Origin: Pagrus major
Taxonomy: Eukaryota; Chordata; Actinopteri; Spariformes; Sparidae
DNA: 64,000 nucleotides
Direction: 5' to 3'
NCBI RefSeq assembly: GCF_040436345.1
Contig: NC_133225.1
Span: 22,300,040 to 22,364,039 of the forward strand
Within the stretch, counting starts at the first letter, position 1. Each line of letters starts with the position of its first letter. The notes beneath the pieces were generated by a model. The model was not told the DNA's origin. It made no database searches and worked only from the letters and a program-made list of their open reading frames with translations. Of this stretch, positions 1-64,000 are shown piece after piece. Made by a program: the position numbers and the translations under genes.

Positions 1-492
1 GAAGCAGCCACACCCTGATCATACCTTCCTTTAAGGGTTAGGGTTATAATTTAAACTTAATTAAATTTACCCCTCCTACAGTAAGTTAGGTATAGAGACC
101 AAATGGTTTCTTATACCAGGCAGCAAACTGTTTATTTCTGGTGTAAATTTTTCTGGGGTTTGACTCTCTTTTTGAGCCAGCTTCAAGTGGCCATTTGAGG
201 AACTGCAGTTTTTGGTACTTCCACATGGGCCTCGATTCTCAGAGCCTCAGATGGCCTCTGCATTTAACACATCAACAGAAAAGTAGCAATTTATTAAAAC
301 GATATTTGTATTTATGTATACCAAACTGTCAGTGGTTCAAATGTTCTGTGAAATCAGTAAGTTGGAAGGTTTTATATCAAAGAAGCTTCTAAGTTTCTCA
401 TGAAAAAGTTTTGCAACAAGGTTCTTGGAAGAGGACGGGCTTCTACTGAATAAGCATTTTTTGCTTTTGCTCTTATTTCTCTGCATTAACAG
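1..492. other. upstream and intronic DNA of the PLAC8-like gene
   Basis: No coding signal is convincing here. A good acceptor (pyrimidine-rich stretch then AG) ends at 492, just before the start exon, so at least one upstream non-coding exon probably lies in this stretch or left of the window. No TATA box could be assigned. Confidence 0.4.
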
Positions 493-522
493 GTTCATTG
501 TTCACCATCAGCGGCTAAAGTT

Positions 523-1217
523 ATGCAACAACCAATGGCAGATCAACTACCCGTAGACTGGAACACTGGTCTCTGTGACTGCTTTGAGGACGCCAGTACT
601 TGTAAGGTTCACTAATTTAACTAATTTCCATTTTTTGGATTAGAAGTCTTCTTTAGTAATGCCATGCCACTTAGGAGAGTTTTAACCCTCTGCTGGTATA
701 TCTCTGTTATTTTCAGGCTGCTATGGTTTCTGGTGCTGTCCTTGCTTGGCCTGCACAGTCTCAGGAAGATTTGGACAGAACTCGTGCCTCCCGTTATGCG
801 ACATATGCAGCCCTGCCATAATGGCAGCCTGTGGGATACCAGTATTTGTTCCTCCCGCAGTCTTGTCTATGAGGGCTTCCATTCGACACAAATATAACAT
901 CAAGGTATGATTCATGTAAAGCTGATGTACAGAATTTCATGTTGAATAAAAGTGAAACTGTCAAATTTAAAACTTTAAATATTTTTCTCTTGGGTTCTCC
1001 GCAGGGTTCTCTCTGCAAGGACATCGGTGTTTCCTGTTTCTGCATTTGGTGCTCCTGGTGTCAGATGCATCGTGAGTTAAAACATCGCAAGAAAGCCCCC
1101 ACCGCCATCATCAATGTGCAGACAACCAACATCAATGTACAGCCTAATCCAGTGATGATGGTTCCAACACAAGTTGGGTATGTGAGCCAACCAGGTGTCT
1201 TCATGGTAGCACGCTGA
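523..1217 (+). CDS. PLAC8/cornifelin-like cysteine-rich protein, 3 coding exons
   Basis: Coding exons are 523-601, 717-904 and 1005-1217 (480 nt, 159 aa); every intron has GT-AG ends and the phases join. The start MQQPMADQLP is the first ATG after the acceptor at 492. The protein shows the PLAC8 signature: W-N-T-G-L-C-D-C-F near residue 13, then CCYGFWCCPCLACTVSGRFG, LCDICSPAIMAACGIPVFVP, and a second cysteine cluster SLCKDIGVSCFCIWCSWCQM followed by HRELKHR. The hydrophobic cysteine-rich core fits the family's membrane-associated behaviour; family members include onzin, cornifelin and the fish ponzr group. The tail (INVQTTNINVQP...) is a typical variable C-terminus. The precise fish orthologue (cnfn-like or plac8-like) cannot be settled by eye, and no specific function is claimed. 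It runs convergent to ttc4, with 1.2 kb between the stop codons. Confidence 0.92.
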
Positions 1218-1414
1218 GTTTTGTGGCTCGTCACTGGTCTGTTGTGTTTGATGAAAACCTGATCACGCTACTGTTTTTGTCACATACGAAGACAATTTGA
1301 CTTCGTGTGACTTTAAGTTTTGTAATTATCATGACAATTATCGTCTAATTAATCCCCAATGATACATTTTATTTGACCTTAAGATTAAGTTACAAATGCA
1401 AATGTAGTACTTAA

Positions 1415-1613
1415 AGGTCCATTGTGTAGGATTTAGTGACATCTAGCAGTGAGGTGGCAGATCGTAAACCCCTACAGTGGCTCTAAAAACATGAAATCTC
1501 AAAATGCCCTCTCTAGCGCCGGAGTTTGGTTTGTCCATTCTGGGAAATTGTAGAAACATGGTTGAGATCCCAATAGATACCCCCGCAGTGTACAAATCCT
1601 GTACACTAGACCT
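1415..1613. mobile_element. TTAA-flanked MITE, about 200 bp
   Basis: The element starts AGGTCCATTGTGTAGGATTT and ends with its imperfect inverse (AAATCCTGTACACTAGACCT). TTAA sits on both sides at 1411-1414 and 1614-1617, which is the target-site pattern of piggyBac-type elements. It has no coding capacity. It lies in the 3' UTR or just downstream of the PLAC8-like gene. Confidence 0.75.
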
Positions 1614-1701
1614 TTAACATTTGCTTGTTTTTTTAAGACTATTGGGTAAAATGTTTTAATTTTAGTCCCTTGTGGGTTTTTTTTGTTTAAAAACAAATAC
1701 A

Positions 1702-1707
1702 AATAAA
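1702..1707 (+). promoter_or_regulatory. candidate poly(A) signal of the PLAC8-like gene
   Basis: AATAAA lies about 490 bp after the stop codon and past the MITE. It is the clearest sense-strand signal downstream. Assignment is by position only. Confidence 0.4.
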
Positions 1708-1719
1708 TCTGATCAGACC

Positions 1720-2446
1720 GACACAACTCTACAAATATTCAAACACATCAATCAAAATATTATATCAAGTTCCAAGTCACATTTACTTTTCATGACTCTA
1801 TAATGTTAAAGTATGGTGAAAAGAATATTAATTTTACATTAGGGTTTCTTGTAATATGTATTTAATTTTTGTTTCCTTATTCATATCTAACTCGCCGTGT
1901 GATGTTTTTATGATCACCGAAGTGCTCATGACAGACAACAGATCATTCCGGTGTCCATGTTAACAGGTTAGACCGGCTGGCTGTGGTGTTGCGTGATCTA
2001 GAGATTCGAAGTCTCTCCTGTTTCTACAGTTTTAATGTCTGTATCTGTAGAATATGTCACAGACATGAAGAGAATACACACAACAGATGAGGACGGGACT
2101 CATTAGTCAGAAAGCTTTGCTGTGTTTTTTGTTTCATGTTAACTTACAACCACTTACATCACTAGTTTATACCTTATAATGTTCTTCTTTCCATTAATCT
2201 GTCCAATCATGCAATTTAATAAAAAAATGTCTTCAAGCAAGTTTCAATCTGCAGTGTATGTTTGTACAAAAAGAAACACAAAGAATCCACATGGATTATT
2301 TCTAGAAATGTCATTTGTTTTTATATTCATTTACATTGATATTTGGTGTCACACTGCGTGTCCTCCTCTTGGCCAGGGTGTCATTTTCCACAACAAGGTC
2401 AGAGGATTTGGTGTATTAAGAGTCCACTATTTGAAGGCCACTGTTT
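1720..2446. other. convergent intergenic stretch, includes ttc4 3' UTR
   Basis: Between the stops of the PLAC8-like gene and ttc4 the DNA is AT-rich and non-coding. The part next to 2446 must contain the ttc4 3' UTR. I could not identify its poly(A) signal with certainty. Confidence 0.5.
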
Positions 2447-5400
2447 TCACAATTCTTGTACTTTCCTTCCTGTTAAAAACTGCTTCCAGAATGAGGAACC
2501 CTTTACAAGAGCGATGAAACTGGGAGTGCCTGCCTTGACAAAAAACCTGTTAACACACAGACACAAGAGTGTGGTGGAAGTTATTTTCAAGGAAATGAGT
2601 ACAAGGAAACTTCAGCGCCAGGGTACAAATAATTTCTTTCACAGAAAATATCCTCAGAGATATATATTCCTCAACTCCTCATTCCTCAAGGAGTGTATTA
2701 CATATTAGGTTAATACACTGCTTACAACATGCCAAGAATGGAGATAAACCAGTATGTCATTTAATTAAAGTGCCACTGGTTACCTTCGCTTGCTTAACGT
2801 GGAAACACTAGCCAGCTGGCAGCAGGAAAAGATTTCCGAAGTAATTTAAATGTCTCTAACTGGGTTATTTGTCTATTTCTTTATATTTGTCATTATAGGA
2901 ATAGTTCACTCTAGAACGAAATTCAGTCATTATCGACTCATCCTCATGCTGATGAGAAGTCTGGTGTAATTTCTTATTCCTCAAAGTGCAGCTGGAGACA
3001 CGCGGGGGTACCCTCCGGCAACAATAATACATATAATGAGCGTTAATGGCGTCCGAGACGAAAAGGTCCATAAAACTACACAAAAACTTTGTAATATTCC
3101 TCCATACTTCTCGTCCGCTGCAATCCAAGTGTCCTGAAGTGGCGACTTCGGTGTGTATCTATTGCGAGTCTCGTTCATCTTGTCCGGCGCGGCTTCCGTA
3201 GTGCAAACGCTGTGAGGGAGACTCGCGTGAACGCGGAGCGTGCCTCCAGGCAGATATAGTATAGTGACTGTTCAGGCTAGAAAAATGTACTAAATGACGT
3301 TGTTTCGAGTAAACTCTGGATGTTGCCACTTCAGGACACTTGGATTGCAGTGGACGAGCAGTATGGAGGAATATTACAAAGTTTTTGTGTAGTTTTATGG
3401 ACCTTTTCGTCTCGGACACCATTGATGCCCGTTATATGGATTATTGCTGCCGGAGGGTACCCCCGCGGGTCTCCAGCTGCACTTTGAGGAATAACAAACT
3501 AGGGTGAGTCGATAATGACTGAATTTCGTTCGAGAGTGAACTATTCCTTTAGATAAAGAAGACTGATTTGAGCTGAGGTAATTCACCAATTATAATAACT
3601 GCGAAAATAATGGTATTAAGAAGTCAGAAACAACATCTTGCCAGCCAATCAAAATGAAGAAATCTTAGTGGACATGGCCTAAATCAAAATGAAATAACAC
3701 TCAATGAAAACGGGACTCTCAGTGGACGTACCTTTTATGCTGCAACACTTTTAAAAGTGGCGTCTCTGGGTTTACTTGGTAGAACGTCTCCTTACGCTCA
3801 TCTTCAAAGTAGAGCTGAAAAGTGGGGAAAAGTCAAATGTGGTTAATAAGGATTAGAAATCAATTAATGTCATTTATTGATAGAACTGCCCTGTTCTCAG
3901 TAATGAAATGTCATCACTTTTTCTGACATTTTTACTTTTGATTATTGTACTTATGACAACTGAAAACTTTATAGAAATATTTAATATCACACATCAAATT
4001 AGCACATTACTTCACAAGAGTAAGGATGCAAAACAAATATTATATAATAAGAAAATATACAATATGTTATAGGTCTGCATGATATTGTCAAAAAAATCAT
4101 ATTGATATTATTTGAACAGATATTGCAATATGATTGACTATTTCTTGTGGTTAAAGGAGCTCAATTTTGCTGACAAACCTGCAAATTTTGTGGGTGGTAT
4201 TTTCTGTCTGTGTCCCACGGTGGAAGTTCTTCTCCAAACATGACCGCCAGGTGATCTATGAAACTGAAACAAGGCAAATACAAAGATACAGAAGTGATTC
4301 TGCTGCTCTGTTTCTGATTAAAAACACATACAACTTCAAAGTGTCTTTATTTAGTCGAATGAAATGGAGGAATGTTGTCAAGAAGAACAAGAGATTACCA
4401 GCTGTTCTCACAGAACGCAGAGATGAAATCAGTCTGCTGGTGTTCAGGATAGAGGAAGAGAACCGGCCAGTGCAGGGAGCCCTGCTCGTCCTGGAAGACC
4501 TGAGCCCCCGTGACCTCGTGACAGCTGAGGCCGTCCAGGCTCAGCTCTGATATCGCCGCTGAGGAGCCTTCAGCCTCATCTTCCTCACTGTCTGAACCAG
4601 GCTGAGCAGGCTTCACAGGCTGCAGGAGCTTGATGCCTCGATCCTGCGTAAAAGACACACAAATATATCTGAGAATCACTAGAAAAGAGTACATGAATAG
4701 ATCTGACATCGTGTTCACTTACACTTGATAGAGATACATAGTGTTGATTAGGATGCTCACCTTTATAGCAGCCAGCAGAGCTTCTTTCTCACCATGCAGC
4801 TTCTTTTCTTTGGCCTTGGCCTTCCTGGCGTCTCTTTCTTTTGCTCGCTAAGGCAACAAAAAATATACATTATGCCTGACTGAAATTAAAACCTCCACAC
4901 CAAAAATCAACTGAACTCATTAGTGCCTGAACCTTGTGTTTATCTGCTGCTGCTCTCAGCTCCAGCAGCTTCTTGTCAGTGGGATGAGTCTTGAGCCCCT
5001 CATCACACCACTGGATGGCCTCTGCAAAGAGACGCAGCGCTGTACAACACTGAACACCTGCAGAGAAACATACAAGACGTACACGATTGTTTTTAACTTT
5101 ACTCTAAGCAGTGTTTTACTTCCTTGTGCACTATTCTAACATTTTACATTTTCTAACAACATTTATTGTCATATTGTTGCTGCATGATGAAAACCTGTAT
5201 GTTTATCTATCATACCTCTGATCAAGGCTTTCAGGTGGTCTGGTTTGATCTTCTTTGCAGCTGCAGCATCATTCAAGGCAGAGCGCATGTTACCTGTGTG
5301 ATATAAACCAGAAAAAATGAAGACCAAAACAGAAAGTTTCCACCCCCTTGCTTTTAAAGGTGGTATTGCTGCTGCTGCTGCTGCTGCTGTTGCAAACACA

Positions 5401-5470
5401 GCCGCATCGCTTTTTATTTTTCTCAGAGTCGCAACAACACAGGGCACTGAGTTTAATCATTCATTAAGTG

Positions 5471-5503
<33 letters not shown>

Positions 5504-7441
5504 AGATATTTCGGTCGGACTATAGTTTTTAGGTGCAGCAGCACATAATTTAGATGCACCCAATAACAGATATTAAATGAATTTCTTAACACATTATGTA
5601 AATGATTGTAAATGTGAATAAAGGAGCAGATAAATGTTTTTTAATCACAGCACATGCAACAAGAAATTGCAATCCTCAAAAATATTTTTTACAGGCTACA
5701 TTTCTCTTTAATCAGACGTGGCTAGACCGGTGTGAACCACCGGTGTTGTGGCAGGTTGTGGCAGGCTGTGGAACTGCGTAGCAACTGTTTTATTAAGATA
5801 TTTTTATAATTGTATTTCATATTAGATATTGTAATATAGCTTGTGTTAATAGTACCCTTTATGCTATTGTTACATTCTGTCAGTCCAGCTGTTGCAAATA
5901 CACCCTGTCACCTTGTGGCAGGCTTTGGCACTGCGCAGCAACTGTTATGTTAAGATATTTTCATAATTGTATTTCATATTAGATATGTAAAACAATCAAT
6001 ACAACCAAGGAAATATAGAAAATAAGAATAATATAAACACAGGGAAATATGAAATATAAAATATGAAATATAAGAATAAGAATAGTACAATATGTACAAT
6101 ATTTTACATTCACATTTACGCTATGGAACAGACATTAATATATATTTAGATAATATTAAGTTTTGTTGTTTTGTTTTGTGCAAAACTTTGTACATTAAAA
6201 TGTGTAAACATGTAGCTGATTTTTCCCTTAATTTTTATTTTGTAGTCATCATGACTCCATGGCGGAAGTGGTTAAGTAAATAGAAATAGCACTAAAAAGT
6301 AGAACATACTGCTAAACAATCACCTGAAAGCAGAGTGACTGTCGTAACAACAACACGGACCAGTGGGTTTTCCCAGGAAATGTGGCCCTGCCCTTATTGG
6401 CAGCGAGTCAAGGGAGGCGTTTCTGAACTGCCGAGCGGGTGCCAGGAGATGCCGCAGGTTGCCACTGCGGTGCCGCAGACTGCCACTGCGGTGCCACTAC
6501 CTGCCAATGCCACTGGGAGGATCTCGGCGCTGCTGGATTTTTGGGCGCATTTGCAACCAAAACAGTTGCACCCTGGAGCCCTGCATTGTTCTACAGCCAT
6601 TACATTGTGCATTCAACATTTACTTCACAATGAGAAGTTTAAAAAGCTAAATATTATTCTATGATGTCTGATTCTTTGAAAGCCACCCTATTATTTATGT
6701 GCATAACAATCCTTATTCAAGGTGCCAGCTATACATCTACATCTTAAAACACTGCTAATGTATCTGTATGTCACTTAAACATGAGATCCATACCCAGGTG
6801 GAAGTGTGCTGCAGCCCTGTTGGTGAGGAGAACCGTGTCGACTTCCTGGTCACCACATTTCTTCTTCAGCCCTGCTGTGTAGCACAGTATGGCCTTTTCA
6901 TAGCTCTTCTCTTTGAAAAACGCATTTCCTTCATCTTTCAGGCTCTTTGCTATTTCTGGGGAGGAATGAGACACATGGAGTCATTACGAGATGATGACTG
7001 GGACAACTCAGGACAGCAGGCGTTTCCACAGATAATAATGCGCCATGGTCCAGCTACCTTCAGGGGTTCGGTCTTCATCATGGATGATGGCCTGTAGACA
7101 AGCTAGTTCTGGGTACTTCTTTGGGTCAATCTCTTCAGGGGCTGTTTTCATGAACATGGGTATTTTATCAAACTCCTGAATGGGACAGAAACAGAGGAAT
7201 CACTGTGGGTGGACAGACAATTACTTGTTTTACCAGTTAGCTTGCTAGCTTACAGCAACACTGAAGTAAACACAGCTCAGTTAAGAAGAAATAACTTTCA
7301 AGCTAATGTTGCTAACAGACAGTTTCTTACCTCTTCCCAGTTGTTTTCAGTAAAGGCATTTTTATATCTCTGGGTCTTGAATTTGTCCATGAACGCGTCC
7401 ATGCCATCGTCACTCTCATATTGCTCCTCTGTGGACGCCAT
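2447..7441 (-). CDS. ttc4: tetratricopeptide repeat protein 4 (co-chaperone-type TPR protein)
   Basis: Ten coding exons join in frame (1194 nt, 397 aa; human TTC4, from memory, is about 387): 7331-7441, 7058-7175, 6794-6955, 5216-5293, 4933-5057, 4761-4847, 4399-4643, 4179-4263, 3732-3814 and 2447-2546. All introns are GT-AG. The start reads MASTEEQYESDDGMDAFMDK. The TPR region begins at KSLKDEGNAFFKEKSYEKAI and covers exons 3-5, including TNRAAAHFHLG and KPDHLKALIRG. A charged helix (RAKERDARKAKAKEKK) follows, then an acidic linker and a C-terminal domain with FIDHLAVMFGEELPPWDTDR, LYFEDERKETFYQVNPETPL and a final FLTGRKVQEL. TTC4/Cns1-family proteins bind Hsp90/Hsp70 C-termini through the TPR and act in the cytosol and nucleus; that is family knowledge. 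pars2 lies upstream on the same strand, as in human. The last intron holds a foldback element. Confidence 0.96.
2897..3548. mobile_element. ttc4: foldback MITE in the last ttc4 intron
   Basis: Two arms of roughly 225-245 bp form an imperfect inverted repeat: 2897-3143 (starting AGGAATAGTTCACT) and 3324-3548 (ending AGTGAACTATTCCT). Matching internal landmarks are GGTCCATAAAACTACACAAA against its inverse at about 3379-3402, and GGTACCCTCCGGCAACAATA against its inverse near 3450. A spacer of about 180 bp separates the arms. There is no coding capacity. A transcript of the intron could form a long hairpin. Confidence 0.85.
5363..5393 (+). repeat. short (GCT)n tract in a ttc4 intron
   Basis: About nine trinucleotide units (GCT, one GTT) lie in the intron between the third and fourth coding exons. 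An apparent poly-alanine reading frame on the - strand is a by-product of this repeat. Confidence 0.85.
5472..5501. repeat. (TAA)n microsatellite
   Basis: Ten perfect units of a trinucleotide, intronic in ttc4. Confidence 0.9.
5756..5986. repeat. direct duplication of a 74-bp unit
   Basis: Positions 5756-5829 and 5913-5986 share TTGTGGCAGGCT, a GCAACTGTT block and the stretch ATAATTGTATTTCATATTAG. The copies are offset by about 157 bp. This is a local tandem duplication, or two copies of one short element, in ttc4 intron 3. Confidence 0.8.
6437..6515. repeat. GC-rich short tandem repeat
   Basis: Repeated TGCCACTGCGGTGCCGCAGA-type units give open frames on both strands. This is low-complexity intronic sequence in ttc4, not a gene. 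Confidence 0.6.
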
Positions 7442-8245
7442 TTTGGATCAAAATACTTATATTTTAAAGACTTTTTGTCGTTTATAAATGTGATGTAAAC
7501 TGCGACAGATTACTGCCACCAGCCCATCAGCTGTACAAGCGTCACCTTTTCTAGAAGTTACCCAGCTCCTTGTTTACACATGTGCATGGGCGGTACAGCG
7601 TCGATTAAAATCCGTGCGGAAACACGGTACCAATATATTAGTTCCGTCACTTCCAGGACAACAGATGATGTCAGATATGGAAAATAACTGACATGCATGA
7701 CATGCCTACTGACATGCAATTTAAATGTCGGTTTTACTTAGTATTTCCTTTTTATTTACTAAGGTATCATTGTAATGATTGTGTAATATACACAATATAT
7801 TATTAAATATGATGAATTGTCATAAACAAAACTACACACAGGATATAATGAGTCAATGTTAACAATGCATTCCTGCTTTTAGGTAACAATAATGATATTT
7901 TAAATAAATGATGTCCTTTAAACATGGCAATTTGCATAATGAGATGTTTGCAAGACTTTTTTGTGAAATCTTGTGGTTTTGGAACTTGTGCTTGAGATCT
8001 TATTACTTCTTCCACCATTGTCAGTGCTACTTGATTGTCTTCAATGGTGTGCTATATGCTTTTGTAACTGATATTAATAAAAAGAATATTTATAATAACT
8101 GTGTGACACTGTATACCGTATGACTGTGGAACTGTGATATTTCTTTGAGATGGTTACTGTACCATGTATATTTAATTATGTTGCAACCCTAATTAAAACA
8201 CAAGAAAATGGTCATTATTTCTGTTCATCTCTGTTGGCTCATGTT
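7442..8245 (-). other. ttc4 promoter side and pars2 3' UTR
   Basis: The stretch separates the ttc4 start from the pars2 transcript end. No protein-coding exon is visible. The first 200 bases above the ttc4 start should contain its 5' UTR and promoter; no TATA box is evident. Confidence 0.5.
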
Positions 8246-8251
8246 TTTATT
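8246..8251 (-). promoter_or_regulatory. pars2: candidate poly(A) signal of pars2
   Basis: AATAAA on the - strand lies about 300 bp after the pars2 stop. Position and hexamer are the only evidence. Confidence 0.45.
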
Positions 8252-8554
8252 TGCATGGGAACATGAAAGGCTGTAACAGAGAAAATTGTGACATTCCTGC
8301 GTTTTACATCATGTACACCAAATGCAATTGAATATTCTCAGGTCCATCATCGAGCGTTTGTTGTGACAGTAAGTTTTTGCCATATCAACAACTGAAAATT
8401 AACTTTCAGTCCTCTTATTGGCATGAAAGAAAACGTATACAAACATTCAAAGTTTTTAACTTTGACCTTACTTAACCATCACCCCACTTACATTTTGCTT
8501 GTTACAAAGTACCCACAACCATAAAACATACATTTCCACATTCAGAGGTGTTAC

Positions 8555-10616
8555 TCATACAGTTTCCACTCTTCCCAGAAGATCTAACAGTCCATCTCTA
8601 CTGAGAAACATCGTCTCACCTGTCTGCTGACAGATTACCTCAAACCTGGGGGTTTCCTCTAGAGCTCCCTGTCCTGCTACAATAACATATGGGTAGCCGA
8701 GTTTGCTGGCATCCTTAAGCCTCTTTCCAATGGTCATCTGTGTACGGTCATCAAGAACCACCTCACCTCTCAAACCAGGCAGAGTCTCTCCCAAAGTGTG
8801 TACCAGTTCTTCAGCTAAGACTGCTGCCTTGTCCACCTTACTGCCTTTCTTTGGGGGTAAAACACACACCTGGTAAGGTGCTATAAGGCCTGGCCAGCGG
8901 ACCTCCTCTTCTGTCGACATCACCTCAATGGCTGCAGCGAGAATACGGGTTACACCAAGACCATAGCAGCCCATCTCTGCAATACTAGGCTTGTTCTGGG
9001 AATTGCTGAAGGTGGCATTGAATATTTGAGAGTACTTTTTACCCAGGTAAAAGGTGTGTCCGACCTCTATACCCTTTGACTCCTCCAGTGTGCCAGTGTG
9101 GCACTGTGGGCAGTCAGTTCTGTCTGATGACATGGTCTCTGTGTTAGCAGAGAAGGAGCAGTTCCCACAGACCAAAATCCGGTCCTCCCCAATGTCTGCC
9201 GGCAGCTGGAACTCGTGGGAGAGTTTACCGCCAATGTTGCCTGTGTCCGCCTGCACCTGAACGCATCGCAGACCCAGCCGGGCGAAGAGCCTGGTGTATG
9301 CCTGACACACTGATTCGTAGGTCTGGTAAGCTGCTTCTTCACTCACATCAAATGAGTACATGTCCTTCATGTAGAACTCCCTCCCTCGTAGCAGACCGAA
9401 CCTCGGCTTCGGTTCGTCTCTGAATTTGCGAGTGATCTGTTGTTAAATAAAATAAATCATAAGAACTGCAGCTCATTACAACAAATGCACTTGTGTTAAC
9501 GGGGTAAAAGCTACCTGATACAGAAGCAGAGGGAACAGTCTGTGGGAAAGAGTCGTCTGGTGGGCGACCAGAGTCGTCACCGCCTCCTCATGTGTGGGAG
9601 CCAAGCAGTAGTCTCCTCCGTGGCGGTCCTTCAGGCGGAGGAGCTCTTTACCCATCAAGTCCCAGCGCTCACTGTTTTTCCAGAGTTCAGCTGAGCACAA
9701 ACTGGGCATGTCCAGCTTCTGCCCACCGATTCCCTGCATCTCTTGGTCGATTACTCTCATCTGATGATTTAAGACACCAGTTATTACGATTTTTAGGATG
9801 AAAATGCTAATGCTCTTCATATGAATCATTAAACAATTTTAATTCCTCAGGACTCTAAAAATGATTTAATAAGTCAATCTGAAAAGGAAATATTTCTTTA
9901 TCTGTTGGCTTTGTTTTAAGGGTGACAATCGAGAAAAACTGGGGACTTTTAGCTGTACTGTGAAGAAACCAAATTAACCTTATGCATACGAGTTATTTTT
10001 ATTTGGATCACTATTAGCTTCCTTAAGTGGTTTGCTAGTCTTTTAAATAAAAAAATGAATTTGAAAATTTCAAAACCAAAAAGCAAAAAAAAATCTCAAC
10101 AGGAAGTAAGTAATAGCTCAACAATATACACTTGTATGGTTCATGAAGAGTCTTTAAATCAGTGTCTTTTCTATTTTTCTTGATATATCTTGGTTACAGA
10201 TTCATGCCAGAAAAATGTCTCGTTTGTCGACATGACACAGCTAAATTCACCATGCTTACTTGACATAATAATTCCTTAAAAACTCGTCTTACCAGCTTCT
10301 CCATGGAGCGGACGGTGGCAGGAAGGTAATAGTAACAACCCGGGTTAGATGGATGGATGAGCCCGGCCTTCTGCATGAGCCTCTGGCTCTTACAAGTCAT
10401 CTCTCCTTTCAGCTGGGGGTCCTGCTGCATATCACGCAGGTTTGAAGGCTGGTACAGGCGGGAAACCAGGAGTGTGGGTCTGACATGTCTGGAGCTGATG
10501 GAGGCAGGGACAGCGGTAGGCTCAGCACACCCTGAATGGCTCCTCCTGGGAAGCACTGAGGTTCTGTGAAGTCGCTGGAGGACTCTCGGCCAAATCTGAT
10601 TAATTATGGGCTCCAT
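8555..10616 (-). CDS. pars2: mitochondrial prolyl-tRNA synthetase
   Basis: Coding exons 10293-10616, 9515-9760 and 8555-9436 join in frame with GT-AG introns (1452 nt, 483 aa; human PARS2, from memory, is about 475). The enzyme charges mitochondrial tRNA-Pro with proline in the matrix. The first 60 or so residues are rich in Arg, Ser and Leu with almost no acids (MEPIINQIWPRVLQRLHRTS), as expected for a mitochondrial presequence. Class II motifs follow: LMRVIDQEMQGIGGQKLDMP, the CLAPTHEEAVTTL loop, motif 2 as RKFRDEPKPRFGLLRGREFY at 193-212, and motif 3 as GCYGLGVTRILAAAIE near residue 346. The C-terminal anticodon-binding domain runs from APYQVCVLPPKK to the end (GRVETV). The bacterial ProRS editing insertion is absent, as usual for PARS2. 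A start 13 bases after a likely acceptor at 10630 implies a spliced 5' UTR. Confidence 0.96.
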
Positions 10617-11614
10617 GGTGTTTCCAGACCTACCAGATCAGACATATCAGTAGGAGTGGAAACAAGTAGTCAGTTGATAGAAATTTAATTTCCAGTAACT
10701 TGTTTTTTAAAGTCATTTTATCATTGCCATCTATTAATTTTATAATTGACTCATTTTTTTCTGTGTAAAGGTCAAACATTTTCTGGTTTGAGCTTCTCAG
10801 TAGTGAGCAGGTCAGTAATAAAGTGTGCTGGTATGTTGGAATCATCTCTGTTTTCTGACATTTGATAAAATAAACAATAAATCAACAAAACAGGGAAGCA
10901 ATCAACAGATTAGTCATTAATGTTGCAGAGCTAAAATCAGTGTGAAAATATAACTTAGAGCACATTTACTCATGTTGTGTATTTACAAATCTGAGGTAAA
11001 TCTGCTTCACTTTTTCCAAGTTTTCCACTTCTACTGTCCTTCATTTCACAGGGAAACGTGTTACTGTTAACACTCTTTGGTCATGCATGAGTACTTTTTT
11101 GCTGATAATACTAATGCACTTTACCCTGAGTAGGATTTTTTATGTTTTTACTGATAACGTAGGTCTGTTAAACTGAATAACTACAACTTTAACAACTAGT
11201 AGCCTAATTAATGAGTATTTTTTCCATCACTGACACAAATATATACATGAAATAACTAATAAATTATAGGTGGATAAATGATAATCGTTGCACACAAGAA
11301 GTAAACTGGTCTCCAAGGTCGTCACAACTCAGGTAGCTGCTAGTTTCATTTACAGACAGATAATAATAACAGATTTAGCTCTTAGAATAACGTTGGTCCA
11401 CATGTGTACAACATGAATTCAGATTATTCTGTGGATGAAATGTAGATGCCACTGACAGATGTCCTGAGAGTCCACATCAGTGACAGTTCAGAGATGAATG
11501 TTAGCAAATCCTGCCCTGATCTTCAGTTTAGCAGTTGAGCTAGCAAAGGTTAGCTTCCTCAGTTAGCACACAACGACGTTTATCACGAACTCACAACTGC
11601 AACACAAAACTTAC

Positions 11615-11760
11615 CTTGGGACCGACAACTACTGCTGTAGATAACCAGAATAAATGAGCCAGAGTTATATTTCTGTCAAGTTGACAAGCTAAAACAGAGA
11701 AAGGTGCCTCCACCATGCTGGATGTCTTCCTCAGCTACAGACCCGGAGCTCATCGCTTCA
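11615..11760 (-). other. pars2: probable non-coding first exon of pars2
   Basis: On the - strand CCCAAG is followed by a consensus donor GTAAGT at 11609-11614. This pairs plausibly with the acceptor at 10630-10632. The upstream boundary is a guess; the nearby DNA has higher GC than its surroundings, as around many promoters. Confidence 0.45.
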
Positions 11761-11869
11761 GCGTCACATCGCCACCTGCAGGCCTGGAGGAGTAACGACG
11801 CACAGGCAGAGAGGGGGACCACAGTCCTCTGAAGGTCCTGCTGAAGGCTCAGTGAGACAGAAATCACAC

Positions 11870-13240
11870 CAACAAACAGAACATTATTATTTGGTTGTAT
11901 TGTTTGTCTGTAAGCCTATTAATTATGTCTGTATAAGTTGTGAATTGTTATGATATAGCCTACTGTATGTTTTTATTTGTTCTCACAACACTGCATGACA
12001 GTCACGTTTATGCTGAGCAGATGGAGCCACACATAGATTTTAATTATATTATTAAGTCTGAGACAAACATGGCCTCCTCCAGGCAAATCTATTTAAAACG
12101 TTACTACATTTGAGCTTTTAAAAGTATCAACTACAAATCAAATCATTTTGCTGTGTTTAGATTATATATAAAAGTTATATATTCAAATTCCCTAAAAAAG
12201 AGTATTATATTACATTACATTATACTATATTATATTATAAGGGTTAGAATGTGTAGACTCACTGTAAACTATGTGATCTCTGTCTCTGTCCACCAGATCT
12301 GGAAAAATGTAAATTAAAATAGCTTTATTGGCATGAAGAAAAACACATTGTTGCAAAAGCAGTTTAGGCTTTATACAGCGTCACACGTGTTCTATAGTAT
12401 TTATACTATAGATATATACAGTATATATCTATATACTGATGCAGTCAATACTTTGACATATATATACAAATAAGTAAAGTACACTACAAGTTAACACAGT
12501 CATTTATTTCAGTGGAGTGGTGTTTGATCTCCTTTGCAGCAGGATATCATTCATATTTTTATATTAATTAAATTATATTAATGATATTAACTTTTATATT
12601 TAAAAGTTGCATGATTCCAACAATCAAAATGATGTATTCTCTAAGCAGCATTTGAAGCCAAATTTAGTTTTTACATTGTCCTGTTTTGTAAAAGTTGGAT
12701 TTGGACTTTATTGCGGTAAAAACAGGAAACGTTTACTGTGAAAGGGGAAGACAGATGTCCTGTAAACACATTTAATGAGTCATCTGCTGCTGGTGTTACT
12801 TCATTTCCTCACAGAGTCATGCTATGGATTTACAGAACAGTTACATAACATTTTCTACTAATCAATTCATTCACTTATCCTTTTTGTTACAGTTTTATTA
12901 TGAAGCTTTTCTTTCAATTTCCCACCTGTTATATCAAACTGTTATAACATCAGTGACAAAAACACAGCCTCTTGATTTAGGTATTGTTTTTGTTTAATAA
13001 TGTTAATAGCTGTTCAAAGCACCAGTCTGTGAACAAAGAAGTAAAACAGCCTAATATTTTCTATTACGATCATAATGAGAGGCAGACAAATGGTTTCTCT
13101 TTGGATGTACATGTGAGCTCTGTATATCTGTAATGTATCTACAGAGAAATATGGATACTGTTGTAGTAAGAATACAGCAAACATTTTTTTCAAGTAAGTA
13201 CTGTGATTAGGGTACAGCTCAGTGCAGTAATTTAGCAATA
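11870..13240. other. intergenic, AT-rich, no gene seen
   Basis: No exon with splice sites or recognisable protein similarity was found on either strand. Short TA-rich stretches occur near 12160-12235 and 12400-12470. Confidence 0.6.
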
Positions 13241-13247
13241 CAATATT

Positions 13248-13797
13248 GTACTTTTACAGTAATGTTGTGGCTGGGTTACCATGAAAACACAGTACATTTC
13301 TGTAATATTACTGTAAATTGTTGTTAATTTACAATAATTAAAGATGATTGCAACAACATCATATTGTAATTTACGACAAAATACTGTATTTTATAAAATT
13401 AGGTTTAGTAACATTACTGTGATATGACACACAAGTTACATACACACAGTGTAAAATTGAATAATAATTGCAGTAAATTTAAAGTAGTATACAGTAATTC
13501 ATTTACAGTAACATACATGAAAATCACAGTAATGTATTGTTTCTACAGCAACCAGACACAATGTTACTTCAAAAATACACTTTTTTGTTGTAAAATTACA
13601 GGACGATAATGTAATTATCATCTTTATTTATTGTTAATCACACAAATTTACAGTGAGAGGTCAGAAATGTACTGTGTTTTCATGGTAACCCAACCATAAC
13701 ACTTATATCACTGTAAATAATTACTGTATCCTACTATGAATTTACTATAATTATTAGCCGTTAATTTACTGTGAAATTAAATTATTTTTTACAGTGT
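13248..13797. mobile_element. foldback element built of ACTGTAA-type motifs
   Basis: An imperfect inverted repeat: 13262-13305 (GGCTGGGTTACCATGAAAAC, then ACAGTACATTTCTG) is mirrored at about 13660-13703 (CAGAAATGTACTGTG, then TTTCATGGTAACCCAACC). The outer ends carry TTTACAGT/ACTGTAAA motifs. Between them lie many TACTGTA and TTTACAGTAA repeats. It has no coding capacity and looks like a MITE. Confidence 0.7.
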
Positions 13798-13799
13798 AT

Positions 13800-14298
13800 G
13801 TACGTAACTTTTGTGTTCTGAGGCAACACTACGGGTGAATATGTTAAAAAGTTGAATCTAGAAGTGGATATTAAATATATGATTGTGCAAAACACTTTCA
13901 GTAAAGGAAGCACGTAAAAAACCAACAGAAGAGAAAAACAGGAGAATAAGTAAAGTGATTTTATTACTACCAAACACAAATGACACTTTCCACCAGTCAG
14001 TACATGATGAAATATTTTATACACTGTTTTGGTGCAGCTGATGAGTTTTTATTGAACTTACTGAACTATCACAGGAAGTCTTTTCCTTTTGTTGACATGA
14101 TGACTGTATCTTCAGTCTGTGTTAATGCACTTTCTCTGGCTTTATAGCATTTTATGTGAGCAATTTGAAACCATTATTCCCTCAGTCAGTCAATGACAGA
14201 CAGGCAGCTGATGGTCATCTCACAAGACAAACACAGCTGAGCTCAGAGTGTCTCTGTAGCTCTTCTCTCTCAGGTGGACGCTGCGGAGGACATCTTTC
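13800..14298. other. intergenic, no gene seen
   Basis: Open frames here lack splice context or family similarity. Nothing specific was recognised. Confidence 0.5.
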
Positions 14299-14300
14299 AG

Positions 14301-14301
<1 letters not shown>

Positions 14302-14347
<46 letters not shown>
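14302..14347. repeat. (CA)n microsatellite
   Basis: About 23 uninterrupted CA units. Reading frames through it in both directions are artefacts. Confidence 0.97.
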
Positions 14348-14349
<2 letters not shown>

Positions 14350-17130
14350 TGTATTCCCCCACCAATTAGGTTTGCGTCTGTTTTGTCCTTTTATCTCGTC
14401 GTTCTTGTTGTAAGATTTGGTTTTCAGAGAAATGGACGACTGAATGTCTCCTTGAGATATGAACAATCCCATTAGGAGGCCTGTTATCTGCAAACATCAC
14501 ATTTGCCTGTTCGGCTTAATACTGAAGGTAGAGTTGACATTTTTACTGTTGCAAAGACGTAGTTCAAGGTTTCAAGAAATCTGATCTTTTCTTAACCCCA
14601 GCCAAGTGGTTTTTGTAACTAAACCCAACCAGACCCGAATAAAAAAAAACAAAAAAACAGCAGCAGAGTGCGTTCTTGAAAACCCTTATGGTAGATAAAA
14701 CCTGATAAACTGCCCTCTAGGGTGCTCTTCTAGTTCACTTTAAATGCATCACAACTTTCTGCGTGCCGGGGCCCTTCGTTTTACGCCCCATTTTTCTCAA
14801 TTAGGTTCACCCAGTTGTAGCCTGCATTTTAATTTACTTTCTTGACACATTATGTAAAACAGGATAATAAAAGTGCAGATGAATGTTTTTCTTCATTTAA
14901 ATCACAGCAACAACAAATCGCAATAACCTGATTTGTTTAAAAAAAGTTAAAAGTGCTGATGTTTGAAGTGCTTGACAAACTCAAATAAATCAAAGTCAAA
15001 AGTTTAAATGTAGTGTTTTCCCCCCGTCTTACTTCTGGAAGCATTTCTGGATTTGCTTTGTTTTTTGTTGTTTTTATCTGACCTGCTGAATATCAGGCGC
15101 ACCAATGCAACCAATGAAAAGGTTTAGTTGCACTTGACAGATATCTGGCTATACGTGCGACCGAATTGCACCCCAGAGCTTCGGTTAGGGTAGAAACAAA
15201 TGCCAATAGTATTTTTGTCGAGGTTTTCTTGCACGCGGAACAGAATTCAAGTTTCAATTTGGCTCCGTGTAGCGTCCAAATCATCACTCTGTGTGCAGTA
15301 GCATCAAGGTTTTCTGAACAGGGTAAAGTGGTCCACAGTTGACACGGTGATGTTTATTTTAGGATAGATTTTTCTCATCTACACATTGATGGAATAAATC
15401 CTTCACATGTGACATTAACTGATGTAAAAGTAATCCCCAACTACAATCACTGAGCTTCAGATCTTCACAATACACCTTCATTTGAATTCTCACATTCAGT
15501 CGTGACATTATGTCCTGATACTCTAATGGAAAACACGTAGGAGCTTTGTAATTCGATCAAAACTAACAGCTTCCCACCATGATGGGAGGAACCTTATCTG
15601 CTTCACTGCAGCTGCTGCTCAGTTTTGCTGGAACCAAATATCTGTCACGCCACTGAAGAAACTACATAAATACCGTTCTCCTTTGAATTCAAATACCAGT
15701 GATTTGGCTCAACATTTAGCATCAGTGAACAGAGTCAGATCAGTTAGACATTAATTTAAGGGATAAACATAGCATGTGTTTTTAGGTTCTGAGTCCTACT
15801 GGCAGATGACCTTACTCACCCGTTGTTTAGGGTTATTTAAGGTAATATAAGGTCATCGTAATCTAGGTAATCTTCTGCACCTCTCCAGACCTCTGAGTCA
15901 GTAATCAGGGCAGTGGATCTAAAGGTTCATTATGACGAAAGGGGTCATAGCGCTAATTGCAGCCATCAATGGACACAGCTCAACAGCTAAAGTCACCAGG
16001 GCTCAATTGTATTAATACATACAGCAAAGTGTAGAGTGCAGAAGAAATACCAGAGAATTGTGTTTCAACTTTAAGGAGAAGGAGAAGTACGAGTCTGGAC
16101 AGCTTCATAATGGTGACAACAGTGTTGTAAAAAGAGTCATACTCGAGTAAAAGTAAAGATATCCTGTTAAAAAGTTAATTATATATATATATTTACACAT
16201 ATATACTGAATACTATAGGTCGATCAATCATCAGATTATCAGAATATTTTTTCTGATGATAAGAATCAGTGTCTTTTTTTATTGCTGATGAAATAAATAA
16301 AATCAAAATGAGCTACTTTGGCTCTGGTGCAGCATGAAATCTGCAAAGTAACTAGTAACTAAAGTCATCAGATAAATGTAGTGAAGTAAAAAGTACAATA
16401 TTTGCCTCCGAAATGTAGTGAAGTGGAAGTATAAAGTAGCAGAAAATGGAAATATAAAGTACAAATACCTCAGAATTGTACTTAGTAAAGTACACTGGAT
16501 AGAAAGTATGCCAGTGGAGTTAAAAAGCCTGTTTCCTGATACTGCATGTTAATTTCACCTCAAAAGAACCATGAACACGTTTATTGATTCATTATCTTTT
16601 TAACCTGACAGAACAATCTCAACTCAAGGTCCGCTTACGAGCTTTTTGCAGAGCTTTCAAACACATCACACGGTCTTCATCAGGGGAGAGAGTTTACTCA
16701 GGTGCCATGTGGAAAGAGCTGTTGACATGTGAGCTCAGCAGTGGTTATGATATTATCCATACCACCTGCAACTATCTGTCAAACTATTGTCAAGAAGGAT
16801 TCATCATGCTGAATGTTATGTTCATCATGTATTAATGTGGTTACTATACATGCAGTTTTGTCTCCCACTGCTGACAACGGCAACACAGAGTCTCTTAATA
16901 ACTACACAGATCTGGAAAATCAGCATGTTGTTTGGGGTGTTGAACTAAGCTAATAATATTTGGTGTTTATGGTTATTTTCTGGAAAGAGTCAGCAAACTA
17001 TTACGTCCATTGTTTCAGGGGCTGACACTGGAAAACCGCAAACTCTGTGTAGTTAAGTTCTGGCAAATGAAGAATAGATAGACTTTCATTACTGTGGAGC
17101 CAAACACTTTAGATATTACTTTATCAGCTT
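14350..17130. other. gene-free intergenic DNA with repeat fragments
   Basis: No coding exon is supported. The segment 16116-16500 is a separate repeat copy, listed on its own. The rest holds no structure I could identify. Confidence 0.5.
16116..16500 (-). repeat. dispersed repeat, second copy at 35378-35842
   Basis: Motifs such as AAAGTACAATATTTGCCTCC, TTTGGCTCTGGTGCAGCATG and ACTCGAGTAAAAGTAAAGAT reappear in inverse orientation in the copy nested in the sgip1 intron foldback. It is a common fish-type interspersed repeat rich in AGTA and AAGTA, without coding capacity. Confidence 0.7.
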
Positions 17131-17134
17131 AAAG

Positions 17135-17712
17135 CTGCTACCAAGGAACCTAAAAAAGAAGGAAGGGTCATTACGTCACTGAATCTCACTTTGGTCCCAG
17201 ACTGTGGTGTCAGCTGTATTAAAGTCAATGGGAGATGCATGGAGAAACACACCTCAACCTAACATATCTACATCGTATGACTTCTGATGAAGAAATGCCT
17301 CCAGAAAATGAAAGAACACACTTCAGAGAGGAGGTTGACAATGGATTTTTTCCCCTTCCTTTTATCAAAACGTTGTTTCTTTCCTCAAATTTGTGTTGGA
17401 AAGTCTCCTGTTCATGCTGCTGTTCATGGTGTAAGTGCATCCTCATCAATGGAAATCAGTCAGACCTGCCTCATTTGATCACAGTGTTATCAGCCCTGTC
17501 AATCATTTGTGGGGGAAGTCAGTGGTTAACCTCCTGTCTGAAGTGTGTGCGTTCTTCATCAGAAGTCTTACGACGTAGATATGCTGGGCTTCAGTGTGTT
17601 TTTCCATGCATCTCCCATAGACTTCAATACAGCTGACACCACAGTCTGGCACCAAAGCGAGATTCGGTGGCATAATGACCCTTCCTTCTTTTTTATGTTC
17701 CTTGGCTGCCAC
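17135..17712. mobile_element. foldback MITE, about 580 bp
   Basis: The arms 17135-17341 and 17520-17712 are inverted copies. CAAGGAACCTAAAAAAGAAG matches the inverse of the right end, which finishes CTTCTTTTTTATGTTCCTTG. Internal landmarks AATGGGAGATGCATGGA and GACTTCTGATGAAGAA are also mirrored. Open frames in it arise from the repeat and have no family similarity. Confidence 0.85.
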
Positions 17713-17714
17713 AA

Positions 17715-18496
17715 GGAACTTAATTTTTTTGCTCCTGTGGATAGAAGCGGTATGAGCACCACCACGATCTTGATCTGCTAGTGTGTGCATTTGTTTAGAA
17801 GCGAGTGGAAGAAAGAAGCAACTTATGAAAAAATAAACTTTAAAGAAAGAGAAATACCATTTTTCCTAGTCTCATTTGCATTTATAGGTCATATAGTGGC
17901 GTCAGAATTAAATTAAGATGTTTCAAAAACTGTTGAAAGTTCCCTGTAGCACATTTAACGACAAAAAGGCTTCCAATGAAGGAGTCACACTTTTGTCCCT
18001 TCTACTTTTATAACCATAACATATGTCTTTGGTTTCTGCTACCACAGGGACAACACCACAGCCTGTCCAGCCAAACATAATATAACTTCATTGACATCCT
18101 AAGTGGGACTCTCCACCTTTAAAGATCGAAGTGAAATGTCACGCTGAGTGTCTCATCTCACCATAAGCAGCACTGTAATGACCTGCATGATGGACTGTCA
18201 ACATTGACTCTTGTCCTCCCAGACGGCCCGACGAGGCCATCAGAGTGTTGTAAACACATGAAACATCTGCTTGACTGCAGGGGGAATCACTTTGCATCTC
18301 TAAATTAGCCATGCGGTGTAGTGAAGGTCGGTGCAATCACACAATCACAGAGAGGCTGAGGAGGAGGATCTAATGTGATTGTCAGGTCAGGGTTGTAAAA
18401 GTCTTAACAGCTGTCATCCAAAGATGGTGAAGGTGGAGAAGACTGGAAACATAAAATGACTTGATTGTCATGACGAATTGAGAGAGGACTCTGTAT
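17715..18496. other. intergenic DNA upstream of insl5
   Basis: No exon seen. The right part may hold regulatory sequence of the hormone gene. Confidence 0.4.
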
Positions 18497-18497
18497 A

Positions 18498-18549
<52 letters not shown>
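18497..18549. repeat. (TG)n microsatellite 5' of insl5
   Basis: About 25 TG units end roughly 80 bp upstream of the TATA box of insl5. Such tracts are often length-polymorphic and can affect promoter activity; an effect here is inference only. Confidence 0.95.
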
Positions 18550-18550
<1 letters not shown>

Positions 18551-18631
18551 TCATGTTTGTGATTGGCTAAGGAGCTGGTCAGAGGGAGGAGGTGGAGAGA
18601 TACTCAGCACTGATGAACTGAAAGGTGGATG

Positions 18632-18638
18632 GTATATA
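18632..18638 (+). promoter_or_regulatory. insl5: TATA box of the insl5 gene
   Basis: GGTATATAAC lies about 150 bp before the start codon. A cap site some 25-30 bases further gives a 5' UTR of about 125 bases with no intron needed. This is one of the few clear TATA boxes in the window and suits a tissue-restricted peptide gene. Confidence 0.65.
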
Positions 18639-18784
18639 ACACAGGGAGATGGTGCAGCCTCTGAAAGACTTGACTCAAGACAGAAGACTCGAGACAAACA
18701 GAGACCAACCGAACTGAGCAGATCATTCCAGAACGAACCAGATCAACAGAGTTAAACCTCCCTACGCACAGTCGGACGTCCAGC

Positions 18785-20843
18785 ATGCGTGCTCTGGTGG
18801 TGTTGCCTCTGCTCCTGTGTGCAGTGGTGCAGGTGGAGCAGGTGAAGGCGGAGGTGAAGGCTGTGAAGCTGTGCGGTCGAGAGTTCCTGAGGGCCGTCGT
18901 CTACACCTGTGGAGGCTCCCGCTGGAGGAGGCTCCTCACTGAGACGGACATGGAAGGAGACGGTGAGACAGCTTCTCTTTTTATCTCAGAAACAGCAGAC
19001 ATGATGTTTCCTTTGGTTCAGGATTTACCGTATCATTAGTTGAGTGTATGCAAGAAAGAAAAAGAAAGAATAACACTGAGAGGGAATTTTAGTATTAAAG
19101 GTGGTCGTTTATATGTGGCGGACCCTGCCACCTTTCTAGCTTCAAACAGTGTTCTGGGACCTTATTTTCCTCTGAGAACAGCTTGTTTATTCAGTTATGG
19201 GGAAAAAAAAAAAAATTCTGAGTTTGTATTATCACCTCATTAATATTGTAAAGACTAAAATTCTGGGTTTGGATTTTTTCTCCATAACTACATAGTGCTC
19301 CTTTAAAGAATTGGTTTACAATTTGTCTGTCTTAAAACAATAGTCAGGAAGAAAATCACCTTGAGAGTGGGCTTCACTTGTCTTACAGATGAAATAAGAC
19401 TGTATAGGAGTAGAGCACACATACAGGTACCTAATTACACCTGCCGAGACTGGACATAAAACATTAAACTGAACAAAATACAAATAGATAAAAATGCAAA
19501 TTAAGTCAGTCAGTAACTGGTGTCATCTCCTTTTAAAAATAGGCACTTTTAGTTATCGGCAATCATGTTCCATCATGTAAACATGTCTGACATTTTTTAA
19601 CCATTGAACAATTAAGAATTTGTAATTATCAACAAAATATGTAATATATGATTGTTTGTGGTGAACAGGTGGTCAGGTTAATACTTTAAATATTTCCATT
19701 TCTTCTTTTTTTTCCAAAAATGGCAGTACAATGTTAATAAATCGATGATCAAAATAGTGTGCAGTTAATCTTCTTTCAACTGACTGAGGATAATCGACTC
19801 ATTGTTGCGGCTCTAGGCGACGCTGAGATATTTTGGGACGTCCGGGCTGTATTTTGCAGTGAATCCTGCAGTTTGCATCCATTTTTGAGGACATTGAATC
19901 TTTTCTGTGACCCTTTGTCTACTAAAGCTGACCTTTATAAGATCCTATCTTATTTATAATATCTAACTTAAACTGTTTGTATAGGTTACTTTCACTGACT
20001 TAGGCAGCAAAATGTGGACCCACTGAATTGCTTAGTATTTCTGCCAAAGTGCAGAGTCTAAAACTTTTACCATATAAGATGTTTTCCTTCAGCGATCTGA
20101 AACACAAAACACTTACCAAAATAAAATGGGATTTATATTTCTGAAAGCCAGCACATGTAGCTTTCCTCTGCTGTGTCCTCTGTGTTTTATTTATTTAAGG
20201 CACTTCTCCATTCAAACAAACAGCTGTGACACTGCTGTGTGCTACTGTACATTATATACTATGAATTCAGTGTAGTGGGTGTGCAGACAGACAGGTGGCC
20301 TCGCTCAGAGATGTGGTCTGCTGCTCTACCTTGTTACGCTGTAGGAGCCAACATATCATGATTAAAAGCTGCAGCAGGCTGTTCCCCCGGGCGGGCAGCC
20401 TCTCTCTCTTACTGTCTGTCACACACAAACAAACCCAGTTAGCCTATCAGTCGTGCCGATTAGAAAGAGTAAAGTGACACTATAGAAGACAAATAGCACT
20501 GAGGTAATCTGTTCAGTCATTTAGAGTTTCCTTATTTAATGGAAACAGAGACCTTAATTACTCAAGACTTTGTTCATCTATTACCATGTTTGAAAGAACT
20601 GAGAAGGAGGAGTCAATTAAACTAAATCAGGACAATGTTGAAAGTTCTCCATGTCGGAGTGCTTCCTAACATCAGCCGTGTCTTGTGGCTCCAGGTTTGC
20701 CCACAGGGGAGCAGAGCAGCCTGGAGAGCCTGAGCAGCAGCAGCCTGGGCTCCCAGCTGAGCAGACGGGATATGAACAACATACTGACCACCGTGTGCTG
20801 CCAGGTGGGCTGCAGGAAGAGCGACCTCACCTTCCTCTGCTGA
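18785..20843 (+). CDS. insl5: relaxin/insulin-family hormone precursor, insulin-like 5
   Basis: Two exons, 18785-18962 and 20695-20843, are joined by a phase-1 GT-AG intron (327 nt, 108 aa). Residues 1-22 form a signal peptide. The B chain carries LCGREFLRAVVYTCGGSRW, with C-x11-C and the relaxin-type R-x-x-x-R-x-x-V receptor cassette, ending in the usual Trp. Dibasic RR follows at 48-49 and again at 83-84, bounding a short C-peptide. The A chain from residue 85 shows CC-x3-C-x8-C, ending FLC at the terminus. The phase-1 intron in the C-peptide is typical of the family. Family membership is certain. INSL5 rather than RLN3 is chosen because sgip1, the human neighbour of INSL5, is adjacent. Family knowledge: processed to a two-chain secreted peptide for relaxin-family GPCRs (RXFP4 or RXFP3). 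Confidence 0.86.
19099..19302 (-). mobile_element. TTAA-flanked MITE in the insl5 intron
   Basis: This is an inverse copy of the element at 22074-22264. Shared landmarks are ATATGTGGCGGACCCTGCCA, CCTTTCTAGCTTCAAACAGT and GTTTATTCAGTTATGG. TTAA lies at 19095-19098 and 19303-19306. It also carries a poly-A run of 13. Confidence 0.8.
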
Positions 20844-21273
20844 GGCCGACCCCTCTTCTTCTTCAAAATGACTCTGCTTCTCCTCTTCTGCCTTCACTGA
20901 AACCAAATCGGAATCAAAACACTGATGTTTAAAAACAATATGATCGCTGCATTGTTTGTATAATAATGCTCATACCCACTACTGCTATTTTTCTAATTTC
21001 TTTTTCATATTTTTTGTTGTTACTTTTAACTTGTGAGGTTTTGTAGATGTGAATATGAACCACCTGAGCATCTGTGAACATGTGTAGCGGGAGGATGTGT
21101 GCGACCATAAAAATATACTTCATTAAAATATAAGTGAACCTATGATGCACTCAGGGCTGTTATTCCAAGGTGCTCGTGTCCTGTATGCACACATGTATCC
21201 ACAGAGTTACCGGTTTGTAAAATTTCCATCTCTGCTTTGATGTATTGACAGGAAGCTGTCGCTGTTTTTGTCA

Positions 21274-21279
21274 AATAAA
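21274..21279 (+). promoter_or_regulatory. insl5: poly(A) signal of insl5
   Basis: AATAAA stands 430 bp after the stop and is followed by a TG-rich downstream region (CTGTGAGTTGTGGGATCTTT), as expected for a cleavage site. Confidence 0.6.
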
Positions 21280-21309
21280 TGTTCTTGCACAGGGCTTACA
21301 TTCTGTGAG

Positions 21310-22073
21310 TTGTGGGATCTTTGTGCAGTCCATGGCCATCAAAACATCAGTGTGAGAAAAAAAGACTAAAATCAGCACCCTCAGCCAAACCAACATCCCC
21401 GGTTCACCTTTGGCTGGGGACTAGTTTGTTTGTAGTCATTCACCCTCTCCGTCTTCTCTTTGTCCACCCATCACCTACAATCTCTCCACCGTCGACTGTC
21501 CAAAAAAGGCATAAAATACACGTCTAAAATAATTAAAACAAGACTTAAAGTCTACAGCAATGCTGGCAGTTAACATTCCTGGAAACCACTCATACGTTCA
21601 CATGTGGACGTGTCACAGGCTACGTACCTTATTGACATTTCGACAGAATGTGTCATAGGTGGAGGTGGAGAGGCTGGTGGCGGAGTTAAAGGTGAGAAGG
21701 CTGCCAAGGCAGTGACCACAGTGCGAGAAGCGTGAAACCACAAGATACTTGTAAGGAGATCTTGGAACAATTGTGTGGCGACATAAAACAGATATTCTTG
21801 ACGGCAAGTCTAAATCTTTTCCTAGTGTAACCCTAACCAAGTATTTTTTGTGCCTAAACCTAACCAGAGCATAAGCACAGTGTTGTCAGAGCATTAAACT
21901 GTCATTTTAACCTAAAGAAATGTAAAGTTGCGACATAAACAGATGTAAAGCTCCTCTGTGAGGCAGTATTTAGGCGCAGATTTGCGATAACGCTAGCGTC
22001 ATGATCAAAAGATGACGGACTCTTCTGCACACTGGCTGCCGCTCTGTTTGTGAACTGAATTTCTGTCATTTAA
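21310..22073. other. intergenic between convergent insl5 and sgip1
   Basis: No coding exon recognised on either strand. Confidence 0.5.
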
Positions 22074-22264
22074 AGGGGCACTATGTAATTTTGAAGATAA
22101 AACTCTTTTTATGGGGTAATAATACAAACTCAGAAATGTTTTTGTTTTTTTCCATAACTGAATAAACAAGCTGTTCTCATTGGAAACCCCGGAACACTGT
22201 TTGAAGCTAGAAAGGTGGCAGGGTCCGCCACATATAAACAAAGTGAAACAGTATGTGTTGTCCT
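22074..22264 (+). mobile_element. TTAA-flanked MITE, partner of 19099-19302
   Basis: Ends AGGGGCACTATGTAATTTTG and GTCCT, with TTAA at 22070-22073 and 22265-22268. It is in opposite orientation to the copy in the insl5 intron, so the two copies flank insl5 exon 2 as an inverted pair about 3 kb apart. Confidence 0.75.
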
Positions 22265-22269
22265 TTAAG

Positions 22270-23180
22270 GTCAGTTTGTTTATTTAAATTATTGAGTCAT
22301 GAAAACAAAGAGAATTTATTTATTTAGTTTGATAAGGCAAAATCAGTTAATGAAGATCTTTCTCTTCTGATTAACATTTCTTCCCCTAAACTACGTAGTG
22401 CACCTTTAACTTGTGTCTCTTATGCTACAACTTGGACTGTCAAGTTGTTTTATGAGATGGTGTCCGCAGGCTTCCTCTTACCCTGCAATCCAGACAAATT
22501 CTGGATCACTCAGGCTTCCTACCTTCCAGGGAGTTCCCTCTCCTGCTAGCTCCAGGATCCCCAGGATTGTTTCACGGCGTCACTTCAACGTCCTGCCACT
22601 GGAGTGAGTCAGTCTGCAGTCTGCATGCAACATCGCTAGCCAGCACGGGCCCACCTGCTTATCCTCCACCGAGATATTTCAATCTCAGTGTGGGGTGTTG
22701 AGAACCCACAGACAATTACACCTGTTCAGCAGGTATAATATTTGCCATGATGATCTTAGCAAAGGCAGATGCAAATGTCATAAGTTTTCTGGTATTTGCC
22801 CATAAAACAAATTATTGTCAAATTACAGTTCATCCTAAGTAGAATATTGATGGTGGGTCCCAGTTTAATGGGAATCTATCAAAGAGTTGTCAAGAAAAAA
22901 CAATTAAGAAAATGTGAACCTCATGTTCGTTGGGAGATCTCCAGAGTTGTTATACAGTCAATGAAACATGAATATTTTCGTGAATTTTGACATGCTGGTG
23001 GTGCTGAAGGACGAGTCAGGGGATCACCAACGTCAGATGGATTCATCCCCTGGGGACCATGAATGTGTGTATCAAATTTCCCCGCGATCCAAACATTAGT
23101 TAAAATATTCAGTTCAGAAGGACTTTTTTCCAGGAGAAAGACTAAATGATGCACAATTACATACAAAAAGAAAAGTGCGA
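22270..23180. other. intergenic, no gene seen
   Basis: Nothing coding is supported. The stretch up to 22405 ends in GTAGTGCACC-TTTAA and may be another partial TTAA element. Confidence 0.4.
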
Positions 23181-23184
23181 ACAC

Positions 23185-26100
23185 AGACATCCAGTTATAA
23201 CTTTTATTGGTTTTGGAAAGAAGCAAACTAAGTTTCTCAGTTCATCTTAGCGTTGTTATGTACTGTACAAACAGCTTGCACATGTGTTTGAGGTTAACGG
23301 TACAGAACCAAAAAGCATTCTGGCGTATAGCACACATAACCACACTCCCTGCTCTCTTCTCAACATTAATACAGATAACTGACAGTCAGCACAACACGTC
23401 AGTTCAGTACTATCTACCATCAAAGATGCCCCCACCTGACACTGCATGCTCTGCATGCAATAATGAATTACTGCAGGACATTTTTACAACAGAGGTGAAG
23501 ATCTGGAAAATACAATGTTTGTTTGATTTTTTTTAACACACTGATTGAGTTTTATAGTGTTACATGACCTTTAAGCTAAACATGTAACCTGTAGTGTAGT
23601 GGTACTTCAAAACAAATGCAAGATGGTGGATGTGTATGGTGGGCCTCTGTAGATAACGCTGTAGTGACTGTTGCGCTGATAGCTTCAGAATTCACTCAGA
23701 AGGTTACAGCTTCCTGTCAGCCATGTTGACCTATCCCGTTGACGGTGAAGGACCGACATGACTGAAAGGAAAATGTTCCCAAGCTAATGTGAGAGCTAAA
23801 TGTCACCAATCATCATCACCTTGTAGACAGAGTCTGCACAGGAATAATCAGTAAATCTGGTAAAAAAAAGAGATTATTTTAACTGCACAGCTCGAATCTG
23901 ATCGTTTTATGAGCCAAATAATCGGTTAATATGTCCGATATCGAGTATTCTATCAATTTATCAGAGTACTGACATGTCTCTAATAGTCCTCTTGTCGTAC
24001 TGCAGCTCTGAAAGGACCATGATTGGTTGCATTTAGCAGAATGCCGACATACAATACAGTACAGAGATCTTCGGCTACACTTCACACACACTTTGTTCTT
24101 TATGTTGAGCGTCAGAGCATTCAGGAAGTTCAACATCATCAGCACAGTGTTTTTTATTTTTTTACACATTAAACAATATAATATTTTTTCACTTTTATCC
24201 GTTTTAAAAATATTCAGCTTATTCTCCTTAACAGAGGACTGACCGTCCGGGGAACACACACATAAAATACAAAAGAAAAAACAAAAAGCATTTTGGTCAA
24301 CTTAACCTTGCTCCACAACCTCATACAACTCATGTCATCTCACAGAGACCATTACGATTATGCAAAATAAAGCCATGGATTCAAGCGTTGGCTGGATGAT
24401 CGGGGGTGTGCTCATGATACAGTCAGGGAGTTCAGGTACCACTGAGGTGAATGGAAACAGGTAAGAAAACAGGTCGGACTCGTGGTCGAGGTTGAGGAAT
24501 ATCTGAATCGGTAGATGTGGGAACTGAAATGACTACTAGAGTGAGTTATTTCTGTTTCATGAGGTTTGAACAATAACAAAAAAACCAGCTGGTCCCAGTA
24601 AACAAACCTGTTCCAGTAGTTGAACCACAGTCACCAAACTTGATCACTGCTGCTGAGGAAAACTGATTGCTTTCGTTGTCTTCATCTTGATCTTATTTAA
24701 AGGAAAAGTTTAACAATTTGGGAAGTGGGCAAACTCACTTTCTTGATGAGAATTAGATGAGAAGAGTGATTCACTGTCACGTCTGTTAAATGGTCACATG
24801 GAGCCATGTGACGGTTAGCATAGCTTAAACACTAAGAGTCTGTAGGCTAGCAGCTCTGTGAGGCTGTTAATGCTAACCTCCTTACAATGACAATGCTGAT
24901 GTTGATTAGTATAATCTGATGACAGCTTCGGGGTATAATATCTACCATATTCAACATCTGAGTTTAGCATTAAAGGGGCTCGTTTTGTGAGAAACCTTCC
25001 CCGTCTCTCTCTTTACAAACGTGTGGATGATTTGTTTAAGTTAATGCTGCTGGTTTGTGGATTTCTTTGAGAAGGACTAGGGTCAGATTTTCTGCGGCAG
25101 TCCAAAGCATTTGACTTCATGCATGTTCTCGAGGGCCTCTCTCTGCTCTGCTAGCAGAGAACATTATTAGCTAACGTTAGTTTAGAAATGGATACCACTA
25201 ATGTAAACTAACGACCGGCTTCCAGCACAACACAGAAGTTCCACAGAGCCCATTATAGTACAAAGTACAGCCGGGGCTGACGGTAATGTTATTAGTTTTA
25301 CAGGTAGTCATAGATCAATAAGTTTTAACCTGCCCAACAGGAAATCTTAAGGAATTTTTATTGTTATTAAAATTCATCCTCTGGAGATCACAAATGTCTG
25401 TATAAAATTTCAGTCTAAACCAATGGTGGACCAACTGACCAATTTAAAAAACAGTCATTTAACTCGAGACAACAGACATCTTTTTGTTTAACATTCACTG
25501 AAACCTTTTACAGCCACTCGTGCATATTAGCTAACTAACTCTTCTTTTGCATAACTTCAGCTGTCAATACGTCCAGACTGTCAATACGGCCATGATGATG
25601 TTGATAGTGATGTTACGTAATATCTTTAAAATTTAATTAAGATTTTCTTCACTTGCAAAATTTTCTTTTAAATTGACAAACATATGTGTAATTCATGGCA
25701 TGTTGACTACTGTACAATTTTTTTCTGAAATAAGGTCCCATGGGGAACAAGGGAAGAGACGTCTCTTTTGATATTCACAGAGCCAAGCTGCTCACATGCC
25801 TAAATATTCGCCTACCTCTACATCTCAGAAAATTAACATGTTTTCGTTTCCGCCGCGAATCCACAGTTTTTACACATCGATTTAAGCGTTGATTTGTGAA
25901 CTTTAAGAGGCGCTTGTGAGCAGATTTTCTACCTTCAGATGGAGCCAGTCTCCATCCTGTTTCCAGTCTTAATGCTAAGCTAAGCCTCTCCTGCTCCATC
26001 CTCATGTTGAACAGACAGATGTCCATCATCTCCTCCAACTCTTGAACAAAGAATGCGAGTGCACCGATTTCCCAAAATGTCAAACTAACTCTTCAGAACG

Positions 26101-27566
26101 TGGACTTTGCCCATGGTATAACTAACTCTACATTAACACTGCTTTCACAAAGCATAACACAGCATCCAGGAAGATATTTATCTTTTTCTTTAAATTACCC
26201 CCCCCCCGCCCATATATAGCTCAAATCTTCTGTTGCACTTGAGTTAAAAAATTATATCTGAAATAAATTCAAAAATTATACCTTATACTGTACACAGGTT
26301 ACCCAACTACACAGATAACAAAAAAAAGAGAGAGAATTCAAATATTTATACCTTTAAGGGTTCTGAGTCGTGTGATACCATTCAAATTCTATTCATATAC
26401 AGAATCACATGTTTTATACAACAAATCATCGTCATCAATAAATAAAAATAGAATGCTGTCATGTACTCTGGAGTCTATCACTGCTGTCCTGGGAACAGAA
26501 AGGCTATCTGACAATACGAGGAAAACACCAAACGCCCTTTAAGATATATATTACTGATTTAAAATGACACTTTGTACACTTGTTTTGTTCTGACGGGAAA
26601 ACATAGTTTCTTATTTTGCAACCAGTACATTGATTTATCATTGCAGCTGCCTAACTGGCTAAAAAGAAAACCTCTCCATGTCGGTATATTCCAGAGAAAT
26701 AAAATAACAGTTTGACTGATCAGTGCATTTATATTAAAAAGGATGTAATCCAAAGTCACGTGACCCTGTAGTACCAGTAGGTGATGCATGAAAATCTAGT
26801 TTTTGTTTGTAGTTACTTGATTCTGTGTTTCATTTGATTGCAAACAAGCATCGTTTGTAACGACATACGCGTCAAAATGCATCTGTAAATGCATTTACTT
26901 GCTGGCTAATGGCTGCCGTCAGTGCACGACAGTGAGGACAGCTGTCTCAGGCTTCGAGCTCAGACTCTCATAGAAAGATTATTTATACAGCTGATTTTCT
27001 TCTATCTGCTTATGATGTATAACTTATTTTGAACTTTCCTGGGCCCCGATTCTACATTAACTAGTCTCCCTTTGCAGTGTCAGAGGTTGAGATGTGTGTC
27101 CGGCCACAAAGATCCTATTTAAGGGTATTTTTTTCACAGCCAAATCTTTCCGGACAACAAACTGCGCGTCGTCCAGAAAATTAAAATCTGTCCGAAAAAA
27201 CGCTTTCTGACCGTGTCTTCGGTCAGGCAGCTGCAGTGACACTTTAAAAAAACACCACCACACATTGACCAGAGGAGGATGGAGACAGAGGCACAGACTT
27301 TAGAGGGAGGGAGAACCCAGGTGTCTAACTGCCGCAATACAGATGTCATGAAATGAATACAAATACGATAAGTACATGACCTAAAACAGCTCCACGATGC
27401 TATATGCAAGTTATACAATACTGCTGGGTAGGCTGCGGACCTGTCGTGTGGGTTCAGAAAAGGTTAGTGAAAAGTCTGTCTGGTGTCGGTTTGTCCTCTG
27501 TCCTCGGTGTCGACCTCAGTCCACTACGATTGTTTTGTTCAGCAGTGCTGTTTCAGTAGTAGTAGG
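23185..27566 (-). other. sgip1: possible long 3' UTR or downstream flank of sgip1
   Basis: After the sgip1 stop at 27567 no other gene is seen for 4.4 kb. Candidate - strand AATAAA hexamers lie near 25357, 24150 and 23203-23208. The last precedes the boundary with clearly intergenic DNA. A long 3' UTR is common for neuronal genes, but the true end is not decidable from sequence. A foldback element lies inside. Confidence 0.35.
24696..26095. repeat. inverted-repeat (foldback) region 3' of sgip1
   Basis: The left end (AAGTTTAACAATTTGGGAAG and onward) and the inverse of the right end (GTTAGTTTGACATTTTGGGA and onward) are diverged copies of one sequence. Both continue through a GTTAGCATAGC / GCTTAGCTTAGC segment. 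TTAA precedes the left end. The sequence is degraded and the arm limits are uncertain. Confidence 0.55.
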
Positions 27567-29588
27567 TTAGTTGTCAGCCAGGTATTTTCCTGTAACGCAT
27601 CAATAAATGTTATATGTAGGTCTTTTATGGATATCTTTTGTAGATGTAGATATTTATCCTCCCACCTGTAGTGCTATTGTATCATCTAGATTATTTTGGT
27701 GTGAGTTGCTGAGATTTGCAGATATTAGCCGAGAGATGTTGTGACAGAGGGGGATGTAAACATTAATGGTGCCCTCCTCGGCTGAGCTCTAATGTTAGCT
27801 AAGACAAGCTATCTAGTTGCATTTTTTTGTGTGAAGCCAGACATCTCTACGTTGTAAAACATCAGTTTAGAACGGTTTGATCTATTGAATGAGAGGGGAG
27901 AACTTTAATTTACCTCATTAACATTTGCTCATGTTGTTAGTAAAATAGTGAACTGACCTGCGGCAAACCTCTTCTTGACGAGAGAGAAGCGGTATCCTGG
28001 CCCAGCCAGTTCAATGTCACAGCCTGACAGCGTGCTGCCCTCACTGGTGAACTGCACCGCCAGTGGAGCTGGTTTACTGGGGCCTTCTGTTAGCTGAAAG
28101 CGAGCTAACAACGATCCCACACCTGAGGGAAGAGGACGAATTTAGAAAGACATCTGTCAGCCACAAGGAACCATGAAGGAATAAACATTCATGATGACGT
28201 GCAGCAGGGAATCAAGTTCAAAGATTCAAGCGTAAATAGCTCTGGAAAGTATTTTGTATAGAGAGCAGCATGTTTCAGAAAAATAAAAATGCAGGTAACA
28301 GACTTTGTTATATTTAACTTTTCATTGTGGGAACCGGCTGTTGTATCAAAACCTAGTACAGGACATTAAACAGATAAAAGACAAAATACAGAATATCACA
28401 TTTAAAAGTCATTCATGTCCAAATGATGCAAAGCTAAACTGATCACATTTGAGCCTCTTAAAGAAAATACATAATCTAGTTTGCCATCTTCCTGGAGACC
28501 AGGTAGCCCTGGAGGCTTTCTGTTTTGTAATATACGAAACAGGCCAACAATTTAAAATCAAATGACGTCAGATGTATAAATCAAACTACTCTCTGCCAGC
28601 TGAAAATATGTCTGAGGATAAAAGCAGCTCTGGAAACATAAAAGATACAACACACACAGCCACAGTGCAGTGAGACGTCAGCCATATAAAGGTTTTCTTG
28701 TGACGCCATTTGTAGACACCAGGGGGCAGTGTTTATTCAGGCAAAGCTGAAAACCACCGAGGGCTCCATCCTTTCCTGAGGTGCATCATGTACTAAATTT
28801 TTTGTCCTATAGCCTGCTTCGCTGCATCATTGACTCCTCGTGCAGTTTCTAGGTCAGTGTAAAAAACTATCCAGCTCCAAATGTCTGCTGAAACTCTGTC
28901 ACACCTCAGGTAAGATCAGAACAATGTTCAGACTGTACAGTTTTTCTTTAAGCCTAGTCTCTCCACATTCTGCACTGTTGCTGTCTGAGTGACTCTTTGT
29001 TAAGATGTACAAAGAAAAAGCTCAGAAGTCCAAAAGTATCAAAGTTGACCCCGAAGTTGTCATCACATTGTTTTAAGCCCAAGATTATGGCTGATTTTTT
29101 ATAAACTAAAAGCAGGACTTTCTCAACAATCACCACAAGGCTATTCTTTAAAGAATATCATTATCACTACACGTGCATCTTACCTCCATTTTCAGATTTC
29201 TGTGAGATATCAGGAATCTTCCAGAGAATTCTTTGCTGCTCCGCGTTCCTGTCACAACAAATCATTTATATTTTCATGCATTTTTTCACATGCAAAAACA
29301 AACAACAAAGCTAAAATTATGCTAGCAAGATTCAGTAATATATAAGAATAGAATATATCTTATATAAAATAAGAGGTCAATAACATTGCATACAGTTGAC
29401 AAATTAGAATTTGATGGTACATTTCAAAACATGACTTGCTGGCAGCCACGCCATGGCCCCAAAATCAATATCAAGATTTTCACAAATATATGATCGGTCA
29501 TCTCATATTGTGTGTTGGGTGCAGCCTGAAGTAGCAAGTCGAATACTGCATGGGATGTGAGATGATCGCATATGTTCAGACTATAGTG

Positions 29589-29678
<90 letters not shown>

Positions 29679-32600
29679 GCTAATAGGGCATCAATCTGGA
29701 ATGGTGTGCAGATAGTTTCATCTGCTTGAGTAGTTCCATATGTGTCCACATATGAGGAGTTACACCCTCACCCTGACACCCTGGAGCCAATCAGAATTGA
29801 GAGTGCACCCAGGCCATGGTATAAATACTGTATACTGAATGGGAGTTAACACCATAACAGAGTTTAGACTGTACCATGCAGCAGGAGGTAAGACAGCTTG
29901 TAATTTTGAAACCCCTCCATCGACAGGGACAAGGAACTGGACGTTGTTGAGGGCCATCGGCGATGTCATGGCCTCCCCGTTGTATTTATAGTCTATCCTC
30001 AGGTCAGTGCTGGTTGGCTCACATCTCCAGCTCACCGCTAGATTCAGAGGAACCGACTGGTGCCCCTCCGCCGAAACCTGCACAGAGAGAAAATATGCAG
30101 ACACAACTTATAATGATTCCAAAGCATTTCATCTGTTTCATCATGTTGTTCCTACAGTTCATTAAAAAACGTTTTGCAGATTGCAGAAACTTTAGGGGCT
30201 GCTGTTTATCTGTTGACTTTGTGATGTCTTATAACTCCAGAGAGCCGAGCTCACCTGATACTTGAGCATGTCCACGTTATAGTATGTTGCCTGTGGCTTC
30301 TGCTCTGCCACCTTCTTTAAATGGGATATCAGGTTTGGCATGTTCACCCAGAAATCCTTGGAATCGGCCTTGTTTTGTGTGGTGGTGTCGCTGGTGGGGG
30401 AGAAAAGCACGATCATTTTCCTGGTAATTTGTCAAAGCTGAGGAATTTATCATTTCTCATTGTGTGAACCTGTAGTGCAGATTGAAAGAAATGTCTGAGC
30501 AGAGAAAAATAACTTATTTTGAACTAATGAGTTGAGTTTGACAGGTTTGGTCAGCATTGTAATTTTAACAATAGGGCACAAGAGGTCAGGGTTTACACTG
30601 ATTTTACAACGACTCAACAGGATTCAGGAAAAACATTTTATGACTGCAGAAATGATCCTCCATTATTCCCAAAAGTAACTTTGTAATGATTCACAAATGG
30701 ATAACAGCAATAATTATTATGCTGTGAGGCAGTATTTTTACTGGCACTGAACTGTGACCTTTTTGATTAACTTACTGAAATAATATTTGTTTTTATGGGT
30801 CCCAAGTTAATTAGTTAAAATAACAAGAAGGGCAAACTTAAATAAAAAAGCTGACCTCTGTTGAAGGTGGTTTGTCTGAAAACTCAGATGACCTCATGAT
30901 GATTCAATATACAGTCTGAGATGATCTCACTCAAAGTTACTCATCTTCACTAGTCATCACTGAACAAACAAACAAACTCTTGAATGTTAGTTGAGCTATA
31001 TCTCAGATTTTACATCCTTATTCCAAATACAGAGAAACGTCCATCATCACATCTAAAGCTCTGCCATGTTTTTTTTTTTTTTTTTAGTAAAAACTACTTT
31101 ATGTTTTGATTTGTTTTTAATCCTCTTGATGCATTGTCTTCGTCTTTTGTTTTTATCTACCTTTTAATTTCCTTCTTTGATCTTGATTAACTTTCATGCT
31201 GTTGTATACTTTAGACACTGTATGTAGAAAACACATTAAGTTGTGTACAAAAAGTCTACCTAACTTAGGTTTGCTTGATCACTATAAACATACCTTAAGT
31301 GGGATTAGTAAGATTTGTTGTGAGGAAACAAGCATTATTTTGATGATGAAATATACAATGATTACTATGAAATATACACAATGAATTGGAAACAAAAGAG
31401 TCTGATGTTTGCCCTTTACAAGTATAACAAGAAGGCGACTCATTGTAATTATATGATGTAACATGTCGTTTAAGCTATTACTCACATGCTCTACGGGAAA
31501 TTAATATCATTAAAACTATTTATAACGCACAGTGAGTAAGAACATTTGATTTGGTTTCAAGTTTAGTTAAATTATAAAAACTCAAACTGGGGGTAATTTC
31601 CAAGTCGGACAATAAAGCATTCAGACTTGAACTACACATGTGAGAAGGATGCAGTAAGAGTCATGGTGTCATCTTATCTTTTCCCTTCTTCACTGAGACA
31701 ATGGCTCCAGTGGAAAAACTGTGTTTATTATTTTGTTTACGACAGTGAGACGGTGAGTTCACAGCAGTGTCATTACCAGCAGAGGAGCTGGGGGTTAGGC
31801 AACACATGCTCCAGTCGGCTGTAGTTGGTTATGCTGAAGGTTAGCACGGCAGGGGACGGGTTATTGGCAAAGTGCCGCGTTATTCCCGCCGGAAACGACA
31901 AAACCATCTCACCTATGATCTTCACAACACACCTGAGGAGGAAGAGGAAGACAAGGAGCGGGTTAGAGAGAGCGTAAAGACTGGAGAGACAGACGCTTAA
32001 AATATACTGTACAGTGTGTACTTGATTTCTCAGTTTTTCTCTTTGTGTGTTCTTTGGTGTGGTCACCACCCTCTCAGCTTTCAATCAATCACAGTCCCTG
32101 TGCATCAAGAGGCTAGCAAGCTCAACAACTGCTACCAGAATTATGTAGTTAGCACCTTTTAGCTAGAGCAATGCCAAAATAATGCTGACTTAACTACAGC
32201 TGTAGCTGTAAGTACACACATTGCACAGACACTGAAGCTATTTATTTAGCTTTACAAGCCTGTGCATGCTGCCTACCTAGCTGGCTAACTGGCTAGGCAA
32301 GGTTGTGACATTGATCTCTGAGGCCTACTCAGCATCAAAGTGAAGAGAGAGTGTTAACGGGAGCAGAGAGCTAGTTATCTCTGCAGAGTTTTAACTCTAA
32401 AGATGTTCCTAAAATGTTCCTTATAAAAAGACACAACTCGGTTACTCAAAGGCTGCAGCAGTCTGCTAACAATGCTAAGACAAACTCATAACTTTGATAG
32501 CGAGTAGTTCGCTTAGAAGCCAGCATAGCTAACTAACAAATGTTAAGTAACAGCAGCAGAAGCATATGGTTGGTTGATTCAGAGTAACGATGATACTGTT

Positions 32601-35600
32601 GTTGCTCCAACTAACAGGAGCTATCTGGCTAAATTTGTCAGCAGTTGTTGCTAACCTAAGAGTAGAAGTGGGTATGATTAGCTGAGAGGATAACACAACT
32701 GTTGGGAAATGTTTCACTTTGAAACAAAACTTGACGTAATGTAGGAAAATGCTAAAATCAAAAAACACTTTTCAAAAATGGGCATTTTGAAATAAAATGT
32801 ACATTCTAAAATGAATGATAATTTACACAATATATTCACGTTTAATTCAGCGCAACTTAAAAAAATGTTTTTAATATTGAACACTTTGAGGTTCCATAGA
32901 AGTCTATGAATCATAAGTTACATTATTTTCTGTCATGTTCATGAGTTTTTAACAAATTTACAGAAGGTTTTTAACCCACCTGTGAATGATAAGTACATGT
33001 TTCTAAACAAGACGCACAAGATTTGTTTATGACAATAACTATCATATCATTAAATATGATTGCAGCTATATAATTCTGTGTTGTTAGTCATTAAATAAGT
33101 TGTTTATAACAGTCACAGATGCTTCATAGGAACAGGTATAATCATTGGCAGTAACATTCATTCATTCAGTTACATTCCCTACTGTTAGAAGTAATGACAG
33201 GATATGTTTGACTGCGTGATGCTATTTGTTGACCTACTTGCTGGGATCAGCTCCTTTAAAGAAGGCATTGACCGTCTCTGTGAATGCAGCGGCCACAGGA
33301 AGTGTGTCCTGAGCCCCCATGGTGAGAGGACTGGGCCCTCTAGAGCAGCCTGGAGGTAACACACACGCATACAGACACACAAATACATGTTAAAATAGTC
33401 TGAATACACACACATGCACCTGAACTTTAATGTAAACGGCTTCAACCCAGAATAAAAATACATAACAGCCCAAAGATGTCAGTAGATTAAGAATAGATAC
33501 ATGTTCCAACTCCCAAACCACGACTCTACACTCTTCCTAACCAATAATGTGTGGATGAAATGAGGAACAAGTGGTGTGCAAACTACTGCTATGAAATGAA
33601 ACAATAAGAAATGAGAACAAATATTGGTGTTACTAAGGTGGCATGAAAACAGCAGGTTATGTGCATAGAGGATAACTCATTTCTCTCTGCTCTTTGACTG
33701 TGAAACTGTAGAAATAAACTCAAATATCTCCCTTAAATATAAGAATTTTTATACAGCATGTTAGACGCTGGCATCAGCTTTTAATTGAATAAGAACAGGT
33801 AGATGAGAAAGGAAAGACCAGAAGCAGGCAGACTGAAAGAGATGTGCATGCTCGTTCCAGACATGCTGCTGAAGCTGGCTTATTCTGACGAGATCAAAGA
33901 AGATCAGACAGTCCAAAGATCAAACCAAGTACCAAAGGACCAAAAGTGACGACAAAGAGATTAGTGAAGTACACAAAGAGCGATGATTCTTCAGGGGATG
34001 AATGAAAGGCAGTCAGCGTAGACGAAATGAGAATGAACAATGTGAGGAAGAGAAGGTACAGGAAGGCAAGACCGCATATGAAGGGGCAAAGCCAGGAAGT
34101 TAGCATGGCCTGGGTTAGGGTGATGGAGGGATTGCGAGGAGGGAAGGAAGGAAGGAAAGAGAGGAAGGAAAGAAGGGGCAGGGGGCAAGGGAGGGGCGAA
34201 GCTTGCACAAATGAGCCTCAAAGAGTGTGTGTGAACGCTACCCTGGTGCAGAGCAAACTTACCTTCAAAGGTTAAATAAAACTTCCCTCTGTCAAACCAT
34301 ACAAGGGATGGCTGGTCATTCTCTGTGTGGGGTGGAGGGGTGGAGGAAGGAGGGGGGAGATGGGGGTCGGGGTAAAAGGTACGAGGAGGAGGTAGGAGGA
34401 AGAGGGATGAAAGGGAGGGAAGTGGGTGAGGAGGGGTGAGAGGAGGAAAGGAGAGAAGGACAGTAGCGTGAGTCTCACATGGCAGGTCTATCACACGTCA
34501 CAGTGAAGTGAAACGTGGAGGTGGAGGCCAGGGGGGGACGAGAGAGGGACACAGGGCCACGGCAAGACGAGACAGGACATGTGACGACACAGGTGTGACG
34601 GGATGGTATGTTTTGTGGGTGCTTGCGTGCGTGAGGAAAGGTAGGAGTGAGGGGGTAGGTGTGTGTTGCCTGTTGGCAGTGGTACGACTCAATGTGCAAG
34701 ATGTGCAGCACAGGAGAGAAGAAGCCGAGGCTGTAGAGTTTGAGGGGACGGGGCTGCCACAGGAGACGGTTTGGTGGTTGGCAGTTTCAGGGGCAGCAGC
34801 CAATGTTTACTCAAGAGTGCAACATTATAAAATTGAAATTCTACACCAGCTGATGCTCTGATTATGGCAATTTTAGTAGCACATGGGATCCCCTGCAACA
34901 CTGGCACTACTTTTTTATCAGTGACATCTTATTCATATCAACTTCATTTTCTTAAAGGGACAGTTCAACCTTAAAACAAAAGTACATATTTTTCCTCTTA
35001 CCTGTAGTTTTATTTATCCATCTAGATTGTTTTGGTGTGAGTTGCCAAGTTTTGGAGATATAAATGTAGACATGTCTGCCTTCTCTCTAATATAAAGGAA
35101 CTAGAACTCAGTTTGTGTGCCCAAAACTTTTTTAAAACTTAACAGCAATGTTTCTTTTCAGAAATCATGACCCAGTAACTCAAGATAATCCAAAGACCTC
35201 TTTGTGAGTAGTTTCATGTAGAAAATATTTTCTTTATACCGAACTACATCCACCAATCGTATCACCATGCAGAAGAAAACGTGCATTGTTTCCTGGACAT
35301 GAAGCCCGTGCTTGTGACAGTGCCGGACAGGGCATCAACCCCGGCAGAGCTGTAACGTTAGCTAGCTTAGCTAACAGTGATGGAATGTAACTAAGTACAT
35401 TTACTTAATAGTGTACTTGAGTACAATTTTGAGGTACCTGCACTTCACTTGAGTATCTTAATTTTCATTTATGTTATACTTTCACCTAACTACATTTTGG
35501 AGGCAATTGTACTTTTTACTCGCTTCATTTATTTTGCTAACTTCAGTTATTAGTTACTTTGCAGTTACATGCTGCATCATGAGCCAAAGTAGTGCATAAT

Positions 35601-38600
35601 TAGATTAATTTATCTTATCAGCAGATAGAAAAAACTCTGATGGTCAGAAAAATGTTGAACATACATACCTGTATATGAAGGCCTATATATAATTTACTTT
35701 TTACTTTTACTTTTGATACTTAAGTACATTTTATACCAAATACTTTAAGACTTTCACTCAAGTATGGGTGACTTTCACTTTTACCAAAGTAATATTTTAA
35801 CATCTTTACTGTTACTCAAGTTTGACTTTTTCATAACTGCTAGTTATCTAAGTTAGCTAGCATCTCGTCCATGAGTATATTGTGATACAGTTGGCAGATT
35901 TAGTTTAGTAGAAAGAAAATAATTCCTACATGAAACTGCTCACAACAAGCGCTGCGGATTATCTTCAGTAACCGTGTCATGATTTCTGAAAAGAGACAGC
36001 TGTTGAGTTTTTCAAATGTTGGTGCTTTGAGCACCACAAGCCGAGTGATACTTTCCAATATATTGGAGAGAAGGCGGACATCTCTACAGCCACCATCTCT
36101 AACACGCTGCCACTCACACCAAAAAAATCTAGATGACTAAATAGCACTACAGTTAAAAATGTGTATATTCAATTTTGGGGTGAAGTGTCCCTTTAAGCTT
36201 ACTATGCTCACTAGGCCTCCACTTTCCAAATTATGAAACAGACAGATTCACACGACCATGTTCAAAAACACCCTGCAGGGGGCAGTCGTGAGACTAAGAC
36301 CAGAGAGCAGGGAGAAGGAGAGACTGTGGTGCACAGAGAGATGCTGCGTCCTATTTTCAAGGGCTGGAACCTCCAAGAGCTGCAGACTATGCGGAAAAGT
36401 GCATTTAGACAGTTCAAGTTCATCACAAAGAGATTTCATTTGTAAACTCAGTCTAGTTTCTGGGTTCAGAGAGCATGTTGAATCCTTTCACTTCAATACA
36501 TGATGGACAACTCACAAACAGTGGGCCGTCCTGGTGGCCTAGTGGTCGGGACGCATACCATGTGTGCAGAGACAAAACTGACAGGAAGTTGCTGACAAAT
36601 GGCTGACAAAGCAAGTTTCTGAGTTGAGAGTACATGTTGGTTTACCTTACATTTACCTTACAATGATGGAAAACTTGCAAAAATTGTATCAGGTTAACTG
36701 TTAACTATCTATTTTCATATATCTTTCATTTTCCTTATGATAATGTAGGTTCAAAAACATAGATTTATAAGTAACGATGCCCTCCTGAGCACAAAGATCT
36801 GATATACATGAGAAGGATTTTGTATTTCCTTACCTCATGAGTTAATAGAGATTGCTTCAAGTTCACTGAACAACTGACCAGTGAACGTGTTATGCCAGGT
36901 GTTCCTAACCTGAGGGTCATCATCACCAAAATTGGTCACAAAACTATTTTAATTTCTTCTACATGTAATAATTTTTTCTCCGACTTGTCTTTTATCATCT
37001 TTTTTCTTATTTTAAATTACTAGATTTTAGCCTTTCAGGAACATGATAAATATTCATAATATTTCAGTCTTCGGAGGATCCAGCCCCAGAACTGGGATGC
37101 GGCTCGAGTTTGACTAGAACAAGCATTGCAAGGGATATCTTTCATAAATAACCCCCATTGTATGTGACAAAAATGTGAATCTTCCACTGACTCATAACTC
37201 ATGTCAGTGTTTCAATTCAACTTGGCAAACATCCTGGCAGAGCAGAGTAGGCCTTTTCCAATCCATACTATTGTTTTGATGTGGGGTCCCAGCTGTGAAG
37301 GTGCGTCCTTGAGTGAGTGGACTAACTGGAGTGTTGCGTGATGGAGCGATGAGAGCAGAGCAGTGCTTCATGAAAAGAACAAAAGGGCAGGTGTTCAGAT
37401 TAGGAGGGCGGGGTTTGGGGCTGCATTTTTCTGTGGCTGGAGAGTGTGCGAGTGACATGTGCGAGAGGTGGGGGTCATTGGGTCAAGCGTGGGAGTAGAC
37501 CGAGGCTTTAAGGCCAGTGGAGATTGGTTGAACTTGAGGCTGTGTCGTGCTACTCCAGCGGTAGGGAGAGGATGGCATGAATACCAAACAGCTGCTGCCT
37601 GTCTAATTCGGCCTAATTCTCATGCCAGACTTCAAACGACTCTGTATGCAGCAGCTCTGATCTGGCAGTGTGTGAGTAAGTGTATGTTTGAGTGTGTGTG
37701 AGAGCGAGAAAAGACGGACAATATGGATCTCAAGGGCCCACAGATAAGGAGCTCTTCAGACATGCTCACTGAACACACAGCAGCACACAAACACTCAAAC
37801 ACACTCTTGTGGTGCAGACTGAGAGTAAAGGTATCTGGGAGTGACTGCACTGCACACACACACACACACAGTATGTGTCGCCAAGAGAAGAGAGACAGGA
37901 GGTTGCCATGGTGACATGGCGAGACAGCCACTGGTGCACAGTCATAAAACAGAGAGAAAAGTCTCACGAGCGGGCAGATGGGCAAAGGGGAAGACACTCA
38001 AAACTTTTCTGTTAAAACAAAAAAGGTTACGCAATAGATGCAGCTTTTGTGTCGCCACAGCTTTCATTTTTTCTGGCAGATTTTTTTCTGTGTGTGAATG
38101 AGGGAATGAGAGAGTAAGATGTGCAGATATGAAAGAGAGAGTGAGGCTATCATATCTATTAAACGCTTGGGAAATGTGTGGGTATGAGTTGGTAGGAGCA
38201 AAACAATGAAGAAAAATGACGATTTCACTGAAAAAAGCTGCCACAGTTGAAAAGAAAAAAAATGAACGTGTGGTATTTCCCTACATCTGTGAGCAAAACC
38301 TCAAGTAGACTGGTCAAAGAAGTAGGTATTAGGATAATGACACAGAAATTGTCTTTTAACACATCTCATAATCTGTGATGTATTTAAGTTAAAAAGGTTG
38401 ATATGATGCTTAAAAAAATGGCTTTCCAAATTGTGCCAGAACGTGGGACAAAAGACCAAAAACAGTCTCATTGTCCCAATACCTACAGACTTGACATCAA
38501 TTGAGAACACTCAAAAACACTCAGTGATGGCCTTTACCCTTCTATGTCAAGTGCACTCTGGGTAAAGAGCATCAAACAGATTGAAAACAGACACAGGACC

Positions 38601-41600
38601 ACTCCTTCAACCCCCTTCACACCCCCTTCCCCTCTCTTCTCTCTGAGGGGATCATTACTGTACCTGCAAACGAATCAAAGTGTCTCTCAAAGGTGGGCAG
38701 TTTGTCTACATAGGCATCGTCTTCTGACAAGCCAACGGACAAATAGAAAGACAAACAAACGGCAAAACAAAAAATAAACAGAAAGCAAATGAAACCAAGG
38801 AAAAAAGATTTAAAAAAATCAGAAAAGTTCTGTCATGCACACAAAAATGAAACTGCAAATAACAAAAAAAAAGCATATTTAAGTCAAACATGAACTGGAA
38901 CTGGAATAGGGTCAGTTTATAATTAAGTCTCTGGGACTTTTATATTATAGTCCATCAGTGTTTTAGCTCATCAACAAAGCCACAATTTTAAAAAAATTTA
39001 TACAGTTAGAGCTATAATAAATACTTCAGCAAAATCTCCATACATAAATTTGTTCATGTTATGGTATAAATCCAGTTGAGCCATTTGAATATTAGTCTCT
39101 CCCTGCAATTTGTTTAAAAAAACAACCTCAAACCAGGGACGTTTTTATGTAACTGCAGCTGCCTCCAGAGTGTGTACATGTTTTAAGTCTATTATGACTC
39201 AGCCATGATACAGTCTACTGAGATTGGCCATTATCCACTCACTCTGCACTGCAAGGTCCTCCAACACTGACTCGAAAGTTAAATCAGGGAGCATAAACTC
39301 TTACTGTGCCATTAATTCATTAAAGGAGGGTTTCTCGAGAAATGGTTGTGATTTAAAATTAAAATTAACACCCCGCTGCAAATTCACACCTCCCACTCAT
39401 ACGGCATGTATGTGTGTGTGTGTGGGAGTGTAAATATGAATTGTCTGCGTGTGTGTCAGCCTAAACCAGACACAATATTTATGTGCAGTTTAACAATTCA
39501 TTGTAACTAAATGATCTTTAGCAGTTATTAATTCTTATTTTACATTAAGAGAAATCAAGATACAAATGACTGAAGTCGTGTTTTGCTCCAGATGGTATCT
39601 GCTTACATTCTTGAGTTTCTGAATGTATGATAATTACATACTGGGTTTTAGCGCTGCTTTACGAACATTCAGGAAACTGTCACCATTTCCAGAAAATAAT
39701 AAAAAAAATAAATGTAGAAATGAATAAACACACAACTGAATGAGTCATTCAACACAGACTCTGAACATAAGGAAGGACGGGGCCAGTGCATAAAATCAAT
39801 AATGAACTTTTAATGTTCACAATGAACACTTAAATTCAGCTGTCACTGCTGTGACCGCAGCCGTCAGACGACAGGGAGCACACACCTGACACGGACACGG
39901 AGAGCTCTTTACCGACGGTGGGGGTGGTGGCGGCACTCATGGAGTTGGTGGAGGAGATCGAGGAGGTGCTCTCGGCCCGCGCCAATGGGGCGATGGGAGG
40001 GGGGCTGGCAGAGTGCACCGGCGGGCTGAACGGACGATTCTGAAAAGATACACAGGACAAAGAGAGTTTAGAGTGAACAAAATGAAAACATATTTAAAGG
40101 TTCAAGGTTTTTACATCTTATGAGATCGCTTGTTCCACTTTTGGAGAACACATTTAGCCATCAAAAGTTGTCTCTAGTTATCAGGTTCATTGTTATCGGT
40201 CAAAGTTCATTTAACCATCAGCAAGTTGTACAGTTGTGTTTGTCCTTTCCTGCAAGTTAATGACTTCACCAAAACAGCTGCACAAATATCAAATCACAAC
40301 CATCTCAAATGTAAGTGAAATTATTATATACTGCAAGACTTACTGCATCTCCTACAGTGGGTTTTCCTGGAGGAAGTTTGGGCCGTGAAGGGGGGCGAGG
40401 TGGAGGTGGTGGTGGGGTGGCGTTTACTGATGAAGGAGTGGCAGGTCGCACCGGAGAGGAGGAACCTGCAGAGGAGAAACACAGATGGATTACTACGTGA
40501 AACTTTGTTCTTTTTAGATCTTTAAGGTGTCGGTCAGACATGTCAGTGTCCCCCACTCTTTTCTTGAGATGATTTTCAACGACTTTTCCGGGGACATTTT
40601 CAGTGATGATCTAGCTTGTATAACAGACAGGGATTGTGCCCGTATACTAATATGTTCCTTTCTGTGGAAGTCTGATTTTTAAAAGATTAAAATATTACTT
40701 AAAACCAACTACTAACTGGTTTCTTTAAAGACAATCGTAGGCAACTGGACTTGTTTCAGTTTCAGTAGCAAAGTGAAAAAGTACCGTTAGCCAGTAATTA
40801 GCCAGTGTTTGACTTGCATACAGTTGGGCTGCCATTCATAATTTTAACCCTGGCAACCTATTTATTATCATCAAACTCTCTGAACAATGCCCAGCACATA
40901 TTTGAAACCATTGCTCCTAGCCAGAGTTGAATCACAAACCTTAAACCTTTGCAGGCAGCACAAGCTAGCAAGAACGACAGCTTTAGCAACTGAATCAAAC
41001 ATGCTAATCAATTTAACATTATTCAACAAGATGGGAAGAAAGCAACAATAATCTGTAAAACCTAATAAAACTACCACAGTTACCAGCCAGCAGTAACTAA
41101 TATTTACATTTTAAGCATAATGTCACTTACATTATTACCATTACATCAATGTCATCCAGCCTGCAGGTGCTACTGTGTGATGTGACTTGGGGTGTGTTCA
41201 CAGCACGCAGCCAACTCAAAATACTTGTCCATAAACTAACATTACCATTTGCCATTATCATCATTGAGACCTCTACAGAAGAGTGAAAACAGACGACCTC
41301 CTATTCAGATACCTATTCTCGTTACCACTGACAGGATTTTCCTAAAGCTGTAACCAGACAAAATCATTTCTAAAAAGCACTGGCTTGTTACAGCTGCTGG
41401 TCAGCTATTAGTCATACACTTTCTTTTGTGAACCACTGACCTAAATTTGATCAATGTTCTCCCTTGTATTGAGATTTTTCTTCACATTGTTATGTATTGT
41501 GTATTTGAGTCCCTGGCTCATTAAAATTTACTAGAAATGATTTGAAAGTCGACAGTTACAATTCACTTACAGTTGACGTGATTACAGAAGAAACTATACA

Positions 41601-44600
41601 TGCTATAAAAATAAAAATGCTATTAAAGTGAAGTCTGACCTTTAACTACAAGTCAGTCAGAAAAACAGCCTCTTTTAACACAACACAATTCTGCATCAGA
41701 ATGACAGTGTACATGCAACCGAGCCAAAACATGACCTCCTTTCCAGAGAAAAAGAAAATGCACCATCACAGATCAGTTCATGTCTAACAACGAAGATGGT
41801 GCAATCAGCTGAAAATAAAATTTGGAGATGGTGCAATGCTGGAAAAACAATCCTTTCTCATCTTCAGTCAAAACAACAGATGCTATTATATCTAGTCACC
41901 TGACTGGAGGATGACCATTGTTTTCATAAATCCATTTGTGTGAGTGTGATAAGCAATCATTGTCCTCCAAACACGCTTATTATTATCTAGAAAATATGAA
42001 GCAAGCTCTTTCCACCACTCTAAGCTCTTAAAAAACAGTTCTCTATAAACAGTATCCCACGATGACGTCATTGTATACTCACCGCTATTTGTGCCACCAG
42101 CTCCAGATGTGGGGCCCGGTGAAGACACCACAGTCCGGTATGTGGGGGGAGGAGGTGGGGGAGGCGTAATCCGGCTCCCCTGGCTCGCATCGTTGGGTGA
42201 GGTGACAGTTTCACCTCCGTCCTCTTTGGGTTGGGTGGTCTCTGTGTTCTTGGACTGCTCCTCTTGAGATAGGACTAGAGGTGTTGGGATGGGGCGTGTT
42301 GCAGGTTCCTCAGCAGGAGGAGTCACCGCTGGAGGGGTTCTTGCTTTGGGAGCAGGAGCTGGTGGGACAGTGGTGGGCGAGTTGATGGGAGGGGGAGAAG
42401 ACGCAGGAGGAGACGCAAGCTCCTTTTGTGGTGCTGGGGGTGGAGAGGTGGCGAGCATGGGAGGATTTCGGTCCTCTGGTGTGGAAGGACCTGAGGGGAC
42501 AGAAGGTGCAGCGTGCTCTTCTGAAGGAGGTGGGGAGGTGGGTAGAGGAGGCGCAGGTTCTTCTTTTGGGGGAGGGGAGATCGGGAGAGGTGGTGCAGGG
42601 TCTTCTGGAGGGGGTGGTGATGTAGGTAAGGGTGGGGCAGGAGATTCAGGTGGAGGCGGCGAGGCTGGTAGCGGAGGTGCTGGTTCTTCTGGTAGGGGCA
42701 GTTGGTTAGAAGATTCTTCACTGAAGCAGACCCACGATTCACCCGTTTCCTCACCAGCAGGGGGTTCAGGTCCAAAAATGTTGTCCAAGTCAGCGATTGA
42801 GGGCTTCCTGGTGGAGCCGTCTGCTTCTGTTGATGCTTCTGAAACAGAGACAGCCGGCGATCAATCAAAGGCTGTGTCTGCAGAGGTGCTCAGTATGTTT
42901 ACACACATAAATAGAACATGACAGACAGCAATATAGACAGAAAGATGGAGAGAAAGAAGCTGCTGTGTCCAAGTGTTAGGTGTTTTATCCTGAGGTGACA
43001 GTTTGAAAAGAAGACTTCTTACCAGCATCATCTGCAGGGGAAGAGCCAGTCGACGGGTTGGAGGTGGGGACATTCTTGGGTGGAAGTGGAGGTGGACCTG
43101 CAAAAGTATCAGTGCAACAATGAATAGTCATTTCCAACTTATTCCTAAGCCCTGTGAACCTTCCACGTGACTTCCGGTGAGTCCCGTCATATAACTGGAC
43201 CTGACATCTTCCATGGTAACAGGACACTAATCCTCTTTCTCAGAGCGATTGGTACAGCAAATCAATCACTCATGAAGCTCTTGGTTAGCATATTTATCGT
43301 GTTAGTAGTACTAACACTTATTATTGCTGAGCCTACTTAGCTAAAGCCTCGAAAGTGCCGCCAGTGTGTCAGTTATTATGAAACTATGCTACTCACGCTA
43401 GTTCTGAAGAGCACCGGAAGTATCATCCATAATCGTTTTCCCGGTAACCTCCCCAAGAAACTCGTGAATAACTTCAGGAAGCTACGCCTTATAGACCTAA
43501 ATGATTGTTTATGTTTGAGCTTATCCTGTCACTGCAAATTATGATGAGCTGACTTTGGCACAAACTGAGTACTGTTTCATAGATGAGCCTTTAACACGTA
43601 CATTATTGTAAAGATAAAAAAGCTTTGAAGTTTGGATCCATACAGCACAGGTATTATGCCTCCTGCAAAGCAACCAAAACAACTTGAGAACAAGGAATCA
43701 TCCCACAAATAATCAACCATGCAGCACAGTACATTCAGACACCATCATGCCAAATGCAAGGAGGAGACAGTGAGGGGGGGCTGGTGCAGTATGGCAGACA
43801 GGCACTGAACTCTCCCATGTAATAAAAACATCCAACATATGAATCATTTGGTGGTGAAAGGGGTGATGAAATGAAAAAGTTATCACCACACAACTGTTTG
43901 ATCGGGTCTGTTTGTTAGTCAGATGAGGGGATGAGGGGGGTTCATGAGGTGAGCTGTCAATGGAGCTGTGCAGTCATTCCAGGGAGACGAGGATGTGCGG
44001 CACAATATGCATAGAATGGTTAAACTTACTTCCTGTGGGGAAGGATCTTGTCAAAGGGGATTCGGGCTCTGACAGAGGAGCGCCCCACGCATCGGACTCG
44101 GACAGAACCACTAAGTTCAGGAGGGGACAGAGAAGGTCAAGTAAGGGGAATACTACCAAAACATTTAAGGGTTTGTAATTCTTTGTGGCTCAAAAAAGCA
44201 AAAGGTATCAGAGGGGAAACAGCACAGATCAGCATGTCAAAAAAATCTTTCATTCAAGAAAACTGATTTCCAGCCTCAGTGGCGGACTGCAGTCGGGATG
44301 TGTTGGAGCACAAAAGCACCTTCAATGTCTTTTGCTTGCCAACTGAATTTCACTGCCACTATAATAGAGGAATGCAGGGTACAGCACAAAATGCAGACAT
44401 CTGAAGACATGACTACAACCCTCTTCACTCAAACTGATTTCTAGAGGCAGAATTAAAAAACATTTTGGCACAAGACAGACCCACAAACAACATCAAATCT
44501 GTTGACTGTGACTTGTGACCACATCTGCAATGGAATAACAGCATTATCATTTTATGAATTCAACATTTATCTTTACTATTAACCTGGCTATATAAAAGTC

Positions 44601-47600
44601 AGCTTAAAACTAGCCTAACCACTTGTCTCATAAACAAACCAGATAATGCCTATAACCCACATTATTATTATCATTAGGCAATCTGAAATATATGAGAGGT
44701 TAATTATCTTGAATAGATGTTGTTAAACTGTTTACTGTCTTACTGTAATAGTTCTAGTTATATTAGCCTAAATGGTGCGAGTAGGCTTTATGAATATATG
44801 AAATATTGGATTTACAGGATATTTGCATTAATGTGATGAAGTACTTTCATTTTTCAGGAATTTTATTCATTGGATTTATTAAAAACATCATCAGATTATT
44901 TTATGTTTAAACTTCTCTCAAACAAATTTCCAATGAATTCACATCATATACATTCACTTGGGAGTTATATAGCATTCCTACAATAAATCCTACTTTCATG
45001 AAGGTTATAATGTTTCAGAGAGGTGTTTATTCATCTGTATGGTAACTTTTCAGGCTGCAGTTTGTGCTGCTGTTAAATTGAATTTTCTATTATTTTATCC
45101 ACCCCATTTAAATCAATGACTGTAGGCGAAATAACACAATAAAACTACATCCTCCAAAATTACCATTAAATTTAATCAGCGCCTCTCTCAAACAGAATTA
45201 TTGCAGTTGTTGTAGGAGACTACTTAAAATCTAGCTAATAAACTTTAATATTTGCTAATTCAGCATCTTGTGAAGATAAAACCATAATTGGTAATAAAGT
45301 AGTAAGAGATACTGGTGTCACATAGACAAAGTTGTTTTATTTGTCTGAAGGGAATTTGCGCGAGTTGATGTTAGTTATGCCTGACATGGCTGTTGCGTAA
45401 CAGCTAAGAGCTCTCCCCCAGCCTGCACTGCTAAATCCTACTGGATTGGACGAATGTGGGTGACAGCAGAATCTGAATATCAATGAGCTGCACTGTGTAC
45501 ATGAACGTGACCTCCCAGTCCCAATTTCAACTTTGACCTTAGCAAAGACAGATGGAGTGAATCCACTACTGCACAGAGAGCCTGAGGGAAGAACAATGAT
45601 GTTAGAGAAATAGGTGAGGGGGAGGGGGAGGGGGAGGAGGAGAGAAAAAGAAAGAGTATCTGCTATGACAGCCAAGCAGGGCTTAGCTGGCAGCCTTAAA
45701 GAGACAATAGATGTGTGTTTAAAAAGCCTTTTACAATGTGTTGCTATCACTTTTAAACAAAAAACAACAACCGACACAAAGACATAAACAGAGACACGTG
45801 AAGAGACAAAGATGGAGGGTTACCTTCATTTTTCGGTTCTCCAAAGGCTGTGTCCAGAGGAGGCCCAAATAAGGCTGTGGTGTCTTCAGAGACAGGTGTT
45901 TGTTGACCGCTGACACAGACAAAGGACAATATGAAAGAAGTTGTGTCACACACCAGTTATAGAAAGTCATTTAAGGAAACGGCTACACCGTACATATAAA
46001 GGGAGCAAGCTATCAAATGGTATTGGAGAATCAGAAAATGCCAACACTGCCAGAAAGAACTGCAGATGTATCTTAAAAAATATGTATGTTTTTCTAACTA
46101 ATTCCATCTTAGTTTTCATGAATTTTATGGATCGGGTTGCAGCTGCATTGTTGTAATTATTAGCTGTAAATTGTCAGCCAACATAACGTGTATCTCAAAT
46201 ACAGCCTTCGGTTATATTAAAAATATTATCTGGATAAGTTTACTAAAGTGACATTCTCTGAGGATTCCTGCTCAATGAAATCAAGCTAGATGCTGCAACT
46301 GATGTAAGAATGCCTTGAGTCAGATGCAGAAATAGTTTCAGTCAACAAAAGAGATGACATTGGATTCTGGTGACATCTCAGTAAGAATCTACACAAAGTG
46401 TAAAGTGATGCGGTTTATAGAAAAATGAAATTGTTTAACTAACTAAGAGGCTCATAAAGGTGTTTGTCCACTGATTGATGTGATTAAATTCTCATTTCAT
46501 CTGACCATGACAGAATGTACCGAGGTTGGGTGGACTGGCCAAACTCCCCAAAAGGCCTGATGATGCTTGATGGTAAGATTTGAAAGCTCTACTTCATGTA
46601 ACAGGTAATTAGCTCAAAATATGACACTTTAGACTTCACTAATGAAAAAAAAAAAACTACTGTAAAGTTTATGCTTAAAATCAAGCTACTTGTATCACTT
46701 CAATCATCAATAAGTGGGTACATTTTGTGACATTACTATGATTACTGTTACCTGCCAAGAACATCACCCTATGCCAAAAGAATGCATTGCCCAGTAAATT
46801 TAATGCACTGTTTTACAACACAAAAGTTTATTTAAAAAACAGTAAAAGGCAGCAGGTGTCTCAGCACAAATAAAACCAGATACAGTTTAAGTGTAAACAT
46901 ACAGAACACAGTACATGCAGTACTATACCAGTAGAAGGGACCTGCAGTGACTCATACAGTATAATACATGCTGTATACTGCAGCACATTTAGATTTAGTG
47001 GCATTGAATTGTCCTGAACTTTGTCAGGGAAGAGTGGAGTACATACCTGGGGGGCTGTGGTGCTGGAGCTGGTGTGGGGGCGACAGAGGGTAGAGTAGGG
47101 ACGACACGCCTTGGTCTGGCAATCTCCTCACCTGGACCCATAATTAAATACCATATGTGACTCTCGCAGGTCATTCTCTGTAATTCACCATCATTAATAT
47201 TTGAACCTAGCCTGAGCTGCAGCGAGCCTGATACTTACTGGATGTGTTCCTTTTCAAACCCTGTAACAAAAAAACAAAAACAACAGTAAAATATAAAAAA
47301 CTTAAAGACATAAAACTCAAAAATGCCATCCAAACAGTCAATAACCAGTACAATGTTACATTAGTTCAAATATTCTGCTACCATCCTACAATGCACACTA
47401 TGTACAACAATTGCAAATACACTGAAAAACATAGAAGTATCAATGTATGATAGTGCAAAATAATCCACTTTATCTTTGAATGATAAAATGTCAAGAATAA
47501 TGATGTCAGCTGTACAATAGTGAAGATCAGATGGTCAGATGCTGAACTTCAGTCTAAGATTGACTTAATCTGATGAGACTGGAGAGCTGTTGGTGCCACT

Positions 47601-50600
47601 AGGCCAACCCCAAACTTTTTGAAGTTGTTAAGTAGTTTATTGAGCATTTTGATACTTTCACAGTATTTATATAGCTTTATAATAAAAAAAGACTCGTTTA
47701 TTCTCACTTTCGACATTATCGGACCTTAACCTGTAAACAGCTGCATTTTAGTGGCAGAGTGGTTGAAAGTCTTCCTTGTGTAAGAATAGAATATATTCAC
47801 AATAATTACTAATAAGCAAATCCTGGAGGTATAAAATTGGATAGGCTAATGCTGAGCTGCTTGAGAGTGGTCACTTGGAATAATTTTAACGTAATTTGCA
47901 ATGTAAAAGAATTATGTTTATAAGTGATTCATTGAATGATGCACATTCACTGAAATATGGCACAGAAAGCCCATCTGCCACTAGGGATACAGTTTCAATT
48001 AAGGGAAGTAGAGTTAGTCCTATTAATAACTGGAAATTCAATAACAATAACAATGTTAGTATTATGTTGGAAAACGGCAACTTGGTGAAGTGCTGATGCC
48101 TGCAGTGGAAATACTGGAAAGCCTTCAAAATATGCTTTTGAAGTCTTAGGAAGCCAAGAGGCCTGATACCAGAGAAGGTGTGAGGCTGATAAAGTTGGAG
48201 GGAGGAAAGTTAAAAGAGAAATGAGTTTTGTTGTTGAAGAGGCAACAGCACAAGAATATTGCCTCTCCTGCTGTGTTCTTAAACAACCGAGTGTGTGCGA
48301 ACATATGTATGACTTCACCATGAGAGGGAGACCAAGAAATACCAAGAAAGGCAAGGAGAAGATAAGGAGACAGAGGGAGGAGACAGGAGCAGATGAGATG
48401 AGACACGACACAACGATGGGGAGTGACTGAAGTAAGACATCAAAGGGTCCAGCTGTCAAAAGTGCAAATTTTCTCCCCCTACAGAGACCAAGCATGAAGC
48501 CATTCAAGATGAAAAATAAGAACACCAGTGATCTTTAGAAGCTGGAATAAATATGTACACTTACATGTATCATTTCATTGTTATGCTTAAATATGAACGT
48601 CAAGACAAATCAGCTAACAGTTTTGACCCCTCGCCTCAGCCACTGAACCCACCTACGTATTTTCTGTCTTATTCAACCAACTCCAAGGACAAGGTGACGA
48701 GTAAAAGGGGGGCAAGAAGCATGTGACATATTTTCGGCCTGACCCCAGGAAGACGGAAGAAAAGGACACTTACCGGGCTACGTCTCTGTGACCAGCAAAA
48801 AGGAAGAGAGAAGAGACACCTGGTCAGAGAGTGACAAATCAGTAAAGCAGACATCATATGTACATCAGGAGAAGAAGAATGTTGACCTGGCTGGTCAGAT
48901 CTGGGGATGAGGATGATAACATGTCCATGGAGATGTGTTTTGTGTTCATGTGTGTTCAATTTTATGAGAAATTGTTTGTGCAGCCTTGAGGTTTTTTGAG
49001 CATAAATGGAAATAGCTAAAAACTCGTGGATAATAAGGCATGTCATTATTATGAGACAGCTGAATATGACCTTTTCAAACTGACCTGTGTGTTTGTGTTA
49101 TTGCTTGTTGATGGTGAGAAAAAGCAGGTGTAGTAATGCCTAAATCCTCTAATATTACAGTGCCTATAAAAAGTATTAACCCCCTTGGATGATTTCCCAT
49201 TTTATTGCTTTTATAAGTGGAATCATCGTTAATATAATTTGGCTCCTTCAAAGTAATGTCAATTAATCAAAAATATATGATGTAAAATAAGTGATTGCAT
49301 AAATATTCATCCCCTTTAAAGTGACTGATGTCCAGCCAGATGGTGCTAGTAGTCTCACAATTAGTGAAATAGAGATCACCTTGGACAGTGAATATGTTTC
49401 AAGTGATTGTAGTGTTACGTTATATAGTGTTATAAAGACACTTGTGTCTAGAAGGTCCAGTCACTGGTTAATCATGTAGGAACACATGTCCATTGCCTCT
49501 GCATTTCATTTGAGGTTCTGTTTCTTGTGAATTAATTAATCCTTTCATCTGCAATCTGACTGTTGTCAGGAAAGAGGCCCTTGGAGCCTCTCACCTCTTC
49601 ACCTGACAAGGAGGACTTGTTTTGCTTACAATAAAACCGTCAAATAGACGATTCTCAGAGATCCTCCCTGGTATCTACACCCATCTCTAGGAGGCCGTAA
49701 AATGGGATGCAACACCATTTGCCCTCTTTCCCCCCCCAAAGACAGAAACACTCCTTTCTCTCAGGTCGGTCGAGGTCAACATGGAGGAATCCACTCTCTG
49801 AACATCAAGACAAACAGAACACTGTTTTGTGGCAATCATGTGTTATAATCAAATGTATTTGCAATTGTAAATGAGATTAACAATGGCTGATTTGTTATGT
49901 TCTCTCCTGATCTAAATTAACATACACACACACATTCTCAGAGTGAAGGTCTGATAACCCCCCTCTTCATTAATGATCTTGGTCGACAACTCAGAAATTT
50001 GCGACTATTTCTGCTCCTATCTGCCACATTCCAACATATAACAGTGTCTGCACTCATCCAGATTTCAAGCAAGTTCTAAATAACCATTAAACCAGAACCT
50101 CATCTTCCTAATTCTGACAAATCATTAAACAGAAAGAAAAGTTATTAAATCTGATTTTTCTTACATTTCTCTACAATTAATATTGACTGAGATCAAATTT
50201 AATGTGTAAAATGTCCTATTGATTAACTTCTTTTTATTAAGTTTCTACCAGAACGAAGTTCTGTTTTAATTTGTTTTATACAGTTAAGTATCGTAACCTG
50301 ATTTAGAGGAAGTGAACTTAATTTAGATTATCTTGTATTGAGTAACAACGGAAGATCCGCCTGATCAACGTATCATCCTCAGTTATTTTATTCAAGAAGT
50401 TAAATTTAGTTTGCAAAGTCAGAGCCTGAGAGCCACTCGAAGCAACGAAGAACATCATCTTTATTAAAATCATCATCATGACACTACAGCAACTTGCTGT
50501 GTCCGAAACCGTGCAAGCGGTTTCCCATGAAAGACAGACTCTTTGACAAGCCAGACTGGCGCTGCCCCCCACGCTCGCTAGCGGTACCATCCCGCTGGGC

Positions 50601-53600
50601 ATTGAGCCAAGATCGTCACCGGCTCGGTACTGGACGAGCTGTGCTATTCCTACGTCATCGGACCGAGGTCTCCAACCGGCTGATACCGGACGAGCAGCGA
50701 CACTCGGCCATTGGACCGGGACTGCCAGCTAGAGTCGCAAATCACCGGAGGGAACCCGCTGACTCCACAACTCTGCTTAGAAAGTAGGCTCTCCATCACT
50801 CATAGCAGCTGGATTCACACATGAAACATGAGTTGGTGTCTACAGCTCTGATTACCTGTTGTTATTCATTTAAATTGCCATTTCATTTATTTAATCTGAA
50901 TTAGTCAATAAACATATTTAACCGTATGTCGTTGTCTGTGCATGTTTGTTTTTAATGTGGAGAACCGATGGAACTGTGTAGAATTCACTATTCATTTATG
51001 AGATTGAGTACATTAATTTAAAATTGATTAGAATTGTTACAAGTTAACCTTGTCCAGTTGGATTTGATTAATTCCCTCCGGATTATTCAAATAGACAAAA
51101 CAACGGAGGTGGTGCCATGAAGACAAAATAACACTCCAAGCAAATCCATGAAAAGGTTATTGAAAAGTATAAGTCAGGGGATGGATACCAAAACATTTCC
51201 AAGTCACTGAACATCCCCCAGAGTTCAATTAAATCCATCCTTAATGGATGGAATATGGCACACATGTAAATATGCCTAGAGCAGGCTGTCCTCACAAACT
51301 GAATGACCACGCAAGAAAGAGATTAGTTAGGGAGGCCACCAAGACACCTATGACTGTTCTGAAGGAGTTAAAAGCTTTAGCTGCTGGGATGGGAGAGAAT
51401 CTGCATACAACAACTGTTGCTCAGGTTCTCCACCAATCAAAGCTTTATGGGAGAGTGGCAAAGAGAAAGCCACTGTTGAAGAAAGCTCATTAAATCTCCA
51501 CTAGAGTTCACCCAAAGGTATGTGGGAGACTCCAAGGTCAACTGGAAGAAGGTTCTTTGGTCTGATGACACCGAAATGGAGCTTTTTGGCCATCAGACTA
51601 GACGCTATGTTTGGCAGACACCAAACACTGCACATCACCACAAACACACCATCCCCACCATGAAGCATGGTGGTGGCAGCATCATGCTGTGGAGATGCTT
51701 CTCGGCAGCAGGCCCTGGAAGGCTTGTAAAGGTAGAGGGTAAAATGAATGCAGCAAAATATAGGGAAATACTGGAGGACAACCTGATTCAGTCTGCAAGA
51801 GAACTACGACTTGGGAGAAGTTCTATTTTGCAGCAAGACAATGACCCGAAGCGAATAGCGAAAGCTACACAGAAATGGTTTAAAGACAACAAGGTGTATG
51901 TTCTGGAGTGGCCGAGTCAAAGCCCAGACCTCAATCCAATACAGAATTTGTGGCTGGACTTGAAAAGGGCTGTTTCATGCCCGATCCCTGTGCAACCTGA
52001 CAAAGCTTGAGCAGTTTTGTAAAGAAGAATCGAGTAAAATTGCAGTGTCCAGATGTGCAAGCCTGATTGAGACCTATCCACACAGACTCAGTGCCGTAAT
52101 TTGAGGCCAAAGGTGCATCTACAAAACACTGACTTGGAGAGGTTGACTATTTATGCAGTCTCTTATTTTACATTATACATTAATTAACATTTAATTAACT
52201 GACATTACTAATTGACATTACTTTGTAGATTTCATTATTTATTTTTTGTACATTTTTTGTCAAAAAAGCCAAATTATATTTATAAAAACAATAAAAGGTG
52301 AAAACATTCGAGGGGATGAATACTTTTTACAGGCACTGTATCTGTGAATTTGCTGTGGCTGGACACGATACAAAATATCTTGTGGAGTTGCCTACATCAA
52401 CTCATACCACCCTACATCACCCTATCTTGCGCCATCTCTATCCCCGACCCTTTATTTGATAATCTTTTTGTGACAAACCATGTTATTTTTGCCCTCTAAT
52501 CCTTCTCCTTTCATTTCCCCTCATAGTCTCCCATCCGCCCCCTTGGTCTCTTTCATTTCTGCTGAAATCTCTCCATCTGCCTGCGTCACGTCTACCTCGC
52601 ACCAACCCTCTCTCCCCTCCATCCCTCACTCTTGTGCTTGTTCCAGTTGTGCAGTGAGCCGTGAGTGATTAAAGTGATGCAACAAGGGGGCGGGACATGC
52701 TGATGGAAGGGATTCATTTCATTGGCAAGATTGGGGCAGGACACAGGGCAACACTGTTTGCCATAACCAATCACTGTCTCCCTGCTGTATGTAAACAGGA
52801 AGACCAACAGGAAGTGTTGCAATCTGTGACCTTTTAGCCTCTTTCAGGGATTAACAATGACCTTTACCACACAAGTAGTTGTGTACAGACATGGCAATGT
52901 TAAAAACAGACTGCTCCAAACAATTGTGGGATGTATTTGAAATCATTAGATCTTTTGTGTCCCATTTTTGAAATTCAATATTGCATCTTTGCTTGTAGTG
53001 CAAGAGTAAAGACACAATAATATCTTTCAGCTGGGCTGTCAAAATGAGATCTTTCTGGTTAAAATGTTGTTGACGATAGGACAAAGGAGGAATAAAATGT
53101 GATGTAAGACCTCTTGTTTGAATTGCTAGTATTTTAACTCCATCCCTGACCTTTACCCTGTCTCCTCTATTGCTTGCAGTCTTGTTATTTGGTCTGAGAA
53201 CTGGAAGATGAAGACTCCAGAACCAATTAAAATCATATTAAAGATGTCTTAGTTAGCAAAAAAAAACTTAAAAAACAGAGCACTTGTACTCAAAGCACCT
53301 ATGCAAACAATTTCACATTTGCCATAAAAATGATGAGTAGTAACACACATGCACACTATCTGCCTATAAATAACACCACCATGAAACACACATACAAAAA
53401 AAAACACATAATAGTGCCCATTTGCCCTAGAAAAGCCAAAAACCATTAAGTATTAAGATGGATTAAAGTATTACTGTAACAGTCAAGATAAAAAATACAT
53501 ATAAACACAACAGCATGCAAAGCAAAGGCTTACCGGACTCCTCTACAGAAGATAGTATCATAAGACGCAGCAAAGGAGCAAGAGATAAAAGACAAATAAA

Positions 53601-56534
53601 AAGAAGAGAGGGTTGGAAAAGTTAGGAGACTAGAGGGGAAAGCATATTAACACTGACAACTCAAAGCAAAGCAAAGCATCTGTGTTTGATGTAGGCAGTC
53701 ATCTACATCAGCTACAATCATTAATACAGATGGATGAACCAGAAGTAATATGGCTCCTCACTGCATTCAGACAGTTCTTCATCCCTCCATCCACACATAT
53801 TATCCACTACTCCTCCTAACATCAAGTGAGTGCTGAATCCTGGCTCACATTTTAGGTGAAACAAGCTGTTAACTCAAATCATCGTGTCCCTCTCACAAAC
53901 TTGTGTACATATGAATAATTCATGCAGAATATGCCAGATATTACCGCAGAAGTAAAGCTCAGGTTGTCTGCTAAATACAGCACTCAGTATCTAGGAATGT
54001 ATAATACTTGGTTTGTGTTTAAGGTTTTTCACAGCTGTGGTAAGAGGTTTTCATATTTACATGCAGAAAACCAACGTCAATGCATTAGAATATAGTCTCA
54101 GCTTTTAGTCAAGGGAATCTTAATGTTGTACAAATGACTGGGCTACTGTCAAGTATGTGTCTTGCTTTTGAAAATAGGAGCAAGTCATAAATGTTTCAGT
54201 CGGACAATGAAATTTTACAGGATTGGTTCAAGGAAAAGGACTAATCTAGAAAAAAGTGGAAAGAAGCATTGTTTGTTCCTGGAGCCCCGTTAACACTTGG
54301 CCCCTCTTCCTCTTTTCATCAGACCGTTTTATTGTCAGTCCACAGCCAAGGTTACCCAGAGTTGCCAGGGACTGGGAGTGACCGTGTGACTCATGTAATT
54401 TATGTGTGAGCAGAAAAGCTCTGCACAAGCAAACGTGATGCTAATTTGAACTGGTGGGGAGGTGAAGGTGGCAGTTTCATAATCACAACTACAGGCCAGT
54501 GATTCCAATGTCACGATCTTGTGTAACATTCAGGTGACTTGACTGCATTACATGAATTATAAAAATGTTAGAGAAAACAAAACTTTCTATGAAGGGCATG
54601 TCTATAATCCATTGTAAGAACATTCACACATATTTAACTGTAACACTACAATGCGTAGTAGTTCCATTACCAAATCTGTCGTATTACGAGTACTGCAACG
54701 AACATTTACTTTCAATATAAATGAATCTGTTGTTGTCCTTTACTTAATGTCAAGAAATAGTAAAAAAAATGCCAATCACAATTCCCAAGTCAAAGACGAT
54801 GCCTTCAAAGTGCTTGTTTTTTCCAAAAACAAGCACTTTAATCCAAAACTAAAAGATAGCACATTCACTATGATAAAAAAAACTGAGAAAAGCAGCAAAT
54901 TCTCAAATTTAAGGAACTAGAACTCAATAAATATAACAAAATCCTTGTGAGTAATCGTTTTGTTGATCCACTTGTCACTTCAGCGCCATATCTATGAGGA
55001 AAAAAGCCTCAATATGGCAAAAACAACCAATGTCTCCCATGTACTTCGCACGTGCACACAACCATTAACAGCCATGGAAAGACCTTCACACCTGATCAGG
55101 TTAACAGAGCCAGCGGGTGAACACACAGATTAAATTATTGAGTTCAGAAGCTCCAATGACCACACGCAATCTCACCGCACAGCAGACCGACACACAGGTT
55201 CATCGTGCCCACTTTCCTACCTGAATTATTCAAGGCTGACACTTAAGCTAACTGTCCTCACTGAAGAACACAGGAATTATGGGCAGAAGCTAAAAAGGCA
55301 GGGTCTCACTGCTAATTACAGGCTGTCTAAAGGGAACGTGTGCATGAATTTTGGACTCAGCTGAACTGCATCACTTCAAACAAGTGCTTCACACCCTGCT
55401 ATTTGGCGGCGGTATGTCGGTAGTCATCAGATGGGTTCTGTTTTGTGGGGACATCTGTCTCATGTGAAAACGACACCAGACTCAACAGGAGAACACTGAC
55501 GTCACTGATGTCACAGACAGCACTGACCGAGTATCACAAGCATCACAAATTAAATATATGGAATTCAAGCTATCATATAAACCTGACCTCAATCGTCACA
55601 GGGACATGGATTGTGATTTCAGATGTGGGTTCAGCCTTTAAAGATCCAAGTGAAGCTGTGACCCATTTAGAGATCCTATCATTAGGTAAAACAAAACATT
55701 GGGAGACAGAAGACTATATACAATTTAAACACCAAAACTCAGCCGTCTGTTTATGAGAGCCGGCAGTGATGTCAGGGCTACTCACCATAGGAGACGGGGA
55801 AAGGGCTATGTTGCCTATGGAGGCTTTGAGCTCGTCGACCGATGGCACTGTCACTACACAATCGGCCGGCAGCGGCTTGATCTTGATTTTGAATTTTTTT
55901 CTGTGGTCCTCCTCTTCTTCCGACTCATCAGAGGAGAAGAAGTGGGTCTTTTTGGTGGTTGGGGGTAGCAGTAGTAAGGTGTCAAGGAAAGCAAATCTCA
56001 GTCCAGGATTTATATGACATTTGACTTACATAATATCATAAAGGCAAGTATGTGATTGCACCGGGTAGCCAAACTCAACTCCTCAACAAGAAACTACCCT
56101 TTTACCTTGGTGACTGCCTTAAAACCTCAACTAATTCCTTTAAAACTTGCTTTTTTGTGTTTTTAAATCAAGCATTTATTTCAAACATTGTCTCTACTTT
56201 TTTAAAATTGTGATCCATACTTGCAATTCAAACCCTTTTAATTCTGTAGTGTTCAATTGTTGTTTTATGTCTCTTGAGACAGAAATACCTTTCTGCAGCT
56301 GATTAATTAGAGAACGACAGAAACTGAAACCTAAATACTACTGTTGAATTAATTGAGAGGTATGTAAATTTTAGGCAAGACCGACTACAAATATTGGATT
56401 AAATTTGATGCCCAAAGGATGAACGCCCATGTTCTTTTGAATCAGATTAAATTTACAACTTACTGAGGAGGCAACATCAAAGTGATGGATATAGTTTTAT
56501 TATCATAACAAACACTCACAGAGAGAGAGAGAGG

Positions 56535-56595
<61 letters not shown>

Positions 56596-59500
56596 TTAAA
56601 AAAAAGAGCAGTGTCTCTGCTCAGTATGAACTGACAGTTTGGGGAATCAGTAAATTGATCAGAGTAATATTTCCACGCTTCACAAAGATGTTGTGGGGCT
56701 TTTCACTTCTTTTGAACTTCCTGTCACATCTGCTGCATCAATGACTCATTCTTCTGGAGCTGTGTTATGCGCTGCACCTTACTACCTTTATTTAGATCTT
56801 TGTTAATTAGGTGTTTTTACACTTCGTTCAGCAGCTAACGCACTTTATCATCAATGTTTGTAATTATTTTGTTTGTGTGTGGGTCGAGACATTTTATTAT
56901 ACAGATTTGCTTCCACTGATTTGGCAGCCTCGGCATAATTTGAAAGGGGATGAAGTAGATTCCAATTTGAATGATATTTACTACACAAACCAATCTCTTA
57001 TCAGTATGCACCAGTTTAAAATAAAATAAGACAAATTATTTCTGTTGAATGACAAATGAAGCAGTTCTGAGGATATCTCCCTCTTCAGACTCCTCATCAG
57101 GTCTGATGCTGTAGCCCTCGTCATCCACCTCAGGGGAGTTCTGAAACACATAAGAGTGACTCAGTATAAAATCTCTTTGGTAAAACTTTATAACAGCGAT
57201 CATTAATTGAAAGTGAATTAATAGTTTAATCACACTTAAGTTAATGACTTTTGTAAATGGTTGATACATTCTGTGCAGTTCATCTATAAACATTATTTGG
57301 ATGGTCATTATAAAGTTACAACTGATAATTATAAACCTTTAAAATTGCTGAATAAATGGTTTATAACGCATTTCAATGTTTGTTAACAGTGAAATAACTA
57401 TAAACTAAAGAGTTTGTATGTGATCATTGTATGTGAATAAAATGCTTACAGAAAAACAGCAGTTGGTTCGTAGAGTACCGTTGGTTAATTCAGCCACAGT
57501 TTAGGTTCCCATTGACATATTCAGACAATTAATTACACAAAGACTTCTGCTCACACCAAATGAAAGGTTTTCTGCTTAATGAAACATGACTAAACACATA
57601 TTGACAAAGTCATATTCTGGACGTTAAATTTAAGCACAATACTGTTACAAATGATAATTAAAACCATCAACTTGATATACTATTGTTGACCACTTTTAAC
57701 ATGCTTTGTCCACAAATTTGTCAATAGCACATTGATTTTACAATAACACGGATCAATACTTTAAGATCATTTAAAGCAAATGAAAAACAAAGCAGCAGTG
57801 AGCTGGTGAGGACCAAACACTGCTTGAAATTAGTATGTACTGTAAATATAATCCTGCAGTCAAACTTATACTTACATATCTGTCCCAGTCGATATCTCCG
57901 TAGAAGCCATTAGGGGCCCCGTTGGTCTTCTTCTGAGACTGAGAACAGAGAAATGCTTTGATTAAAATCCCACCAGACGGTGATGGTACAGTATATTCTA
58001 CACTACTGTGCTACCACTGAACGTGTTTCTATGTTAGCTACTGATCAGTTAAACTGTGGTGCAGCCAATTCTACTCTATAAACCTTTATCCTGTGTACTC
58101 CTGATGTCATGTCACATTAAACTGTCCCATAGTTTCCCATTTTCCGCTTACAGGCACTAATCTGTTCCATGTTTGTGTCCACCTTCAAGCTTGCAACTCC
58201 TGGTCAAAATAATGTAATTTTTGGAATTTTTTTGTGTTTTCTTAAAACTAAATTGAATGTTTGGTTGCTAAAGATCTGATAATGATGATGATTCTTGTTA
58301 TTATCCAATATGATGCGACAATACTGCATAATATTTCAAGATTTAAGTCTGTTCAAGCTACCCCAGAGGACTTAAGGGGATATTCTGTTGCCCTTTTTGT
58401 AGACTTAAAGCCTCCTCAGAGAGCCTGCTAATGAAAAGATAGCTGAATCAGCAACACTGGCAGTTGACTGATGAATGGACAAACACAATGTGAGGTCTAT
58501 TACAAGTCTAACCTCTAAGCTCTATACTAATTACTCTAGAGGTTAGTCTACCCAAAGAACTAGAGTCTACAGTTCAGTACCGATTCAACCTCTTGGGGTT
58601 CCTGGCAAGTAAAAAGAACACAGATAGTAAATATTATAGCTCAAGATCAAGACTTAGAGAGTGAATAGTAATTTATGAATGACTTAAGTGGTTGATATAT
58701 TATAAATCTTTTATGTTACTTACACCCCCATCTCTGTCTGGGGACCCCCTGTGAAAAGAAAAAGAGGAAAGAAAGAAGAGCACGAAAGTCACGTAACATG
58801 TGAGCTCTTCATTTTGATACTAATTGCTTTGCTATTTAGCAGAGCTGAAACATTTAATTGGAGTGTTCAAAGAAAAGCTTTTCACACCACCATACCCACA
58901 CACTTATTCACTCAAATATAAGACTCTCACAGACACCACAGCATAGAAACATTTTACACCAAGTCTACATGTCTCACAGCTACAGATTGGCTGGAGAACT
59001 ATCATGCTTCGAAAAGATCCTGAACAAATATTTCATAAGTAAGCTAACTGGTCTATTTAGAATTCATCATTTCAGCTGTATGCAAACAAGCACGGGATGT
59101 TTAAGTATGCCCATTGTTTTGTAAATCCATAATAGCTTGTCATAAAGGATTTGTTCAGACAGATTTATTCATACAATACAATACAATACAATACAATACA
59201 CAATATATCACTGTGGCTCACAATTGACTCTTCAGCTGTGAATCGTAAGGGAAGCAGCAGTCTTACATTTATTTTACAAGACCTGTACTCAATACTAATC
59301 CTGTAATAGTTCTGACTTATTCTAATCCTTTCATTCTGCTGTAATATGCACGACCTGCAGCCATGTATCAGTTTTTTCTTAAAATATCTCATAATTCAGT
59401 GGTTTCACCCAGCTCTCTGCTCCACTGCAGGAACCAACAACTGTCATGCTCATGCATTCATGCCTTATGTTCACAAAATACACCAAGAAGACAGATCAGG

Positions 59501-61023
59501 TCTTACGTGGAGTCATTGTCCTTCTCTTTCTTCCGTATCCCGAAGGCCTTCCTGGTACGTTTTTTCAATCCTGAAGTGAAAAAAAAAATAGGAAAGGGTG
59601 AATTACTGTGTGAAGAGACACCAAAGGCATGACTAAAAGGTGGTGTCTGTGGGTGGGTCAAAGGGTAGGTGACTTCAGCTGTCCTGCATCTGTCAACCTG
59701 GAGATTAAAGGTGACGTTTTTATGTATTTTTGAGTGACTTGCTGAATCACTGTGAAGGCAAAGGCTGTCTTTTATAACTAAAACTGTGTTCATGGTCATC
59801 GCAGATGGACAGACAGCCATGCAATTCCCAAAGCATCATCTTGGAATGGAAAACTCATTAGCACTGTGCAAATCAATGCGCCAAGGATTTAACAAGAATA
59901 GCTTAGAGAGCGAGTTGATAATATACAAAATTTCAATTGACAATGCGACACAAAGCATATGAGATCCAGTTTGAATCCCTCGACTAAGTTGGAAAAACTC
60001 ACTTCACTGTCTCTCCACCTCTACTGTGTACATGACAGCATGGCTATGACCATGGCATGTGTTCTCCAGCTTCCCTAATGAAGGTGCAACAATACAAACT
60101 AAAACAGCACTCTGTACAGTGCATACCTCCGCCAAGGCCCAACAGTTCACTTTAATTCAGTCAAGCAACATCAAACTAGATAGCGCTGTATGACTTTTAA
60201 AATTAAACCACCCATAAATGCTTAACCATAATTTAACCTCACTAGATCTAGGATCCACATGAAATTGAACTCACTCATAGATACCAGCCACCTGACTATG
60301 CCTGTTTTTTTTACCATTAAGATTCATGCATTTTTCCCTGAGAAATAAGCAGAAATGTCAAAAAATCCTGCATTGAGAGAACGTTTGCAGAAAGCGGTTC
60401 TTGTGTAATCCTGCTGACAACCCAACCAGAAAAACAAAAGCAGACACGGGTGAAAACATAACCTCTGTGGTGGAGGTAATGATTGCTGCATTGTTAAAGC
60501 AACAAGTGTGAGAGTGTGTTTTGGCCCTGACAAAACTTTTGGTAACTTGATGTTTTAGATGCAAACTCAGGACCTTGACACAAACACTGGTAAAGAATGC
60601 GACAGTATACACATCTAACCCCAGCTGAGTGCAAGTGCAGGACAAAAGCAGCATACAAAAGAGAAGAAGTTAGCACATGGAATACTACAACCTCAAAAAC
60701 ACTTGATGCAATGATCCAACATCTCAACCTTATTTTGCCCTCTATTTTCTTCAGTCAACAAACTGAAAGATTTGCAGAAATGTTTTGTGTGTTCTGGCAA
60801 CTCAAGATCAATCAGGATGTCATCTGGACTGAATTAACAACAGAAGTTCGCAAGAAATTGTTTACACAAAAGTAGGAAGTTCAATCACACTCCCTCCAGC
60901 TCTAAGTCACTTTAAGTATGTTTCATTTTACTCATTCAACTATACAATTATGCCAAACAAACAAATCTCAAAAGCTCCTGGCTTGCCCTTACCCCAGATG
61001 AAAGCCCAGTTGTCCCCCTCCAT
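27567..61023 (-). CDS. sgip1: SH3GL-interacting endocytic adaptor SGIP1
   Basis: Twenty-four coding exons chain in frame to 2727 nt, 908 aa (human SGIP1, from memory, is about 828); their coordinates are in the block entries below. The order is: a basic membrane-binding N-terminus ([18 protein letters not shown], residues 11-28), [16 protein letters not shown], the SIRP segment, an acidic stretch then KIKIKPL, proline-rich SH3-ligand regions (about 158-600), and a C-terminal mu-homology domain (about 640-905) ending [19 protein letters not shown]. Family knowledge: SGIP1 binds phospholipids, endophilin, Eps15 and intersectin, works in clathrin-mediated endocytosis at synapses, and regulates the CB1 receptor. 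Odd points are an AT-AC intron, two microexons, a cassette exon and an expanded proline repeat. Whether this is the a or b teleost paralogue is not decidable here. Confidence 0.96.
27660..27885. repeat. dispersed repeat related to the 34956-36192 element
   Basis: The motifs CATCTAGATTATTTTGGTGT and GAGTTGC resemble the left arm of the sgip1-intron foldback (CATCTAGATTGTTTTGGTGT, GAGTTGCC). It is a partial, degraded copy next to the last sgip1 exon. Confidence 0.6.
29590..29674. repeat. (TA)n microsatellite in an sgip1 intron
   Basis: About 42 uninterrupted TA units lie 200 bp from the exon at 29875-30077. The exact length is often unreliable in assemblies. Confidence 0.95.
34130..34262 (-). 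repeat. sgip1: pyrimidine-rich intronic tract 3' of an sgip1 exon
   Basis: On the transcribed strand this is a run of CCTTCC/CTTTCC motifs (34130-34200) just downstream of the donor of exon 34263-34322. Open frames across it, on both strands, are low-complexity artefacts. Confidence 0.8.
34263..34322 (-). other. sgip1: sgip1 exon [20 protein letters not shown]
   Basis: A 60-nt exon in phase 1-1 encoding the conserved linker into the mu-homology domain. It is framed by exceptionally long pyrimidine tracts on both sides. It matches the mammalian protein, so it is normally included. Confidence 0.95.
34323..34480 (-). promoter_or_regulatory. sgip1: about 150-nt polypyrimidine tract before an sgip1 acceptor
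   Basis: On the sense (-) strand nearly every base from 34480 to the CACAG at 34323 is C or T (TCCTCC, CTTCC and CCCCTCC units). This is far longer than a normal acceptor tract and offers many sites for PTB-type or poly(C)-binding splicing regulators. Binding is inferred from composition only. Confidence 0.6.
34956..36192. mobile_element. TTAA-flanked foldback element in an sgip1 intron
   Basis: The left end AGGGACAGTTCAACC and the right end GGTGAAGTGTCCCT are inverse, with TTAA at 34952-34955 and 36193-36196. Arms mirror each other through CATCTAGATTGTTTTGGTGT, the GAAATCATGAC block and TTTCATGTAGAAAATATTTT. The centre is split by a second repeat (35378-35842), itself bounded by TTAGCTAGC / GTTAGCTAGC. 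Confidence 0.8.
35378..35842 (+). repeat. dispersed AGTA-rich repeat nested in the foldback
   Basis: Inverse-orientation relative of 16116-16500 (AAGTACATTTACTTAATAGT, GTGTACTTGAGTAC and onward). It sits in the loop of the larger foldback and so is younger than that element. Confidence 0.7.
36525..36580 (+). repeat. tRNA-derived SINE head fragment
   Basis: GGTGGCCTAGTGGTCGGGAC resembles the box-A region of tRNA-derived fish SINEs. No box B (GGTTCGAATCC type) follows, so it is a truncated fragment and not a tRNA gene. Confidence 0.5.
38664..38723 (-). other. sgip1: candidate 60-nt cassette exon of sgip1
   Basis: The sense strand shows TTGTCAG, then an open 60-nt segment, then GCAG and the donor GTACAG. 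Both ends are in phase 1, matching the exons at 39913-40039 and 34263-34322. It can therefore be included or skipped without a frameshift, adding [20 protein letters not shown] between the TPTV and ENDQPSLV segments. The insert is acidic and aromatic, unlike the proline-rich surroundings. I do not recall it in the canonical human protein. Confidence 0.7.
39913..40465 (-). other. sgip1: sgip1 exons of the second proline-rich segment
   Basis: Two exons: 40344-40465 (RPATPSSV, then [19 protein letters not shown]) and 39913-40039 ([20 protein letters not shown], then [12 protein letters not shown]). They match mammalian SGIP1 closely. If the donor at 39912 is not used, reading continues 25 codons into the intron to a stop, which would remove the mu-homology domain. 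Confidence 0.94.
42083..42838 (-). other. sgip1: large 756-nt proline-rich exon of sgip1
   Basis: The exon starts [20 protein letters not shown] and ends in the conserved [18 protein letters not shown]. Between about 42490 and 42690 a 14-residue unit repeats about four times (EPAPPLPxSPPPxE), with a fifth diverged copy. Such units are candidate ligands for SH3 domains of endophilin and intersectin. The segment is longer than the matching mammalian region and accounts for most of the extra length of this protein. The glycine-rich open frame on the opposite strand is its shadow. Confidence 0.93.
43023..47260 (-). other. sgip1: sgip1 exons of the first linker region
   Basis: Five exons joined in phase: 47239-47260 (22 nt, GLKRNTS), 47047-47131 ([20 protein letters not shown]), 45824-45909 ([19 protein letters not shown]), 44030-44110 ([20 protein letters not shown]) and 43023-43097 ([20 protein letters not shown]). 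Each has a recognisable counterpart in mammalian SGIP1. Donors are GTAAGT or close to it except at 47046 (GTATGT). Confidence 0.93.
48774..48785 (-). other. sgip1: 12-nt microexon of sgip1 (RRSP)
   Basis: TGGTCACAG, then 12 nt, then GTAAGTGTCC on the sense strand. It encodes RRSP in phase 0-0 and fits the mammalian RKSPRRSPG segment exactly in place. Confidence 0.88.
49480..51085. mobile_element. unclassified insertion inside the Tc1 element
   Basis: The left Tc1 part stops after a typical AGAAGGTCCAGTCACTGGTT segment, and Tc1 similarity resumes just before GGTGGTGCCATGAAGAC. The DNA between has a GC-rich core (50560-50760) and a CAATAAACATATTTAACC stretch at 50907. It has no long open frame. 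A solo LTR or a non-autonomous element is possible; I could not identify convincing ends or a target duplication. Confidence 0.5.
51117..52110 (+). pseudogene. Tc1-type transposase, inactivated
   Basis: The frame opens MKTK and meets a stop at the fifth codon (TAA). It then continues with helix-turn-helix-like sequence ([19 protein letters not shown]), breaks again near 51265, and runs open at 51522-52010 with the catalytic region: [57 protein letters not shown] and [15 protein letters not shown], the last holding the final part of the DDE triad. Several stops follow after residue A-V-S-C-P. At least three breaks mean no functional protein can be made. The family is the standard fish Tc1 group. 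Confidence 0.93.
53534..53542 (-). other. sgip1: 9-nt microexon of sgip1 (RSP)
   Basis: CTTCTGTAG, then nine bases, then GTAAGCC on the sense strand. It encodes RSP in phase 0-0, between ...ALSPSPM (exon 55786-55970) and RRSP (48774-48785). It corresponds to the start of the mammalian RKSPRRSPG segment. Confidence 0.82.
55786..55970 (-). other. sgip1: sgip1 exon with acidic and KIKIKPL segments
   Basis: A 185-nt exon encoding [20 protein letters not shown], then KIKPLPAD and [18 protein letters not shown]. The donor at 55785 is GTGAG. Its upstream junction is not GT-AG; see the AT-AC intron entry. The start after AC at 55971-55972 keeps the frame with the previous exon (a Val codon spans the join). 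Confidence 0.9.
55971..57076 (-). other. sgip1: candidate U12-type AT-AC intron of sgip1
   Basis: On the sense strand the intron begins ATATCCTC (57076 downward) and ends in AC (55971-55972). A perfect match to the U12 branch site, TTCCTTGAC, lies at 55981-55989, which puts the branch adenosine 11 nt from the intron end. No usable GT donor follows the upstream exon in the needed phase, and with this junction the exon phases agree exactly (1 + 2). An alternative AC three bases upstream would also keep the frame. Confidence 0.82.
56518..56592. repeat. (GA)n microsatellite inside the AT-AC intron
   Basis: About 36 GA units with one short interruption (GGGACA). It is intronic in sgip1. Confidence 0.95.
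57077..61023 (-). other. sgip1: first five coding exons of sgip1
   Basis: 60993-61023 ([10 protein letters not shown], the start), 59507-59570 ([20 protein letters not shown]), 58724-58748 (25 nt, GSPDRDGG), 57876-57938 ([20 protein letters not shown]) and 57077-57140 ([20 protein letters not shown]). They encode the basic phospholipid-binding N-terminus. The ATG at 61021-61023 was chosen because it gives MEG in front of a phase-1 donor that joins LKKRT in frame; an in-frame continuation further 5' was not found. The promoter and any non-coding exons lie at higher coordinates. Confidence 0.92.
59172..59203. repeat. (AATAC)n pentanucleotide repeat
   Basis: Six to seven tandem ACAAT/AATAC units in an sgip1 intron. 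Confidence 0.9.
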
Positions 61024-63760
61024 TTTCTTTCTGACAAGACTCTCATTCTTCTTCGTCTTTGTCTGGTTGTGAACTCGTCACATCATCTCATGACCAACCG
61101 ATCTCTTCCTCATACCACATGCAGGTTCACACTGAGCTTAAGAGGCAGGAACCTGATGCTACCTCTCGCTAAACCACACACATGAAAAGCACATACACAA
61201 ACACACAGGCAAGGTATCATGATCCAGTTCTTGATCTTCATCTGGTATTCAAATTCAACACCAGTGAGGACGCCACTCATGAATTAAAGACATACGTCAT
61301 CATTTCTTACATTTCATACAATTTCTTTACTACACTAATCTTTGCATCAGCATGGCTGCAGCCAAAACAGGAAATCGATCCAAGAGAGGCCTGTTGGCCA
61401 TGAGAAGTATGAATGACCACTGTCAAAGCTCAAATAAATGTCCCACTGTGGAAGAAAAGCACTGCATATGCACAGAACGAAGGCACATTCACAAACACAA
61501 AGGCTTGTCCTTGAATACAAAAAAGCAGGCACACATGTTAAGAGCATATGCAGAGACATGCACACATGTCAAGAAACTGAGCTTGATGAATATTCATGGG
61601 CACTAGAAGATCAGGTGTTAATAAGCAGCAACTGTTTGTATAAAAAGCTACCAAAGTCATTATTTAGAGAAGGAGAAGAAAAAGAGGAGATCTATAAAAT
61701 ATATATTGGAAGTGGAAATTAGAGACAGCTGTGGGCTTGAGCAAAGCAATAAATAATCAAACACTTCATTTTTTTAAGTGTCTTTCTACGAACAAAACAT
61801 TGGTAAGGGGATTACTGAAACTATCACACTGCTTGTTTGGGTGTTTGAGAGTTGTTTGGTCATTCTGTATACAGATACAAAGGAAATTTCAACACTCGTG
61901 CACACATACAGACACTTCCTCCCCATGAGGTTTACTTTGTGTCCCTCAAATACTGAGGGACATTACTGAGGTTTCATTTCCGTGAAGCTAGACCAAAGAT
62001 TGCTTCTTCCTTCTGTTTCTGTGGCTTGACAGTTTCCCTCTCTTGGATCTTTGTGTGGCATCTGTCAGAGGCCTCAGTTCGAGGACTCAGTGGCTCTCAG
62101 CCTGTAGCCTAAGAGATGGAGGGAGCTTAAATTGCTCAACAGCTGTTCTACAAAGCCAAGGAGGTTTTAACATTTCAGCTACAACTTCTATAGGTTCAGT
62201 CTGAATCTCTGCTGAGTCAATTATCTGAACTGATGCTTCATTTCTTATATTTTCCATTTATTTTCTGCTTTTTCTGTTCTGGCCAAATTTAATGCTACCT
62301 GTTGATTCGATGTCAAAATCTGGTCGAACATAATTATCCACCATGATACTACTTTAAATTCTTCGTTGTCTGAAAGCAGCTTGCTTCAAGCTAGCAACTT
62401 CTCTTTCACTTTTGGCACCATCAAGGCAAACCAAAACACACTACTTTTTAAGATTCTGAATGTTGTGCGTTTTTAAACTGCACTTTCATTTTAGCAAGCT
62501 GTATTTAATCCAATTTGAACATTTATTTATGCTGCCATCTCGTTTCAGACTATGTCTTCAATAAATACCTTTCCATATCTCTAACCCTCAATTGGCCTCT
62601 CTTCTTTTTTTCTCCTTAAGTCTCTTCCCTTCTCGTGTGATCCAGTGTTTCCCCCCAAGCAAGAGCTGACAGGTTTACAGCTGTGCTAATGAAAGTATTT
62701 TGTGCATGTGTCAGTGTGAACATGGCAGCCTTACCCTGGCTACACAAGTCTGTATTCTGCATTATCTAAATCTATCTATTATTTATTTTAAATGTCTTTA
62801 CCTTTGTTTCCCTTGACTTTGTTTATTTGTTTCCTATTTTTTCATTAGCTGGATGAGGATTACTCTGAGAAAATTATGTTTAATATTTTAATCGTTTTGC
62901 ATACGAACAGTTCAAACACACACAAACTGTGTTCACACATGATTCAACTGACAAGCGAAATTTGATAATAATGTAGTAACTTACTTACTACTTCATGTTT
63001 AGATCACAGCAGGACCTCAATCTGATTGGATGACGTTGATGTGAAAGAATACATGAATGCATATGGCAGGGGTTAATTAACAGAGAGGGAAATAACAGAG
63101 CGGGCAGTACACACTGTTTAATGACTTAATGGCTTCCGTTCAGAGGGATGCTAGCACAAGTGCTAACGTAATTAGTGGTCTCTTCTCAAGACACAGTAAT
63201 GTAATTCTAGGAACAGCCATACGACATGAAGCCAAACAGGACAGGACACTGCCAAACCTAAAAACAACCCTGGATGACAACCGTAGAGCAAGAGGACACT
63301 GACCAGAGTTAGACATTTACTGAAAAGTGCCTATAGAAAAAAAACAAAGCCATTTCTTTTTCTAGTGTCCACTGGACTTAACAGTGATTTATAGGGGAAG
63401 TATTTTAAAGGTAATGTTTATCTGGTCACTGAAAAGACTTCAAAATCTAGGGTTCAGGATAAATTTGGAGAGGTGGGAAGCTAACTTTAGAAAAGGGTCC
63501 CAAGAAGTGAAAACAAACTCACAACAGGAGGAACACCACCCAGAGCACCACACAGTGTATTATTATTATTATAACTGTGAGGTCCACCCTTGAACCAACA
63601 GAGGGAGGTTGCCATGAACACTGCCTTCCACAAAAAGAACCATCCTGAAACACAGCAATTATAGCTTTCTCCCATTATTAATCCAGTGCATGTGCACATA
63701 AGCTCATTCCATTCAAAATGCAGATTTACACCTGGGACTTGTTTAGTGAAACTCACTGTT
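61024..63760. other. 5' flank or first intron of sgip1, no exon seen
   Basis: The DNA is AT-rich and non-coding on both strands. A likely acceptor (CTTGTCAG at about 61031) just upstream of the start codon suggests that a non-coding first exon lies further right, perhaps outside the window. No promoter could be named. Confidence 0.45.
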
Positions 63761-63767
63761 GCTGCAT

Positions 63768-63952
63768 TTTCACAAATATACATATATATGCATATATATA
63801 CACATATATACACCTATATATACACATACACACACACACACACACACATATATGTGTGTGTGTGTGTGTGCGTCACAGTGTGATACTTCTGCTATTTCCT
63901 ACAAGTCTTGTATATATATATATATATATACATATATATATGCACAGAAATG
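63768..63952. repeat. compound (TA/CA/TG)n microsatellite
   Basis: Alternating ATATAC, CACACA, TGTGTG and TATATA blocks. The CACACACA and TGTGTGTG halves can pair with each other as a hairpin. Open frames through it are artefacts. Confidence 0.9.
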
Positions 63953-64000
63953 TAAGTTACACACTGTTGCACATATGTGCTACAGCACACACCCACTAAA

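Follow-up and report, generated by a model that had tools for sequence, protein, structure and literature searches.

U12-type introns of the AT-AC subtype carry an ATATCCT core at the 5′ splice site and a TTCCTTRAC branch site, with a short distance between the branch and the 3′ end. In passages of PMC8199999 that quote these signals, the 5′ splice site is (A/G)UAUCCUUU, and the distance from branch site to 3′ end ranges from 10 to 20 nt with an optimum of 11–13 nt. Phase 0 is described as avoided among U12-type introns. According to Table 2 of PMC7367187, the AT-AC subtype accounts for 22% of the U12-type introns of Danio rerio and for 12% of those of Takifugu rubripes. Vertebrate intron type is well conserved, with eight of 180 clusters showing loss and five showing conversion (PMC2831892). 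PMC2831892 also describes AT-AC introns that are spliced by the major spliceosome, as in some sodium channel genes, and these have G at +5.

We analyzed an intron of sgip1 in a 64,000-nt stretch of Pagrus major DNA (the window, at its full length). It resembled the U12-type AT-AC subtype in the ATATCCT core, the TTCCTTRAC branch site, the short branch-to-3′ distance, the AT-AC termini, and phase 1, and had no feature outside the range of the U12-type class. At donor positions +8 and +9 the U12-type consensus has T, whereas the window intron has C and A, respectively. Given the share of AT-AC introns in these two fishes, the phase bias, and the conservation of intron type, the sgip1 intron is unremarkable within its rare class. 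Our literature search found no paper naming SGIP1, FCHO1, or FCHO2 as a carrier of such an intron; U12 databases and supplementary tables lay outside that search and may well list them.

The sgip1 locus and its AT-AC intron

The product of sgip1 is a protein that helps the start of cell uptake. The sgip1-like gene was traced on the minus strand at 27950..59570 by tblastn with human SGIP1, with 13 of the 14 rows colinear from 59580 down to 27950; this placement is a lead only. The 14th row (453-346, E = 0.52) fell outside the sgip1 span and was taken as chance. Independent evidence came from three joined window exons near the 3′ end of sgip1, which matched the C-terminal muniscin mu homology domain (Pfam PF10291, E = 1.7e-32, 113.4 bits against a cut-off of 25). 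The two exons flanking the AT-AC intron had no Pfam match, and the window had no Rfam match at gathering score. The identification of the gene as sgip1 in the original prediction was upheld by the ordered tblastn rows, by PF10291, and by the alignment to the FCHO2 linker described below.

The intron occupied 57076..55971 on the minus strand (1,106 nt, phase 1), and the three U12 signals that had been proposed for it were present together on that strand. The 5′ splice site was ATATCCTC (57076-57069), the first seven positions of which matched (A/G)UAUCCUUU and equally the form (A/G)TATCCTTT against which U12-type donors were compared. The branch site TTCCTTGAC (55989-55981), close to TCCTTRAC and near the 3′ end, was the sole TTCCTTRAC in the window on either strand. 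Its branch adenosine is probably 55982, and the terminal AC (55972-55971) follows it after 11 nt, as the original prediction had it, a spacing within the 10–20 nt range and its best part of 11–13 nt. From the branch adenosine to the 3′ end the sequence was CACCTTACTAC, in which no pyrimidine tract was seen by eye.

The upstream exon (57140..57077, minus strand) was preceded by an acceptor, ...gtttcag, just before 57140; it encoded a peptide of 21 residues and ended on the first base of the split codon G|TG. The downstream exon (55970..55786, minus strand) encoded, after the split codon, a peptide ending in ...ALSPSPM, and was followed by GTGAGT. Joining 57077 to 55970 gave the open frame ...EEGVLPPTTKK.... 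Left unspliced, the frame ran for 13 residues into an in-frame TAA at 57038..57036 (minus strand), which agreed with the expectation that read-through would meet a stop.

Either motif alone meant little, because ATATCCTY occurred twice in the window on both strands (plus 2648 and minus 57076; 4.2 expected) and TTCCTTRAC once (minus 55989; 1.7 expected), under a first-order model built from the minus strand of the window. The chance of ATATCCTY within the donor interval of approximately 55 nt was approximately 0.0018, that of TTCCTTRAC with AC behind it within the 3′-end interval of approximately 81 nt was approximately 0.0004, and the joint chance of both at the exon borders was approximately 7e-7 if independent; these intervals were bounded by conserved residues and first stops, but were set after the borders were known. 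The second ATATCCTC (plus strand, 2648) had no TTCCTTRAC on its strand, where the closest approach to the branch motif was a single CTCCTTAAC near 24,224, roughly 21.6 kb from 2648. Separately, the genome was scanned for donor and branch motifs 5–30 nt apart, with 13 matches against 8 in a reversed control, a small excess; this spacing is much closer than that of the sgip1 intron, on which the scan is therefore uninformative.

The alignment of the spliced peptide to the FCHO2 linker (PDB 7og1; residues 1-81 of 82, E = 2.5e-16) spanned the junction, with six residues at the junction of the window protein that FCHO2 lacks. Three further FCHO2 chains also matched (E from 0.022 to 0.064), and the window copy was 3 to 6 residues longer at the junction than four other aligned sequences. 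By its alignment to the FCHO2 linker, the encoded region of sgip1 would be the AP2-binding linker. The blocks of the FCHO2 linker, according to PMC9054013, are N1 (314-328), N2 (334-357), N3 (358-397), and C (423-438). Provided that residue 314 of the 7og1 chain is preceded by a tag of five residues, the split codon would correspond to D333, between N1 and N2. When the spliced peptide was compared with viral contigs and with a collection of genome contigs, none of the pattern matches (33 and 151, respectively) was confirmed.

Paralogous loci in the same genome

The 82-residue spliced peptide was searched against the genome from which the window was taken (786 Mb, 25 contigs). Five matches were found, none with internal stops: two were the window's own exons and three were further loci (C21, C12, and C11), in each of which the exons before and after the intron were located. 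By similarity, C21 appears to be sgip1-like, and C12 and C11 appear to be fcho-like. In all three loci the donor was ATATCCTT, at the matching codon and in phase 1, and an in-frame AC followed a CCTTRAC branch site at a distance of 11, 16, or 19 nt.

The intron of C21 was 1,354 nt long, with donor ATATCCTTTCAT, branch site GCCCTTGAC, which departs from YTCCTTRAC at one position, and AC after 11 nt. In C12, an intron of 155 nt had donor ATATCCTTTACA, branch site CTCCTTAAC, and AC after 16 nt, and the C11 intron (3,129 nt) had donor ATATCCTTTTTC, branch site CTCCTTGAC, and AC after 19 nt. The AC ends of these three introns were picked by frame, and C21 offered further 3′ ends in frame, an AC at 5 nt and AGs at 14 and 23 nt. 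With the window intron included, the four branch-to-AC distances (11, 11, 16, and 19 nt) all fell within the 10–20 nt quoted in PMC8199999, with that of C11 near the upper limit. The intron ends of C12 and C11 were pyrimidine-rich, unlike those usual in the class. The joined proteins read EEGFSLRPGDEGDAASKGKQFFSSSDSED in C21, AEGFCIRPEANENDAKENSFYSSSDSED in C12, and DEGFVIRADSTQNGCSEEKENNFYSSDSD in C11; the NQNDTKENHFYSS pattern of FCHO2 was restored closely by C12 and loosely by C11. In all four genes, the introns flanking the two exons showed AG before and GT after, by eye.

In stretches of 9.9, 4.0, and 9.9 kb around the borders in C21, C12, and C11, each gene strand held a single ATATCCTY, located at the border, and the opposite strands held none; the gene-strand counts of YTCCTTRAC were 0, 1, and 1. 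Elsewhere in the wider loci ATATCCTY occurred once in L010 and once in L013, away from the borders. Pairwise blastn of the four introns (155 to 3,129 nt; E up to 0.01) revealed no similarity in any of the six comparisons, so the signals that they share are not left over from recent copying.

The introns at these three SGIP1/FCHO-like (muniscin) loci were like the window intron in position, phase, donor motif, and branch motif, and differed in length (155 to 3129 nt), in branch-to-AC distance, and in the GCCCTTGAC branch site of C21. The original prediction had proposed that related introns be checked for the same termini; on the paralogues, this check found the donor motif, the phase, the branch motif, and an in-frame AC at three of three loci. 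Signals, frame, protein continuity, and paralogues all agree with the U12-type AT-AC class and with the borders that had been proposed. It is almost certain that this stretch of sgip1 is a genuine intron of the minor (U12-type) class and AT-AC subtype, with its donor at 57076.

Alternative borders and splicing routes

The statement that exon phases fit only this junction did not hold. The terminal AT and AC were in frame with the flanking exons, but with the AT donor at 57076 four AC ends were in frame (56001, 55974, 55971, and 55965), and nine GT-AG pairs, poor ones, kept the frame too. Phase does not decide among these; 55971 was chosen because its branch-to-AC distance of 11 nt fits the optimum. 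The end at 56001 is ahead of the branch site. A variant compatible with the explanation given above is that the intron is U12-type with donor 57076 and ends at 55974 or 55965, or that several ends are used, which would yield proteins differing by one or two residues. Both of these ends are in frame with the donor, and the four other aligned sequences are shorter at the junction than the window copy. The AC at 55975..55974 (minus strand) would add one Leu; it follows the branch adenosine by 8 nt, below the range of 10–20 nt excerpted from PMC8199999, whereas 55971 sits within the optimum of 11–13 nt given there. At 55966..55965 (minus strand), EEGAPTT would replace EEGVLPPTT; this AC, at 17 nt, falls inside the quoted range, but would need to be preferred over the AC at 11 nt. 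We consider such a variant quite unlikely, and 55971 is very probably the main 3′ end of the sgip1 intron.

It is very improbable that an unseen cassette exon lies inside 57076..55971. Nothing positive was found for one in this intron of 1106 nt. Inclusion of an internal exon would require another U12-type acceptor and another U12-type donor, and the minus strand of the window had one TTCCTTRAC and one ATATCCTY, an argument that covers the full motifs rather than weaker sites. Moreover, the spliced protein misses no residues relative to FCHO2 and has the six extra ones.

Removal by the major spliceosome through a nearby GT-AG pair, with the AT-AC signals arising by chance, would have nine in-frame pairs to draw on, from three GT and eight AG sites in the allowed stretches. 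The donors of these pairs scored 1.1, −6.7, and −6.6, as compared with 2.7 to 7.2 for four other sgip1 donors, which were the whole comparison set for the splice-site scoring table. Use of the GT-AG pairs would delete or add residues. Four of the nine, with the donor at 57128 (score 1.1), would remove 17 or more residues, including the YSIRP stretch, which are conserved in the relatives compared; the other five have donors at −6.7 or −6.6. Under the narrower limits used in the paralogue comparison, two in-frame pairs were left in the window. The corresponding pairs numbered 12 in C21 (the best combining a donor at −0.7 and an acceptor at 0.2), two in C12 (both with a stop), and eight in C11 (donors −7.9 and −9.6). 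Chance would also have to repeat itself at the same codon in four of four loci with otherwise unlike introns, and we regard this route as nearly negligible.

Splicing of AT-AC termini by the major spliceosome is scarcely credible here, since the sodium channel introns treated in PMC2831892 share the terminal dinucleotides but have G at +5, whereas the sgip1 donor has C at +5 within a U12-type ATATCCT core and is accompanied by a U12-type branch site.

Origin and possible significance

The U12-type intron was common to all four SGIP1/FCHO-like loci found in the genome, and on this ground it probably predates the split between the SGIP1 and FCHO genes and was inherited from their common ancestor. 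A single origin of the four introns is likewise what knowledge of the class suggests.

As for other members of the class, the sgip1 intron would be a substrate of the U11/U12 and U4atac/U6atac.U5 spliceosome. ATATCCT would pair first with U11 and later with U6atac, and the A would stay unpaired when U12 pairs with TTCCTTGAC. A suitably spaced AC would then be used; the lariat would form from adenosine 55982 and ligation would occur at 55971, and the use of these two sites is what would be expected from the class.

If the intron were retained, then the reading frame would reach a stop after adding 13 residues in the window gene, 21 in C21, 30 in C12, and 12 in C11. These read-through peptides all begin with DIL, because ATATCCT follows a G. 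Since the same rare intron is found in all four loci at one place, which maps between N1 and N2, minor-spliceosome activity may conceivably be one common gate on AP2 activation through all four SGIP1/FCHO-like loci, an idea that we put forward tentatively and hold to be unlikely. If it were true, then, under low minor splicing, each gene would yield a protein that ends 12 to 30 residues beyond the junction and is missing N2, N3, and C as well as the mu homology domain. Whether the intron is retained in cells, or whether retention would be important there, is speculation.

Gene models that allow only GT-AG introns would misplace the border in four genes of this genome, and the misplaced borders would fall in the linker whose role, as judged by homology, is to bind the AP2 clathrin adaptor and open it. 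The interest lies in the sharing of the intron by four loci and in its place in the putative AP2-binding linker, rather than in the intron itself. This sharing raises the question of whether a loss of minor splicing would affect the start of clathrin-mediated endocytosis through all of these genes.

Other features of the window

Two minus-strand frames were matched to Pfam. The frame at 8558-9442 matched the class II tRNA synthetase core and the anticodon-binding domain (PF00587 and PF03129), and we take it to be PARS2; the frame at 4398-4718, presumably TTC4, matched the Cns1/TTC4 wheel domain (PF18972). On the plus strand, the frame at 18674-19036 resembled by eye the start of a relaxin/insulin-like peptide and may be insl5; it had no Pfam match up to E 0.01.

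Parts of a Tc1/mariner-like transposase were matched in two plus-strand frames (51245-52007; PF01498 and PF13358), placed between two exons of the minus-strand gene sgip1. The U12-type intron of this gene contains an AG microsatellite of 73 bases (56520-56592).

At the exon junction formed by removal of this intron (57077/55970), the sgip1 of the window was longer by 3 to 6 residues in the alignment with FCHO2 and the three paralogues (SGIP1/FCHO-like loci of the same genome). These surplus residues could reflect a shifted splice end.
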